Of a stretch of DNA of 55,751 nucleotides, positions 1 to 55,751 are shown one piece after another; the stretch's first letter is position 1, and each line of letters opens with the position of its first letter. This DNA comes from Prevotella sp. (GTDB lineage: Bacteria; Bacteroidota; Bacteroidia; Bacteroidales; Bacteroidaceae). Under the pieces are notes generated by a model. That model was not told the DNA's origin, did not search any database, and was given only the letters and a program-made list of their open reading frames with translations. A program made the translations under genes and the position numbers. Location: the NCBI GenBank assembly GCA_017467535.1, contig JAFUST010000088.1:1-55751 (forward strand), read 5' to 3'.

Positions 1-33
1 GAAAGTAAACAATTTAAAAGAATTAAGCAAAAA

Positions 34-876
34 ATGGCAAGAACAAATTTTGACCAGTTGCTGCAGGCCGGCTGCCACTTCGGCCACCTGAAGCGTAAGT
101 GGAACCCCGCCATGGCTCCCTATATCTACACTGAGCGCAATGGTATTCACATCATCGACCTGCACAAGACCGTCGTGAAGATTGACGATGCAGCAGAGGC
201 TCTGAAGAACATTGCCCGCCAGGGTAAGAAAATCCTCTTCGTAGGTACTAAGAAACAGACTAAAGAAGTGATTGCCGAGAAGGCAACCAGCGTGAATATG
301 CCCTACGTCATCGAGCGTTGGCCCGGTGGCATGCTGACCAACTTCCCCACCAACCGCAAGGCCGTGAAGAAGATGGCAACCATCGACAAACTGATGAGCG
401 ACGGCACCTATGGCAACCTGTCGAAGCGTGAGTTGCTGCAGGTGACCCGCCAGCGCGCCAAGTTGGAGAAGAACCTCGGTTCTATCGTCGACCTGACCCG
501 TCTGCCCAGCGCCCTGTTTGTGGTCGACGTGATGAAGGAGCACATCGCCGTGGCTGAGGCCAACCGTCTGGGTATCCCCGTGTTCGGTATCGTCGACACC
601 AACAGCGATCCCAAGAACATCGACTTCGTGATTCCCGCCAACGACGATGCCAAGGACAGCGTGGAGGCCGTGCTGAACGCCTGCTGCGCCGCCATCGCCG
701 AGGGTCTGGAGGAGCGCAAGGCCGAGAAGGCCGACGAGAAGGCTGCCGAGGCTCAGGCCGAGGGTGAGGCTGAAGAGGCTAAGCCCAAGCGCACCCGTCG
801 TGCCCGCAAGGACGAAGAGGCTCCCGCCGCCGAGGAGGCTGCTCCCGCTGAGGAAGAGGCTCCCGCTGCTGAGTAA
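34..876 (+). CDS. rpsB: 30S ribosomal protein S2
   Basis: Small-subunit ribosomal protein S2, which helps join S1 to the 30S subunit. The 280-residue product starts MARTNFDQLLQAGCHFGH and carries the S2 core (WNPAMAPYIY, FVGTKKQTKE, ERWPGGMLTNF, VVDVMKEHIAV, GIPVFGIVDTN). The core ends near residue 225. The last ~55 residues are a low-complexity tail rich in Ala, Glu and Lys/Arg (APAAEEAAPAEEEAPAAE at the end), which makes the protein longer than the ~240 residues of E. coli S2; such tails are common in Bacteroidetes. tsf follows 30 nt downstream, the classic rpsB-tsf pair. The promoter is not in the window. Assignment is certain. Confidence 0.98.
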   Translation: MARTNFDQLLQAGCHFGHLKRKWNPAMAPYIYTERNGIHIIDLHKTVVKIDDAAEALKNIARQGKKILFVGTKKQTKEVIAEKATSVNMPYVIERWPGGMLTNFPTNRKAVKKMATIDKLMSDGTYGNLSKRELLQVTRQRAKLEKNLGSIVDLTRLPSALFVVDVMKEHIAVAEANRLGIPVFGIVDTNSDPKNIDFVIPANDDAKDSVEAVLNACCAAIAEGLEERKAEKADEKAAEAQAEGEAEEAKPKRTRRARKDEEAPAAEEAAPAEEEAPAAE

Positions 877-906
877 AATTATAAACCCCAAAAAGTAAAA
901 AGAATT

Positions 907-1902
907 ATGGCAATTTCAATTGATGATATCAAGAAACTGCGCGCTATGACCGGTGCTGGTCTGGCCGACGTGAAGAAGGCCCTGACCGAGGCCGAAGGCG
1001 ACTTCGACCGTGCCAAGGAACTGCTCCGCGAGCGTGGTCTGGCCATCGCCGCCAAGCGCTCTGACCGCGAGACTTCCAACGGTTGTGTGCTCGTGAAGAA
1101 GGTGAACGGCTTCGCCGCCACCCTCGCCCTGAAGTGTGAGACTGACTTTGTGGCCAATGGTGCCGACTTCATCGCCCTGACCCAGTCGATCCTCGACGCC
1201 GCCATCGCAGCCAAGGCTGCCGACCTGGAGGCTGTCAAGGCCCTCGACATCAACGGCCAGACTGCTCAGGAGGCTGTGACCCAGCGTTCGGGCATCACCG
1301 GCGAGAAGATGGAACTGGACGGCTATCTGACCCTCGAGGGTGAGAACGTCGAAGTGTACGACCACATGGGCAAGCACATCCTCTGCACCATGGTTCAGAC
1401 CAACAAGGAGAATGCCGAAGTGGGCCACAAACTGGCCATGCAGGTGGCAGCCATGAAGCCCGTGGCCCTGAACGCCGAGCAGGTGGACCAGAAGATTCTG
1501 GACGAGGAGTACAAGACCGCCGTCGAGAAGACCAAACTGGAGCAGGTGGAGAAGTATGTGGAGATGAAACTGAAGAAGGCTGGCATCAACCCCAACCTCG
1601 TGGACAGCGAAGACCACATCGAGAGCAACATGGCCAAGGGATGGCTCACCCAGGAGCAGGCTGACGAGGCCCGCAAACTGATTGAGACCTCGAAGGCTGA
1701 GGGCGAGGCCCAGTTGAAGATGCCCATGATCGAGAACATCGCCAAGGGCCGTGTGCAGAAGTTCCTGAAGGAGAACTGCCTGGTGGACCAGGAGTTCCAG
1801 TTCGGCGACGGCGACAAGGCTACCGTTGCCCAGTGGCTGAAGACTCAGGACAAGGAACTGGAAATCTGCGCTTTCCGTCGCTTCACGCTCGTTGCAGAGT
1901 AA
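907..1902 (+). CDS. tsf: Translation elongation factor Ts
   Basis: EF-Ts, the nucleotide-exchange factor that recycles EF-Tu from GDP to GTP form. The 331-residue product begins MAISIDDIKKLRAMTGAGLADVKK, containing the N-terminal UBA-like module and its TGAG(L/M)xD(V/C)KKAL signature. The dimerisation core follows (LALKCETDFVA, the TDFV motif that contacts EF-Tu, near residue 80). It is slightly longer than E. coli EF-Ts (283 residues), in keeping with Bacteroidetes members. It lies 30 nt after rpsB on the same strand and is followed by a strong hairpin terminator, so the two genes form one transcript that ends here. Confidence 0.98.
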   Translation: MAISIDDIKKLRAMTGAGLADVKKALTEAEGDFDRAKELLRERGLAIAAKRSDRETSNGCVLVKKVNGFAATLALKCETDFVANGADFIALTQSILDAAIAAKAADLEAVKALDINGQTAQEAVTQRSGITGEKMELDGYLTLEGENVEVYDHMGKHILCTMVQTNKENAEVGHKLAMQVAAMKPVALNAEQVDQKILDEEYKTAVEKTKLEQVEKYVEMKLKKAGINPNLVDSEDHIESNMAKGWLTQEQADEARKLIETSKAEGEAQLKMPMIENIAKGRVQKFLKENCLVDQEFQFGDGDKATVAQWLKTQDKELEICAFRRFTLVAE

Positions 1903-1926
1903 TAGCAGGAAAACTTTCCATATCAT

Positions 1927-1966
1927 AAAATCGGCAATGTCATTCAGGCATTGCCGATTTTTCTTT
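1927..1966 (+). terminator. Rho-independent terminator after tsf
   Basis: A perfect 13-bp stem (1927-1939 paired with 1949-1961) encloses a 9-nt loop and runs straight into a T-rich stretch. It closes the rpsB-tsf transcript. Because the stem ends in A/T tracts it may work in both directions, but no converging gene is present. Confidence 0.93.
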
Positions 1967-1971
1967 AAACA

Positions 1972-2003
1972 TTTGGTGGTATGAATGATTTTTCGTATCT
2001 TTG
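1972..2003 (+). promoter_or_regulatory. Bacteroidetes-type promoter of the signalling operon
   Basis: TTTG at 1972-1975 and TATCTTTG at 1996-2003 are separated by exactly 20 nt, matching the TTTG-N19-21-TAnnTTTG pattern of the Bacteroidetes primary sigma factor. The next ATG of the downstream gene is at 2032, giving a leader of about 25 nt. This promoter rules out the earlier in-frame ATG at 1981 as the translation start. Confidence 0.85.
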
Positions 2004-2031
2004 CCATCAAATACGAAACCAGCAAAACTAT

Positions 2032-2445
2032 ATGACAAAAGAAATCACTATCAAGAACCAAGTAGGTGAACTGGAGCATGTGGCCGCCTTCGTCGAGGAA
2101 ATCGGCGAAGAACTGGGGCTCGACATGGAACTGCAGATGAACCTGAACCTGGTGATGGAGGAGATGGTGTCAAACGTCATCTTCTACGCCTACCCGGAAG
2201 GCTCTGATGCCACTATCGAACTGAAAGCCGAGAGCGACGGGAAGGAACTGACATTTGTGCTGAGCGACCGGGGCCGAGAGTTCGACCCGACGCTCAAGGA
2301 GGACTTCAATGTGAACGACAACCCTGCCGAGCGCAACCTGGGCGGCATGGGCATCTACATTGTGAAGAACATCATGAACCAGGTCAGTTATCAGCGCCTG
2401 GAGGGCAAGAACCTCCTGACGATGAAGAAAAGCATTAAAGGTTAA
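2032..2445 (+). CDS. Anti-sigma-factor-type ATP-binding protein (RsbW/SpoIIAB-like)
   Basis: A 137-residue GHKL-type ATPase of the HATPase_c_2 family, the kinase/anti-sigma partner in partner-switching systems. Visible motifs are the N-box region LVMEEMVSNVIFYAYPEG, the DRGREFDP segment (D-x-G motif) and GGMGIYIVKNIMN (G2 box). Start chosen at ATG 2032 because the promoter -7 box lies at 1996-2003; an upstream in-frame ATG at 1981 would be inside the promoter. The next gene encodes a STAS-domain protein, the usual antagonist. Known members phosphorylate the STAS partner on Ser/Thr; which sigma factor or output is controlled here cannot be seen. Confidence 0.87.
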   Translation: MTKEITIKNQVGELEHVAAFVEEIGEELGLDMELQMNLNLVMEEMVSNVIFYAYPEGSDATIELKAESDGKELTFVLSDRGREFDPTLKEDFNVNDNPAERNLGGMGIYIVKNIMNQVSYQRLEGKNLLTMKKSIKG

Positions 2446-2471
2446 ATGGTTAAAAAGTTAAAAGGTTAAAA
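2440..2471 (+). repeat. Short tandem repeat, GGTTAAAA-type units
   Basis: The gap between the ATPase gene and the STAS gene is made of about four imperfect 8-9-bp units related to GGTTAAAA. Similar A-rich tandem repeats occur elsewhere in the window (17623-17671, 35621-35655, 38988-39031). Confidence 0.7.
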
Positions 2472-2487
2472 TCAAAAACATACTATT

Positions 2488-2799
2488 ATGACACAGATAT
2501 TGAAAGAAGGTGGCAAGACCATCATCAAGACGGGACAGCGCATTGATACCATGAATGCCGGACAGTTTGAGAAAGACATCGAGCCCGCTCTGACCGAGGC
2601 TGGTGTAGACCTGGAGATGGACTGCAATGAACTGACCTACATGGCCAGTTCGGGTCTGCGCATCATTCAGAAGACCATGCGCAGCGTGATGATGAAGAAG
2701 GGCCACTTCAAGATGACCAACGTGAGCCCCGAGATCTACAAGGTGCTGGCCATGACCGGCTTCACCAAGTTTATGACCGTCGAACAAAAGCAAGCATAA
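2488..2799 (+). CDS. STAS-domain anti-sigma factor antagonist
   Basis: A 103-residue single STAS domain (SpoIIAA/RsbV-like). The phospho-acceptor region is readable as LTYMASSGLRIIQK (residues ~49-62), where the first Ser of the ASSGLR motif is the residue normally phosphorylated. In this family, the unphosphorylated form binds the ATPase partner and frees its target. It lies 42 nt after the ATPase gene and 7 nt before the histidine-kinase gene, so the three are probably one operon. Function of the class is well established; the output here is unknown. Confidence 0.9.
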   Translation: MTQILKEGGKTIIKTGQRIDTMNAGQFEKDIEPALTEAGVDLEMDCNELTYMASSGLRIIQKTMRSVMMKKGHFKMTNVSPEIYKVLAMTGFTKFMTVEQKQA

Positions 2800-2806
2800 C
2801 ACCATC

Positions 2807-3742
2807 GTGGCAGAAGACTATCAGGCACTATTAGAAGAGAACCGCCAACTCAAGGAGCAGGTCAGCCAGTTGCAGGAGGACTTCAAACTGCTGGAGGCCA
2901 ACTTCGACAACATGTCGGAGGGCTACCAGGAGTCGCTGCTGCTCTACGACAAACTGGAGGAGACCTATCACGAACTGGAGGAGACCAACAAGCAGTTGGA
3001 GATTGCCCGCCGCCGTGCTGAGGAGGCATCGCAGATGAAGACCAACTTCATCCAGCAGATCTCCCACGAGATTCGCACCCCGCTGAACATCCTCAACGGC
3101 TTCACCCAGATACTGACCACGCCGGGCATGGAACTGGATGCCGCCACCCAGCAGGAGGTGACCAAGGGTATCGACGACAACACCTGCCGCATCACGTCGC
3201 TGGTGAACAAGATGCTGGAACTGGCCGATGCCAACAGCAGCACCGAACTGGAGCGAACCGACGATGTGCCCGCCGTGCAGGTGGCAGCCCAGGCTGCCGA
3301 CGAGAGTGGCATCACGATGGCCCAGCACCTGACCTTCGACATGGATATGGGCGAAGGCACCGACGTGGCCATGCTCCACACCAACCTGCAGCAGGCCACA
3401 CGCGCCCTGTCGCTGCTGCTCGACAATGCCCGCAAGTTCACGAAGCCCGCCGAGGCTGCCGTGGGCGCCGGGGCTGAGGTGAAGCAGGGACAGGTGATGC
3501 TACGCCTGCTCATGCAGGACGCCATGCTGGCCTTTGCCGTGGAGGACAACGGCATCGGCGTGCCCACAGAGGAGGCCGAGCACATCTTCGACGAGTTCGT
3601 ACAACTGGACGAGTACTACGACGGTACGGGCATCGGTCTGACCGTGGCCCGAAGCATCGCCCGTCGCCTGGGTGGCGACATCGTCCTCGACACGGCCTAC
3701 ACTGGCGGTGCACGCTTTGTGATGACACTGCCAAAGGATTAG
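2807..3742 (+). CDS. Soluble sensor histidine kinase with N-terminal coiled coil
   Basis: A 311-residue histidine kinase with no membrane segment. Residues 1-76 are a long heptad-rich coiled coil. The HisKA dimerisation domain contains the H-box QQISHEIRTPLN with phospho-acceptor His87. The catalytic domain shows the N-box (LLLDNARKFTKP), G1 (VEDNGIGVP) and G2 (YDGTGIGLTVARSIARRLGG) motifs, so it looks catalytically complete. The start is GTG at 2807, 7 nt after the STAS gene stop, which suggests translational coupling. It has no receiver domain and no response regulator neighbour, so the phosphotransfer partner is encoded elsewhere. The soluble kinase probably feeds the ATPase/STAS switch upstream; that link is inference from gene order. 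Confidence 0.9.
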   Translation: MAEDYQALLEENRQLKEQVSQLQEDFKLLEANFDNMSEGYQESLLLYDKLEETYHELEETNKQLEIARRRAEEASQMKTNFIQQISHEIRTPLNILNGFTQILTTPGMELDAATQQEVTKGIDDNTCRITSLVNKMLELADANSSTELERTDDVPAVQVAAQAADESGITMAQHLTFDMDMGEGTDVAMLHTNLQQATRALSLLLDNARKFTKPAEAAVGAGAEVKQGQVMLRLLMQDAMLAFAVEDNGIGVPTEEAEHIFDEFVQLDEYYDGTGIGLTVARSIARRLGGDIVLDTAYTGGARFVMTLPKD

Positions 3743-3754
3743 CAGAAAGGACGA

Positions 3755-4384
3755 ATGAAGATATTTGCAGTAGGAATGAACTATCTGCAACACAATAAAG
3801 CGTTGCATGGTTCGTTATTTAAGACAGAGGAGCCGGTGATCTTCACCAAGGCCGACTCGGCATTGCTGAAAGACGGGAAGCCGTTCTTCGTGCCCGACTG
3901 GGCCGAGCGTGTCGACTACGAGGCCGAACTGGTGGTGCGCATCTGCCGTCTGGGCAAGGGCATTCCCGAACGGTTTGCCCATCGCTACTACGATGCAGCG
4001 ACCGTGGGCATAGACTTCACAGCCCGCGACTGGCAGGAGAAAGCCCGGCAAAAGGGACTCCCGTGGGAGATCTGCAAGGGCTTCGACGGTTCGGCCGTCA
4101 TCGGCGAATGGGAAGAGTTGCCCCTGGCCTTCCGCAAAGAGGGAGGCATTCAGAATATGCACTTCCGCCTCGACATCAACGGCCAGACGGTGCAAGCGGG
4201 CTGCACGGCAGATATGCTCTATCGGGTGGATGAGTTGATAGCCTACATCTCACGCTTCTTCACCCTGAAGACGGGCGACCTGCTCTTCACAGGAACACCA
4301 ACGGGCGTGGGGCCAGTCAGCATCGACGACCACCTGCAGGGCTGGCTGGAAGACCGAAAGGTACTGGACTTCTACTGTAAATGA
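3755..4384 (+). CDS. Fumarylacetoacetate hydrolase (FAH) family protein
   Basis: A 209-residue compact FAH-fold enzyme. Family landmarks are the metal-binding E-x-E region (RVDYEAELVVRI), the VGIDFTARDWQ segment, KGFDGSAVIG and the C-terminal FTGTPTGVGPVS. Members of this size are typically acylpyruvate hydrolases or oxaloacetate decarboxylases that use Mg2+/Mn2+; the exact substrate cannot be read from sequence. The gene starts 12 nt after the kinase gene and ends 9 nt before porU, so it may be co-transcribed with either. It is a cytosolic metabolic enzyme and shows no obvious link to the neighbouring signalling or secretion genes. Confidence 0.87.
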   Translation: MKIFAVGMNYLQHNKALHGSLFKTEEPVIFTKADSALLKDGKPFFVPDWAERVDYEAELVVRICRLGKGIPERFAHRYYDAATVGIDFTARDWQEKARQKGLPWEICKGFDGSAVIGEWEELPLAFRKEGGIQNMHFRLDINGQTVQAGCTADMLYRVDELIAYISRFFTLKTGDLLFTGTPTGVGPVSIDDHLQGWLEDRKVLDFYCK

Positions 4385-4393
4385 ACTGACGAT

Positions 4394-7300
4394 ATGAAAC
4401 GACTTCTGACCACTATCATCATGATGCTGGGGCTGGCAGCCTCAGCATTTGCTGACGATTTCTTCAATCTGACGGCAGAGGAGGTCAGAATAGATTCCGT
4501 ACTACCCTGTTTCTCCTTTGACAAGGAACTGGGGAAGCAGTATGCCGACTCGGTTTACGAGGTCAGCATCGACTATCCCGAGTTTATTGATATGGCAGAG
4601 GCCGACATTGCCCGCTATCATGCCATCACCTCTGAGCCCTTGCCCGCCATGCCCACGGTCAACCAGCGCATAGGCGTTTCCCAGAAGAAAGGCGTACTCC
4701 ATGCGTCGTTTGTTCCTCTGGTCTATCGGGATGGCAGGTATCAGAAACTCGTCAGTTTCCACCTGTCCGTCGTTGCCCATCCGGTGGCCAAGGGGCGTAG
4801 GGCGATCGACGAATCGGACTCCCGGCGCTATGCCGACCACTCCGTGCTGGCTTCTGGCACCTGGGCCAAGATCAGCGTGCCCGAGACCGGCTTCTATCAG
4901 TTGACTGATGCCATGCTGCGAAAGGCAGGCTTCGCCAATCCCTCGAAAGTGAAGATCTACGGCTATGGCGGTGCCCTGCAGCCGGAGCAACTGACAGGTG
5001 ACTACCTGACGGAGACCGATGACCTGCAGGAGGTGCCCACCTGTACGCTAAACGGCCGACGACTCTTCTATGCTGTCGGCCCCGTGAACTGGAGTAGCGC
5101 CACCAGCCTGACGCGCACGCGTAATCCTTATTCTAATGATGGCTGCTACTTCCTGACCGAGAATGACGACGAACCTCTGACCATAGACAGCGCAACCTTC
5201 ATCGGGAGCCACTATCCGTCGGCCAATGACTACCACTCACACTACGAAGTGGACAACTATGCCTGGTATCACGGCGGTCGCAACCTCTATGAGAGTACGC
5301 TGTTCGGTACGAATGTCTCCCGTTCCTATACCCTACCCGCCTACTCGGAGGGTGGAACGCTGGTCGTCTCGATGTCCTACAACGGAACCTTTGAAGCCAC
5401 GGTGCTGGTCAACGATTCCGTCATAGGCACCATCAAGGCAGCATCCTCAAACGGCAAGTCGTTTCCCGACGAATACAGCACGGCGGTTGCCGACCAATGG
5501 TCTTTCAAGATGAACAGCGGACTGCAGGCAACCAACACGGTGACGATCCGCCAGGAGTCTGGCAGCGATATGCGGCTGGACTACATTACCATTGTGAGCG
5601 ATGAGCCTCAGCCGCTGCCCGTATCGGCATCTTCGGCACTCCCCACGCCAGACTATGTCTACCACATCATGAACCAGGACCACCATGCCGACCCACAGGC
5701 CGACATGGTCATCATCATACCCACCACACAGAAGTTTGTCAGTCAGGCAGAGCGCCTGAAGTCCCTGCACGAGACCCGCGACGGGATGAGGGTAAACATC
5801 GTGCCGGCCGACGAACTCTTCAACGAGTTTTCCAGCGGCACCCCCGATGCCAATGCCTACCGCCGCTACATGAAGATGCTCTACGACCGCGCTGAGAGCG
5901 ATGACGACCTGCCCCGCTATCTGCTGCTCTTCGGCGACGGCGCCTGGGACAACCGAATGCTCTCCAGCAACTGGCGCACAACATCGCCCGACGACTTCCT
6001 GCTCTGTTACGAGAGTGAGAACTCCTTCAGCGAGGTCAGTTGCTATGTCACCGATGACTATTTCTGCCTGTTGGACGACGGCGAGGGCAGCAATGTGCTG
6101 ACAGACAAATTCGATGTGGCCGTTGGCCGACTGCCGGCTCGCACGCTGGAAGAAGCCACCATTATGGTCGGCAAGATTGAGGCCTATGTTGCCAACGAGC
6201 AGGCCGGCTCATGGCAGAACCAGATATGCTTCCTGGCCGATGACGGCAACAACAACCTCCACATGAGAGATGCCGAGTACGTGTATGCTTCGGTATCGGC
6301 AGCATATCCGGATTTCCAGTATAAGAAGATCTACTGGGATGCCTACACGAGAGTGTCCTCTTCCACGGGCAACTCATTCCCCGATGCCACCAGGCTGATC
6401 AAGCAGCAGATGCAGTCGGGTGCCCTGATCATGAACTATTCCGGCCACGGCGCTGCCTACTGTATGTCGCACGAGCAGGTGGTCAAACTGGCCGACTTCG
6501 CAGAGCCCGCCGCCATGCGTCTGCCTCTGTGGCTCACGGCATCTTGCGACATCATGCCATTCGACGGCCAGGAAGAAAACATCGGCGAGACGGCCATGCT
6601 GAACAAGAATGGCGGAGCCATCGCCTTCTATGGCACCACGCGCACCGTCTATGCCAATTACAACCGGCCGATGAACGAGTTGTACACGACCTATGTTCTG
6701 GGCTCTACCGATGGCAAGCGCCATTCCATAGGCGAAGCAGCCCGACTGGCCAAAAACAACTATAAGTCTGGCAATAACATTGCCATGCAGATCAACAAGT
6801 TGCAGTTCACGCTTCTGGGCGACCCGGCCCTGGTGCTGGCAGCCCCCACCCTGCAGGCCGTCATCGACAGCATCGACGGCCAGCCCGTCGGCAATGGCAC
6901 CCGCATCTTGTCTGCCGGCAGCAGTGCCAAGATCAGCGGCCACGTGGTCGGAATGGACAGTTTCCATGGTGTGGCTTCAATCACCGTCTACGACGTGGAA
7001 GAAACCATCACTGGTCACCAGTATGATGCAACGGCCACTACCCCCATTGTCTTCAAAGACCGCCCCAACATCATCTATACCGGCAGTGACAGCATCCGCA
7101 ATGGCCGCTTCTCGTTCACCTTCGCCGTGCCCAAGGATGTCAGTTATTCCGATGACAAGGGACTGATCAGCATCTACGCCGTGAACGACGACAAGACACT
7201 GGAAGCCCACGGGAAGTGTGAGGACTTCACGCTGGCCGGTACGGGCGACATCAGCAATGACGGCATCGGGCCGTCCATCTACTGCTACCTGAACAGTGAG

Positions 7301-7924
7301 TCGTTTACCAATGGAGGCAAGACGAACGCCACCCCCTACTTCGTGGCACGCCTGACCGACAACAACGGCATCAATGCGGCAGGCAGCGGCATCGGCCACG
7401 ACATGGAACTCATCATCGACGGCCAGATGACCCAGACCTACAACCTGAACGAGTACTTCCAGTATGAATTCGGCGACTACCATAGCGGCACCGTGGGGTT
7501 CAGCATCCCGGAACTCTCTGAGGGACAGCACAAACTGCTGTTCCGTGCATGGGACATACTGAACAACTCGTCGACTGCAGAACTCACCTTTGTGGTCGAC
7601 CCGAAACTGGAGCCCACGCTCATCAACGTCATCTGCACCAACAATCCCACAGAGGGCAGAACCCGCTTTATCATCAACCACGACCGCACAGGCAGCCAGA
7701 TGGACGTGACACTCGAGATATTCGACACTTCCGGCCGCAAACTGTGGGAGAAGAAAGAGTCAGGCGTGCCCACCGACCAGACCTATGTGGTCGACTGGGA
7801 CCTGACCATCGGCAGCGGTTCCCGCCTGCACACCGGCGTCTATCTATACCGTGTGCTCATCAGCAGCAACGGCAGCACTCAGGCCTCTCTGGCCAGGAAA
7901 TTGATAGTAATAGGCAATAAATAG
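4394..7924 (+). CDS. porU: Type IX secretion system sortase PorU (C25 gingipain-like peptidase)
   Basis: A 1176-residue exported cysteine peptidase. In the type IX secretion system (T9SS) PorU removes the C-terminal sorting domain of cargo and attaches cargo to the cell surface. A signal peptide is clear (MKRLLTTIIMMLGLAASAFA). The C25 catalytic region lies around residues 430-780: His in MNYSGHGAAYC (His685) and Cys in LTASCDIMPF (Cys718), followed by GGAIAFYGTTRTVY. The C-terminus is a FlgD/CTD-like Ig fold (VTLEIFDTSGRKLWEKK and TGVYLYRVL), as is usual for PorU. porV follows 17 nt downstream. The length agrees with PorU proteins of about 1150-1200 residues. It is the only C25 protein in the window, and its pairing with porV favours PorU over a gingipain-type secreted protease. 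Confidence 0.95.
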   Translation: MKRLLTTIIMMLGLAASAFADDFFNLTAEEVRIDSVLPCFSFDKELGKQYADSVYEVSIDYPEFIDMAEADIARYHAITSEPLPAMPTVNQRIGVSQKKGVLHASFVPLVYRDGRYQKLVSFHLSVVAHPVAKGRRAIDESDSRRYADHSVLASGTWAKISVPETGFYQLTDAMLRKAGFANPSKVKIYGYGGALQPEQLTGDYLTETDDLQEVPTCTLNGRRLFYAVGPVNWSSATSLTRTRNPYSNDGCYFLTENDDEPLTIDSATFIGSHYPSANDYHSHYEVDNYAWYHGGRNLYESTLFGTNVSRSYTLPAYSEGGTLVVSMSYNGTFEATVLVNDSVIGTIKAASSNGKSFPDEYSTAVADQWSFKMNSGLQATNTVTIRQESGSDMRLDYITIVSDEPQPLPVSASSALPTPDYVYHIMNQDHHADPQADMVIIIPTTQKFVSQAERLKSLHETRDGMRVNIVPADELFNEFSSGTPDANAYRRYMKMLYDRAESDDDLPRYLLLFGDGAWDNRMLSSNWRTTSPDDFLLCYESENSFSEVSCYVTDDYFCLLDDGEGSNVLTDKFDVAVGRLPARTLEEATIMVGKIEAYVANEQAGSWQNQICFLADDGNNNLHMRDAEYVYASVSAAYPDFQYKKIYWDAYTRVSSSTGNSFPDATRLIKQQMQSGALIMNYSGHGAAYCMSHEQVVKLADFAEPAAMRLPLWLTASCDIMPFDGQEENIGETAMLNKNGGAIAFYGTTRTVYANYNRPMNELYTTYVLGSTDGKRHSIGEAARLAKNNYKSGNNIAMQINKLQFTLLGDPALVLAAPTLQAVIDSIDGQPVGNGTRILSAGSSAKISGHVVGMDSFHGVASITVYDVEETITGHQYDATATTPIVFKDRPNIIYTGSDSIRNGRFSFTFAVPKDVSYSDDKGLISIYAVNDDKTLEAHGKCEDFTLAGTGDISNDGIGPSIYCYLNSESFTNGGKTNATPYFVARLTDNNGINAAGSGIGHDMELIIDGQMTQTYNLNEYFQYEFGDYHSGTVGFSIPELSEGQHKLLFRAWDILNNSSTAELTFVVDPKLEPTLINVICTNNPTEGRTRFIINHDRTGSQMDVTLEIFDTSGRKLWEKKESGVPTDQTYVVDWDLTIGSGSRLHTGVYLYRVLISSNGSTQASLARKLIVIGNK

Positions 7925-7941
7925 AGAACTCTTGCGTTTAT

Positions 7942-9129
7942 ATGATGATGAAACAGAATATAAACAGACTCATTATGTCCGTTGGCTGCTGGCTGTTAGC
8001 CATTGGCGTGGCCAATGCCGAGGACTATAAGACCAGCACGTTCAACCCCGTTGAGCATGCCGTGATTTCGCAAACCATTGCTCCCGATGCCCGTGCCGCC
8101 GGTATGGGCGACGTCGGTGGTGCCACCGACCCTGACGTCAACTCCCAGTACTGGAACCTGGCCAAGTATCCTTTCTGCATCAGCAGAGCGGGTATTGCCC
8201 TCAATTATACCCCGTGGCTGCGCCAACTGGTCAACGACATCGACCTGGCCTACGTGGCAGGTTACTATCGCGTGGGCGACTATGGTGCCCTGTCAGGTTC
8301 GCTGCGCTACTTCTCGCTGGGTGAGGTCTATACCGACATGACAGGCGAAGACGCTTCTACCACGGTGAAGCCATACGAGATGGCGCTCGACGTGGCCTAC
8401 TCCCGTATGCTGAGTGAGCACTTCTCGCTGGGTGTTGCCCTGCGCTGGATCTACAGCGATCTGCGCTACGACTATTCCGAAGACTCCAAGCCGGCTTCTG
8501 CCTTTGCCGCCGACATCGCCATGTACTACAACAACTATGTGATGATGGGCAACCGCGAGTGCCAGTTGGGCTTGGGCTTGGTAACCAGCAACATCGGTTC
8601 GAAGATTTCCTACTATGGCGACGAGGAGAGCCAGTTTATCCCTGCCAACCTGCGCCTGGGTGCCTCGCTGATGATTCCCGTCGACGAATACAACCGGTTC
8701 ACCATTGCTGCCGATGCCAACAAACTGCTGGTGCCTACGGTGCCTGTGCAACTGGAAGACGAGTCTAACTCCGACTATCAGGACCGTGTGCGCCGCGAGT
8801 ATTCAGATATGTCGAGCATCAAGGGTATCTTTACCAGTTTCAGCGATGCCCCCGGCGGCTTCAAGGAGGAACTGGAGGAGGTACAGTGGAGCGTGGGTGC
8901 AGAGTATGTCTACCACGACCAGTTCTCACTGCGTGCCGGCTATCACCATGAATCGGAGTCGAAGGGCAACCGCAAGTATTTCACCGTCGGTGGAGGTTTC
9001 CGCATGAATGTCTTCTCGCTCGACGTGGGCTACGTCATCTCTACGGCCCAGAGCAACCCGCTCGACCAGACGCTCCGCTTCACGCTGGCTTTCGACATGG
9101 ATGGCATCAAGGACCTGTTTAAAAGATAA
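7942..9129 (+). CDS. porV: Type IX secretion system outer-membrane protein PorV (LptO)
   Basis: A 395-residue beta-barrel protein of the FadL-like group that forms the shuttle of the T9SS attachment complex with PorU. It has a signal peptide ending near ANAEDYKTS. The family signature HAVISQTIAPDARAAGMGD is followed by DVNSQYWNLAKYPF. Alternating aromatic/hydrophobic strands run to the C-terminal strand LRFTLAFDMDGIKDLFKR. It sits directly after porU, the common order in Bacteroidetes. ATG codons at 7942, 7945 and 7948 are all possible starts; the first is used. Confidence 0.95.
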   Translation: MMMKQNINRLIMSVGCWLLAIGVANAEDYKTSTFNPVEHAVISQTIAPDARAAGMGDVGGATDPDVNSQYWNLAKYPFCISRAGIALNYTPWLRQLVNDIDLAYVAGYYRVGDYGALSGSLRYFSLGEVYTDMTGEDASTTVKPYEMALDVAYSRMLSEHFSLGVALRWIYSDLRYDYSEDSKPASAFAADIAMYYNNYVMMGNRECQLGLGLVTSNIGSKISYYGDEESQFIPANLRLGASLMIPVDEYNRFTIAADANKLLVPTVPVQLEDESNSDYQDRVRREYSDMSSIKGIFTSFSDAPGGFKEELEEVQWSVGAEYVYHDQFSLRAGYHHESESKGNRKYFTVGGGFRMNVFSLDVGYVISTAQSNPLDQTLRFTLAFDMDGIKDLFKR

Positions 9130-9158
9130 ATAAGTAAAAAGTCTGACAATAGAGCATT

Positions 9159-9638
9159 ATGATGATTCGTGTAGGTTTCGGATATGATGTCCACCAGTTG
9201 GTGGAAGGCCGCGAGTTGTGGATGGGCGGCATCAAACTTGAGCACACCTTAGGCTTGTTGGGCCACAGCGATGCCGACGTGCTGATCCACGCCATCTGCG
9301 ACGCCATTCTCGGAGCCGCCAATATGCGCGACATCGGCTATCATTTCCCCGACACTTCTGCCGAGACCGACGGAATGGACAGCAAGATTATCCTGAAGAA
9401 GACCATCGAACTCATTGCCACCAAAGGCTACCGTCTGGGCAATATCGATGCCACCATTTGTGCCGAGAAGCCTAAGATGAATCCCCATATCCCACAGATG
9501 CAGCAGACGATGGCTGCCGTGATTGGCTGCGACCCGGATCAGATATCCATCAAGGCCACCACTACCGAGAAACTGGGCTTCACCGGACGTCAGGAAGGCA
9601 TCAGTGCCTATGCCGTGGCACTGATAGAGCGCGACTAA
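9159..9638 (+). CDS. ispF: 2-C-methyl-D-erythritol 2,4-cyclodiphosphate synthase
   Basis: IspF makes the cyclic diphosphate intermediate of the MEP isoprenoid pathway, releasing CMP. The 159-residue product matches the usual length. The metal site is visible as D10-x-H12 (FGYDVHQL) and H44 (ADVLIHAICDAILGAA), and the C-terminal segment has TTTEKLGFTGRQEGI, where the Thr and Glu help position the substrate. Tandem ATGs at 9159 and 9162 make the first residue uncertain. It follows porV by 29 nt, so it may read from the same transcript. Confidence 0.97.
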   Translation: MMIRVGFGYDVHQLVEGRELWMGGIKLEHTLGLLGHSDADVLIHAICDAILGAANMRDIGYHFPDTSAETDGMDSKIILKKTIELIATKGYRLGNIDATICAEKPKMNPHIPQMQQTMAAVIGCDPDQISIKATTTEKLGFTGRQEGISAYAVALIERD

Positions 9639-9674
9639 GAGAACACCTTTTCTAAGTTAATAAGCACCAACTAC

Positions 9675-11798
9675 ATGAAACTATCCAAAGCAATGATTAC
9701 ACTTGGTGTTGCAACAGCCCTGATGCAACTCCCGTCCTGCAACGGCAACCATGCCGACGAGAACCCGCTGCTCCAGGAGAGCACCCTACCCTACGGCGCA
9801 CCCGACTTCAGCCGTATCAAGACCAGTGACTACGTGCCTGCCATCAAGGCTGGCATCGAAGAGAAGCGTGCCAACGTGCAGGCCATCGTAGACAACCCTG
9901 AGGCCCCCACGTTTGAGAACACCATCGTGGCCTTCGAGGAGAGCGGCCTGCTGCTGGAGCGCGTGTCCAACGTGCTCTTCGCACTGGTCAGCGCTGAGAA
10001 GACACCCGAGATAGCCGAGGCCGAGAAGGAGGTGACGCCCCTGCTGACCGACCTGGACAACGAACTGATGTTCAACAAGGCCCTCTTCCAGCGCATCAAG
10101 ACCGTCTACGACACGGAGCGCGACCAACTGGAGGGCGAAGACCAAAAACTGCTCGACGAGACCTATAAGATGTTCGTGCGCTCGGGAGCCCTGCTCTCTG
10201 ACGAGGACATGGAGAAGATGAAGCAGATCAACCTGCGCATCGCCGACCTGCAGCAGCAGTGGGGCGACGCCCTGCAGGCTGCCACCAACGATGCCGCCGT
10301 GTGGGTGGACAGCGTGGAGCAACTGGCCGGCCTGTCGGAGGCCGACATCGCCCAGTGTCGTGAGGATGCCGAGAGCCGCGGCGGCAAAGCCCCATACTGC
10401 ATCGTCATCGTCAACACCACACAGCAGGCCATCCTGACCAGCCTCGACAACCGCGACCTGCGCCGCCGCGTCTTCGAAGCAAGTATCCATCGTGCCGACG
10501 GCACCAACGACCACAACACGTTTGCCATCTGCACCGAGATAGCCCAACTGCGTGCCCAGCAGGCCCAGATCATGGGCTACCAGAACTATGCCGAATACTC
10601 GCTGGAGCGTACGATGGCCAAGACGCCCGATAATGTCTACGCCTTCCTGCGCCAACTCATTGCCCAATACGTGCCCAAGGCCGATGCCGAGACGAAGGCC
10701 ATCGAGGCCTACGCCAAACTGCAGGAGGGCACCGACTTCACCCTCGAGCCCTACGACCGCTTCTACTATTCGGCCAAGATGAAGAAGGACCTGCTCAACA
10801 TCAGCGACGATGAAGTGAAGCCCTACTTCAATGCCGACAGCGTGCGTGAGAACGGCGTCTTCTATGCCGCCAACCGCGTCTACGGATTGACCTTCAAGGA
10901 GCGCACCGACATCCCTGTCTACCATCCCGATGTCCGTGTCTACGAGGTGTTCGACAAAGACGGTCAGCCGCTGGCCCTCTTCTACAGCGACCTCTATCGC
11001 CGTCCCACCAAGCGCGGCGGTGCCTGGATGAGCGAGTTCCTCAACCAGAGCCACAAGCGCGACCAGAAGCCCGTCATCTATAATGTGTGCAACAGCGCCA
11101 AGGCTCCCGAGGGTCAGCCCTCGCTGCTCACGTGGGACGAGGTGACCACCATGTTCCACGAGTTCGGCCACGCCCTCCACGGCATCCTCTCCAATTGCCA
11201 CTACAACTCGCTGGCCGGCACCGCCGTGGCGCGCGACTTCGTCGAGATGCCGTCGCAGTTCAACGAGTCGTTTGCCTCCATCCCCGAGATCTTCGACCAC
11301 TACGCCAAGCACGCCGTCACCGGCGAGCCGATGCCGGCCGAACTGAAGGAGCGTATGCTGAAGAGCATCAACTTCCAGACAGCCTACGCCCTGGGCGAGA
11401 ACTTGGGAGCCACCTGCGTCGACATGGCTTGGCACATGCTGCCCGCCGACCAGATTCCCACTGTCGACGAAGCCAATCAGTTTGAGACCGAAGCCCTGCG
11501 CCAGGTCGGCCTGCTCAACCGCCAGGTGCCGCCGCGCTACTCCACCAGTTACTTCAACCACATCTGGGGCAGCGGCTATGCCGCCGGCTACTACAGTTAC
11601 CTGTGGACCGAGGTGCTGGCCGTCAACATCGCCGACTGCTTCGCCCAGCGCGGCGCCCTCGATCCCGCAGTGGGTCAGGACATGCGCGACAAGATCCTGA
11701 GCCGCGGCAACACCCGCGACCTCATGCAGATCTTCACCGACTTCACCGGCATGGAGCAACCCGATGCCTCCGGCCTGCTGAAGGCTCGCGGCCTGTAA
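9675..11798 (+). CDS. dcp: M3 family zinc metallopeptidase lipoprotein (peptidyl-dipeptidase Dcp-like)
   Basis: A 707-residue thimet-type oligopeptidase. The zinc motif is H495-E-F-G-H499 (TMFHEFGHALHG), with the third ligand supplied by the Glu of DFVEMPSQF downstream. The N-terminus is a lipoprotein signal (MKLSKAMITLGVATALMQ, lipobox LPSC, Cys22), so the enzyme should be membrane-anchored and exposed to the periplasm. Known Dcp enzymes remove C-terminal dipeptides from short peptides. It starts 36 nt after ispF and is the last plus-strand gene before a convergent junction. Specificity (Dcp versus oligopeptidase A) cannot be settled by eye; overall sequence style favours Dcp. Confidence 0.92.
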   Translation: MKLSKAMITLGVATALMQLPSCNGNHADENPLLQESTLPYGAPDFSRIKTSDYVPAIKAGIEEKRANVQAIVDNPEAPTFENTIVAFEESGLLLERVSNVLFALVSAEKTPEIAEAEKEVTPLLTDLDNELMFNKALFQRIKTVYDTERDQLEGEDQKLLDETYKMFVRSGALLSDEDMEKMKQINLRIADLQQQWGDALQAATNDAAVWVDSVEQLAGLSEADIAQCREDAESRGGKAPYCIVIVNTTQQAILTSLDNRDLRRRVFEASIHRADGTNDHNTFAICTEIAQLRAQQAQIMGYQNYAEYSLERTMAKTPDNVYAFLRQLIAQYVPKADAETKAIEAYAKLQEGTDFTLEPYDRFYYSAKMKKDLLNISDDEVKPYFNADSVRENGVFYAANRVYGLTFKERTDIPVYHPDVRVYEVFDKDGQPLALFYSDLYRRPTKRGGAWMSEFLNQSHKRDQKPVIYNVCNSAKAPEGQPSLLTWDEVTTMFHEFGHALHGILSNCHYNSLAGTAVARDFVEMPSQFNESFASIPEIFDHYAKHAVTGEPMPAELKERMLKSINFQTAYALGENLGATCVDMAWHMLPADQIPTVDEANQFETEALRQVGLLNRQVPPRYSTSYFNHIWGSGYAAGYYSYLWTEVLAVNIADCFAQRGALDPAVGQDMRDKILSRGNTRDLMQIFTDFTGMEQPDASGLLKARGL

Positions 11799-11821
11799 TT
11801 ATCAAACTAAGAGACTTACTT

Positions 11822-11856
11822 TTTATGCCCGGCAATGAACATTTGTCGGGCATAAA
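11822..11856 (+). terminator. Hairpin terminator after the M3 peptidase gene
   Basis: A 14-bp stem (11822-11835 with 11843-11856, one G-T pair) with a 7-nt loop starts 23 nt after the stop codon. T-rich flanks on both sides suggest that it can terminate in either direction. Confidence 0.8.
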
Positions 11857-11897
11857 TTTGCTTTCGCCTGCTGTTCCAGCATATTAACGTCATCTAA

Positions 11898-12036
11898 GGG
11901 TCCTCCAAACGTCATCTTCGGCACAAAAGTATGGCACTTTACGGAGTAAGGTATGGCACTTTACTATGGTAAAGTCCCATCGGAACGAGCCTGACTTCCC
12001 ATCGGAACAACCCGAAGATGACGTTCGTTGGATCCT
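11898..12036. repeat. Palindromic intergenic element between convergent genes (MITE-like)
   Basis: The element has terminal inverted repeats that are perfect over 14 bp (11908-11921 and 12012-12025) and continue imperfectly outward. Inside are two direct copies of TATGGCACTTTAC (11930-11942 and 11952-11964), the second forming a hairpin with GTAAAGTCCCAT (11969-11980), and two copies of CCCATCGGAAC. No reading frame of note is present. It fills the space between the M3 peptidase gene and the CE7 esterase gene. The architecture resembles a second element at 30887-31145. Confidence 0.75.
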
Positions 12037-12040
12037 CATG

Positions 12041-13372
12041 TTACCTCATGCCCTCTTTCATCCACTGCAGGCACTTGGCCTGACTGCTGGGAAAGCGCCA
12101 GTGGCCGCTCGAAGGGGTGATGTCACACTGCTTGGGAGCCGTGATCTCGTTCCATGCAGCCCAGACGGAGGTGGGCGAACAGGTGTCATCGTTGTAGCCC
12201 CACGACATGAAAGTAGGCACCCGTAGGATACGGGCGAAGTTGACCACATCGAAGTATTGCAGGGTCTCCGTAGCCTGTTCCTGAGGGATGTCAACTCGGC
12301 CATCCTTATAGAATGTGGTGAAGAACTTCGGCCAACCGCCAGCCCGCTGATGGAGGAACCCCGTGAGGTCGCACAGCGCGGGATAGAACGGAGCACAGAG
12401 GGTTACCTTCTCGTTGAGGGCCGAGGTGACAATGGTGAGGGCTCCGCCTTGAGAGCCGCCCGTCACGATGACATTACGACCATCCCATCCCGGCAGCGAG
12501 CACAGGAAGTCGACGGCACGCACACAGCCGACATAAACATCCTTATAGTAATAGGTATCCCTCGACTCCATGCCACGGCGCATATAGCCGTCGCACTTTT
12601 CCTGCCGCATTTGGTTGTAGGCAGCGTCGGGCAGCGTCTGGTCGTTGTCGTGAATCTCTATCTTCAGATAGATGCAGCCCTCCTTGGGGAAATAGTCACT
12701 GGGATATATCTTCTGGCTGCCGGCACCCGGCGGGCAAAGCACCACGGGGTGAGGACCGCCGCCCAGGGGCTGCGAGAGATAGCCCTGTATCCACTTGTCC
12801 TTGCCCACATGGAGGCGCACCAACTGTGTACGGATTCGATCGTCGGTAGCATCGGGCACATCGCGGTATTCCGGCTCGAGGGGCACCTGACGGGCCTCCT
12901 TCACCACCTTCTGCCAGAACTTCCCGAAGTCCTGCGGCATGGGCGTGAAGGTCTTGATCTGCTCTGGGCTGTAAGCCAGTTTCACCAAGTCGCGACAGGT
13001 TTTGCCATCAGCAGTCCTGAACCAGTACTCACAAGCCAAGAATCCCGGCTCACGCATGGTGCCGACGGGCAGCAGAGCCTCGCCGGCCACAAAGGTGACC
13101 GAGTCGTAGGCCTCTGGCAACCACATCTCGGGGCCGGTCTTGTAGTAGACGGTTCTTCCCTCCAGCGGCACGCCACCCTCGCGAGCCACCACACGGAGCG
13201 TGGCCTGCTGGCCGATGCTGTAGCGACTATCGGGATGGTTGGGCGTGGCCACGGTCTCCACAAACTGTTTGCGCGGATCTCCGAACTCCTGTCGGAAAGT
13301 CTGCGCCGTGACCGTCGCTGACATCAGGACGGCCACGGCGACTAATGTGTGTCGTATGCTATTCATAATCAT
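12041..13372 (-). CDS. CE7-type acetyl xylan esterase / acetyl esterase (AXE1 family)
   Basis: An exported alpha/beta hydrolase of 443 residues. The signal peptide is MIMNSIRHTLVAVAVLMSATVTAQ. An N-terminal beta domain (~residues 25-130) precedes the AXE1 domain. Catalytic residues are readable: Ser307 in VTGGSQGGAL, Asp in GYNDDTC, and His in SSGHWRF near the C-terminus. CE7 enzymes remove acetyl groups from xylo-oligosaccharides and other small acetylated sugars. Start chosen at 13372 (ATG ATT ATG AAT); longer open frame exists upstream, but it overlaps the pullulanase gene and lacks a signal peptide. It is the last gene of a starch operon (GH77, GH97, pullulanase), an odd setting for an esterase. 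Confidence 0.88.
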   Translation of the reverse strand: MIMNSIRHTLVAVAVLMSATVTAQTFRQEFGDPRKQFVETVATPNHPDSRYSIGQQATLRVVAREGGVPLEGRTVYYKTGPEMWLPEAYDSVTFVAGEALLPVGTMREPGFLACEYWFRTADGKTCRDLVKLAYSPEQIKTFTPMPQDFGKFWQKVVKEARQVPLEPEYRDVPDATDDRIRTQLVRLHVGKDKWIQGYLSQPLGGGPHPVVLCPPGAGSQKIYPSDYFPKEGCIYLKIEIHDNDQTLPDAAYNQMRQEKCDGYMRRGMESRDTYYYKDVYVGCVRAVDFLCSLPGWDGRNVIVTGGSQGGALTIVTSALNEKVTLCAPFYPALCDLTGFLHQRAGGWPKFFTTFYKDGRVDIPQEQATETLQYFDVVNFARILRVPTFMSWGYNDDTCSPTSVWAAWNEITAPKQCDITPSSGHWRFPSSQAKCLQWMKEGMR

Positions 13373-13385
13373 CACAGAGAAAAAA

Positions 13386-15377
13386 TCAATGACAAAGGAT
13401 GAGGGCCGACTGCGGGGCCACCTGTACGCGGCTGCCGCTGACCTCGCCGAGGCCGCTCTCGTCGATCTGGCCATCACAACATACCACACGGTACTGCCCC
13501 GCAGGAATGTCGACCATGCGGGACTGACGATCGACATTGAGGATGACGATGATGTCCTGCCACTCGTCGCCACCGGCATGATCCTTCAGACGATAGGCCA
13601 CGACGCAGGGAGCGGTATCGAGGAACTCCAGATGACGGCGCACCAGGTGGGCACTGCCCAGACGGAAGGCGGGATGGTGCAGGCGCAGGGCGATGAGGTG
13701 CTTGTAATAGTCGAAGACCTGCGGATAGCGCTCCTTGTTCTGCCAGTCGAGGCGGTTGATGCTGTCGGGCGACTCGAAGGAGTTGTGCACGCCCTGCTTG
13801 GTGCGCAGCAGTTCTTCGCCGCTGAGCATGAAGGGCACGCCCTGAGAGGTGAAGACGGCGGTCTGGGCGAGAAGGTCGAGGCTGATGAGCGATGAGTTCT
13901 GCAATCCGGGAATCGAGGCCTTGAGGCGGTCGACCAGACACATATCGTCGTGGCACGACACGTAGGCCATCATCTGCGTGGGCTCCAGGGCGAAGGGGGC
14001 GTCGCTGTAGTTCACCAGCGAGTAGTCCACCTGCGGATGCTCAATCATACCGGCGATGCCGGCCTTCAGGCTCTCCTTGGCCTCCACCACACCCTCTGAG
14101 AGGAAGGGGGCCGCCAGCCAGCCGGGCTTGGTGTCGTCGCTGAACGGGCCGCGCAGGGCATCGCGCATGTCGTCGGAGAAGGCGGCGATGCGGGGCATCT
14201 GTGGGATGTTGGCCTTCATGGCCAGTTGTTCGCGGGGCAGCGCACAGTCGCCGGCGCTCCAGCCCTCGCCATACATAAAGATAAGGGGGTCGATGTCGTC
14301 GAGGGCCTGACGAATCTGGTTCATCGTCTCGATGTCGTGGACACCCATCAGGTCGAAGCGGAAACCGTCGATGTGATACTCGCTGACCCAGTATTTCACG
14401 CTTTCGATCATGAAGCGGCGCATCATCTCCTGCTCCGATGCCGTCTCGTTGCCACAGCCGCTGCCGTTGGAATAGGAAACCTCTCCTAACCTCCCCCAAG
14501 GGGAGGAACTGGACTCCCCTCCTTGGGAGGGGCTGGGGGAGGTCCTGTAATAATAATTAGGATAGGTGCGCTGGAAGTTGGAGTGCTCGATGTCGTAGGT
14601 ATGGTTGTAGACCACATCGAGGATGACGGCGATGCCGGCCTGATGGAGAGCCTGCACCATCTGCTTGAACTCGCGGATGCGGCACTGGGGGTCGGAGGGA
14701 TCGGTGCTGTAGGAGCCTTCAGGCACGTTGTAGTTCACAGGGTCGTAGCCCCAGTTGTACTGCGGCTGGTCCAGACGGGTCTCGTCCACTGAGCCATAGT
14801 CGTAACTGGGCAGGATGTGCACGGCATTGATGCCCAGATCCTGCAGGTGCTGCAGGGCCCACGGCTCGGTGAGCGCCAGGAACTTGCCCGGATGCTGTGC
14901 ATCGGCGCGGCCCACGGAGAAGTCGCGGTGGTGCATCTCGTAGACCACGATGTCCTGATAGGGTCGGCGCACGGGCCGGTCCTGATCCCAGCCGTCGGGG
15001 TCGGTGTCGCGCATGTCGACCACCACGCCCTTCTGGCCGTTGATGGTCACCGCCTTGGCAAAGACGCCTGGCGATGCCTGTCCGTTGACCACAAACTCGT
15101 AGGTCTTGCCCTTCAGGTCGCCCTTCACCACCGCCTTGTAGATGCAGCGGGTGTCGTCGACGGTGGGCTTCCACACCATGGGGATGCTGTCGCCGTCGAC
15201 CACCACGCAGACGCCAGAGCGGTCGCTGGTGCTATAGGGCGACTCAGGTGCAAAGACCTTGAACACAGTCTCCTGAGGCGAATAGGTCACCTCGTCGAAC
15301 ACAAAGGCAGCATCCTTGGGGGGATCGCAAGCCAGGAGAATGGGCACTGCTACTGCTGCCATCATCAGTCGTTTCAT
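13386..15377 (-). CDS. pulA: Type I pullulanase lipoprotein (GH13_14)
   Basis: A 663-residue alpha-1,6-debranching enzyme for pullulan and branched maltodextrins. The lipoprotein signal is MKRLMMAAVAVPILLAC (Cys17) followed by DPPKD. An N-terminal beta-sandwich (~25-160) leads to the GH13 barrel with the type I pullulanase hallmark YNWGYDP, region I VVYNHT, region II FRFDLMG (nucleophile Asp342), region III MYGEGW (acid Glu371) and region IV SCHDD. About residues 278-300 are encoded by a GC-rich palindromic repeat inserted in frame (14480-14545), between NYYYR and YSNGSGCGN. The gene follows the GH97 gene with 21 nt between them. The lipobox suggests membrane anchoring; surface exposure is possible but not proven. 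Confidence 0.95.
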   Translation of the reverse strand: MKRLMMAAVAVPILLACDPPKDAAFVFDEVTYSPQETVFKVFAPESPYSTSDRSGVCVVVDGDSIPMVWKPTVDDTRCIYKAVVKGDLKGKTYEFVVNGQASPGVFAKAVTINGQKGVVVDMRDTDPDGWDQDRPVRRPYQDIVVYEMHHRDFSVGRADAQHPGKFLALTEPWALQHLQDLGINAVHILPSYDYGSVDETRLDQPQYNWGYDPVNYNVPEGSYSTDPSDPQCRIREFKQMVQALHQAGIAVILDVVYNHTYDIEHSNFQRTYPNYYYRTSPSPSQGGESSSSPWGRLGEVSYSNGSGCGNETASEQEMMRRFMIESVKYWVSEYHIDGFRFDLMGVHDIETMNQIRQALDDIDPLIFMYGEGWSAGDCALPREQLAMKANIPQMPRIAAFSDDMRDALRGPFSDDTKPGWLAAPFLSEGVVEAKESLKAGIAGMIEHPQVDYSLVNYSDAPFALEPTQMMAYVSCHDDMCLVDRLKASIPGLQNSSLISLDLLAQTAVFTSQGVPFMLSGEELLRTKQGVHNSFESPDSINRLDWQNKERYPQVFDYYKHLIALRLHHPAFRLGSAHLVRRHLEFLDTAPCVVAYRLKDHAGGDEWQDIIVILNVDRQSRMVDIPAGQYRVVCCDGQIDESGLGEVSGSRVQVAPQSALILCH
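14477..14548. repeat. GC-rich palindromic element inside the pullulanase gene
   Basis: Two arms rich in CCTCCCC / GGGGAGG form an imperfect inverted repeat of roughly 30 bp per arm around a short centre. The insertion keeps the frame open and adds a Ser/Pro/Gly-rich loop (TSPSPSQGGESSSSPWGR). It resembles the GC-rich palindromes at 22107-22233 in character. Confidence 0.8.
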
Positions 15378-15398
15378 CGTGCTATGAGTGATTCGTTT

Positions 15399-17731
<2,333 letters not shown>

Positions 17732-17735
<4 letters not shown>

Positions 17736-20137
17736 CTGTTTCCTTGTTTAATCAATATGGTGACTTCGCGGTTGAAGTCATCGGCCTGCATGAGTTGCTC
17801 GATGGTGAGGTGCATGCGGTAGCGCCAGTAGTGGCGCGGATTGGCAGGGATGTTGATGCGCTCGGCATTCTCATCGGGCAGACGCAGGTGCTCGTCGATG
17901 GAGAGCCAGTCCTGCAGCGAGAGCAGACAGAGCATGGAGGGCGACATCAGATGGCGAGCCACTACCTCCTTGCAGAGCCAGCCGGGCATGGGGTGGGGGG
18001 CTTCGCCGCTGTAGCGCAACTCGTTGTTGAAGTAGTCCTGCGTGCGATCAGGGTCTTCGTCCCACCACTGGCGGAGCGTAGGCATGTCGTGCGTCGAGAT
18101 GGTGCACACAGAGCGATAGGGATTGCGCTGCAGTTGGCCGAAGCGGACGCTGGGGTCTTTCGGCATGGACTGGATCTCGAGCGACAGGATGCGCAGTTCG
18201 TTCATCACCCAGGGCACGCAGTCGGGCACCATGCCCAGATCCTCGGCACACACCAGCATACGGGTGGCCTGGGTCAGGCGAGGCAGTTTCTTCATGGCCT
18301 CGTTGTACCAGAACTGATTGTTGCGACGGTAGAAGTAGTCGTTGTACAGACGGTTGAAGGCATCCTTCTCGCCGTCGTTGAGCGACTGGTAGGCCTCCTG
18401 GTACTGCACGGCGATGCGGGGGTGCCAGCGGTCGCTGCGCTTATGGTCGACCAGGAACAGGTCTTCGTGGCCATAGATGCCGTAGGCCTCTATCTCCTCG
18501 CGGCTCATGCCCAGGGCAGGACTGAACTGTCCCATGAGGCCCGACTTATAGGGCACGGGAATCTCCCAGATGCGGAAGAAGCCCAGCACGTGGTCGATGC
18601 GGTAGGCATCGAAGTATTCGGCCATCTTGCGGAAGCGGCGCACCCACCACGAGCAGCCGTCGCTGAGCATCTCGTCCCAGTTGTAGGTGGGGAAGCCCCA
18701 GTTCTGGCCGTCGGTAGAGAAGGCGTCGGGCGGCGCACCAGCCTGACCGTTCAAGTTGAAGTAGCGCGGCTCCACCCAGGCCTCCACGCCGTCGCGGCTG
18801 ATGCCGATGGGGATGTCGCCCTTCAGGATGACTCTGCTCTGACGGGCATGCTCGTGGGCGGCCCGCATCTGCTGGTCAAGGTTGTACTGCACGAAGTACC
18901 AGAACTCTATGTCTTTGGTCTTTGGCTTTTCAGTCTTCTCTGGCCATTGGCGGAAGTCGGCCGTGCCGTAGGTGTCGCGATTGACGCAGAACTGGGCATA
19001 GGGCTCCAGCCAGGCCTTGTTGTCGTCGAAGAACTTCTTGTAGGTGGCGCGGCGCTTGATGGCCGTCCACTCCTGCTTGAAGACAACCTGCAGATAGTTC
19101 ATCTTGGCCGTGTTCACCCGCTCGTAGTCAATCTGCGGCAGGGCGTTCAGTTCCTGGCGCAGGGCCTCGAACTGTGTCCGCAGGGCCTCGTCCTTGATGG
19201 CCGGCAACTGGCGCAGGTCGGTGTACTGGGGGTGCAGGGCGTAGATGCTGATGGAGTTGTAGGGATAGGAGTCCTGCCAGGTGTGGGTGATCGTCGTATC
19301 GTTGATGGGCAGGATCTGCAGCACGTTCTGGTTGGTCTTGGCACACCAGTCGACCATCAGCCCCAGGTCGCCGAAGTCGCCCACGCCGAAACTGCCCTCG
19401 CTGCGCAGCGAGAAGACGGGAACGACGGTGCCGGCTCCCTTCCACTGGGGGATGGAGAACCAGGCCTGCTGCAACTCGTAGACCACCACCTCGCCGTGCT
19501 TCATGGCCGGACGGACAAGCGTGCGGTTCTGACAGTTCTCCCAGACGGGGGCAAACTGAGGATGGAGGATGACGAACTTAAACTCGAACACATCGGGCAG
19601 ACGGTCGGCATCGAGGCTGACCACCCACTCGTGGCACTCGTGCTCGGCCATGGGGATGGCCTTGGCGCAGTCCCAGCAGCCCAAAGCGTCGGCCGAGCCC
19701 ACCAGGGCCAACCGGTCGTCGTTGCGCAACTGCGGGGCACGCACCTTCAGGCGGATGGTGCTCTGATACTCGGTAGCCGTGCTCAACTGCCGCTCGCGGG
19801 CCATCACGCAGTCGGTGAAGGCCGACGAGTACATATAACTGTCCTCGGGCGTGTCGAGCCAGTGGTCGAAGACCGTATAGTGGGCCCCACGGACAGCAGC
19901 CAGTTCCAGCCGGTGGGGCTCCACCAGCCACTCGTGGCGCACCTCTTTCTCGCCACGCATCACACTGTAGTAATAATCCAAATAGGTGCCGCTGGGCTTG
20001 CTACACGAGATCTCCACCGACCAGTGCAGGCCGTCGAGCGTCGACATGGCATGGGCGTTCACCTTGTCGCCCATCACATTCAGCACCAGTTGCTCGCCGA
20101 AACTGGCCTGATACTCGATGTTAAATTGCAACTTCAT
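17732..20137 (-). CDS. malQ: 4-alpha-glucanotransferase (GH77 amylomaltase with two CBM20 domains)
   Basis: An 801-residue cytoplasmic disproportionating enzyme that transfers maltodextrin segments, freeing glucose. There is no signal peptide (MKLQFNIEYQASFGEQLVL). Two starch-binding CBM20-like domains occupy roughly residues 1-110 and 125-235 (the second with LVGSADALGCWD and FEFKFVI). The GH77 barrel shows GSFGVGDFGDL, DIPIGISRDGVEAW, YRIDHVLGFFRIWEIP (nucleophile Asp515), CAEDLGMVP (acid/base Glu) and TISTHDMPTLRQWW. The N-terminal CBM20 pair is typical of the Bacteroidetes and plant DPE2-like branch. It is the first gene of the minus-strand starch operon and has its own promoter and LacI-type operator upstream. 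A long open frame also exists on the other strand here, but it has no recognisable family. Confidence 0.96.
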
Positions 20138-20165
20138 ATTCTGATATAGTTTTGGTTTCTAGCGT

Positions 20166-20173
20166 CAAAGATA
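20166..20173 (-). promoter_or_regulatory. malQ promoter -7 box
   Basis: On the minus strand the sequence reads TATCTTTG, a consensus -7 box, 28 nt before the malQ ATG. No TTTG lies 19-21 nt upstream, so the promoter lacks a -33 element and may need an activator. A 14-bp operator lies 55 nt further upstream. Confidence 0.8.
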
Positions 20174-20228
20174 ATACTTTTTCAGGCACAAGCCTATGAA
20201 TCGTCAGGCAATCATGAAGGAAAAACAA

Positions 20229-20242
20229 CGCAAACGATTGCA
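20229..20242. promoter_or_regulatory. LacI-type operator upstream of malQ
   Basis: CGCAAACGATTGCA has the near-palindromic GCAAAC/GATTGC form typical of LacI/GalR operators. Exactly the same 14 bases occur at 23353-23366 in front of susC. The distance to the -7 box is 55 nt here and 54 nt at susC. Position upstream of the core promoter fits activation rather than simple blocking. Confidence 0.78.
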
Positions 20243-20247
20243 TCCGA

Positions 20248-20799
20248 TTACCACCTGACTGCCACCTCGAGCGACTGTCCTGTGAAGACCACGTCTACGT
20301 TGTCCGACTTGATACACCTCTTTTTTATATAGTAGGTCAGTTCTGTGCTCAGCGTGCCGATGGCGGCACCAGCCACTACATCGTGCACGTAGTGGCGGTC
20401 GCGACGCACACGGTCGGCAGCCACCAGGACCGCCAGGCTATAGCCGCCCACGGTCACCCACGGCGACAGATGGCCATACTCGTGGCGAAGCGTGGTGGCA
20501 CCGGCAAAGGCAAAGGTGGCATGGCCCGAGGGGAACGAACGGCGGTCGCTATCGTCGGGCCGCCATTCGTGGATGGTATGCTTGAGGGTGTAGGTGGTTC
20601 CTGCAGCAACGACATAGGAGGCAGCCGCCGTGGCAGCCAGTTCAGTCCATGAGGCGGACTGGCTCTCCACGCCACAGGCACGCAGCACGAAGACCGAGGC
20701 CATGGGTGCATGCTGCATCACATCGTCGAGGGCATCCTGGGCTTGTCCGACCGTAGGCAGGGCAAGCGCCAAGAGCAGGAGTCCTACAATCCGTCTCAT
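20248..20799 (-). CDS. PAP2-family phosphatase
   Basis: A 183-residue PAP2 (type 2 phosphatidic acid phosphatase) protein. It starts with a signal peptide or first membrane helix (MRRIVGLLLLALALPTVGQA). The three PAP2 motifs are present: KHTIHEWRP (KX6RP), FPSGHATF (PSGH) and RVRRDRHYVHDVVAG (SRX5HX3D, with Asp-Arg replacing the Ser). Such enzymes remove phosphate from lipid phosphates such as undecaprenyl diphosphate, or act as acid phosphatases. The ATG overlaps the stop of the upstream MFS gene (ATGA, 20796-20799), so the two are translationally coupled. Its link to sugar uptake is unknown. Confidence 0.88.
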   Translation of the reverse strand: MRRIVGLLLLALALPTVGQAQDALDDVMQHAPMASVFVLRACGVESQSASWTELAATAAASYVVAAGTTYTLKHTIHEWRPDDSDRRSFPSGHATFAFAGATTLRHEYGHLSPWVTVGGYSLAVLVAADRVRRDRHYVHDVVAGAAIGTLSTELTYYIKKRCIKSDNVDVVFTGQSLEVAVRW

Positions 20800-22100
20800 T
20801 TCCGATCCTTAATCAAGAACACGCAAGCGGCACCTACGGCCAAGAGCCCACCAGCCACATACATCATGTGGCTCTGGTCGCTGCCCACGATGTGGAGGAT
20901 GGTACCGCCACACAGGGCAGCGACAATCTGCGGCAGACAGATGGTGCCATTGAAAAGACCCAGATAGGCACCCATGTGACCATAGCCCTGCAAGGCATTG
21001 GTGACAAAGGTGAACGGCATGGCCAGCATCGCTGCCCAGGCACAGCCGATAAGGATGAAGGGAATGAACTGCAGATAAGAATCGGGGCAGAAAGGAATGA
21101 GTGCAAAGCCCAGTCCGCCCAGCACGAGACTGACCGTATAGGCCATCTTGCGGTTGCCAAAGCGTGGCAGGACGGTTGCCCAGACCACACTGCCAACGGC
21201 CTGCACGGCATAGAGTATGCCTGTCCAGTTGGCAGCCTCCTGATAGGCTTCGGTCTTCGGGTCAGCCGTTCCCCATACGGTCAGCGACACGGCATCGACC
21301 ACGTAGGTCCACATATAGAGGAAAGCAGCCCAACAGAAGAATTGCACCAGTCCGACAGTCCAGAAGGTTGAAGGGGCATTCTTCAACAGCGTAAACCAGT
21401 TGGCCTTCTCTTCTTTCTGTGCCGTCGAGGGGTTATACTCGGCATACTCCTTCGGTGGCCACTCCTTCACCTTCAGCGTCGTGTAGAGCACGCAGAGAAT
21501 CAGGATGATAGCCCCCACGTAGAACGACCACACCACCGTGTCGGGCACAACACCGTCGGGGGCCACGTTCTTCAGACCTATCCAGGCGAAGAGGAAGGGG
21601 AACACGAATCCGACCACCGAACCGGCGTTGCACAGAAACGACTGGATGCTGTAGGCCTTGGCCTTCTGCTCCTCGTTCACCATGTCGCCCACCATCATCT
21701 TAAACGGCTGCATGGCCATATTGATGCTGGTGTCGAGCAGCATCAGGGCAAAGAGGCCGAAGATGAGCACATAGGTGACACTGCGCAAGCCCAGCGAGCC
21801 GGCATTGGGCAAGAGGCACATGACGGCCACGGCCACGGCGGCACCCACAAACAAGTAAGGTATGCGGCGACCGAAACGGGTCCAGGTCTTGTCGCTGAGC
21901 GTACCCACAATGGGTTGCACCAGGATACCCATCAGCGGCGGCAGGATCCAGAAGAAACTCAGGTCGTGAGGGTCTGCACCCAATGTTCTAAAAATGCGCG
22001 AGATGTTTGCGCTCTGGAGTGCATAGGCTATCTGCACCCCGAAGAATCCGAAACTCAGGTTCCAGAGTTTCCAAAAACTTAGATTAGGTTTCTGTTTCAT
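20796..22100 (-). CDS. MFS sugar transporter (SLC45/GPH-like, maltose/oligosaccharide type)
   Basis: A 434-residue 12-helix inner-membrane carrier. The N-terminus (MKQKPNLSFWKLWNLSFGFFGVQIAYALQ) and the loop GTLSDKTWTRFGRRIPY (the MFS loop-2 signature G-x-x-x-D-R-x-G-R-R in variant form) are typical of the SLC45-like branch found beside maltose-utilisation genes in Bacteroidetes. It probably imports maltose or maltodextrins made in the periplasm by GH97 and pullulanase. The downstream PAP2 gene overlaps by 4 nt. The regulator gene lies upstream on the same strand, separated by a 127-bp inverted-repeat element; no TAnnTTTG box was found in that gap. Confidence 0.88.
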   Translation of the reverse strand: MKQKPNLSFWKLWNLSFGFFGVQIAYALQSANISRIFRTLGADPHDLSFFWILPPLMGILVQPIVGTLSDKTWTRFGRRIPYLFVGAAVAVAVMCLLPNAGSLGLRSVTYVLIFGLFALMLLDTSINMAMQPFKMMVGDMVNEEQKAKAYSIQSFLCNAGSVVGFVFPFLFAWIGLKNVAPDGVVPDTVVWSFYVGAIILILCVLYTTLKVKEWPPKEYAEYNPSTAQKEEKANWFTLLKNAPSTFWTVGLVQFFCWAAFLYMWTYVVDAVSLTVWGTADPKTEAYQEAANWTGILYAVQAVGSVVWATVLPRFGNRKMAYTVSLVLGGLGFALIPFCPDSYLQFIPFILIGCAWAAMLAMPFTFVTNALQGYGHMGAYLGLFNGTICLPQIVAALCGGTILHIVGSDQSHMMYVAGGLLAVGAACVFLIKDRK

Positions 22101-22106
22101 ATCATT

Positions 22107-22233
22107 TGCCCCCTAAGTTAGGGGGTTGGGGGGTCTGAACAAGCGTTTATCAGACACATAGTTCATTAAACATTATATCAATCATCTGGAGCCTGCGCTT
22201 GTTCAGACCCCCAGCCCCCTAACTTAGGGGGCA
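22107..22233. repeat. Long inverted repeat with nested palindromes between lacI and the MFS gene
   Basis: Two arms of 38-39 bp (22107-22145 and 22196-22233) are nearly perfect inverted copies, separated by 50 bp of A/T-rich sequence. Each arm contains the palindrome CCCCCTAAGTTAGGGGG followed by a G-rich run and GTCTGAACAAGCG. It begins 3 nt after the lacI-type stop codon and ends 6 nt before the transporter start, so it fills the whole intergenic space. In RNA it would make a long stem. Confidence 0.93.
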
Positions 22234-22236
22234 TAA

Positions 22237-23262
22237 TCACCGAGTTGTTCCTCTGATGACCAGCCGGGTACGGACGATGCGACGCTCGGCCTTGTCCATG
22301 GGTATCGTGCCCTCCACATGGCCGATGAGGATGCTGGCCGCCTCCTCGCCCACCATGGTGCCACGCTGCTCGACAGTGGTCAGCATGGGGTCGCAGGCGA
22401 TGGCACGCTCACCATTGGTAAATCCGCAGATGCTGATATCCTCCGGCACCCGCAGGCCCATGCGCTTCACGGTGTAGAGGATGCCGATGGCCGTATCGTC
22501 GTTCACGGCGAAGAAGGCATCGGGATAGTAGTCGCCGTCGAACAGGTCGGGCGTAATCATCTCGGCATCCATGCGGTTGTCGCAGATGCGCGTCAGACTC
22601 TCGTCGAAGGGCAGACCGTGCTTCAGCAGGGCATCCTTGTAGCCGTTGAAGCGGTTCTTGGCAATCTCCAGGTTCATCTGCGAGCCATAGAAGGCGATGC
22701 GCCGGCAGCCCGTCTGTATAAGGTGGCTCACCGCATTGAAGGCCCCCATGTAGTCGTCGACGACCACGCGGCTCGCGTTCACGCCCGTACATATTCTATC
22801 ATAGAACACCAGCGGCACGCCGGCATCAATCAGACGCTGGAAGTGGTCGTAGTGGTGGGTGTCCTTGGCCTGCGAGACGATGATGCCGCACACCTTGTTC
22901 TCATAGAACGACTGGCAGAGGCGCACCTCGCGCTCATACTGCTCGCCGCTCTGGGCCACCATCACGCGGTAGCCGTGGGCAGAGGCCTCTTCCTCTATCC
23001 CCTTCAGGATGGTGGAGAAATAATAGTGGACAAATTCCGGCACGATGACCCCGATGACCTTCATCGGCTGCACACGACTGTGACGCAGCGACTCGGCTAT
23101 GGTGTTCGGCGTGAAATGATGCTCACGGGCATACTGCTTCACCCTTTCCCGCTGCTCGAGCGAGATGTGCGGCGAGTCTTTCAGGGCACGCGACACCGTG
23201 GCCACGGAAACGCCCAGTTCCCGTGCTATATCCTTCATTGTCAGTGTCATCTTCTCGTTCAT
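22237..23262 (-). CDS. LacI/GalR-family transcriptional regulator
   Basis: A 341-residue sugar-responsive regulator. The N-terminal helix-turn-helix is complete (MKDIARELGVSVATVSRALKDSPHIS), followed by the hinge (FTPNTIAESLRHSR) and a periplasmic-binding-protein-like effector domain (VIGVIVPEFVHYYFS to the C-terminus). Start chosen at ATG 23262; ATG 23250 is also possible, and the longer frame upstream runs through the promoter region. It diverges from the susC operon. Identical LacI-type operators before susC and malQ make it the likely controller of both. Whether it represses or activates is inferred below from operator position. Confidence 0.92.
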   Translation of the reverse strand: MNEKMTLTMKDIARELGVSVATVSRALKDSPHISLEQRERVKQYAREHHFTPNTIAESLRHSRVQPMKVIGVIVPEFVHYYFSTILKGIEEEASAHGYRVMVAQSGEQYEREVRLCQSFYENKVCGIIVSQAKDTHHYDHFQRLIDAGVPLVFYDRICTGVNASRVVVDDYMGAFNAVSHLIQTGCRRIAFYGSQMNLEIAKNRFNGYKDALLKHGLPFDESLTRICDNRMDAEMITPDLFDGDYYPDAFFAVNDDTAIGILYTVKRMGLRVPEDISICGFTNGERAIACDPMLTTVEQRGTMVGEEAASILIGHVEGTIPMDKAERRIVRTRLVIRGTTR

Positions 23263-23289
23263 CAGGTCTTTATTTATTGGATGGCATTG

Positions 23290-23297
23290 CAAATTTA
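23290..23297 (-). promoter_or_regulatory. Probable promoter -7 box of the LacI-type regulator gene
   Basis: The minus strand reads TAAATTTG, which fits TAnnTTTG, 27 nt upstream of the chosen ATG. No -33 TTTG is seen at the expected distance. The operator at 23353-23366 would lie upstream of this promoter as well, so autoregulation is possible. Confidence 0.6.
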
Positions 23298-23352
23298 GAT
23301 AAAACTTTCCTTTCACGATGCGCCTGGCAAGAATAATTGACAAACGCAATAG

Positions 23353-23366
23353 CGCAAACGATTGCA
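23353..23366. promoter_or_regulatory. LacI-type operator in the lacI-susC divergent region
   Basis: CGCAAACGATTGCA, identical over 14 bases to the site upstream of malQ at 20229-20242. It lies 54 nt before the susC -7 box. A related half site (ACGCAAT) is immediately upstream. It is the natural binding site for the adjacent LacI-type regulator. Confidence 0.78.
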
Positions 23367-23420
23367 CTACCATTATAACGATTTTTATGCAAAAAAAGTA
23401 CAAGAGACGCAAAATAAACC

Positions 23421-23428
23421 TACCTTTG
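23421..23428 (+). promoter_or_regulatory. susC operon promoter -7 box
   Basis: TACCTTTG matches TAnnTTTG. No TTTG lies 19-21 nt upstream, as at malQ. The leader to the susC ATG at 23502 is about 70 nt and A/T-rich, longer than the 25-30 nt leaders of housekeeping genes in this window. Confidence 0.8.
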
Positions 23429-23501
23429 CACTCGAACTAAGGCCTAAAAGACCAATTCGAGATATAACAATACTAACTAATTTTAAACCTAATTAAATGT
23501 A

Positions 23502-26500
23502 ATGATGAAGCAGGTAAACATTAAATTACCATTCAGGATGCTGGCCCTCATAGTGGGCTTATTCCTGTCTGTGGGAGCCTTTGCACAGATTACTGTGAAA
23601 GGCCATGTGAAAGATGCTGCAGGCGAAGCCATCATCGGTGCAACTATCCGCGTGCTGGGTACCCAGACCGCCACGTTGTCCGACTTCGATGGTAACTTCA
23701 CCGTACAGGCCAATCAGGGAGCCGACATCCAGGTGACCTACATGGGTTATCAGGCTGCCACGGTGAAAGCCGCTCCCAATGTGGTGGTCACTCTTCAGGA
23801 AGACGCCGCTCTTCTGAATGATGTGGTGGTCATCGGCTACGGTCGCGCCAAGAAGAACGACCTGACCGGCTCGGTCACCGCCATCAAGCCCGATGAGATG
23901 AGCCACGGTCTGCAGACCAGCGCCGACGACATGCTGAGCGGTAAGGTGGCAGGTCTGACCATCATCAACGAGGGTGGTGCTCCTGGTGCTGGCTCAACCA
24001 TCCGCATCCGTGGCGGTTCGTCGCTTTCGGCCAACAACGACCCTCTGTATGTGGTCGACGGACTGCAACTGGACCCCAACGGTATTTCTGGCATGAACCC
24101 TCTGGCATCTATCAATCCGAACGATATCGAGTCGTTCACGGTGCTGAAGGACGCCTCGGCCACGGCCATCTATGGTAGCCGTGCATCTAACGGTGTGATT
24201 ATCATCACCACCAAGAAGGGCAAGGCTGGTCAGAAGGCCAAGGTATCCTACAATGGCAATATCTCAATCTCTACCAAGAAGAAGACACTCGATGTGTTTG
24301 ATGGTCCTGGCTTCCAGAGGTTTGTTGCCGACACCTTCGGAGAAGACAGTCCTGAATACGGCCTGCTGGGCTACTACGACGCCAACGGCGTGAAACAGTA
24401 TGCCAACACTGACTGGCAGGATGAAATCTACCGTACTGCCGTATCTACTGACCAGAATATCACCGTCACTGGTGGCACCGCCAACATGCCTTACCGCATT
24501 TCGGCCGGTATCACGGGCCAGCCCGGTATTGTCAAGTCTACATACTTCAAGCGCTATACCGCCAGTTTCAACCTGGCTCCGGTGCTGCTGAAAGATCACT
24601 TGCGCCTGAACATCTCTGGTAAGGTGATGACCGCTAAGCGTCGCTGGGATAATGATGCAGTAGGTGCTGCTGCCTATATGGATCCCACCAAGCCCGTCCG
24701 TCTGAACCAGCCCATCTACAACCAGTACTTCAACGGCTACTACCAGTGGTCGCAGGCTGCCGACTATCCCAACGACAACAATTGGCAGTACCGCTATAAC
24801 AGCGACTTCACAGCCAACCCCGTTGCCCTCGTTGAAAACAACGGCACCACGCAGAAGTCGGACACCTATCAGGGCACCTTCAATGCCGACTACAGCATCC
24901 ACGGACTTGAAGACCTGCATGTGCTGGTCAGCATGGCCGGCAACCTCATGAAGGGTAAGGAGACAACAAGCAATAGCCCCTATACCACCTCAAGTTACTA
25001 CTACGGCTGGGACGGTTGGAAGAAGAACGAGAACTACAACTACATCTTCAATGCGTTCCTGCAGTACACGAAAGAACTGAAGGAAGACGTGCATAACCTG
25101 GATGTACAGGTGGGCTACGAGTGGCAGCGCTATCACTGGTCGAGTGACAACTATGGCTACGGTCTTATTCCCGCCACCGCTTCAGTTGGTGCCGGCACCC
25201 GCTACAATGAGCCTACGGGCATCACGGAGTGGAAGTCGGAGAACCGCCTCCGTTCGTGGATCGGTCGTTTGAACTACACCCTGCTGAACCGCTATATGCT
25301 CACCTTCACCATGCGTGCCGACGGTTCGTCGCGCTTCTCCAAGGGTAACGAGTGGGGCTACTTCCCCGCAGCAGCCTTGGCATGGCGCGTTAAAGAGGAG
25401 CCCTTCCTGCGTGACAACAGCACCATCAACGACCTGAAGATTCGTCTGACCTATGGTAAAACTGGTCAGCAGAACATTGGTTATGACTTCTACTATCTTC
25501 CGGCCTACACGGCCAACTACGATCACGCCTACTACGATCTCTTCGGCAACGGACAGACCGTGCGTCCAGGCGTCTACAACCCCGACCTGACTTGGGAGAA
25601 GACCACCACCTATGATGCCGGTCTCGACCTCTCGCTGTGGAACGACCGCGTCAACGTCAGTGCCGACTGGTACTACCGTAAGACCACCGACCTGATCAAC
25701 AACATCTACGTGCCCGCAGGTGCCAACTTTGCTGCACAGATGGTGGGCAACATTGGTGAACTGCACAACACGGGTGTGGAAGCCATGCTGACCGTACGTC
25801 CTATCGTTTCGAAGGACCTGAGATGGGATGTGACCTACAATGTCACCTATAATAAGAACAACATTGATGACCTGGCTTCTGACCTGATTGAGCACGGCAG
25901 CGTAGGTCTGTCGAAGAATGGTCAGGCCTATCAGACCGATCACTCCTCCAGTTCGTTCTATGTGTACCGTCAGGTCTACGACCAGAACGGCAACATTGTG
26001 CCTCACACCTTTGTCGACCGCAATGGCAACGGCATACTTGACAGCGATGACCGCTACTTCTTCTACCACGCCGATCCCGATGTGACCATGGGTCTGGGTT
26101 CAAAGGTTGTCTGGAAGAACTGGGACTTCAGTTTCAACACCCGTGCCAGTCTGGGCAACCATGTCTTCAACGCCAACATCAACGGCACTACCATCAGCAG
26201 CCAGGGTCTGGGCTCTACGCTGAACTTCATGCACAACATTCCTACGCTGGCACTGAAGTATGGACTGACAGAAGCATCTGACGCACAGGCTACATCCGAC
26301 TGCTGGGTTCAGAATGCCTCCTACTTCAAACTTGACAACATCACGCTGGGCTATTCGTTCGACCATCTGTTCGACTCGAAGATCAACGGCCGTATCTATG
26401 CCACCGTGCAGAATGTGCTCACCATCACCGACTACGATGGTCTCGATCCTGAGATCCAGGGTGGTATTGAGAGCAGCATCTATCCTCGTCCGTTCACAAC

Positions 26501-26528
26501 CGTGCTGGGCGTGAACCTGAACTTCTAA
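23502..26528 (+). CDS. susC: SusC-like TonB-dependent outer-membrane maltodextrin transporter
   Basis: A 1008-residue SusC/RagA-family porin that imports oligosaccharides through the outer membrane with TonB energy. After the signal peptide (ending GAFAQ, ~residue 29) comes the carboxypeptidase-regulatory-like domain (ITVKGHVKDAAGEAIIGATI, to ~105), then the plug (SVTAIKPDEM, IRIRGGSSL, NDPLYVVDG, ASATAIYGSRASNGVI) and the 22-strand barrel. The last strand ends VLGVNLNF, with terminal aromatic residue. susD follows 32 nt downstream. Starch specificity is inferred from the surrounding GH13, GH77 and GH97 genes and from the order susC-D-E-F. Confidence 0.95.
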   Translation: MMKQVNIKLPFRMLALIVGLFLSVGAFAQITVKGHVKDAAGEAIIGATIRVLGTQTATLSDFDGNFTVQANQGADIQVTYMGYQAATVKAAPNVVVTLQEDAALLNDVVVIGYGRAKKNDLTGSVTAIKPDEMSHGLQTSADDMLSGKVAGLTIINEGGAPGAGSTIRIRGGSSLSANNDPLYVVDGLQLDPNGISGMNPLASINPNDIESFTVLKDASATAIYGSRASNGVIIITTKKGKAGQKAKVSYNGNISISTKKKTLDVFDGPGFQRFVADTFGEDSPEYGLLGYYDANGVKQYANTDWQDEIYRTAVSTDQNITVTGGTANMPYRISAGITGQPGIVKSTYFKRYTASFNLAPVLLKDHLRLNISGKVMTAKRRWDNDAVGAAAYMDPTKPVRLNQPIYNQYFNGYYQWSQAADYPNDNNWQYRYNSDFTANPVALVENNGTTQKSDTYQGTFNADYSIHGLEDLHVLVSMAGNLMKGKETTSNSPYTTSSYYYGWDGWKKNENYNYIFNAFLQYTKELKEDVHNLDVQVGYEWQRYHWSSDNYGYGLIPATASVGAGTRYNEPTGITEWKSENRLRSWIGRLNYTLLNRYMLTFTMRADGSSRFSKGNEWGYFPAAALAWRVKEEPFLRDNSTINDLKIRLTYGKTGQQNIGYDFYYLPAYTANYDHAYYDLFGNGQTVRPGVYNPDLTWEKTTTYDAGLDLSLWNDRVNVSADWYYRKTTDLINNIYVPAGANFAAQMVGNIGELHNTGVEAMLTVRPIVSKDLRWDVTYNVTYNKNNIDDLASDLIEHGSVGLSKNGQAYQTDHSSSSFYVYRQVYDQNGNIVPHTFVDRNGNGILDSDDRYFFYHADPDVTMGLGSKVVWKNWDFSFNTRASLGNHVFNANINGTTISSQGLGSTLNFMHNIPTLALKYGLTEASDAQATSDCWVQNASYFKLDNITLGYSFDHLFDSKINGRIYATVQNVLTITDYDGLDPEIQGGIESSIYPRPFTTVLGVNLNF

Positions 26529-26560
26529 TCTTACCTTAATATATTAAAGGAACAAAAAAT

Positions 26561-28189
26561 ATGAAAATCAAAGGTATAAAAAATATGATGGCTGTGGCCA
26601 TGATTGGCATCGCTACACTTGGCTTCACAGCATGCTCTGACGATGCTCCGGTTTTTGGCGGTACGCTGCATCCTGACAACCCCAACCCACAGCAGACCAC
26701 AGAGGCCGACTATGACGGCATCCTGAACAAAATCTACGGCAACCTGGCACTGACGGGTCTGACTGGCCCTCACGGCAGCAGCGACCTGCCCAGCGACATC
26801 GATGAAGGTATGTCGGTATTCGCACGTGTGGTGTGGTATGCCAATGAGTTGCCTTCCGACGAGTCTCTCTGTGCATGGCTGAGCGATGACGGTATTCCTG
26901 AATTCAACCGTGGTACCTGGAGCGATTCGCATCCTCTGCTTCGCGGACTCTACTATCGCTGTATGTTCGGCATCACGCTCTGCAACTACTTCCTCGACAA
27001 TGCGCCGTCGTCTATCGACGAGTATTCGCTGAAAGTAGCCGAAGTGCGCTATATGCGTGCCCTGTACTATTTCTACCTGATGGATATGTTCGGCAATCCG
27101 CCGTTTGTCACCCATGTCACTTCCGACGCCCCTGCACAGGCCACTCGTCAGGAAGTCTTCACCTTCGTTGAAAGCGAACTGAAAGACATCATTGGCGAAG
27201 GCAATAGCAGCGATGTGCTGGCTGACAGCCGCGTCAAGTATGGACGTGCCGACAAGGTGGCAGGCTACATGCTGCTGATGCGTATGTATCTCAATGCCGA
27301 GGTGTACACCGGCACCGCCCGCTGGGAGGATGCTCGCACCTATGCTGAAAAGGCTATCAACTCCAACTACGAACTCAGCAACACGCCGAAGAATGGCTTT
27401 ACTGCCTATCAACTGCTGTTCATGGGCGACAACGACACCAACGGAGCCCAGAAAGAGATCGTATTCCCCATCCTGTTCGACGGCGACCGCACCCAGAGTT
27501 GGGGTGGCGTATTCCTGGCAGCAGGTACGGTCAATGGTGATGACATCGCAGCCTATCCCACTGGTACTACCGCAAACTGGGGTGGTATTCGTGCCAAAAA
27601 GTATTTCGCTCAGAAGTGGTTCCCCAATGACGATGCTCCCGTCGGCACACCTGCTGACCTGAGGATAGCCGCCGGCGATGACCGCTGTCTGCTGATGACC
27701 GTGGGCCACGAACTTGAAATCATGAAAGAGGACAAGTTTGAGCAAGGCTATGGCTACGTGAAGTTCCTGAACACCCATGCCGATGGTACACCGGCTCACA
27801 ATGCCGACCACACCGACTATGACTTCCCGCTCTTCCGCCTGGCAGAGGCCTACCTGACCTATGCCGAGGCTGACGCCCGCCTGAATGGCGGCAACGTGAG
27901 CGCCACGGGTCTGAACTACATCAAGGCTCTGCGCGAGCGTGCCCATGCCAACAGCAACATCAGCGTGTTCTCGCTCGCCGACATCGAAGACGAGTGGAGC
28001 CGTGAGTTCGGTTTCGAGGGTCGTCGTCGTATGGACATGGTCCGCTTTGGCAACTTCGCCGGTACACGCCGCATCTGGATTGGCGGTACTCCTGACGGTG
28101 GCACTTTGTCGGCCTATCGCAACCTTTTCCCATTGCCTTCAAGTGACCTGATTGCAAATCCGAACTTGAAGCAGAATCCTAATTATTAA
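26561..28189 (+). CDS. susD: SusD-like starch-binding outer-membrane lipoprotein
   Basis: A 542-residue RagB/SusD-family lipoprotein that caps the SusC channel and binds glycan. The lipoprotein signal is MKIKGIKNMMAVAMIGIATLGFTAC (Cys25) followed by SDDA, the acidic context that marks surface export in Bacteroidetes. SusD-family features include VRYMRALYYFYLMDMFGNPP (TPR-like helices) and the C-terminal REFGFEGRRRMDMVRFG and NLFPLPSSDL. The gene lies between susC and the SusE-like gene with short gaps, as in classic sus loci. Confidence 0.94.
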   Translation: MKIKGIKNMMAVAMIGIATLGFTACSDDAPVFGGTLHPDNPNPQQTTEADYDGILNKIYGNLALTGLTGPHGSSDLPSDIDEGMSVFARVVWYANELPSDESLCAWLSDDGIPEFNRGTWSDSHPLLRGLYYRCMFGITLCNYFLDNAPSSIDEYSLKVAEVRYMRALYYFYLMDMFGNPPFVTHVTSDAPAQATRQEVFTFVESELKDIIGEGNSSDVLADSRVKYGRADKVAGYMLLMRMYLNAEVYTGTARWEDARTYAEKAINSNYELSNTPKNGFTAYQLLFMGDNDTNGAQKEIVFPILFDGDRTQSWGGVFLAAGTVNGDDIAAYPTGTTANWGGIRAKKYFAQKWFPNDDAPVGTPADLRIAAGDDRCLLMTVGHELEIMKEDKFEQGYGYVKFLNTHADGTPAHNADHTDYDFPLFRLAEAYLTYAEADARLNGGNVSATGLNYIKALRERAHANSNISVFSLADIEDEWSREFGFEGRRRMDMVRFGNFAGTRRIWIGGTPDGGTLSAYRNLFPLPSSDLIANPNLKQNPNY

Positions 28190-28206
28190 GTCCGTAATAA
28201 ATCATC

Positions 28207-29364
28207 ATGAACATGAAACAGTTAAATATATTAGCATCCCTGCTCACGGCAATGATAGCCTTCACTGCCTGTTCTACGGACCGCGACGAGAATCCTGTTC
28301 TGTCGGTTCCCTCTGACGGCAGTTACACGCTCTATGCGCCGGGCATTACGGCCAACACTATCGACCTGGACAACTCTGAGAGCCTGACCTTCAAGGTCGA
28401 CCAGCCCAACTATGGCTATACGGCCCCGATTATCTATATGATGGAATTTGCTGCATCGGAAGATGCCACAACCTGGTCTACTTGGCAGGCCACAGAAACC
28501 AGCAATGAGAATCCGCTGGCCATCACCGTTCCTACAAGTGAAATTGGTGCTGCCGTCACATCGGGCCTGGTAGAACTCGGCCGCGAAGAGGTGGACTTTC
28601 CGCTTTACGCTAATGTCAAAGCCCGTGTGCATGCCTATCTGAGAGGACTGGAAGAGACCACTTCCGTCTATTCACAGGAAGTGCAGTTCGCTGTCACCAC
28701 ATCTTATGTGTTGCCGCCGGCACCTCTGCAGCAGTTCTATATGGTTGGTGCAGTAGTCAACAACTGGGACGAGTTGTCCTCGCTGACTGCCCTGCTCTAT
28801 CCTGAGGGTGGCGATGCCTATTCTTACACCACGAAGTTCACCGGTGCATGGGATCTGAAGATATGGACTGAGGAAGACGCTCTTACGAAGAACTGGTCTG
28901 CCGCCTACGGCTGTATCACCGACGGTGACAACTCTCCCACCGGCACCATCATCAATGCCGCCGCTCAGGCCATCTCGTCGCCTTCGGCAGAGTTCTACAC
29001 CTTCACCTTCGACAAGCATCACATGAGTTACTCATGGACCAAGTTGGAGGATCAGGAGCCCAAGGAGTACACCAGCATCTCACTGATTGGTAACTTCAAC
29101 GACTGGGCCGGCGATGTCGACATGACTCAGGTGACTCCTCACAACTGGTATGTTGAGCACACCTTCACCACTGACGATGTGGAGTTCAAGTTCCGCGCCG
29201 ACCATGACTGGGGCACCAACTGGGGTGCAGCCTGGACGGTCAGCAGCGAGGAGTTTGCAGCCCTCGGCGTTGGTGGCGGCGACAACATCAAGTGCGCTAA
29301 GGGTACCTACCGCTTCTACATCAACGACATCACCAACAAGATGTGCGTGGTCCCTGTTGAGTAA
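28207..29364 (+). CDS. susE: SusE-like surface glycan-binding lipoprotein
   Basis: A 385-residue lipoprotein (lipobox FTAC, then STDRDEN). An N-terminal SusE-type Ig domain (~30-150, TLYAPGITANTIDLDNSE) is followed by two starch-binding CBM-like modules: ~170-275 (YMVGAVVNNWDE) and ~285-385 (ISLIGNFNDWAGD). The NxW/NDW element is the typical start of SusE/SusF binding modules. It has no catalytic motif. The role would be holding starch at the cell surface. It follows susD by 17 nt. Confidence 0.88.
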   Translation: MNMKQLNILASLLTAMIAFTACSTDRDENPVLSVPSDGSYTLYAPGITANTIDLDNSESLTFKVDQPNYGYTAPIIYMMEFAASEDATTWSTWQATETSNENPLAITVPTSEIGAAVTSGLVELGREEVDFPLYANVKARVHAYLRGLEETTSVYSQEVQFAVTTSYVLPPAPLQQFYMVGAVVNNWDELSSLTALLYPEGGDAYSYTTKFTGAWDLKIWTEEDALTKNWSAAYGCITDGDNSPTGTIINAAAQAISSPSAEFYTFTFDKHHMSYSWTKLEDQEPKEYTSISLIGNFNDWAGDVDMTQVTPHNWYVEHTFTTDDVEFKFRADHDWGTNWGAAWTVSSEEFAALGVGGGDNIKCAKGTYRFYINDITNKMCVVPVE

Positions 29365-29396
29365 TATTCCATTCATTAACATTAAAGAACAGAACA

Positions 29397-30779
29397 ATGA
29401 AAAAGTTATCATTATATGCGATGCTCGCGTTTGCGGGTTTGTTCATGGCCTCCTGCGGGCTTGAGGATAACGAATTCGCCGGTCTGAAGACGGCTGAGGC
29501 CGATGGCGCCGTAGTGGTGCCCGGCTTCACCGCCGGCCAGTTGGGAGTGATTGACCTCAACACCGTCGAGGTGAGCGATGCACAGGATGTGCAGGCATTC
29601 ACCGTGTCCGAGACCGCTCTGCCGGAAGGTGTTGTGCTCTCTAAGGGCGAGATAGAGTTTGAAGATGGCACAGTGCTGGGCACGACTGCCGATGGCAAAG
29701 TGTCGGGCGAGGCACTTTCAGCCTATGTGTCATCCATCTATGGCCTGCGCCCCGAGGCCCGCACAGTGGTTGGACAGGTCTGTCTCTACGCTGTGCAAAA
29801 TGGTGCAGCCGTAAAGATTGATGCCGGAAAATTGACCTTCCAGGTGGTGCCTAAGGCTCCGGTGATTGCCGCTGCCTACTATCTCACAGGTACCATCAAC
29901 GACTGGAACAACACCAACACCGACTTCGAACTGTCCAATGGCGGTCAAGATCCTTATGCCAACCCCACCTTCACCTGTGCACTCAACATGGAAGCACTGG
30001 GCAACCCCACATCCATTGAGTTCAAGGCTACACCTGTCGACGGACTTGGAGGTGACTGGAGTGGCTGTCTGGCAGCCGGCGAGGAAGGCAAGTTCAACTA
30101 CAACAACGATGGCGGCAACTTCAAAATTGAAGACATCAAAGCCAACACGAAGATCATCCGACTGACCTTCAACATGCTTGACCAGACATGGAGTTACACA
30201 GAAGTAGCCTTCAATGAGTACATCTATGAGATTGGCAATGAGACCAGTTGGAGCACATCGCATCCGCTATTTGGCGCCAATAGCGACGGCAAGTATCAGG
30301 GCTACTACTTCCTGAATGGTGAGTTCAAGTTCAAGCCCAATGCCGACAACTGGGAAGGCGACTGGGGACAGTCTCCTGATGCTCCTTATGGCACCCTGGT
30401 TGAAAAGGAAGAATGGAACTGCTGGCTCGAGGAAGGCGAAGGCTTCTATCGCATTGACGTAGACATCGACGCCATGACCTGGGCACTGAAGAAGATCAAC
30501 TACGTGAGCATCATCGGCACCACTAACGGCAACTGGGATACCGATACAGACCTCACCTACAACCAGGCAGAAGGATGCTGGGAGGTTACTTGTGACCTGA
30601 ATGCCGGCGAGATGAAGTTCCGCGGCAACCACAACTGGGACGGCGACGTAGACCTGGGTGGTTCGTTTGACAACCTCGTACATGGTGGAAGCAACATCGC
30701 CATCGAGGCTGGCAACTACACCATCAAACTCTACATCAGCGTGGCCGGACAGCACAAAGCCGTTGTCACAAAGAACTAA
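29397..30779 (+). CDS. susF: SusF-like surface glycan-binding lipoprotein
   Basis: A 460-residue lipoprotein (MKKLSLYAMLAFAGLFMASC, Cys20, then GLEDNEF). After an N-terminal Ig-like domain (~30-155) three modules with the SusE/F look appear: ~160-270 (YYLTGTINDWNNTN), ~275-360 (a less regular one) and ~365-460 (VSIIGTTNGNWDTDTDLTYN). It is the final gene of the susCDEF operon and is followed by a terminator. Naming rests on position and domain type, because SusF proteins diverge quickly in sequence. Confidence 0.85.
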   Translation: MKKLSLYAMLAFAGLFMASCGLEDNEFAGLKTAEADGAVVVPGFTAGQLGVIDLNTVEVSDAQDVQAFTVSETALPEGVVLSKGEIEFEDGTVLGTTADGKVSGEALSAYVSSIYGLRPEARTVVGQVCLYAVQNGAAVKIDAGKLTFQVVPKAPVIAAAYYLTGTINDWNNTNTDFELSNGGQDPYANPTFTCALNMEALGNPTSIEFKATPVDGLGGDWSGCLAAGEEGKFNYNNDGGNFKIEDIKANTKIIRLTFNMLDQTWSYTEVAFNEYIYEIGNETSWSTSHPLFGANSDGKYQGYYFLNGEFKFKPNADNWEGDWGQSPDAPYGTLVEKEEWNCWLEEGEGFYRIDVDIDAMTWALKKINYVSIIGTTNGNWDTDTDLTYNQAEGCWEVTCDLNAGEMKFRGNHNWDGDVDLGGSFDNLVHGGSNIAIEAGNYTIKLYISVAGQHKAVVTKN

Positions 30780-30797
30780 TCCTATCCGATTCTCATC

Positions 30798-30834
30798 AAG
30801 AGGCGAGCCAACCACACTGGATCGCCTCTTTTTT
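30798..30834 (+). terminator. Terminator of the susCDEF operon
   Basis: A 9-bp stem (AAGAGGCGA 30798-30806 with TCGCCTCTT 30822-30830), a 15-nt loop and a run of six T residues lie 19 nt after the SusF-like stop codon. Confidence 0.88.
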
Positions 30835-30886
30835 GTTTGGCTCTCATGCCCTGCGGGCGTTAACACATTTTAAAGGTTACGATATC

Positions 30887-31145
30887 TATACTTACCCCAA
30901 ACAAGGTGCACTAACTGCACTTAACCGCCGCGACTCGACTGCTGGCATCCCTCGGTCGGAAAGCGTTTTAAATCGTTTTATCAATGGTAAAACATCGTTT
31001 TACGCGTGGTAAAACGATGTTTTACAGCGTTTAAAATTTTGTAAAACGCCTTTCGGCTGACAGCGTCGAAGCCGTGGCGAAGGATACGGATGGCTTCGGT
31101 AAGTGCAGTTAGTGCAGTTAGTGCACCTTGTTTTGGGTAAGTATA
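30887..31145. repeat. Large palindromic intergenic element with nested hairpins (MITE-like)
   Basis: Terminal inverted repeats of about 36 bp (30887-30922 and 31100-31145, the right arm carrying one extra AGTGCAGTT unit) bound a 259-bp element without genes. The centre has a perfect 17-bp stem: GTAAAACATCGTTTTAC and GTAAAACGATGTTTTAC around GCGTG (about 30986-31025). Each of these arms is itself a palindrome. An outer stem pairs GGAAAGCGTTTTA with AAACGCCTTTC. It lies between the convergent SusF-like and GH43 genes, like the element at 11898-12036. Confidence 0.85.
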
Positions 31146-31158
31146 ATATGTGGATTTG

Positions 31159-32610
31159 TTAATGAGTCCTAAAGTTCCACTTAGAGTTGTCGGTCGAGAA
31201 GTCGTAGGGGGCCAGCGTAGGGGTGCTGTCGCCGGCCGAGTAGAGGCAGAGCGAGGTGTTGAGTCCCTCTTGGCCGGGCACGGCGTAGGGCATGATACGA
31301 TAGGTGCCGTCGGTCAGTTGCTCGATGCGCCAGAGTTGGTTAGTGGCGCCGTCGACCTGTGGACTGGCGATGACCTCCAGGCGGTCGGTGGCCGTCAGGG
31401 CACGACGGGTGCCGGCAATGCGGATGACGTAGAGCGGGCCGCAGAGGGTGCCGCCGGCCTGGGGAGCAGGCTCTACCTGCCAGCGCTGCCAGGGACGGCA
31501 CATGTAGTCGCTACAGCGCAGGGCGACATCGCCCTCAGGCCATGTGGACTCCACCTGCTCTAACGTCTGCTGGGGCAGGGGCACGACGGGCTCGTTGGGG
31601 TCGAGGCGCCAGAAGGGCTTGCGCTCCTGGGGGATGCGCACGAAGTCGACAGCCAGTTCGAGACTGTAGCCGCGCCGTTCGCTCTCTATCTCGTAGGTGC
31701 CTTCACGGAAACGCGGGCCGGCCACGGGCCAGCCGTTGCGCCAGAGCAGGGGCCGCAGACCCAGCACGGAGCGTCCGCCCTGGTCGAAGTCGGCCTCGTA
31801 GTGGCACGACATCACCTCGACGCCCTCGTCGACGATGGTGCGTCCGAAGTGGCCCGGTCCGCAGACGCGTTCGCCAGCGGCGATGACCATTCGGCCGCCG
31901 CCCTGCATCATGTCGCGTCCCACGTTGTCGAGATAGGGGCCAGTGACATTGCGCGAGCGTCCCACAACGATATTGTATGTCGAGTTGACGCCGTCGCAGC
32001 AAGTGCCGTGGGTGCCCAGCAGGTAGTACCAGCCATCGCGGTAGATGAGGTCGGTGGCCTCGCAGTCGATGGCGATGTCCTGCTCGATGTTACCCTCCTT
32101 GCGCAGACCTGTGGCGGGATCGAGTTCGATGAGTCGGATGCTGCCGAAGTAGGTGCCGTAACTCACCCAGAGACGGCCCGTGGTGGGGTCAAGCAGCAGA
32201 GAGGGGTCGATGGCGTCCTGATCCTCCATGCCGTCGCTGGAGGCCACCTCGACGGGCTCCGTCCACTGGAAGTCGGGCGACTGGGGATCGAGCGTTTTGT
32301 TCCACATGGTCAGGATACGCCCGTTGTGGCCGCCGCCGAGTCCGCCGCCCGTGGCACCATAGATGCAGAGGTAGCGGTCGCCTATCTTGAGCACATCGGG
32401 GGCAGCGCCGCGTCCTGGGCGGTCGGCACCACCGTGCCACGACCAGCCGTCATCAGAGATGAGTCCGCCACCACCCGTGCCGAAGGTGTAATACTTGCCG
32501 TCGCACTGGGCGATGGTAGAGGGGTCGTGGATGTAGGGAGCGCCCGTCTGGGCGGTGGCAGTGATGAGTGATAAGTGAAAAGTGATAAGTATGGCTAATG
32601 ACTTCTTCAT
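31159..32610 (-). CDS. GH43-type glycosidase with C-terminal lectin-like domain
   Basis: A 483-residue exported protein with a five-bladed propeller of the GH43 arabinanase/xylosidase type. Landmarks are the catalytic-base region APYIHDPSTIAQCDGKYY (Asp), the central acidic region EDQDAIDPSLLLDP, and the acid region DCEATDLIYRDGWYYLL (Glu). The C-terminal ~130 residues look like a ricin-type carbohydrate-binding fold (QRWQVEP, NQLWRIEQL). The signal peptide MKKSLAILITFHLSLITATAQ is mostly encoded by a simple repeat (32561-32590). Start chosen at ATG 32610, one nucleotide after the stop of the upstream GH43 gene; longer frame upstream lies inside that gene. Arabinan or arabinoxylan is the likely substrate. 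Confidence 0.85.
   Translation of the reverse strand: MKKSLAILITFHLSLITATAQTGAPYIHDPSTIAQCDGKYYTFGTGGGGLISDDGWSWHGGADRPGRGAAPDVLKIGDRYLCIYGATGGGLGGGHNGRILTMWNKTLDPQSPDFQWTEPVEVASSDGMEDQDAIDPSLLLDPTTGRLWVSYGTYFGSIRLIELDPATGLRKEGNIEQDIAIDCEATDLIYRDGWYYLLGTHGTCCDGVNSTYNIVVGRSRNVTGPYLDNVGRDMMQGGGRMVIAAGERVCGPGHFGRTIVDEGVEVMSCHYEADFDQGGRSVLGLRPLLWRNGWPVAGPRFREGTYEIESERRGYSLELAVDFVRIPQERKPFWRLDPNEPVVPLPQQTLEQVESTWPEGDVALRCSDYMCRPWQRWQVEPAPQAGGTLCGPLYVIRIAGTRRALTATDRLEVIASPQVDGATNQLWRIEQLTDGTYRIMPYAVPGQEGLNTSLCLYSAGDSTPTLAPYDFSTDNSKWNFRTH
32561..32590. repeat. Tandem repeat (AGTGATA-type) encoding part of a signal peptide
   Basis: Imperfect 7-8-bp units related to AGTGATAAGTGA. Read on the minus strand they encode residues ~7-17 (ILITFHLSLIT) of the GH43 protein, that is the hydrophobic core of its signal peptide. 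Confidence 0.8.
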
Positions 32611-32611
32611 A

Positions 32612-34177
32612 TTATTGCAGTTTAATGGAGTAATTCGTAACGGGGTTGTTGTTCGCATCGAGGAAGCGCACGCACATGTCGCTGAGACCGGGGCCGTTGA
32701 TGACGGCGCAACGCAGCACGTTGCGGCCCTTCCTGAGGGTGAGGCGGGCCGACATACCATCGTCCACCACCATGCGGCGGTCGCCGCTGAGCAGCAGCAC
32801 CTGCTGGCCGTTGAGCCACCAGCAGGAGGCACCGTTGGAGCCGGCTGCCAGGCGGACGTCCGTCATCTCCTCAGGACAGTCGATGATGGTGACGCCCCAG
32901 AAGAGCGAGCCATAGGTCTGCTGGCCCCACTTCTCGGCGAAGCGGAACAGACGGGCGTTGTAGGTGCGGCTGTCCAGCGCACGCCAGACGAGCGTCTGGT
33001 CGGCGACGCGCAACTTCTGGCCGTCGCGTGGAATGAGCGTCAGTTGGTCCTTGAAGTAAGGTTTTGCGAAGGCCTGCTCCAGCCACGAGTCGGTGAAGAT
33101 GACGTTCGTGCGGATGTCCTGACGGATGGGCTCCAGGAGCAGCCAGCGGCGTATGAAGCCGTCGAGAGTGGGGCGCAGGGCCTGTGCACCCTTGCCGACA
33201 GGACGGAAGTACTGGCGGTCGAAGGTCTTGGGGTTGGACGCGCCCTGTGGTGTCGGCGTGATGAGGGGTATGGTGCCGTCGGCATTGAAGTTGAACGGTT
33301 CGATGCAGACGGAGCGGCGCTTGTCGTCGCGGGGCGAGAAGTGGTTGTTGTGATAGAACAGATACCACTGGCCGCGATACTCCACAAACGAGTGGTGATT
33401 GGTCCAACAGCCGTTGTCGTGTTCGGCCATGAAGATGCCCTTGAAGTCCCAGGGGCCGAGGGGCGACTTCGACATGGCGTAGGCGAGCGTCTCGGTGGGG
33501 TTGGCCCCGTTCTCCTTGCTGCCGCGCACCCAGGGGAAGGTGAGGTAGTACCAGTCGCCGCGACGGAAGGCGAAGGGTCCCTCCTTGAAGCCCTCGGGCA
33601 GACCCTGCATGACGAAGGACTCGCCGTCCACCTCCTTCATGTTGTCCTTCAGGCGGGCACCGCGGATGCCCATGCCGCTCCAGTAGATGTAGGCCTGACC
33701 ATCGTTGTCGACCAGCACACAGGGGTCGATGCCCATCACACCCTGGATGGGCTCCGGCTCGCAGGTGAAGGGTCCCTCAGGACGGTCGGCAGTGGCCACG
33801 CCGATGGCGAAGCCGCGACCAGAGCGAGGGGCATCGGGGAAGTAGAAGTAGTACTTACCACCCTTCTCCACGCAGTCGGGGGCCCACATCGAGTAGCCGT
33901 CGGGCTTGCCCCAGGGCACCTGCGTCTGCGAGAGAATCATGCCGTGATCGGTCCAGTCGGTGAGGTTCTCTGACGAGAATACGTGGTAGTCCTCCATGCA
34001 GAACCAGTCCTGCCGCTGACCCTCGGGCGGCACGATGTCGTGCGAGGGATAGAGGTACACCTTATTATTAAATACGCGAGCAGTGGGGTCGGCCGTAAAC
34101 TGGTCGCGGATGACGGGATTCTGGGCCGCCAGCGTGAGCGGCAGTGCCAGTAGTAATGCAGTTAAGGTTTGTTTCAT
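32612..34177 (-). CDS. GH43 glycosidase (arabinofuranosidase/xylosidase type) with C-terminal beta-sandwich
   Basis: A 521-residue exported GH43 enzyme. Signal peptide MKQTLTALLLALPLTLAAQ. The propeller begins with RDQFTADPTARVFNNKVYLYPSHD (catalytic base Asp in the ADPTARVF element), continues through YSMWAPDCVEKGGKYYFYFP and IDPCVLVDNDGQAYIYW, and has the acid Glu in FKEGPFAFRRGDWYYLT. Residues ~375-521 are a CBM6-like beta-sandwich region (FAEKWGQQTYGSLFWGV, WWLNGQQVLLLSGDRRMVV). It is the first gene of a two-gene minus-strand operon and diverges from the GH3 gene. The neighbourhood points to arabinoxylan debranching. Confidence 0.88.
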   Translation of the reverse strand: MKQTLTALLLALPLTLAAQNPVIRDQFTADPTARVFNNKVYLYPSHDIVPPEGQRQDWFCMEDYHVFSSENLTDWTDHGMILSQTQVPWGKPDGYSMWAPDCVEKGGKYYFYFPDAPRSGRGFAIGVATADRPEGPFTCEPEPIQGVMGIDPCVLVDNDGQAYIYWSGMGIRGARLKDNMKEVDGESFVMQGLPEGFKEGPFAFRRGDWYYLTFPWVRGSKENGANPTETLAYAMSKSPLGPWDFKGIFMAEHDNGCWTNHHSFVEYRGQWYLFYHNNHFSPRDDKRRSVCIEPFNFNADGTIPLITPTPQGASNPKTFDRQYFRPVGKGAQALRPTLDGFIRRWLLLEPIRQDIRTNVIFTDSWLEQAFAKPYFKDQLTLIPRDGQKLRVADQTLVWRALDSRTYNARLFRFAEKWGQQTYGSLFWGVTIIDCPEEMTDVRLAAGSNGASCWWLNGQQVLLLSGDRRMVVDDGMSARLTLRKGRNVLRCAVINGPGLSDMCVRFLDANNNPVTNYSIKLQ

Positions 34178-34193
34178 AGTCGCAAATTTTCGG

Positions 34194-34201
34194 CAAAGAT
34201 A
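34194..34201 (-). promoter_or_regulatory. Promoter -7 box of the GH43 operon
   Basis: The minus strand reads TATCTTTG 16 nt before the ATG at 34177. It lacks a -33 TTTG. It also lacks TGAAACAT at the 37-nt position that the three plus-strand xylan promoters share. Confidence 0.78.
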
Positions 34202-34271
34202 GGCAATAATTTCCGAACGGCATCGCCGTCGGGCCGCCAGTTTGGCGCCATGTTACAAGCAACAAAGCATC

Positions 34272-34279
34272 TGAAACAT
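34272..34279 (+). promoter_or_regulatory. Shared xylan-promoter motif TGAAACAT, copy 1
   Basis: TGAAACAT starts 37 nt upstream of the start of the GH3 -7 box (34309). It is preceded by CAAAG 5 nt earlier. The same word sits at the same distance before the CE6-CE1 and GH98 promoters. Confidence 0.7.
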
Positions 34280-34308
34280 GCCAACAAACCCGTTATGCGG
34301 GAATATGC

Positions 34309-34316
34309 TACCTTTG
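34309..34316 (+). promoter_or_regulatory. Promoter -7 box of the GH3 gene
   Basis: TACCTTTG, 18 nt before the ATG at 34335, without a -33 TTTG. Confidence 0.8.
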
Positions 34317-34334
34317 CAAGCAAAAACCTAAGGC

Positions 34335-36944
34335 ATGATGAAGAGAATCTTAATTGTGGCGGTATGGGCACTGACGGCCTGTCCGCTGGTGAAGGCACAG
34401 ACGCTGCCTTATCAGAATCCTGAGTTGTCGGCCCACGAGCGGGCCGTGGACCTCTGCTCGCGGCTCACGCTGGAGGAGAAGTCGCAGTTGATGCTCGACG
34501 AGAGTCCAGCCATTCCCCGTCTGGGCATCAAGAAGTTCTACTGGTGGAGCGAGGCCCTGCACGGCGCTGCCAACATGGGCAACGTGACGGTATTCCCGGA
34601 GCCGGTGGCTATGGCGGCCTCGTTTGCTCCAGGCTTGGTGTACAAGTGCTTCGACATCGCTTCGACCGAATTCCGTGCGCAGTACAACGAGCGTATGCTG
34701 CGCGGCAGCGGCGAGGACGAGAAGTTCCACAGCCTTTCTGTGTGGACACCGAATGTAAATATCTTCCGCGATCCGCGATGGGGACGCGGGCAGGAGACCT
34801 ACGGCGAAGACCCCTTCCTGACCAGTGAGATGGGAACGGCAGTGGTCAAGGGCCTGCAGGGCCCTGAGACTTCGAAGTATCGCAAACTGTGGGCCTGCGC
34901 CAAGCACTACGCGGTGCACAGCGGCCCTGAGTACACCCGCCACTCGGCCAACCTGACCGATGTGTCGGCCCGCGACCTGTGGGAGACCTACATGCCGGCC
35001 TTCAAGACGCTGGTGCAGGACGCCAAGGTGCGCGAGGTGATGTGCGCCTATCAGCGTCTGGACGACGATCCGTGCTGCGGCTCGCAGCGCCTGTTGCAGC
35101 AGATCCTGCGCGACGAGTGGGGATTCAAGTATCTGGTGGTGAGCGACTGCGGTGCCGTGAGCGACTTCTACACCTCGCATAAGTCGTCGAGCGACGCCGT
35201 ACACGGTTCGGCGAAGGCGGTGCTGGCCGGCACCGATGTGGAGTGCGGCTACGGCTATGCCTACAAGAGCATTCCAGAGGCCGTGCGTCGCGGGCTCCTC
35301 TCTGAGGCCGAAGTCGACAAGCACGTCGTCCGTCTGCTGGAAGGCCGCTTCGACCTTGGCGAGATGGACGATCCGTCGCTCGTGGAGTGGTCGAAGATTC
35401 CCTATAGCGCGATGTCGTCGAAGGAGAGTGCCAATTGGTCGTACCAGATGGCACAGAGGAGCATCGTGCTGCTGCAGAACAAGCAGGACGTGCTGCCGCT
35501 GAAGAAGAATGCTGAGCGGATAGCCGTCATCGGGCCGAATGCTGACAATGCGCCGATGATGTGGGGTAACTATAACGGCATGCCCAACCACACGGTCACC
35601 ATTCTTGATGGCATCAATGGAAAAGTAAAAAATATAAAAGGTAAAAAAGTAAAATATTTCCCTGGCTGCGACCTGACCTACGACAAGGTGATGGACTGCC
35701 TGCTGGGCTCGCAGTGCAGTTTTGAGGGCAAAAAGGGCCTGAAGGGTACGTTCTGGAACAACCGCGAGATGGAGGGCAAGCCCGTCACTACACAGTACTA
35801 CGCCACGCCGCTGGCCGTCACCACGGCCGGTATGCACAACTTTGCCCCAGGCGTCAACCTGGAAGACTTCTCGGCCAAATATGAGACGGTGTTCACACCG
35901 CAGGAGGCGGGCGAGTATGTGGTGAACGTGGACGGTTGCGGCCACTTCGAACTCTACATTGACGGCGAGCGGCAGTATCGGCACCACATCTGGCGCACCA
36001 CGCCCAACCGCACGGTCATACAGGCCGAGAAGGGCAAGAGTTACAACATTGAGGTGCGCTTCTCGCACGTACATACTTATAATGCTGACCTGAAGATCAA
36101 TGTGGCCAAGGAACTGCCCATCGACTACGATGGCATGATTGCCCAACTGAAGGACATTCAGAAGGTGGTCTTCGTGGGAGGCATCTCGCCCGCTCTGGAA
36201 GGTGAGGAGATGCCCGTGCAGATTGAGGGCTTCAAAGGGGGCGACCGCACCTCGATAGAACTGCCACGCGTGCAGCGCGACTTCCTGAAGGCACTGAAGG
36301 CGGCCGGCAAGACCGTCATCTTTGTCAACTGTTCTGGTTCGGCCATTGCCCTCACGCCGGAAACCGAGACGTGCGACGCCATCGTGCAGGCCTGGTACCC
36401 AGGACAAGAGGGCGGTACGGCTGTGGCCGACGTGCTCTTTGGCGACTACAACCCCTCAGGCAAGTTGCCCGTCACCTTCTATCGCGACGACAGTCAACTG
36501 CCCGACTACGAGGACTATTCGATGAAGGGGCGCACCTATCGCTACTTCGACGATCCGCTCTTCGCCTTTGGCTTCGGCCTGAGTTACACGCAGTTTGAGG
36601 TGGGTGAGGCCCAACTGAAGGAGATAGAGAACGGCCGGCTGCTGAAACTCACCGTGCCCATCACTAACAAGGGACAGCGCAACGGTACGGAGACCATGCA
36701 GGTCTACATCCGCAACCTGCAAGACCCCGACGGCCCGCTGAAGTCACTGCGCGGCTTTGCCCATGCAACCCCAGAACCAGGGAAGACGGAGAACTGCGAC
36801 ATCCTGCTCGAGAGGAAGAAGGCCTTTGAGTTCTGGGATGCCGAGACCAACACGATGCGAGTCAAACCCGGCCAGTATGAACTGTACTATGGTACCAGTT
36901 CGCGAACCGAAGACCTGAAGAAAATGACATTTGTCTTGAAATAA
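34335..36944 (+). CDS. GH3 beta-xylosidase/beta-glucosidase with PA14 insert
   Basis: An 869-residue exported GH3 enzyme, likely a beta-xylosidase given the neighbours. Signal peptide MMKRILIVAVWALTACPLVKAQ. The N-terminal barrel carries SEALHGAAN, NIFRDPRWGRGQETYGEDP, CAKHYAVHSGPE and the nucleophile Asp271 in VVSDCGAVSD. The alpha/beta sandwich begins near residue 375 (SIVLLQNKQDVLPLKK, AVIGPNAD). A PA14-type domain is inserted at ~475-610 (LKGTFWNNREMEG to HTYNADLKI), followed by the rest of the sandwich (YPGQEGGTAVADVLFGDYNPSGKLP) and the Fn3-like C-terminus (VPITNKGQRNGTETMQVY). Residues ~429-440 (GKVKNIKGKKVKYF) are encoded by a GTAAAAA-type repeat. Confidence 0.93.
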   Translation: MMKRILIVAVWALTACPLVKAQTLPYQNPELSAHERAVDLCSRLTLEEKSQLMLDESPAIPRLGIKKFYWWSEALHGAANMGNVTVFPEPVAMAASFAPGLVYKCFDIASTEFRAQYNERMLRGSGEDEKFHSLSVWTPNVNIFRDPRWGRGQETYGEDPFLTSEMGTAVVKGLQGPETSKYRKLWACAKHYAVHSGPEYTRHSANLTDVSARDLWETYMPAFKTLVQDAKVREVMCAYQRLDDDPCCGSQRLLQQILRDEWGFKYLVVSDCGAVSDFYTSHKSSSDAVHGSAKAVLAGTDVECGYGYAYKSIPEAVRRGLLSEAEVDKHVVRLLEGRFDLGEMDDPSLVEWSKIPYSAMSSKESANWSYQMAQRSIVLLQNKQDVLPLKKNAERIAVIGPNADNAPMMWGNYNGMPNHTVTILDGINGKVKNIKGKKVKYFPGCDLTYDKVMDCLLGSQCSFEGKKGLKGTFWNNREMEGKPVTTQYYATPLAVTTAGMHNFAPGVNLEDFSAKYETVFTPQEAGEYVVNVDGCGHFELYIDGERQYRHHIWRTTPNRTVIQAEKGKSYNIEVRFSHVHTYNADLKINVAKELPIDYDGMIAQLKDIQKVVFVGGISPALEGEEMPVQIEGFKGGDRTSIELPRVQRDFLKALKAAGKTVIFVNCSGSAIALTPETETCDAIVQAWYPGQEGGTAVADVLFGDYNPSGKLPVTFYRDDSQLPDYEDYSMKGRTYRYFDDPLFAFGFGLSYTQFEVGEAQLKEIENGRLLKLTVPITNKGQRNGTETMQVYIRNLQDPDGPLKSLRGFAHATPEPGKTENCDILLERKKAFEFWDAETNTMRVKPGQYELYYGTSSRTEDLKKMTFVLK
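35621..35655. repeat. GTAAAAA-type repeat inside the GH3 gene
   Basis: Units such as AAAAGTAAAA and AAAAGGTAAAAAAGTAAAA form an A-rich stretch that matches the intergenic repeat at 38988-39031. It is read in frame as a Lys-rich segment just before YFPGCDLTYD. Confidence 0.78.
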
Positions 36945-36984
36945 TCGAGGTTTTGCAGCATATTGCAACCTCCTGCAAACATTC

Positions 36985-36992
36985 TGAAACAT
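36985..36992 (+). promoter_or_regulatory. Shared xylan-promoter motif TGAAACAT, copy 2
   Basis: TGAAACAT starts exactly 37 nt upstream of the -7 box at 37022, preceded by CAAAC 5 nt earlier, as in the GH3 promoter. Confidence 0.7.
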
Positions 36993-37021
36993 GACAAGGG
37001 CGATATTAGACAATTATTTCG

Positions 37022-37029
37022 TATCTTTG
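37022..37029 (+). promoter_or_regulatory. Promoter -7 box of the CE6-CE1 / GH10-CE1 operon
   Basis: TATCTTTG, 29 nt before the ATG at 37059, without a -33 TTTG. It serves the two-gene operon that follows. Confidence 0.82.
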
Positions 37030-37052
37030 CACCCAGAAAACTAAATAACTGA

Positions 37053-39031
<1,979 letters not shown>

Positions 39032-39036
39032 ATTAG

Positions 39037-41244
<2,208 letters not shown>

Positions 41245-41280
41245 CAGATTCCCTTCGCAAGGCGGAAAAGCAAAAGACTT

Positions 41281-41288
41281 TGAAACAT
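41281..41288 (+). promoter_or_regulatory. Shared xylan-promoter motif TGAAACAT, copy 3
   Basis: TGAAACAT begins exactly 37 nt upstream of the -7 box at 41318, preceded by CAAAAG. It completes the set of three. Confidence 0.7.
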
Positions 41289-41317
41289 ATTGAAAAGTAG
41301 GGTCGCTGTAATTGTTG

Positions 41318-41325
41318 TACCTTTG
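41318..41325 (+). promoter_or_regulatory. Promoter -7 box of the GH98 gene
   Basis: TACCTTTG, 29 nt before the ATG at 41355, without a -33 TTTG. Confidence 0.82.
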
Positions 41326-41354
41326 CAGGCGAAATCAAAACAAAGCCAACAACA

Positions 41355-44300
41355 ATGAAGCGATTACTACTTTTTTTTGCATTAACGATTCTCAGTCTGT
41401 CATTCAGCAGCGTGTCCGCACAGGAGCGCCGCCCCATAGACAACCAGCACCCCATGTGGCTCATCCACATTGACGTCTGGAACTCTGCCGACCCGCAGAA
41501 GATTATCGACCTGATTCCTGCCGACATCAAGCCCTATGTGGTGATGAACCTTTCGTTGTCATGTCAGTACGACGAGGCAACAAAGATGTACCGCATGCCG
41601 CGCAATGCCGTTCGCACCTACAAGTCGTGGGCGTCGGTCTGTCAGTTGAACGATATGCGGTTCACCTGCCAGCCTGCCTCGGGCGGCCACACCCATATAC
41701 AGGACAGCGACCTGGAGACCTTCGAATATTTCTTCAAGACCTACCCCAACTTCCTCGGTTGGAACTATGCCGAGCAGTTCTGGGGCTTCAACGTGGCCAA
41801 CAACGAGAGTTCGATGACCGAGACCTCGCGCTGGGCTCTCTTTGCCAAACTGGTGGAGATGTCCCACAAGTATGGCGGTTTCCTCACCGTCAGTTGGTGC
41901 GGCGGCACCTATCACATGGGTACCAATCCCATTGCCGAGTTGAAACTCAACAAGGACTTCATGGCCGCCTGCCAGAAATATCCCGAGGCCATTCTCTTCC
42001 TCTATAAGTACACCCACGCCAGCAGTTTCTACAACAACGAGAGCGTCTGCTGGGGCCCCTTCGTGTCTGGACTCACCAAGAACTATGGTGTGCGCTACGA
42101 CAACTGCGGCTGGAACGACACTATGTCGAAGTTACTGGGTGAGAATCATGGAAAGAAATATCCCGGCTCAGCCGGCATCGGCACTGTGATGGAACAGACC
42201 TGCGTCAACGGCGGTGCCGTGTGGGACGGCCCGGAACTTATCTGGACCGAGGACTTCCAGAACCTCAGCAATTCGACCGTCGACGGCTACACTCGCCGCA
42301 ACTGGGGTACCTTCCCCAACTTCAAGGGCATCTGGCTCGACATGTGGCGCGAGATCATCAAGGGCAATATGTATATCCCCTCGCGCGAAGAGGTTGTCAA
42401 CAAGACAAAGATTGTCGTAATCAACGACCTGGGCAACGAATACAACGGCTACACGGCCTGGGATGACCTCTACAACGGCCTCTACCTGCAGACTGACCCC
42501 TTCAATCAGAAGAAAGAGGCACAATGGAACTACGGCCAGTGGTATAACAACCTGTGCTACTTCAAGTCCACGGGCCGCTATGGTGCTGTGCCCATCGTGA
42601 CAGGCCTCTACGACGATCTGGCAAAGAAGATTCCCGTACAGGTAAAACGCTCGAACTACACCTCACGCTGGGGCACACAGGCCAAGAAGGTGGCCGACTT
42701 CAACGAACAGTATCCAGAAGTGAGCACGGGCGACCTCTATGTGAATCGCTACCGCAACCAACTGGTCACCTATACCCCATACTCCTACCTGAACAGCAAG
42801 AAGAAGGCCTCGGCCGACGTGCCCCTGCAGTACAACACCTGTGAGTCCATGCACCTTGTTTGGGGCAAACTCTCCAGTGGCGTCATCCGCGAGTATGCCG
42901 ACCATATCGACTTCTATCTGAACAACTACCGCAGCGACTCCACAAGCATGCAGACCGACTCCATCATGATCTATGGCTCTACTGAGCAGCCCACCTTTAC
43001 CAGAACAAACCACACAACTGGCGCTACAGGGCAGTCTGTTTCACTCGTCGGCAACTACGATGCCGAGAATCATGCCTACAAGTTGGCCGTGAAGCACACG
43101 GGACCCGTATCCCTGACCATCAAGTGTGCAGGTGCAGCCACGGAGCGTCTCACCGACGTGCTCCCTGCCGAGGCCCTGCCCACACCCAAGCAGCCCGAAG
43201 CCTTCCGCGGCCCCTACATCATCGAGGCCGAGAACATGGACTACAAAGGTGGCATCAACGTGTCGCTCACCCACTCCGGCTGGTGGGCACAGGACATGAA
43301 AGACTTTGCCGCCATGGGCTATGTCACCACTGGCACCTCCTCATCGGCTGCCCTGCGCCATCAGTTGAAACTGGCAGAAGGCGGCGAGTATGACATCTGC
43401 GTGCGCTACTGCAACTCGTCGAAGGCAGGCAACATCACCACTACCGTCAATGGTACTGCCTCCACGATGGCTATCGAAAAGACCGACAAAAACGACTGGC
43501 GCATCGCCCGTGTGAAAGCCACCCTGAAGAGCGGCACCAACGACCTTGTGCTGACCAACACCGGCAGCATCAACATGATCATCGACCAGGTCATCTACGA
43601 GCCGACGGGCACCGAAGCCGAGAAGTTCCAGGTCACCGTCCGCGATGCCGAGCACGGAACCGTCACCCCGAGCACCACCGCTGCCGCCAAGGGCGAGACC
43701 GTCACGCTGACCATCCGCCCCGATGAGGGCTACGGCGTACGCGAACTGCGCGTGGTCAATTCCGTCTTCTTCACCCAGGGCTGGTACATCAATGTTCCCG
43801 AGGGTGCCGAAGAAGTCACCTTCACCATGCCCGATGACAACGTGACCATTCAGCCCGCCTTCTATGACAAGTCTGCCGTCTATGTGCTCGACTTCACGTC
43901 GGTGCTCAACGGCGGTATGCCCGAAGGCTGGCGCACCACCGACGGCAACGATGTACACGAGTACCCCAACACGTTCGGCTCCGGTTCACGCACCTTCGTC
44001 GGCTTCACCGGCTATCAGGGCAAGGCCCTCTACTGGCGCAACACCACTGCCGACTATGGTCGCCAGACTGACTATCCGCTCACGCTGGAGCCTGGACAAT
44101 ACAAGTTGACCTATGCCATGGCAGCCTGGAAGGGCTCACCGCAGTATAAGGCACGCATCATCAGCCCTGATAACAAACTGCTGGCCTCATCGGATGTCTA
44201 CACCGCTGCCCCCAACGCCAACGGCAACACCTCGGCCAACCTGACCACCACCGTCAAGCGCGAACTGAACTTCACGGTCACTCAGCGTGGCAACCACATC

Positions 44301-44522
44301 ATCAGTTTCTACAGGACGAGCAGCGGCTTCGATGAGTACCTCCTGCTGGAGTGCCGCGTCAACAATGTCACGCCCACTGCCATCTACGACCTGCAGGCAC
44401 CTGCCATACAGCGTCCTGCCGGCATCTATGATCCCTCCGGACGCCGGCTCAACGCACCGCGCCACGGCCTGAACATCATCGTCGATGCCGATGGCACCGC
44501 ACGCAAGGTGATGGTCCAATAG
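41355..44522 (+). CDS. GH98 family endo-glycanase with CBM35-like module and T9SS-like C-terminal tail
   Basis: A 1055-residue exported protein. Signal peptide ends near SSVSAQ. Residues ~25-340 form the GH98 barrel (HPMWLIHIDVWNSADPQKII, YVVMNLSLS, and the probable acid Glu140 in NYAEQFWGF), followed by the GH98 C-terminal domain (~345-600). A CBM35/CBM6-like module starts at ~612 (YIIEAENMDYKGG to MIIDQVIYEP, ~755). A short repeat of the InlB-B type (VTVRDAEHGTVTPSTT) and a beta-sandwich follow. The last ~45 residues (AGIYDPSGRRLNAPRHGLNI, then VDADGTARKVMVQ) resemble the C-terminal sorting tails of secreted Prevotella proteins. GH98 includes blood-group endo-beta-galactosidases and xylanases; the xylan neighbourhood favours xylanase. 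Confidence 0.87.
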   Translation: MKRLLLFFALTILSLSFSSVSAQERRPIDNQHPMWLIHIDVWNSADPQKIIDLIPADIKPYVVMNLSLSCQYDEATKMYRMPRNAVRTYKSWASVCQLNDMRFTCQPASGGHTHIQDSDLETFEYFFKTYPNFLGWNYAEQFWGFNVANNESSMTETSRWALFAKLVEMSHKYGGFLTVSWCGGTYHMGTNPIAELKLNKDFMAACQKYPEAILFLYKYTHASSFYNNESVCWGPFVSGLTKNYGVRYDNCGWNDTMSKLLGENHGKKYPGSAGIGTVMEQTCVNGGAVWDGPELIWTEDFQNLSNSTVDGYTRRNWGTFPNFKGIWLDMWREIIKGNMYIPSREEVVNKTKIVVINDLGNEYNGYTAWDDLYNGLYLQTDPFNQKKEAQWNYGQWYNNLCYFKSTGRYGAVPIVTGLYDDLAKKIPVQVKRSNYTSRWGTQAKKVADFNEQYPEVSTGDLYVNRYRNQLVTYTPYSYLNSKKKASADVPLQYNTCESMHLVWGKLSSGVIREYADHIDFYLNNYRSDSTSMQTDSIMIYGSTEQPTFTRTNHTTGATGQSVSLVGNYDAENHAYKLAVKHTGPVSLTIKCAGAATERLTDVLPAEALPTPKQPEAFRGPYIIEAENMDYKGGINVSLTHSGWWAQDMKDFAAMGYVTTGTSSSAALRHQLKLAEGGEYDICVRYCNSSKAGNITTTVNGTASTMAIEKTDKNDWRIARVKATLKSGTNDLVLTNTGSINMIIDQVIYEPTGTEAEKFQVTVRDAEHGTVTPSTTAAAKGETVTLTIRPDEGYGVRELRVVNSVFFTQGWYINVPEGAEEVTFTMPDDNVTIQPAFYDKSAVYVLDFTSVLNGGMPEGWRTTDGNDVHEYPNTFGSGSRTFVGFTGYQGKALYWRNTTADYGRQTDYPLTLEPGQYKLTYAMAAWKGSPQYKARIISPDNKLLASSDVYTAAPNANGNTSANLTTTVKRELNFTVTQRGNHIISFYRTSSGFDEYLLLECRVNNVTPTAIYDLQAPAIQRPAGIYDPSGRRLNAPRHGLNIIVDADGTARKVMVQ

Positions 44523-44546
44523 TCAGACACCCCACCACACCCCATA

Positions 44547-44593
44547 GTGACACCCGCTCGGAGAGACCTTTTCCTGAGCGGGTGTCACATTTT
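44547..44593 (+). terminator. Terminator after the GH98 gene
   Basis: A perfect 13-bp stem (GTGACACCCGCTC 44547-44559 with 44576-44588) and a 16-nt loop are followed by ATTTTTAT. It isolates the xylan locus from the prmC operon. Confidence 0.9.
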
Positions 44594-44604
44594 TATGTGA
44601 AATA

Positions 44605-44636
44605 TTTGGCTGTTTCCCGAAAAAACGCTACTTTTG
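44605..44636 (+). promoter_or_regulatory. Promoter of the prmC-recX-comF operon
   Basis: TTTG (44605-44608) and TACTTTTG (44629-44636) are exactly 20 nt apart. Only 4 nt separate the -7 box from the prmC ATG, so the mRNA probably starts at or next to the start codon (leaderless). Confidence 0.83.
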
Positions 44637-44640
44637 CATT

Positions 44641-45462
44641 ATGACATACCAAGCATTCTGGCGACCACTGACAGCGATCTACCCTGAGGGCGAGGCCCAA
44701 TGGATAGGGCGACTGGTCATGGAGATGGTCTACGGCCTGACGCAGAGCGACATTATTATGGGCCGCGTGGAGGCGTTGGACGAGTCCGTGCTACTGGCCA
44801 TCCAGCAGCGTCTGCTGAAGGGAGAGCCCGTGCAGTATGTGGTGGGCATGGCCGACTTTGGCGACCACCAGTTTCTGGTCAGCCCAGCAGTGCTCATCCC
44901 CCGCCCGGAGACGCTCTGGCTCTGCCGAGCCGTCAGCGAAGGCATCGGCATCATGCCGCAGGCCGTGCTCGACATCGGCACGGGCAGTGGTTGCATTGCC
45001 ATCACCATTGCACTCAGCAGGCCCACGGCGATGGTCACCGGCTGGGACATATCCAACGAGGCACTTGACCTGGCCCGCCGCAATGCCCTCAGGCTGGAAG
45101 CCAAGGTGGACTTCGAGCACCAGGATATGCTCTGTCCACCCGACGACCACAACACATGGAACGCCATCGTGAGCAACCCGCCCTACATCTGCCTGAAGGA
45201 GCAGGCCGCGATGGAGGCCAACGTACTGGAGCATGAGCCTCACCTGGCCCTCTTCGTGCCTGACGACGACCCGCTGCTCTACTACCGCAGCATCGCCCGC
45301 TATGCCATCCAGGCCCTGACCGCCGACGGTGCACTCTATCTGGAGATCAATCCGCTCTATGCCAGCCAGTTGGGTGACCTGTTGCTGGACACGGGGTTCA
45401 AGGAAGTAAAGATCTACCAGGACGACTACGGCAAAGACAGATACATCATAGCATGGAAATGA
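44641..45462 (+). CDS. prmC: Peptide chain release factor N5-glutamine methyltransferase
   Basis: PrmC (HemK) methylates the glutamine of the GGQ motif in release factors RF1 and RF2. The 273-residue product has the N-terminal helical domain (to ~80), the SAM-binding motif VLDIGTGSGCIAI and the catalytic NPPY motif in IVSNPPYICLKE. Length is normal. The ATG at 44641 lies right after the promoter -7 box; the next in-frame ATG would remove part of the N-terminal domain, so this start is preferred. recX overlaps its end. Confidence 0.96.
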   Translation: MTYQAFWRPLTAIYPEGEAQWIGRLVMEMVYGLTQSDIIMGRVEALDESVLLAIQQRLLKGEPVQYVVGMADFGDHQFLVSPAVLIPRPETLWLCRAVSEGIGIMPQAVLDIGTGSGCIAITIALSRPTAMVTGWDISNEALDLARRNALRLEAKVDFEHQDMLCPPDDHNTWNAIVSNPPYICLKEQAAMEANVLEHEPHLALFVPDDDPLLYYRSIARYAIQALTADGALYLEINPLYASQLGDLLLDTGFKEVKIYQDDYGKDRYIIAWK

Positions 45463-45941
45463 AGAAAGAGACAACCGCCCTGCAGGCCTACCAGAAACTA
45501 TCGGCCCTCTGCGCCCGCAGCGAGCACTGCCAGCAGGAGATGACAGACAAGATGCGGCAGTGGGGCGTCAGCGATGAAGACCAAGCCCAGGTCATGGCCC
45601 GCCTCATCAAGGAGAAGTACGTAGACGATGCACGCTTTGCCCGCGCTTTCGTCTACGACAAGATACGCTATAGCAAATGGGGCCGCCGCAAGGTGGAGCA
45701 GGCCCTCTGGCAGAAGCACATCGACGAGGCCATCGGCCGCGAAGTGCTCGACGGGGTGGACGACGAAGAGTACCTGCAGAACCTGCGCCCCATGCTCCGG
45801 CAGAAGCGGCGCAGCATCAAGGCCCAGAGCGAATACGAACGTACGATGAAACTCATCAAGTTCGCTCTGGGACGAGGCTTCACTATGGATCTGATCAAGC
45901 AGTGCATAGAGGTGGACGATGAAGACGAGTTTTCTGACTGA
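45459..45941 (+). CDS. recX: RecX family regulatory protein
   Basis: A small helical modulator of RecA filaments. About 160 residues with three RecX repeats (EKYVDDARFARAFVYDKIRYSKWGRR is the clearest region; key residues are the D-D-x-R-F-A and the K-W-G-R-R parts). Start chosen at ATG 45459, which overlaps the prmC stop as ATGA; ATG 45453 (two residues longer) is the alternative. The 3' end overlaps comF by 23 nt. Tight packing indicates a single prmC-recX-comF transcript. Confidence 0.9.
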   Translation: MKKETTALQAYQKLSALCARSEHCQQEMTDKMRQWGVSDEDQAQVMARLIKEKYVDDARFARAFVYDKIRYSKWGRRKVEQALWQKHIDEAIGREVLDGVDDEEYLQNLRPMLRQKRRSIKAQSEYERTMKLIKFALGRGFTMDLIKQCIEVDDEDEFSD

Positions 45942-46617
45942 CCTGTTCGACCTCATTGCGCCACGCTCGTGTGCCATCTGCGGCTGTCGGCTCTCGGCCG
46001 CCGAGTCAGTCATCTGCGGAGTCTGCCATCTCAGGATGCCGCTCACCGGTTTTGCCCAAAGCCCTCTCGACAACCCGATGACACGCCTCTTCTGGGGGCA
46101 GTTTCCCGTTGAGAAGGCGGCCGCCTACTTCTACTACCAGCCCCACTCCGACACCAGCCTGCTTGTCTACAACCTGAAATACCACAGCCAACCCCAGATT
46201 GGTGAGAACATGGGGCGACTATTTGCAGGCGAACTCAGCCGACAGGGTTTCTTCGAGGGTATTGACGCCATCATACCTGTACCCATCACTCGTCGTCGAC
46301 GCTGGCAGCGAGGCTACAACCAGAGTCTGGAGATTGCCCGCGGCATCAGCGAGGTGACTAGTCTGCCCATCCTCAAGAATGCCGTTCGTCGCACCCGGTT
46401 CGACCAGTCGCAGACCAAAAAGAAAGGCTGGCAACGACTGGAGAACGTGGCCGACGCGTTCCAACTGCGCCAGCCAGAGGCCATCAACGGCCGCCACCTG
46501 CTGCTGGTAGACGACATCGTCACCACCGGTGCCACCATCAGAGCCTGCGCCCTCGAACTCTGCAAAGCCGGCGACGTGCGCATCAGCGTCGTCTCACTCG
46601 GCTTCACCAAAAAGTAG
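45919..46617 (+). CDS. comF: ComF family phosphoribosyltransferase-like protein
   Basis: A 232-residue ComF/GntX-type protein. The N-terminal zinc-ribbon has C-x2-C pairs (CAICGCRLS and CGVCHLRMP). The phosphoribosyltransferase domain shows the PRPP loop LLVDDIVTTGATI and PVPITRRRRWQRGYNQS. ComF proteins assist DNA uptake in transformable bacteria; the biochemical role is still unclear. The last 17 codons (KAGDVRISVVSLGFTKK) and the DNA beyond them are duplicated 2.67 kb downstream at 49228-49377. Confidence 0.9.
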   Translation: MKTSFLTDLFDLIAPRSCAICGCRLSAAESVICGVCHLRMPLTGFAQSPLDNPMTRLFWGQFPVEKAAAYFYYQPHSDTSLLVYNLKYHSQPQIGENMGRLFAGELSRQGFFEGIDAIIPVPITRRRRWQRGYNQSLEIARGISEVTSLPILKNAVRRTRFDQSQTKKKGWQRLENVADAFQLRQPEAINGRHLLLVDDIVTTGATIRACALELCKAGDVRISVVSLGFTKK

Positions 46618-46702
46618 GCTTTTAACCATCACACCACTAATAATTAGTGATGCGGCAGCAAATTTTTCACTCTTCACTCTTCACTTTTTTTTGTACCTTT
46701 GC
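46560..46702 (+). repeat. Direct repeat, copy A (comF 3' end plus promoter)
   Basis: These 143 bp contain the comF tail, its stop, an A/T-rich palindrome (CTAATAATTAG), a TCTTCAC-type tandem repeat and the -7 box TACCTTTG at 46694-46701. Copy B (49228-49377) matches with two base differences and one extra 7-bp repeat unit. The pair bounds the inserted fimbrillin cassette. Confidence 0.96.
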
Positions 46703-46897
46703 CCGTCTCTTTGCCGCCTACTATTCGATGACACCGTCGGAGTACAGAAAGGCGGCGAAACTGTCGTAATAACCAATGGCGAAGATGACAAAATGGCGCA
46801 TCCTCGCCCGCATTTCGCATATTTAGCGCCCTAAACGATATGCAATTCAAAATAAATTCGTACCTTTGTCGCCGTAATCATCAAATATGACAGCATT
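46703..46897. other. Intergenic region at the left end of the inserted cassette
   Basis: About 195 bp with no gene I can support. It holds a second promoter-like box, TACCTTTG at 46861-46868, 29 nt before the small gene that follows. No -33 TTTG and no transposase remnant are visible. Confidence 0.6.
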
Positions 46898-47077
46898 ATG
46901 AGTGAGAAACAGAAACAAGTGGAGAAGGAGCGCAGGGGCGTACTCGAACTGCTGCTCCAGAAGAACGGACTGAAGCGTAGGGGACTCGTAGACTTCCTGC
47001 TCGGCGTGTGGATGGCCGGCAAAGTGGACGATCTCACAGAAGAAGAAAAGGCACAATTCCCCAATCTGGCTTTCTGA
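46898..47077 (+). CDS. Small hypothetical protein, 59 residues
   Basis: ATG at 46898 opens a 59-codon frame, 29 nt after a TACCTTTG box at 46861-46868, a spacing equal to that of other genes here. The product is basic at the N-terminus (MSEKQKQVEKERRGVLELLL) and ends acidic (DDLTEEEKAQFPNLAF); it looks helical with a possible short helix-turn-helix or coiled coil. A 4-codon frame ending in TGA overlaps its start. No family recognised. It lies in the inserted cassette. Confidence 0.6.
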   Translation: MSEKQKQVEKERRGVLELLLQKNGLKRRGLVDFLLGVWMAGKVDDLTEEEKAQFPNLAF

Positions 47078-47202
47078 ACGATGACGAAACGAGCCCTTTC
47101 TTTCAATCCCAATCACATCTTCGTGGATACCCCAGTGAGGCCCTGATTCCCCCCAGCGCTATGCAGAAAGTGTGTGAGACGATAGCATTATTTAACGCGG
47201 AA

Positions 47203-47264
47203 GGGCAGTGCAAGCCGAGTGCAGAGCGGAGCTTGCTCCAGCTTTGCCGAGGCGCAGCCTGCCC
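47203..47264. repeat. Palindromic GC-rich repeat in the cassette
   Basis: A 62-bp imperfect palindrome with outer arms GGGCAG/CTGCCC and a central hairpin GGAGCTTGCTCC. It has the look of a dispersed Bacteroidetes intergenic repeat. The rest of the 47078-47483 gap holds short hairpins (CGCGCAGACGCGCG near 47358) but no supported gene. Confidence 0.6.
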
Positions 47265-47483
47265 TCGCCCGACAGGGCAATATTTGGCAGTGTCAGATAT
47301 TCCTATAAACACACACACAATTAGCGCTACTGGCGTACAATACATTGTTAATATCCGCGCAGACGCGCGTAAATATACGGCTTTCCGTGCATTCGTGCAA
47401 GGGAAGCCGATGTGTTTTTTCGACCCCTCTCGCAAGAGAACCATTCTTTCCACTGAACAACAACCATCAAAACCGATAAGCGT

Positions 47484-47621
47484 ATGAAGACAGAACAGAG
47501 ACGAAAGTACGAGCGGCCCACGATGAGGGTCGTGGAACTGCAGCACCGCACGATGATTCTGGCGGGAAGCGGAGGAGCAGACGCAACGATGAACGTAACC
47601 TATGATGAGGAGGACATCTAA
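47484..47621 (+). CDS. Small protein of 45 residues preceding the fimbrillin gene
   Basis: A 45-codon frame (starts MKTEQRRKYERPTMRVVELQ) that ends one nucleotide before the fimbrillin ATG. The pattern K-Y-x-x-P-T-M-x-V-V-E-L followed by an MILAGS segment and an acidic end (YDEEDI) recurs, from memory, in many short Prevotella/Bacteroides proteins next to surface-protein genes. No function is known to me. The last codons contain AGGAGG, which may act as ribosome-binding site for the fimbrillin gene. Confidence 0.65.
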   Translation: MKTEQRRKYERPTMRVVELQHRTMILAGSGGADATMNVTYDEEDI

Positions 47622-47622
47622 G

Positions 47623-48945
47623 ATGATGAAACGGACGATGAAAGCGGGCTGGCTGGTCGTGGCCGCAGCCCTGATGATAGGAATGACCGCGTGTTCGACG
47701 GACGACAACTTGACGGAGGAACCGACGGCGACGCATGGCGTGCAGGTGACGGTGAGCGCAGGACTCGACAACGGCGACGGGAATACGACGCGTGCCGACG
47801 TGGACTATGACGCGACGGCAAAGACGCGCACGCTGAAGTTCACCACGGGCGACAGGCTGTATGTATATCGACGAATAGCAGGTGAAAGTGTTGTTTATTT
47901 GAAAGGCATCCTCACGATGGACGGCGAGCCGACGAACGGCGGACTAAGCGCCACGTTCAGCGGTACGATAAAGGCCTACGACACTTCTTGGACTGAAATC
48001 GCCAACTACGACTACGCAGCGCTCGGCGACGTGCTCACTGGCACCGAGGCCACTCTCTTACCGTCGGGCGCGGCGACGGGATGCTTCGACGAAACGAAAT
48101 ATGGCAACAATGCGATTTACGAGCCAGCATACTGCATCGCCCCCGACGTGAACACGCTGATGAAGACGGCGCTATGGCTCACAAACTCGTACAACGGCAC
48201 GGGCTATACACTGACCAAGCAGTACCCAATCCTGAACTGCGCTGTCGGCACACTTTCACCAAACATCGAGTACGCTGTCAAACTCAGGTTCGCTCCAAGC
48301 CAAAGTAATTACGAGGCCAATAGTGGTATTGATGAATACATCTACACTCCGACGGTAAGAACTGACGGTATGGGCAACGTCCGATTTGCCATCAGCGCGA
48401 AAAACAACAACCTAATCGCGAACAAATACTGGGTGCTGCAACTCATCGGCGGCGGGCAGACGAAGGATTACGTCATCGGGCAGAAGCAGTTCGCGGCGAA
48501 GGTGTACAACCTGACACGCGAAATCTATTTCCCCTATCAGCAGGCCGGGTCGGAGGATTATATCACCACAACCTTCGGCTACAATGAATCGACGTGGAGC
48601 CAGCAGACGGAATTCGGCCTGCTGAAGTTCAAATACACACTTAGCACCTCGCCTGGGCAGGGAATAGCATTAGCACCAATAAGTACCGTCACCATCAACG
48701 ACGGCGACGGCCACACCTACACCGTCACCGACACGAGGGACAACGGCTACAGTAGTACCCTCGGCTTCGACACCAACTTCCAGTTCTACGTCGGCATCTG
48801 GCCCATCAGTGGCAAGACGCTCACCATCACCTACGACCCGCACAACAGCCAATACACCTACGTCGGCACCGTCGCTAACGTAACGCTGGCGGGTGGCAGC
48901 GTCCTCGACCTCGGCACCGTAGAACTGGTGAAGACAAAGAATTAA
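47623..48945 (+). CDS. Fimbrillin-family lipoprotein (Mfa-like)
   Basis: A 440-residue surface lipoprotein. Signal MMKRTMKAGWLVVAAALMIG with lipobox MTAC, then STDDNLTEE. The first module (~50-210) has the fimbrillin/Mfa_like look: TLKFTTGDRLYVYRR, LSATFSGTI and GVQVTVSAGLDNGDG. The second half contains two beta-sandwich segments (TVTINDGDGHTYTVTDT, LTITYDPHNSQYTYVG). Such proteins build fimbriae or act as surface adhesins. Start chosen at 47623, just after the small upstream gene; ATG 47602 is in frame but overlaps that gene. It is the main cargo of the inserted cassette. Confidence 0.85.
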   Translation: MMKRTMKAGWLVVAAALMIGMTACSTDDNLTEEPTATHGVQVTVSAGLDNGDGNTTRADVDYDATAKTRTLKFTTGDRLYVYRRIAGESVVYLKGILTMDGEPTNGGLSATFSGTIKAYDTSWTEIANYDYAALGDVLTGTEATLLPSGAATGCFDETKYGNNAIYEPAYCIAPDVNTLMKTALWLTNSYNGTGYTLTKQYPILNCAVGTLSPNIEYAVKLRFAPSQSNYEANSGIDEYIYTPTVRTDGMGNVRFAISAKNNNLIANKYWVLQLIGGGQTKDYVIGQKQFAAKVYNLTREIYFPYQQAGSEDYITTTFGYNESTWSQQTEFGLLKFKYTLSTSPGQGIALAPISTVTINDGDGHTYTVTDTRDNGYSSTLGFDTNFQFYVGIWPISGKTLTITYDPHNSQYTYVGTVANVTLAGGSVLDLGTVELVKTKN

Positions 48946-48996
48946 ACCGACGAGAATATGAACCCCAAGTCGAACCATAAGGACTCGCGCCCTCCG

Positions 48997-49122
48997 CCAG
49001 GCGGCGGTGCTGCGCGGAAGCAGGAGAGACACAGTACGCTCAGCGATGCTACTGCGCAGAGGCAGAGCAGCCTCTGAACCCTCAGCGGTGCTACTGCGCG
49101 GCAACAAGAGGTCGTCTGACGG
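48997..49122 (+). repeat. Three imperfect 42-bp tandem repeats downstream of the fimbrillin gene
   Basis: Units at 49039-49080 and 49081-49122 are clear 42-bp copies beginning CTCAGCG; a first, degenerate unit precedes them. Forty-two bases equal 14 codons, and in one frame the units read as Arg/Ser-rich 14-mers (MLLRRGRAASEPSA, VLLRGNKRSSDGSA). Whether the frame is translated is unclear. Confidence 0.7.
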
Positions 49123-49171
49123 CTCAGCGGACAAAAACATGAGTAATAACCGATATAAACAAACAGAATTT

Positions 49172-49285
49172 ATGGCAAACAAGAATCTGACAACAAACTA
49201 TCTGTCGCGCCAGTCGAACCACGGACGCTGCAAAGCCGGCGACGTGCGCATCAGCGTCGTCTCGCTCGGCTTCACCAAAAAGTAG
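49172..49285 (+). pseudogene. Truncated gene start fused in frame to the duplicated comF tail
   Basis: ATG at 49172 opens MANKNLTTNYLSRQSNHGR, which then runs without a stop into the duplicated comF end CKAGDVRISVVSLGFTKK. The junction is at 49228, where copy B of the direct repeat begins. The first 19 codons therefore look like the start of a foreign gene cut off by recombination; the rest is comF debris. Not expected to be functional. Confidence 0.7.
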
Positions 49286-49377
49286 GCTTTTAACCATCAC
49301 ACCACTAATAATTAGTGATGCGGCAGCAATTTTTTCACTCTTCACTCTTCACTCTTCACTTTTTTTTGTACCTTTGC
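49228..49377 (+). repeat. Direct repeat, copy B (comF tail plus pyrE promoter)
   Basis: 150 bp nearly identical to 46560-46702. It carries one more TCTTCAC-type unit than copy A and two base changes. It supplies the promoter for pyrE. Confidence 0.96.
49369..49376 (+). promoter_or_regulatory. pyrE promoter -7 box
   Basis: TACCTTTG, 27 nt before the pyrE ATG at 49404, inside direct repeat B. A twin lies in copy A at 46694-46701. Confidence 0.8.
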
Positions 49378-49403
49378 ACGCTGAAACTGCAAACAACATA
49401 CAA

Positions 49404-50033
49404 ATGGACATCAAGAAACAATTCGCTCAGAAACTGATGGACATCAAGGCCATCAAGTTGCAGCCCAACGACCCGTTCACATGGGCCAGCGGCTGGAAGT
49501 CGCCCATCTACACCGACAACCGCAAGACGCTCGGATTCCCCAGCCTGCGCTCGTTCGTCAAACTCGAACTGTGTCACACCATACAGGAGCAGTTCCCTGA
49601 GGCCGAGGCCGTGGCCGGCGTGGCCACCGGCGCCATTGCTCAAGGTGCACTGGTAGCCGAGGAACTGGGCCTGCCCTACTGCTACGTGCGTCCGAAGCCG
49701 AAAGACCACGGCATGGGCAACCAGGTGGAAGGCGAATTAAAGAAGGGCACCAAGGTGGTGGTCGTAGAAGACCTCATCTCCACTGGCGGCAGCAGTCTGA
49801 AGGCTGTGGCAGCCCTGCGTGAGTATGGCGTCGAGGTGGTGGGCATGGTGGCCTCGTTCACCTATGGTTTCCCCGTGGCCGAAGAGGCTTTCCGCGAGGC
49901 TGGCGTGCGCCTGATTACCCTCAGCGACTACAATGCCGTGCTGGAGCAGGCCGCAGAGACTGGCTATATCAAGCCGGACGAAATAGAGGTACTGAAGGAG
50001 TGGCGCAAGAGCCCCAGCACCTGGAAGGTATAA
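49404..50033 (+). CDS. pyrE: Orotate phosphoribosyltransferase
   Basis: PyrE converts orotate and PRPP into orotidine monophosphate in pyrimidine synthesis. The 209-residue product has SGWKSPIYTDNRK near the N-terminus, YVRPKPKDHGMGNQVEG, and the PRPP-binding motif VVVVEDLISTGGSS. Start chosen at ATG 49404 because the promoter -7 box lies at 49369-49376; a longer frame would start inside the promoter. It heads a probable operon with the SRPBCC gene (15 nt gap) and argH (4-nt overlap). Confidence 0.96.
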   Translation: MDIKKQFAQKLMDIKAIKLQPNDPFTWASGWKSPIYTDNRKTLGFPSLRSFVKLELCHTIQEQFPEAEAVAGVATGAIAQGALVAEELGLPYCYVRPKPKDHGMGNQVEGELKKGTKVVVVEDLISTGGSSLKAVAALREYGVEVVGMVASFTYGFPVAEEAFREAGVRLITLSDYNAVLEQAAETGYIKPDEIEVLKEWRKSPSTWKV

Positions 50034-50048
50034 TATAGAACAACGATT

Positions 50049-50462
50049 ATGAAGAAATTTGAAAGCAGCATCAAGCAGATTCCCTATCCCCAGGAGGCCG
50101 TCTACCGCAACATCAGCGACCTGAACAACCTGGAGCGCGTTCGTGACCGAGTGCCCGAGGACAAGGTGAAGGATTTCTCCTTCGACCAAGACTCGGTGAC
50201 CGTCAGCGTAGACCCCGTGGGACAGATCACCCTGCGCATCGTGGAGCGCGAAGAGCCCAAGTGCGTAAAATTTGAGACCACCCAGTCGCCCATGCCCTTC
50301 AACCTCTGGATTCAGGTGCTTCCCGTCAACGAGACCACCTCGAAGATGAAGGTCACGGTGAAGGCCGACATCCCCTTCATGCTGGCCGGCATGGTCAGTG
50401 GCCCCATCCAGGACGGAGTAGAAAAGATTGCCGATGCACTGGCACAAATACCTTACGTATGA
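50049..50462 (+). CDS. SRPBCC (START-like) family protein
   Basis: A 137-residue cytosolic protein with the helix-grip START/polyketide-cyclase-like fold: an N-terminal strand and helices (FESSIKQIPYPQEAVYRNISD), antiparallel strands (VTVSVDPVGQITLRIVE, KCVKFETTQ, TTSKMKVTVKADIPF) and a long C-terminal helix (GPIQDGVEKIADALAQ). It probably binds a hydrophobic ligand; none is known. The stop overlaps the argH start as ATGA, so translation is coupled. Confidence 0.82.
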   Translation: MKKFESSIKQIPYPQEAVYRNISDLNNLERVRDRVPEDKVKDFSFDQDSVTVSVDPVGQITLRIVEREEPKCVKFETTQSPMPFNLWIQVLPVNETTSKMKVTVKADIPFMLAGMVSGPIQDGVEKIADALAQIPYV

Positions 50463-51802
50463 AACTCTGGGAGAAAGACTTTGAGATAAACGCCGAGATA
50501 GAGCGCTTCACCGTAGGCCGTGACCGCGAGATGGACCTCTACTTGGCCCCCTACGATGTGCTGGGCTCGATGGCCCACATCACCATGCTCGAGAGCATCG
50601 GCCTGCTGGGCAAGGACGAACTGCCCCTGCTGCTGAAGGAACTGAAGAGCATCTACCAGCAGGCTCAGCGCGGAGAGTTCGTCATCGAGGAAGGCATCGA
50701 GGATGTTCACTCGCAGGTGGAACTGATGCTCACCCGCCGTCTGGGCGACATGGGCAAGAAGATACACTCCGGCCGCTCACGCAACGACCAGGTGCTGGTG
50801 GACCTGAAACTCTTCACCCGCCATCAACTGCAGTTGGTGGCCGAGGCCGTGAAAGACCTGTTCGACCAACTCATCCGGAAGAGCAATCAGTATAAGGATG
50901 TGCTCATGCCGGGCTACACCCACCTGCAGGTGGCCATGCCCTCGTCGTTCGGTCTCTGGTTTGGTGCCTATGCCGAGAGCCTGGCCGACGATATGCTGTT
51001 TCTGCAGGCCGCCTACCGCATGACCAACCGAAACCCCCTCGGCTCGGCTGCAGGCTATGGCTCGTCGTTTCCCCTGAACCGCCAGATGACCACCGATCTG
51101 CTGGGCTTCGACTCGATGGACTACAACGTGGTCTACGCCCAGATGGGCCGCGGCAAGATGGAGCGCAACGTGGGCTTCGCCATTGCCACCATAGCCGGCA
51201 CGATGGCCAAACTGGCCTTCGATGCCTGTATGTTCAATTGCCAGAACTTCGGCTTCGTCAAGTTGCCCAAGGAGTGCACCACCGGTTCCTCCATCATGCC
51301 TCACAAGAAGAACCCCGACGTCTTCGAACTCATCCGCTCGAAGAGCAACAAACTGCAGAGCCTCCCCCAGCAGATCACGCTGATGATGAACAACCTGCCC
51401 GTGGGCTACTTCCGCGACCTGCAGATCATCAAGGAGGTCTTCCTGCCCGCCTTCGACGAACTGCTGGACTGCCTGCGCATGACGGCCTACATCATCAACC
51501 GCATTGAGGTGAACGACCACATTCTCGACGATTCGCGCTACGACCCGATGTTCTCCGTAGAAGAGGTGAACCGCCTGGCTGCCGAGGGCATGCCCTTCCG
51601 CGATGCCTACAAGAAGGTGGGACTCGACATCGAGGCCGGCCGCTTCACGCCGAACAAGGACATCCACCACACCCACGAGGGCTCGATAGGCAACCTCTGC
51701 AACGACCGCATCGAGGCACTCATGAACAGCGTGCTTGAAGGTTTCGCCTTCGAGAAGGTAGAACAGGCCGAAGAACGGCTGTTGGCTTCATGCGGCGACT
51801 GA
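50459..51802 (+). CDS. argH: Argininosuccinate lyase
   Basis: ArgH splits argininosuccinate into arginine and fumarate, the last step of arginine synthesis. The 447-residue product has HSGRSRNDQV, the signature GSSIMPHKKNP with the flexible catalytic-Ser loop, and YTHLQVAMPSS. Length agrees with Bacteroidetes enzymes. It overlaps the SRPBCC gene by 4 nt and the following lipoprotein gene by 13 nt. Confidence 0.96.
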   Translation: MKLWEKDFEINAEIERFTVGRDREMDLYLAPYDVLGSMAHITMLESIGLLGKDELPLLLKELKSIYQQAQRGEFVIEEGIEDVHSQVELMLTRRLGDMGKKIHSGRSRNDQVLVDLKLFTRHQLQLVAEAVKDLFDQLIRKSNQYKDVLMPGYTHLQVAMPSSFGLWFGAYAESLADDMLFLQAAYRMTNRNPLGSAAGYGSSFPLNRQMTTDLLGFDSMDYNVVYAQMGRGKMERNVGFAIATIAGTMAKLAFDACMFNCQNFGFVKLPKECTTGSSIMPHKKNPDVFELIRSKSNKLQSLPQQITLMMNNLPVGYFRDLQIIKEVFLPAFDELLDCLRMTAYIINRIEVNDHILDDSRYDPMFSVEEVNRLAAEGMPFRDAYKKVGLDIEAGRFTPNKDIHHTHEGSIGNLCNDRIEALMNSVLEGFAFEKVEQAEERLLASCGD

Positions 51803-52347
51803 CCCTCTTGCTGCTCGGCCTGCTGCTCATGGCCTGCGAGACCGACAACCAGTACAGTTCGGCCTACTGCAGTTTCGTGTTTCAGGCCAACATCTATCCC
51901 ACCAGCGCCCTCACCCGTGCCGTCGGCGGGACGGGTGGCGACTTCTGCATCGTCAAGGCCGTGATGGAGCGAGGCGTCTACCATCTGAAACTGACGCCCA
52001 ACCAAGGCACCTACGACCAGACGGACCTCGACCTGACCATGTCGACCGCCATCGGCAACGAGCGCATCAGTTATGCCGCCATGGGCTACAAGCAGGGCCT
52101 CATCATCGGCCGCACCTACGGCGGCGTGCTCTGCGCCTACGACCTGCAGTGCCCCAACTGCGACAACAACTACGAACTGCACTGGGGCGAAAAGCCGCAG
52201 GAACTGCAGTGCGACAAGTGCCACCGCGTCTACGACATCTACGGCGAATACAGTTACGTGAAGAGCGGCGACCGCGGCCACGCCCTCACCCAGTACCGGC
52301 GCATCATCTACAACCAACAGGAGGGCCGCCTCACCGTAAACAACTAA
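51790..52347 (+). CDS. Lipoprotein with Rieske-like four-cysteine domain
   Basis: A 185-residue lipoprotein (MRRLTLLLLGLLLMAC, Cys16). The second half follows the outline of a Rieske domain (GVLCAYDLQCPNC, then CDKCHRVYDIYGEY), but the cluster-ligand histidines are replaced, leaving CPNC and CDKC. A structural zinc or rubredoxin-type site is therefore more likely than a 2Fe-2S cluster. The function is unknown. The start lies inside argH (13-nt overlap), and the following gene begins 5 nt after its stop. Confidence 0.72.
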   Translation: MRRLTLLLLGLLLMACETDNQYSSAYCSFVFQANIYPTSALTRAVGGTGGDFCIVKAVMERGVYHLKLTPNQGTYDQTDLDLTMSTAIGNERISYAAMGYKQGLIIGRTYGGVLCAYDLQCPNCDNNYELHWGEKPQELQCDKCHRVYDIYGEYSYVKSGDRGHALTQYRRIIYNQQEGRLTVNN

Positions 52348-52352
52348 CGATA

Positions 52353-53399
52353 ATGGAAGAAGATACCATACAGACAGAAACATATTACGAAGACTACGAA
52401 CAGCCCAGCCAGGAGAGCATCCACGGCTGGCTGGCCTTTTTCCTGGTGGTAGTGGGCATTGGCGGCACCATCACGATGATATCCGACTTCATCGGCATCG
52501 ACTGGGGCGTCAGCCTGGCCGAACACATCATGGCACTGGGCGACCCCGTCATGGGCGTGCTCTTCTTCGCCCTGGCTGTCTACACCATCTACGCCTTCCT
52601 GAAGCGGCAGCCCAATGCCGTCTTCCTGGGCAAGTCCTACGTGGTGGTGGTTTTCCTCAGCAACCTGCTCCTGCTGCTCAATGGCGAGTTTGCATCGTCG
52701 GGCATAGGCAGTGTGACGCAGATCGTCCGCTCGCTCGTCTGGGCTGTCATCTGGTATCTGTTTCTGTCGCAGTCGGCACAGGTGGAGCGCATCTTCCCTT
52801 ACAGTTACCGCCGCGTGACAGCCTTCGACTGGACGATGGTCGTCGGCGTGCTGGCCATCCCTCTGGCCCTGATTGGCATCGGGCTGGGCATTCTTTTCTC
52901 CCAGAACCTGAAGGATAATGCCGCTGCAGCCGTCTCCAAAGAACTGACGGTCGACGATTTGCGACGCGGTGAGCAGACCGACGGTCGCATCATCTATCGC
53001 CTGCCCGATATGCAGTGGAACGAAGACTCCACCTACATCGTCGATTCACAAACCACTCTCCGCTCCCTGTCGGCCGACGAGGGCGATCTTAACATCTGTA
53101 GCGGTTTCGACAGCAACAACACACAGGAGAATTTCGATGACTACTGCCTAAACTGGGAAGACACCAACCTAGGCGTCTACCCCAAAGAGACCATCGACGA
53201 CAGCCAACTGCGCTTCCATAACTGCAACGGCTATTATCGTGTCACCCGCTATACCGTCAACACCACCAACATCTATTGGGAAATGGCCCTGCTCTTCAAC
53301 CAACCCACCAGCAAGGTGGCCGTTGTGTCTTATATTACCACTGGCGACCCTTCACAATTCAAGGTCAAAGAAGTAGCCCGTTCACTCAGGTTTGAATAG
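52353..53399 (+). CDS. DUF2569-like membrane protein with soluble C-terminal domain
   Basis: A 348-residue protein. Residues ~25-185 hold four to five hydrophobic helices (GWLAFFLVVVGIGGTITMI, VMGVLFFALAVYTIYAFL, SYVVVVFLSNLLLLL, WTMVVGVLAIPLALIGIGL), with the W-Y-L-F-L-S-Q-S-A-Q-V-E-R-I-F-P segment typical of DUF2569 proteins. The last ~155 residues form a soluble domain with no known match (NICSGFDSNNTQENFDDYCL). Start chosen at ATG 52353, five bases after the lipoprotein stop; the frame is open further upstream but only as overlap with that gene. Confidence 0.78.
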   Translation: MEEDTIQTETYYEDYEQPSQESIHGWLAFFLVVVGIGGTITMISDFIGIDWGVSLAEHIMALGDPVMGVLFFALAVYTIYAFLKRQPNAVFLGKSYVVVVFLSNLLLLLNGEFASSGIGSVTQIVRSLVWAVIWYLFLSQSAQVERIFPYSYRRVTAFDWTMVVGVLAIPLALIGIGLGILFSQNLKDNAAAAVSKELTVDDLRRGEQTDGRIIYRLPDMQWNEDSTYIVDSQTTLRSLSADEGDLNICSGFDSNNTQENFDDYCLNWEDTNLGVYPKETIDDSQLRFHNCNGYYRVTRYTVNTTNIYWEMALLFNQPTSKVAVVSYITTGDPSQFKVKEVARSLRFE

Positions 53400-53426
53400 T
53401 TGGTGGATAAAAAAGTTGGCAAAACA

Positions 53427-53458
53427 TTTGGCTATTCCGAGAAATAGCCGTACCTTTG
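53427..53458 (+). promoter_or_regulatory. tRNA-Leu promoter with palindromic spacer
   Basis: TTTG (53427-53430) and TACCTTTG (53451-53458) are 20 nt apart. The spacer holds an inverted repeat, GGCTATT (53430-53436) and AATAGCC (53443-53449). The tRNA begins 29 nt after the -7 box. Confidence 0.83.
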
Positions 53459-53487
53459 CAACCGCTTTCGCATCCATGAAAGTTGTT

Positions 53488-53572
53488 GCCGCGATGGTGG
53501 AATGGTAGACACGAGGGACTTAAAATCCCTTGACCAGGAATGGTTGTGCGGGTTCGAGTCCCGCTCGCGGCA
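53488..53572 (+). tRNA. tRNA-Leu (anticodon UAA)
   Basis: An 85-nt class II tRNA. The acceptor stem is GCCGCGA (53488-53494) with TCGCGGC, followed by discriminator A. The anticodon arm reads AGGGA-CTTAAAA-TCCCT, which gives anticodon TAA. A long variable arm (TGACCAGGAATGGTTGTG) and the T arm with GGTTCGAGTCC are present. CCA is not encoded. The gene lies one base away from the stop codon of the convergent kinase gene. Confidence 0.95.
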
Positions 53573-53573
53573 C

Positions 53574-54743
53574 TTAAAGTACCATTGCTCTTAGTATCAT
53601 CATCAGAATGAAGCCAAGAACCAAAATGGCTATTAACTGTACGACCGTGTTTGAGCCAGACCGCCATCCATTACCTTCATTCTCATCATCCTCCCCATAT
53701 CCTTCATCTGATTCGTCTGGCTCAGTGTATTTATAGGCCGACTCGTCTTCCACATAGACTGGCTCTTCGTCTTCCCCGCCGACAGTTTCCTCCTCTTCTG
53801 CCGCAGCAGGCTCCTCAGGTAGAGCGGGCTCCTCAGCCACAGCAGGCTCAGGCCCGGCAGCGGGCTGGTCAAGATTCAACTGCTGCTCGATTTCCTCCAC
53901 CGACTGAGGACGGCTGGCAGGGCGGGCATTCATAAGCCAAACTACCAACTGCTGCATCTCGCTGCTGACGGAAGCCGGAAACTGGAAGGCGTCGGCCCCC
54001 TCCATCATCACGTCGCTGGTGGATGGCGGCTGCTGGTTGGACAGCAGGTTGTAGAGCGTGGCACCCAGCGCATAGAAGTCCGTCCAGGGACCAATGCGCT
54101 TGATGTTGCCGTCAATCTGTTCACTGGGAGCATAGCCAGGGGTGTAGCAGAGGGCCGTCGACGTGCCTGTATAGCCCTGCGAGGCATCCATCTGCTTGCT
54201 GGCGCCGAAGTCGATGAGCACCGCCCTCCCCTGGTGGTCAGTCATGATGTTGCCGGGCTTCAAGTCGAGATGCCATATCTGCCGGGCGTGCACCTCCTTC
54301 AGCGCACCGAGCACCTGCGGCAGCACGGCCCGCACCTCCTGCTCCGTCAGCGGACGCTTCAGGCGTTTCATCCTGGCCGACAGCGACTCGCCGTCGAGCA
54401 GGTCCATCACGTAGTAGGCCGTGCCGTTCTCCTCAAACAGGTCGTGCACATGCACTATGTGGCTGTTCTGCAGTTTGCGCAGCCTCCGGGCTTCCTTCTT
54501 GAACTTCTCGCGCTGGGCCTCAAACTGCTGCTGATTGTCAGCATTGCTCACGCTGACGGTGGTCTGCCCCTCGCGCTGGCTGACGCCCTTCATGAAGAAC
54601 TCCTTCATGGCATAAGCCTCATCAAACTGCACATTAGTCACCACGTAAGTATTGCCGAATCCGCCAGACGACAGATATTCCTCCACGCGATAGGTGCCGT
54701 GGAGTATCGTGCCGATGGGCAGCATGGTTCGCTGTTCTATCAT
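53574..54743 (-). CDS. Hanks-type serine/threonine protein kinase with C-terminal membrane anchor
   Basis: A 389-residue eukaryotic-like kinase. The Gly-rich loop is SSGGFGNTY; the ATP lysine is Lys47 (AYAMKEFF); the catalytic loop is H158-L-D160-LKPGN; the Mg motif is D178-FG; APSEQ replaces APE. The residue before the catalytic Asp is Leu instead of Arg, so it is a non-RD kinase, which often does not need activation-loop phosphorylation. Residues ~290-365 are acidic and rich in Glu/Pro, and a single membrane helix ends the protein (VVQLIAILVLGFILMMIL). The kinase domain faces the cytoplasm. The substrate is unknown, and no phosphatase is nearby. Confidence 0.92.
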   Translation of the reverse strand: MIEQRTMLPIGTILHGTYRVEEYLSSGGFGNTYVVTNVQFDEAYAMKEFFMKGVSQREGQTTVSVSNADNQQQFEAQREKFKKEARRLRKLQNSHIVHVHDLFEENGTAYYVMDLLDGESLSARMKRLKRPLTEQEVRAVLPQVLGALKEVHARQIWHLDLKPGNIMTDHQGRAVLIDFGASKQMDASQGYTGTSTALCYTPGYAPSEQIDGNIKRIGPWTDFYALGATLYNLLSNQQPPSTSDVMMEGADAFQFPASVSSEMQQLVVWLMNARPASRPQSVEEIEQQLNLDQPAAGPEPAVAEEPALPEEPAAAEEEETVGGEDEEPVYVEDESAYKYTEPDESDEGYGEDDENEGNGWRSGSNTVVQLIAILVLGFILMMILRAMVL

Positions 54744-54768
54744 AGTCGTAAGTCTATTATTTTGATGG

Positions 54769-54800
54769 CAAAGGTACGAAATAAATGAGAGAAATGCAAA
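54769..54800 (-). promoter_or_regulatory. Kinase gene promoter
   Basis: On the minus strand TTTG (54800-54797) and TACCTTTG (54776-54769) are separated by exactly 20 nt. The leader to the ATG is about 25 nt. Confidence 0.85.
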
Positions 54801-55026
54801 AGAAAAGTTCTTTTCTTTTCATTTCCAAGCGAAAAGCCTACAAGCGATGTGTCCTTTCAGACGATGGCCGATAAAGTATGCGTGATGGTATGTCAGTAAT
54901 ACTCCGCAGATGATACTCTTGTGCTTCAGTTGCTTTACCTCCTTATATTTTTATTAAACCCGTCTTGAAATTGATAATCTTTTCTAAATCTATGCACAGA
55001 ATCAACTAAATTCCATCGATTATTCG
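54801..55026. other. Intergenic region without a recognised gene
   Basis: About 225 A/T-rich bases between the divergent kinase gene and the last gene. I see no reading frame, RNA gene or strong hairpin with a T-run in it. Confidence 0.6.
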
Positions 55027-55034
55027 TACTTTTG
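55027..55034 (+). promoter_or_regulatory. Promoter -7 box of the last gene
   Basis: TACTTTTG, 34 nt before the ATG at 55069; no -33 TTTG at the usual distance. Confidence 0.75.
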
Positions 55035-55068
55035 CAATCAACTTTAAGTAAATTTATCAGAATATGCA

Positions 55069-55751
55069 ATGAACATTATCGAAAGACTTATCTCCGGATA
55101 CCCGCAGGGCGACGTTTCCCCGCAGGATTTTATCGATCATCTGAGCATGGGTGCCGACGGATGGATTGGCGCATGGGTGGCTGTCGGCTTGGCAGTCATC
55201 TTTGGCATGCTGGTGTACATCATTCCTATCTACCTGACCGAGAAGGACAAGGTGGGGCCCTATCCGCTGTGGCTCCACACGTTCTATTGTGCGGCCGACT
55301 TCATGGGCATCTGGGTATTCCTCGATGCTTGGCTGAAGTACGACCACTTTCCGCTCTTCCTGCTGCTCTCCATCGGCGAGGCTATTTGGGTGGGTATGGA
55401 GGTGTTCTGTCTGCAACGGGCCTGCACCTACGAAAAGGACATCAACTTCAAGCCAGGCACCACGATCCGCGAGATGCTGAAGACGGTTGGCATCCAACTG
55501 GTCATCTTCTACGTCGGCCTGAACCTGCTGCGCTTCGAACTCCACGACAGCACGATGTGGAAGTTCTGGATTTTCACACAGGTACTGATTACCACCGTTC
55601 CTGGCTTGGTGATGGAGCATCGCGGTTCGCGTAAGGGTTTCAGCCTCTGGCTCCACATCGTCTATGTCTGCGTGGCGCTGGTATCGTTCAACCCGTGGTG
55701 CAACATGTGGGCGGCCATCGCCCCCGATTTCTTCTCCTTGGAGGCTAACCC
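55069..55751 (+). CDS. Multi-pass membrane protein of unknown function (3' end cut by the window)
   Basis: ATG at 55069 opens a frame that stays open to the window end (at least 227 residues). It begins MNIIERLISGYPQGDVSPQD and then has several membrane helices (WIGAWVAVGLAVIFGMLVYI, LWLHTFYCAADFMGIWVFL, LFLLLSIGEAIWVGMEVFCL, GIQLVIFYVGLNLL, WIFTQVLITTVPGLVM, LHIVYVCVALVSF). Repeated charged or aromatic residues inside the helices (E, D, W, H) suggest a catalytic or binding role, but I recognise no family. Other frames here are shorter and make no sensible protein. Confidence 0.82.
   Translation, partial: MNIIERLISGYPQGDVSPQDFIDHLSMGADGWIGAWVAVGLAVIFGMLVYIIPIYLTEKDKVGPYPLWLHTFYCAADFMGIWVFLDAWLKYDHFPLFLLLSIGEAIWVGMEVFCLQRACTYEKDINFKPGTTIREMLKTVGIQLVIFYVGLNLLRFELHDSTMWKFWIFTQVLITTVPGLVMEHRGSRKGFSLWLHIVYVCVALVSFNPWCNMWAAIAPDFFSLEAN

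Follow-up and report, generated by a model that had tools for sequence, protein, structure and literature searches.

A direct-repeat box that probably serves as a xylan operator in Prevotella

Three xylan promoters in a 55,751-nt stretch of Prevotella sp. DNA (here called the window) share the word TGAAACAT at a single distance from the -7 promoter element. Judged from sequence, TGAAACAT forms the half nearer the promoter in a direct repeat of 21-bp pitch, [TGnnACAT-N5-AAAG]x2, and the repeated site probably binds a sugar-sensing switch protein. We think it very likely that each of the three words is the RNA-polymerase-proximal half of an operator for a xylan-sensing hybrid two-component regulator (HTCS). 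In rumen and gut, bacteria of the Prevotella group are prominent degraders of xylan, a major plant fibre, and many of them are known only from metagenome assemblies. Because many relatives carry the site at their xylan genes, much of the gene set of this switch may be readable from sequence.

The repeated site and its register

A preliminary description of this DNA had placed TGAAACAT 37 nt before TAnnTTTG in three promoters. These coordinates are exact: the words start at 34272, 36985 and 41281, and the TAnnTTTG elements at 34309, 37022 and 41318. The CAAA(G/C) that it had reported upstream of each word is likewise present at all three (CAAAG, CAAAC and CAAAAG), with 4 nt from its last base to the T of TGAAACAT, and forms the end of an upstream repeat unit. 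The gene calls (GH3, CE6(SASA)-CE1, GH10-CE1 and GH98) were consistent with Pfam. The predicted features are as follows.

34251..34267, + strand: distal operator unit before GH3, TGTTACA-N5-CAAAG (TGTTACAA); sequence, doubled-word search, kept in the relative G313
34272..34288, + strand: proximal operator unit before GH3, beginning TGAAACAT; register search, matrix
34309..34316, + strand: -7 promoter element TACCTTTG (TAnnTTTG) of GH3; pattern search
34335..36944, + strand: GH3 gene, 869 aa; Pfam
36964..36980, + strand: distal operator unit before CE6-CE1, TGCAACC-N5-CAAAC (TGCAACCT); sequence, doubled-word search
36985..37001, + strand: proximal operator unit before CE6-CE1, beginning TGAAACAT; register search
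37022..37029, + strand: -7 promoter element TATCTTTG of CE6-CE1; pattern search
37059..38999, + strand: CE6(SASA)-CE1 esterase gene, 646 aa; Pfam SASA and Esterase
39043..41244, + strand: GH10-CE1 gene, 733 aa, presumably in the same operon as CE6-CE1; Pfam
41260..41276, + strand: degenerate distal operator unit before GH98 (AGGCGGAAAAGCAAAAG), the AAAG part alone fitting; sequence, comparison of orthologue promoters
41281..41297, + strand: proximal operator unit before GH98, TGAAACAT-N4-AAAAG; register search
41318..41325, + strand: -7 promoter element TACCTTTG of GH98; pattern search
41355..44522, + strand: GH98 gene, 1055 aa; Pfam

The DNA flanking the words had been described as otherwise unrelated. 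This needs correction, as each word is preceded, at a distance of exactly 21 bp, by another half-site; the one at GH98 is poor, with 6 of 8 letters differing. Whole-site matrix scores were 47.0 for GH3, 36.7 for CE6-CE1 and 28.2 for GH98; the corresponding box-only scores were 30.3, 15.9 and 9.9.

We scanned the whole assembly (G000; 2,391,378 bases, 79% complete) for TGAAACAT-N26-32-TAnnTTTG. Only three matches were found, all in the window and all with a gap of 29, and the reversed control gave none. The three promoters lack the -33 TTTG at N19-21, as had been noticed, and the same was true of all 40 gap-29 sites examined. The divergent GH43 promoter, said to be without the word, contains no matrix site scoring at least 10.

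The 21-bp pitch recurs beyond the window. Among the 40 gap-29 sites, TGnnAC was located at -21 in 12 and TGAACG at -21 in 12 others, against background means of 0.47 and 0.25, respectively, over offsets 8 to 58; the remaining 16 had no recognisable distal half. Letters outside the fixed pattern followed the same period in 58 sites, with G at positions 16 (50%) and 37 (62%) and T at positions 7 and 28 (52% each). The conserved block is a 21-bp repeat that extends 58 nt upstream from the -7 element, and the distance from the end of AAAG to TAnnTTTG is 20 nt. The site thus has the two conserved copies about 21 bp apart that are typical of HTCS direct repeats, the distal half at GH98 being weak.

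Distribution across the genus and target genes

The full box, TGnnACA-AAA-TGAAACA, gave 369 matches in 149 of 299 genomes of the genus, and its reversed control matched in none. CE6-CE1 or GH98 was present in 147 of the 149 genomes with a box. Of the 103 genomes without either enzyme, 101 lacked the box and 2 had it; at the search stringency it was also missing from 49 of 196 xylan-enzyme genomes. By these plain genome counts, which ignore kinship, the box appears to be nearly confined to xylan-enzyme species. Spacing was uneven: a gap of 29 accounted for 55 of the 150 matches listed (60 genus genomes), compared to an average of 3.96 for the other 24 gaps. A smaller peak at gap 23 (12 among the matches listed) was set aside as ordinary promoters because several of its members, judged by eye, consist of TGAAACA followed by the canonical -33 TTTG-N20-TAnnTTTG, sharing the last T.

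Conservation in orthologous xylanase promoters, which the preliminary description had expected, was borne out for somewhat more than half of the loci. A matrix built without orthologue sites found the box in 34 of 60 orthologue upstream regions (the two of the window genome included) versus 1 of 142 controls, and left 26 of 60 below its cut-off. When TGAAACAT was allowed up to one mismatch and 60 offsets were compared, it occurred at offset 37 (14 loci), 38 (4), 58 (8), 59 (2) and 53 (1). A usable TAnnTTTG was lacking altogether in 20 of the 60 loci. In G313, whose CE6-CE1 and GH98 are the best match, the distal unit before GH3 is conserved, and no box was found before CE6-CE1.

The genes that follow the box point to polysaccharide utilisation. 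At 28 of 30 sampled loci there was a downstream open reading frame, in 27 of these 28 from a family usual in polysaccharide loci, and mostly xylan-type, that is, from families of the xylan clusters. With a matrix trained without the window sites, the three known sites alone scored at least 10 in the window, and the null gave 0 in 1.2 Mb of positions. The same genome has a site scoring 42.5 in the promoter of a GH97-GH115 operon on contig C4, unlinked to the window. Together, genus-wide distribution, target genes and orthologue promoters argue for the xylan regulon box that had been suggested. Whether the word also stands at this spacing before unrelated genes had been named as the critical point, and here the outcome was mixed. 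In G000, the 8-mer at the register is restricted to xylan genes, because the fructan-region sites carry TGCAACAT or CGAACGAT in the proximal slot. Outside this genome the objection holds in part, because in relatives the 8-mer at this register is found before fructan genes and some other genes as well.

Published xylan expression agrees with the box predictions only in part. In the S. copri-like genome G069, which by gene order probably corresponds to Segatella copri DSM18205, the best box (56.9) precedes what appears to be NQ544_00015, a gene reported to be without significant expression. Sites before SusC of the most strongly induced polysaccharide utilisation locus (PUL) are weak (16.5; box-only, 1.4), and that locus also has a site (23.9) at its GH5 gene, yet GH5_21 is reported as constitutive. 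The operator makes membership of the xylan response a sequence search, which added the GH97-GH115 operon here and the sites across the genus.

Candidate regulator and predicted mode of action

In relatives, some boxes adjoin a gene for an HTCS of about 1300 aa with an AraC-type C terminus. Among the 150 HTCSs listed, 9 had a box (among the 150 listed) within 1.5 kb; in G313, the HTCS gene is followed by a box (40.1) and then by CBM4_9-like and GH43 genes. Strong HTCS homologues were found in 177 of 196 xylan-enzyme genomes and in 6 of 103 others, and were lacking in 9 of the 149 box genomes, G000 included. Linkage and co-occurrence in relatives thus favour the HTCS or AraC-type family that had been guessed. 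The regulator had been said to lie outside the window, and indeed no ortholog of the box-linked HTCS was found in the whole 79%-complete assembly, its best own match by E-value being 32% identical. The HTCS on contig C90 was rejected as the regulator, being just 26% identical to the HTCS of G313. Other kinase-bearing genes, on C89, C71 and C20, are 26 to 33% identical to the labelled HTCSs, and the stretches scanned around them had no site scoring at least 14.

We propose that the regulator combines a Reg_prop sensor, a histidine kinase, a receiver and an AraC-type helix-turn-helix (HTH) region in one protein, and that it would be present in this organism as well. Its operator would consist of two units of about 17 bp, [TGnnACAT-N5-AAAG], in the same direction at a pitch of 21 bp, or two helical turns. 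One AraC-type domain may fit on each unit, with its two HTHs on TGnnACA and AAAG, respectively. Placing the start site by the -7/-33 convention given in the text of PMC7366714 would put the -7 element between about -11 and -4. The proximal TGAAACAT would then span about -48 to -41, with the AAAG of its unit around -35 to -32, the position of the missing -33 TTTG. Upon sensing of xylan oligosaccharides, a dimer of the phosphorylated regulator may bind there and take over from the -33 element in recruiting polymerase, switching on GH3, CE6-CE1/GH10-CE1, GH98 and the unlinked GH97-GH115 operon. We take "class II" activation to be the appropriate label for this predicted arrangement. In geometry alone, the site resembles class II AraC/XylS-type operators, with a two-box direct-repeat unit and the proximal unit at the upstream promoter element. 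The preliminary idea of an activator site next to RNA polymerase is supported by the genus-wide sequence data in an amended form, in which the 8-mer makes up no more than the proximal half of the 21-bp repeat.

XynR, reportedly described by Miyazaki et al. in 2003 in P. bryantii B14, has about 833 aa and is shorter than the HTCSs beside the boxes. In the available description, XynR of Prevotella (Segatella) bryantii B14 is an HTCS needed to induce xylan genes (PMC8002723), and it is by this description that we liken it to the positive control proposed here. For S. copri DSM18205, two xylan-induced PULs with HTCSs are described, with specificities stated as unknown (PMC11784079). Their likely counterparts in G069 carry matrix sites, and the PUL15-type HTCS shares 44% identity with the box-linked one of G073. 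The main text of that study does not contain the words "promoter" or "motif"; where it leaves the specificities unknown, the box points to a specific HTCS type as the probable xylan regulator.

Predicted HTCS operators of Bacteroides thetaiotaomicron, as outlined in the main text of Ravcheev et al. 2013 (PMC3878776), are two-site direct repeats with an average distance of 21 bp, lie upstream of polysaccharide-utilisation genes and are read by AraC-type HTH domains; the alpha-mannan sites comprise two 16-bp sites with a 5-bp spacer. The present site is alike in architecture, which is the basis of the comparison, the motif letters being in the supplements. It differs in genus (that text nowhere mentions Prevotella), and its fixed distance from the -7 element has no counterpart in that outline. 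XylS at Pm, by the account in PMC5481539, uses two 15-bp direct repeats beside RNA polymerase, each with box A on the 5' side, box B on the 3' side and 6 bp between them. Its boxes are TGCA and GGTA rather than TGnnACA and AAAG, and XylS is a one-component protein at a sigma-32/38 promoter. A title- and abstract-level search, with most subscription papers outside its scope, found no published Prevotella xylan motif and no HTCS or fructan direct repeats in Prevotella. On that basis we regard the site as an apparently new xylan operator of the known HTCS direct-repeat kind.

Alternative explanations and the fructan boxes

Could an A-rich word have fallen at one spacing in one window by chance? 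The bare 8-mer is not significantly enriched (3 in the window versus 1.29 expected, with at least 3 in 15 of 100 shuffles). The register is another matter: TGAAACAT-N29-TAnnTTTG never occurred in 100 shuffles, and this, with the gap-29 spike, the control patterns and the 299-genome counts, led us to reject coincidence as having a negligible probability. The fixed distance to TAnnTTTG and the absent -33 TTTG would also suit a core-promoter part or an ECF sigma-factor site, a reading we consider highly improbable. It is disfavoured by the 21-bp repeat, which reaches far upstream of the -7 element; that element is itself an ordinary TAnnTTTG, and TTTG is found at N19-21 in 4 of the 15 TAnnTTTGC sites of the window.

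The identity of the protein bears on two further readings. A one-component AraC-type membrane protein without a kinase (a Reg_prop or periplasmic-binding sensor with HTH_18) could act in place of an HTCS, since G000 encodes such proteins (L056, L058, L059, L060 and L062) and no ortholog of the box-linked HTCS was found in it. We regard this as unlikely in view of the full HTCSs adjoining some boxes in relatives, their co-occurrence with xylan enzymes and the finding of no site scoring at least 12 in the stretches scanned around the Reg_prop-HTH genes of G000. It is also possible, though doubtful, that TGAAACAT is a general half-site of several Prevotella AraC-type regulators, marking activator dependence rather than a xylan-specific regulon. 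The fructan-type TGAACG at -21 in 12 of the 40 gap-29 sites fits this, as do the fructan-type boxes that precede GH32 genes and a Peripla_BP-HTH regulator, and in G000 TGAAACAT itself serves once as a distal half in a fructan region (C43:19380). In addition, the S. copri-like genome has two xylan HTCSs with 31% identity to each other, and related boxes occur in both of their clusters. The near restriction of the full box to xylan-enzyme genomes, its sampled targets and the different proximal words at all three fructan-region sites of G000 argue for the xylan-specific HTCS operator instead.

The fructan boxes belong to a regulon that we take to be of the BT1754 type. They share the register, the 21-bp pitch and, in relatives, often the proximal TGAAACAT, and differ in the distal half, TGAACGAT, and in their GH32 targets. 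The fructan regulator of G000 has a periplasmic-binding sensor and an HTH, with no kinase or receiver domain detected. One speculative suggestion, which we hold to be rather unlikely, is a modular code in which proximal TGAAACAT is a common docking word at the -33 place and the distal half, together with the AAAG boxes, gives substrate identity. On this view half an operator would separate xylan from fructan regulons, and the strong match may lie in either half. If so, the distal half alone could reveal the substrate of a regulon in uncultured species, and cross-talk between regulators could occur. At the window sites the distal halves are TGTTACAA, TGCAACCT and AGGCGGAA rather than TGAACGAT, and their box-only scores exceed those of the two fructan-region sites recovered in the scan (4.5 and 2.0).

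Register and doubled structure of the sites

The preliminary description had the word TGAAACAT beginning 37 nt ahead of a TAnnTTTG element at three xylan promoters, and we found it so at each:

34272, TGAAACAT ahead of the GH3 promoter
36985, TGAAACAT ahead of the CE6-CE1/GH10-CE1 promoter
41281, TGAAACAT ahead of the GH98 promoter

The genes named there (GH3, CE6(SASA)-CE1, GH10-CE1, and GH98) were borne out, and the divergent genes are GH43. The bare word was unremarkable in the window (3 observed versus 1.29 expected; 15 of 100 shuffles reached 3). With 29 nt between the word and TAnnTTTG (gap 29), it had no match in 100 shuffles. A scan of the whole assembly for the word ahead of TAnnTTTG (2.39 Mb, gaps of 26 to 32) returned just the three window sites; a reversed control returned 0. 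Two overlapping minus-strand open reading frames (ORFs), at 31159-32832 and 32612-34177, each match Pfam GH43. GTAAAA-rich stretches lie at ∼35620-35660, in frame within GH3, and at ∼38985-39040, at the end of CE6-CE1 and ahead of GH10-CE1.

Among the matches listed for 60 genus genomes (gaps 17 to 41), gap 29 accounted for 55 of 150, and other gaps averaged 3.96, with minor peaks at gap 23 (12) and gap 19 (9). By eye, the gap-23 peak consists partly of canonical -33 promoters. In 36 same-genus genomes, the gap-29 pattern had 37 matches and its reversed control 4; in 24 more distant genomes, each had 3. The signal is therefore genus-level. TTTG at N19-21 ahead of TAnnTTTG occurred in none of 40 distinct gap-29 sites. 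By the -7 TAnnTTTG/-33 TTTG convention of PMC7366714, the proximal AAAG would occupy the place of a -33 element, with a start site that we infer from sequence.

Upstream of TGAAACAT in relatives, a second TGnnAC is frequent at exactly 21 bp. It stood at -21 in 12 of the 40 gap-29 sites (mean over offsets 8 to 58, 0.47), TGAACG did so in another 12 (mean, 0.25), and 16 had neither. A profile of 58 box sites echoed this pitch at positions free of the pattern: G at 16 (50%) and 37 (62%), and T at 7 and 28 (52% each). In the same profile, an A-run at positions 33 to 36 (53 to 67%) mirrors AAA at 13 to 15. Given these repeats at a 21-bp pitch, the operator unit, as read from its sequence, is TGnnACAT-N5-AAAG, present twice. 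The CAAA(G/C) word described ahead of TGAAACAT is present, though it closes the upstream unit rather than standing as a separate word. A T-run and G are enriched ∼12 nt ahead of TAnnTTTG (positions 42 to 45), in the stretch that separates the -7 element from the proximal unit.

A doubled-word search of the own genome (≤3 mismatches) gave six sites versus 0 in the control: two window sites, a GH97-GH115 promoter (contig C4), and three fructan-region sites (contigs C43 and C73). The GH98 site was missed because its distal half is too poor.

Association of the box with xylan genes

We scanned with a matrix of 56 sites from which the window's own sites were left out. The window sites scored 47.0, 36.7, and 28.2; no other position of the window reached 10, and none of the 1.2 Mb positions in a Markov null reached 8. 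By the box part only, the top three in the window were the same sites (30.3, 15.9, and 9.9; next best, 5.2). When ten other stretches of this genome were scanned at ≥12, the GH97-GH115 promoter scored 42.5, and two fructan-region sites scored 24.0 and 13.1, totals owed almost wholly to the promoter part (4.5 and 2.0 by the box only). A starch-type cluster at 12041-30779 (AXE1 esterase, pullulanase-type, GH97, GH77, MFS, SusC, SusD, and SusE) had no matrix site.

Across the genus, the full box (TGNNACA-N6-AAA-N5-TGAAACA-N30-TANNTTTG, ≤1 mismatch) occurred in 149 of 299 genomes (369 matches summed per genome; reversed control, 0). CE6-CE1 or GH98 was carried by 147 of these 149, and 101 of the 103 genomes with neither enzyme were box-free, as were 49 of the 196 with either at this stringency (Fisher test, 7e-39, kinship between genomes ignored). 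Thirty box loci (32 sites) were sampled, and 28 had an ORF downstream: GH43 (7), GH3, GH115, and SusC-type receptor (3 each), SASA, GH97, and MFS_2 (2 each), and single GH10, GH98, GH5, CBM4_9, esterase, and alpha/beta hydrolase (link doubtful) genes. Scanned for exact matches, the genome collection gave at least 118 stretches. Among the matches listed, 79 of 80 titles were Bacteroidales or Bacteroidia, mostly Prevotella or Prevotellaceae; the lone exception, a Proteus faecis contig (L242), is probably a chance match. An ORF followed at 70 of these 80 loci, and in 59 cases it matched a labelled gene set that itself holds mainly polysaccharide-locus genes.

Homologues of CE6-CE1 and GH98 (E up to 1e-60) were found in 192 and 96 of the 299 genomes. 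We took 450 nt upstream (shorter at contig ends) of the best 30 per gene, own genome included. Relative to any TAnnTTTG, TGAAACAT (≤1 mismatch) lay at offsets 37 (14), 38 (4), 58 (8), 59 (2), and 53 (1), of 60 possible; a usable TAnnTTTG was lacking in 20 of the 60 regions. The conservation anticipated in orthologous promoters held in part: with a matrix of 50 sites from outside these regions and the window, which may retain sites before homologous genes elsewhere, 34 of 60 regions scored ≥14 versus 1 of 142 controls, and the rest fell below the cut-off. Thirty-one of the 34 also scored ≥8 box-only, and the sole control match precedes a gene resembling, by eye, the GH10-CE1 neighbour in a relative (G006). 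Some regions lacking the box may belong to operon-internal genes. In the genome with the best CE6-CE1 and GH98 matches (G313), the GH3 operator is conserved within a flank that differs over much of its length; the upstream-region search found no box ahead of CE6-CE1, and the GH98 box is weak.

Candidate regulator and published expression

Which regulator might bind such a site? In PMC3878776, operators of 16 Bacteroides hybrid two-component regulators (HTCSs) are direct repeats of 21 bp on average, an architecture common to the box, which we therefore class as an operator of that kind. In its geometry, the box also resembles the two-box direct repeats of XylS/Pm (PMC5481539).

One relative (G073) has an HTCS (Reg_prop, Y_Y_Y, HisKA, HATPase_c, receiver, and HTH_18 domains) adjoining a boxed gene that we take to be GH67-like. 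Its homologues (E up to 1e-100) occur in 219 of 299 genomes, and strong ones (E <1e-150) in 177 of 196 xylan-enzyme genomes versus 6 of 103 others. Nine of the 149 box genomes, the own genome among them, had no strong homologue. In that 79%-complete assembly no HTCS of this type was found (best by E-value, 32% identity), and the absence may reflect missing sequence. Nine of 150 HTCSs listed had a box within 1.5 kb among the 150 boxes listed (ahead of the HTCS gene in 2 cases, downstream in 7), and 6 of 79 GH98 genes listed sit within 500 nt of an HTCS. In G313 the order is HTCS, site (40.1), CBM4_9-like gene, and GH43 gene.

PMC11784079 describes, for S. copri DSM18205, two PULs induced by xylan and two CAZyme clusters with weak induction. 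We infer that the single-contig genome G069 corresponds to this strain, whose gene order it fits; a G069 GH43 was found at 98% in a named S. copri record. G069 starts with two GH43 genes and a GH95-like gene and has PUL15- and PUL17-like clusters near its end.

Matrix sites scoring ≥14 in G069
Start cluster: 56.9 and 39.8
PUL15-like region: 31.5-32.4
PUL17-like region: 16.5-23.9
CE6-CE1/GH43 cluster near the chromosome end, perhaps the second CAZyme cluster: 25.5-30.1

A further four 20-kb stretches had one site in all. Two points in PMC11784079 fit these sites: the PUL15-type operon of G069 behind the divergent site (esterase-like, MFS, GH10, and GH43) has counterparts for which induction is reported, and NQ544_00020 shows moderate induction. 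Against this, the best site precedes what is likely NQ544_00015, reported there as having no significant expression. In the PUL with the strongest induction, sites are weak (box-only 1.4 ahead of SusC), and a GH5 gene with a site is reported constitutive. Taken as a whole, the sites are best explained as xylan operators of an HTCS, a reading we hold with good confidence, lowered slightly on rechecking by the constitutive GH5 gene and the weak sites of that PUL.

The two xylan HTCSs of G069 are 31% identical, and their clusters (stretches L332 and L334) differ in box flavour, with TGTTACA...CAAAG and a poor distal half in one and TGAAACA and a poor proximal half in the other; these may be two specificities.

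The own genome also has full HTCSs and the following proteins with a Peripla_BP_4 or Reg_prop sensor and an AraC-type HTH; a search at E 1e-5 found neither a kinase nor a receiver domain in any of the five.

Sensor-HTH_18 proteins (DNA stretch and coordinates)
L062:7771-9348
L056:8190-11246
L058:8100-10481
L059:6816-9167
L060:4084-6537

Its fructan-region boxes on C43 and C73 (L062:7552, L062:9381, and L063:2496) share the -37 register. They read TGAACGAT-N13-TGCAACAT ahead of the Peripla_BP-HTH regulator and of GH32, and TGAAACAT-N13-CGAACGAT ahead of SusC. The fructan boxes also suggest a less likely reading of the operators, in which a shared proximal docking word would be joined to a substrate-specific distal half. 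In relatives the fructan boxes read TGTTGCAATGAACGATTTTT...TGAAACAT.
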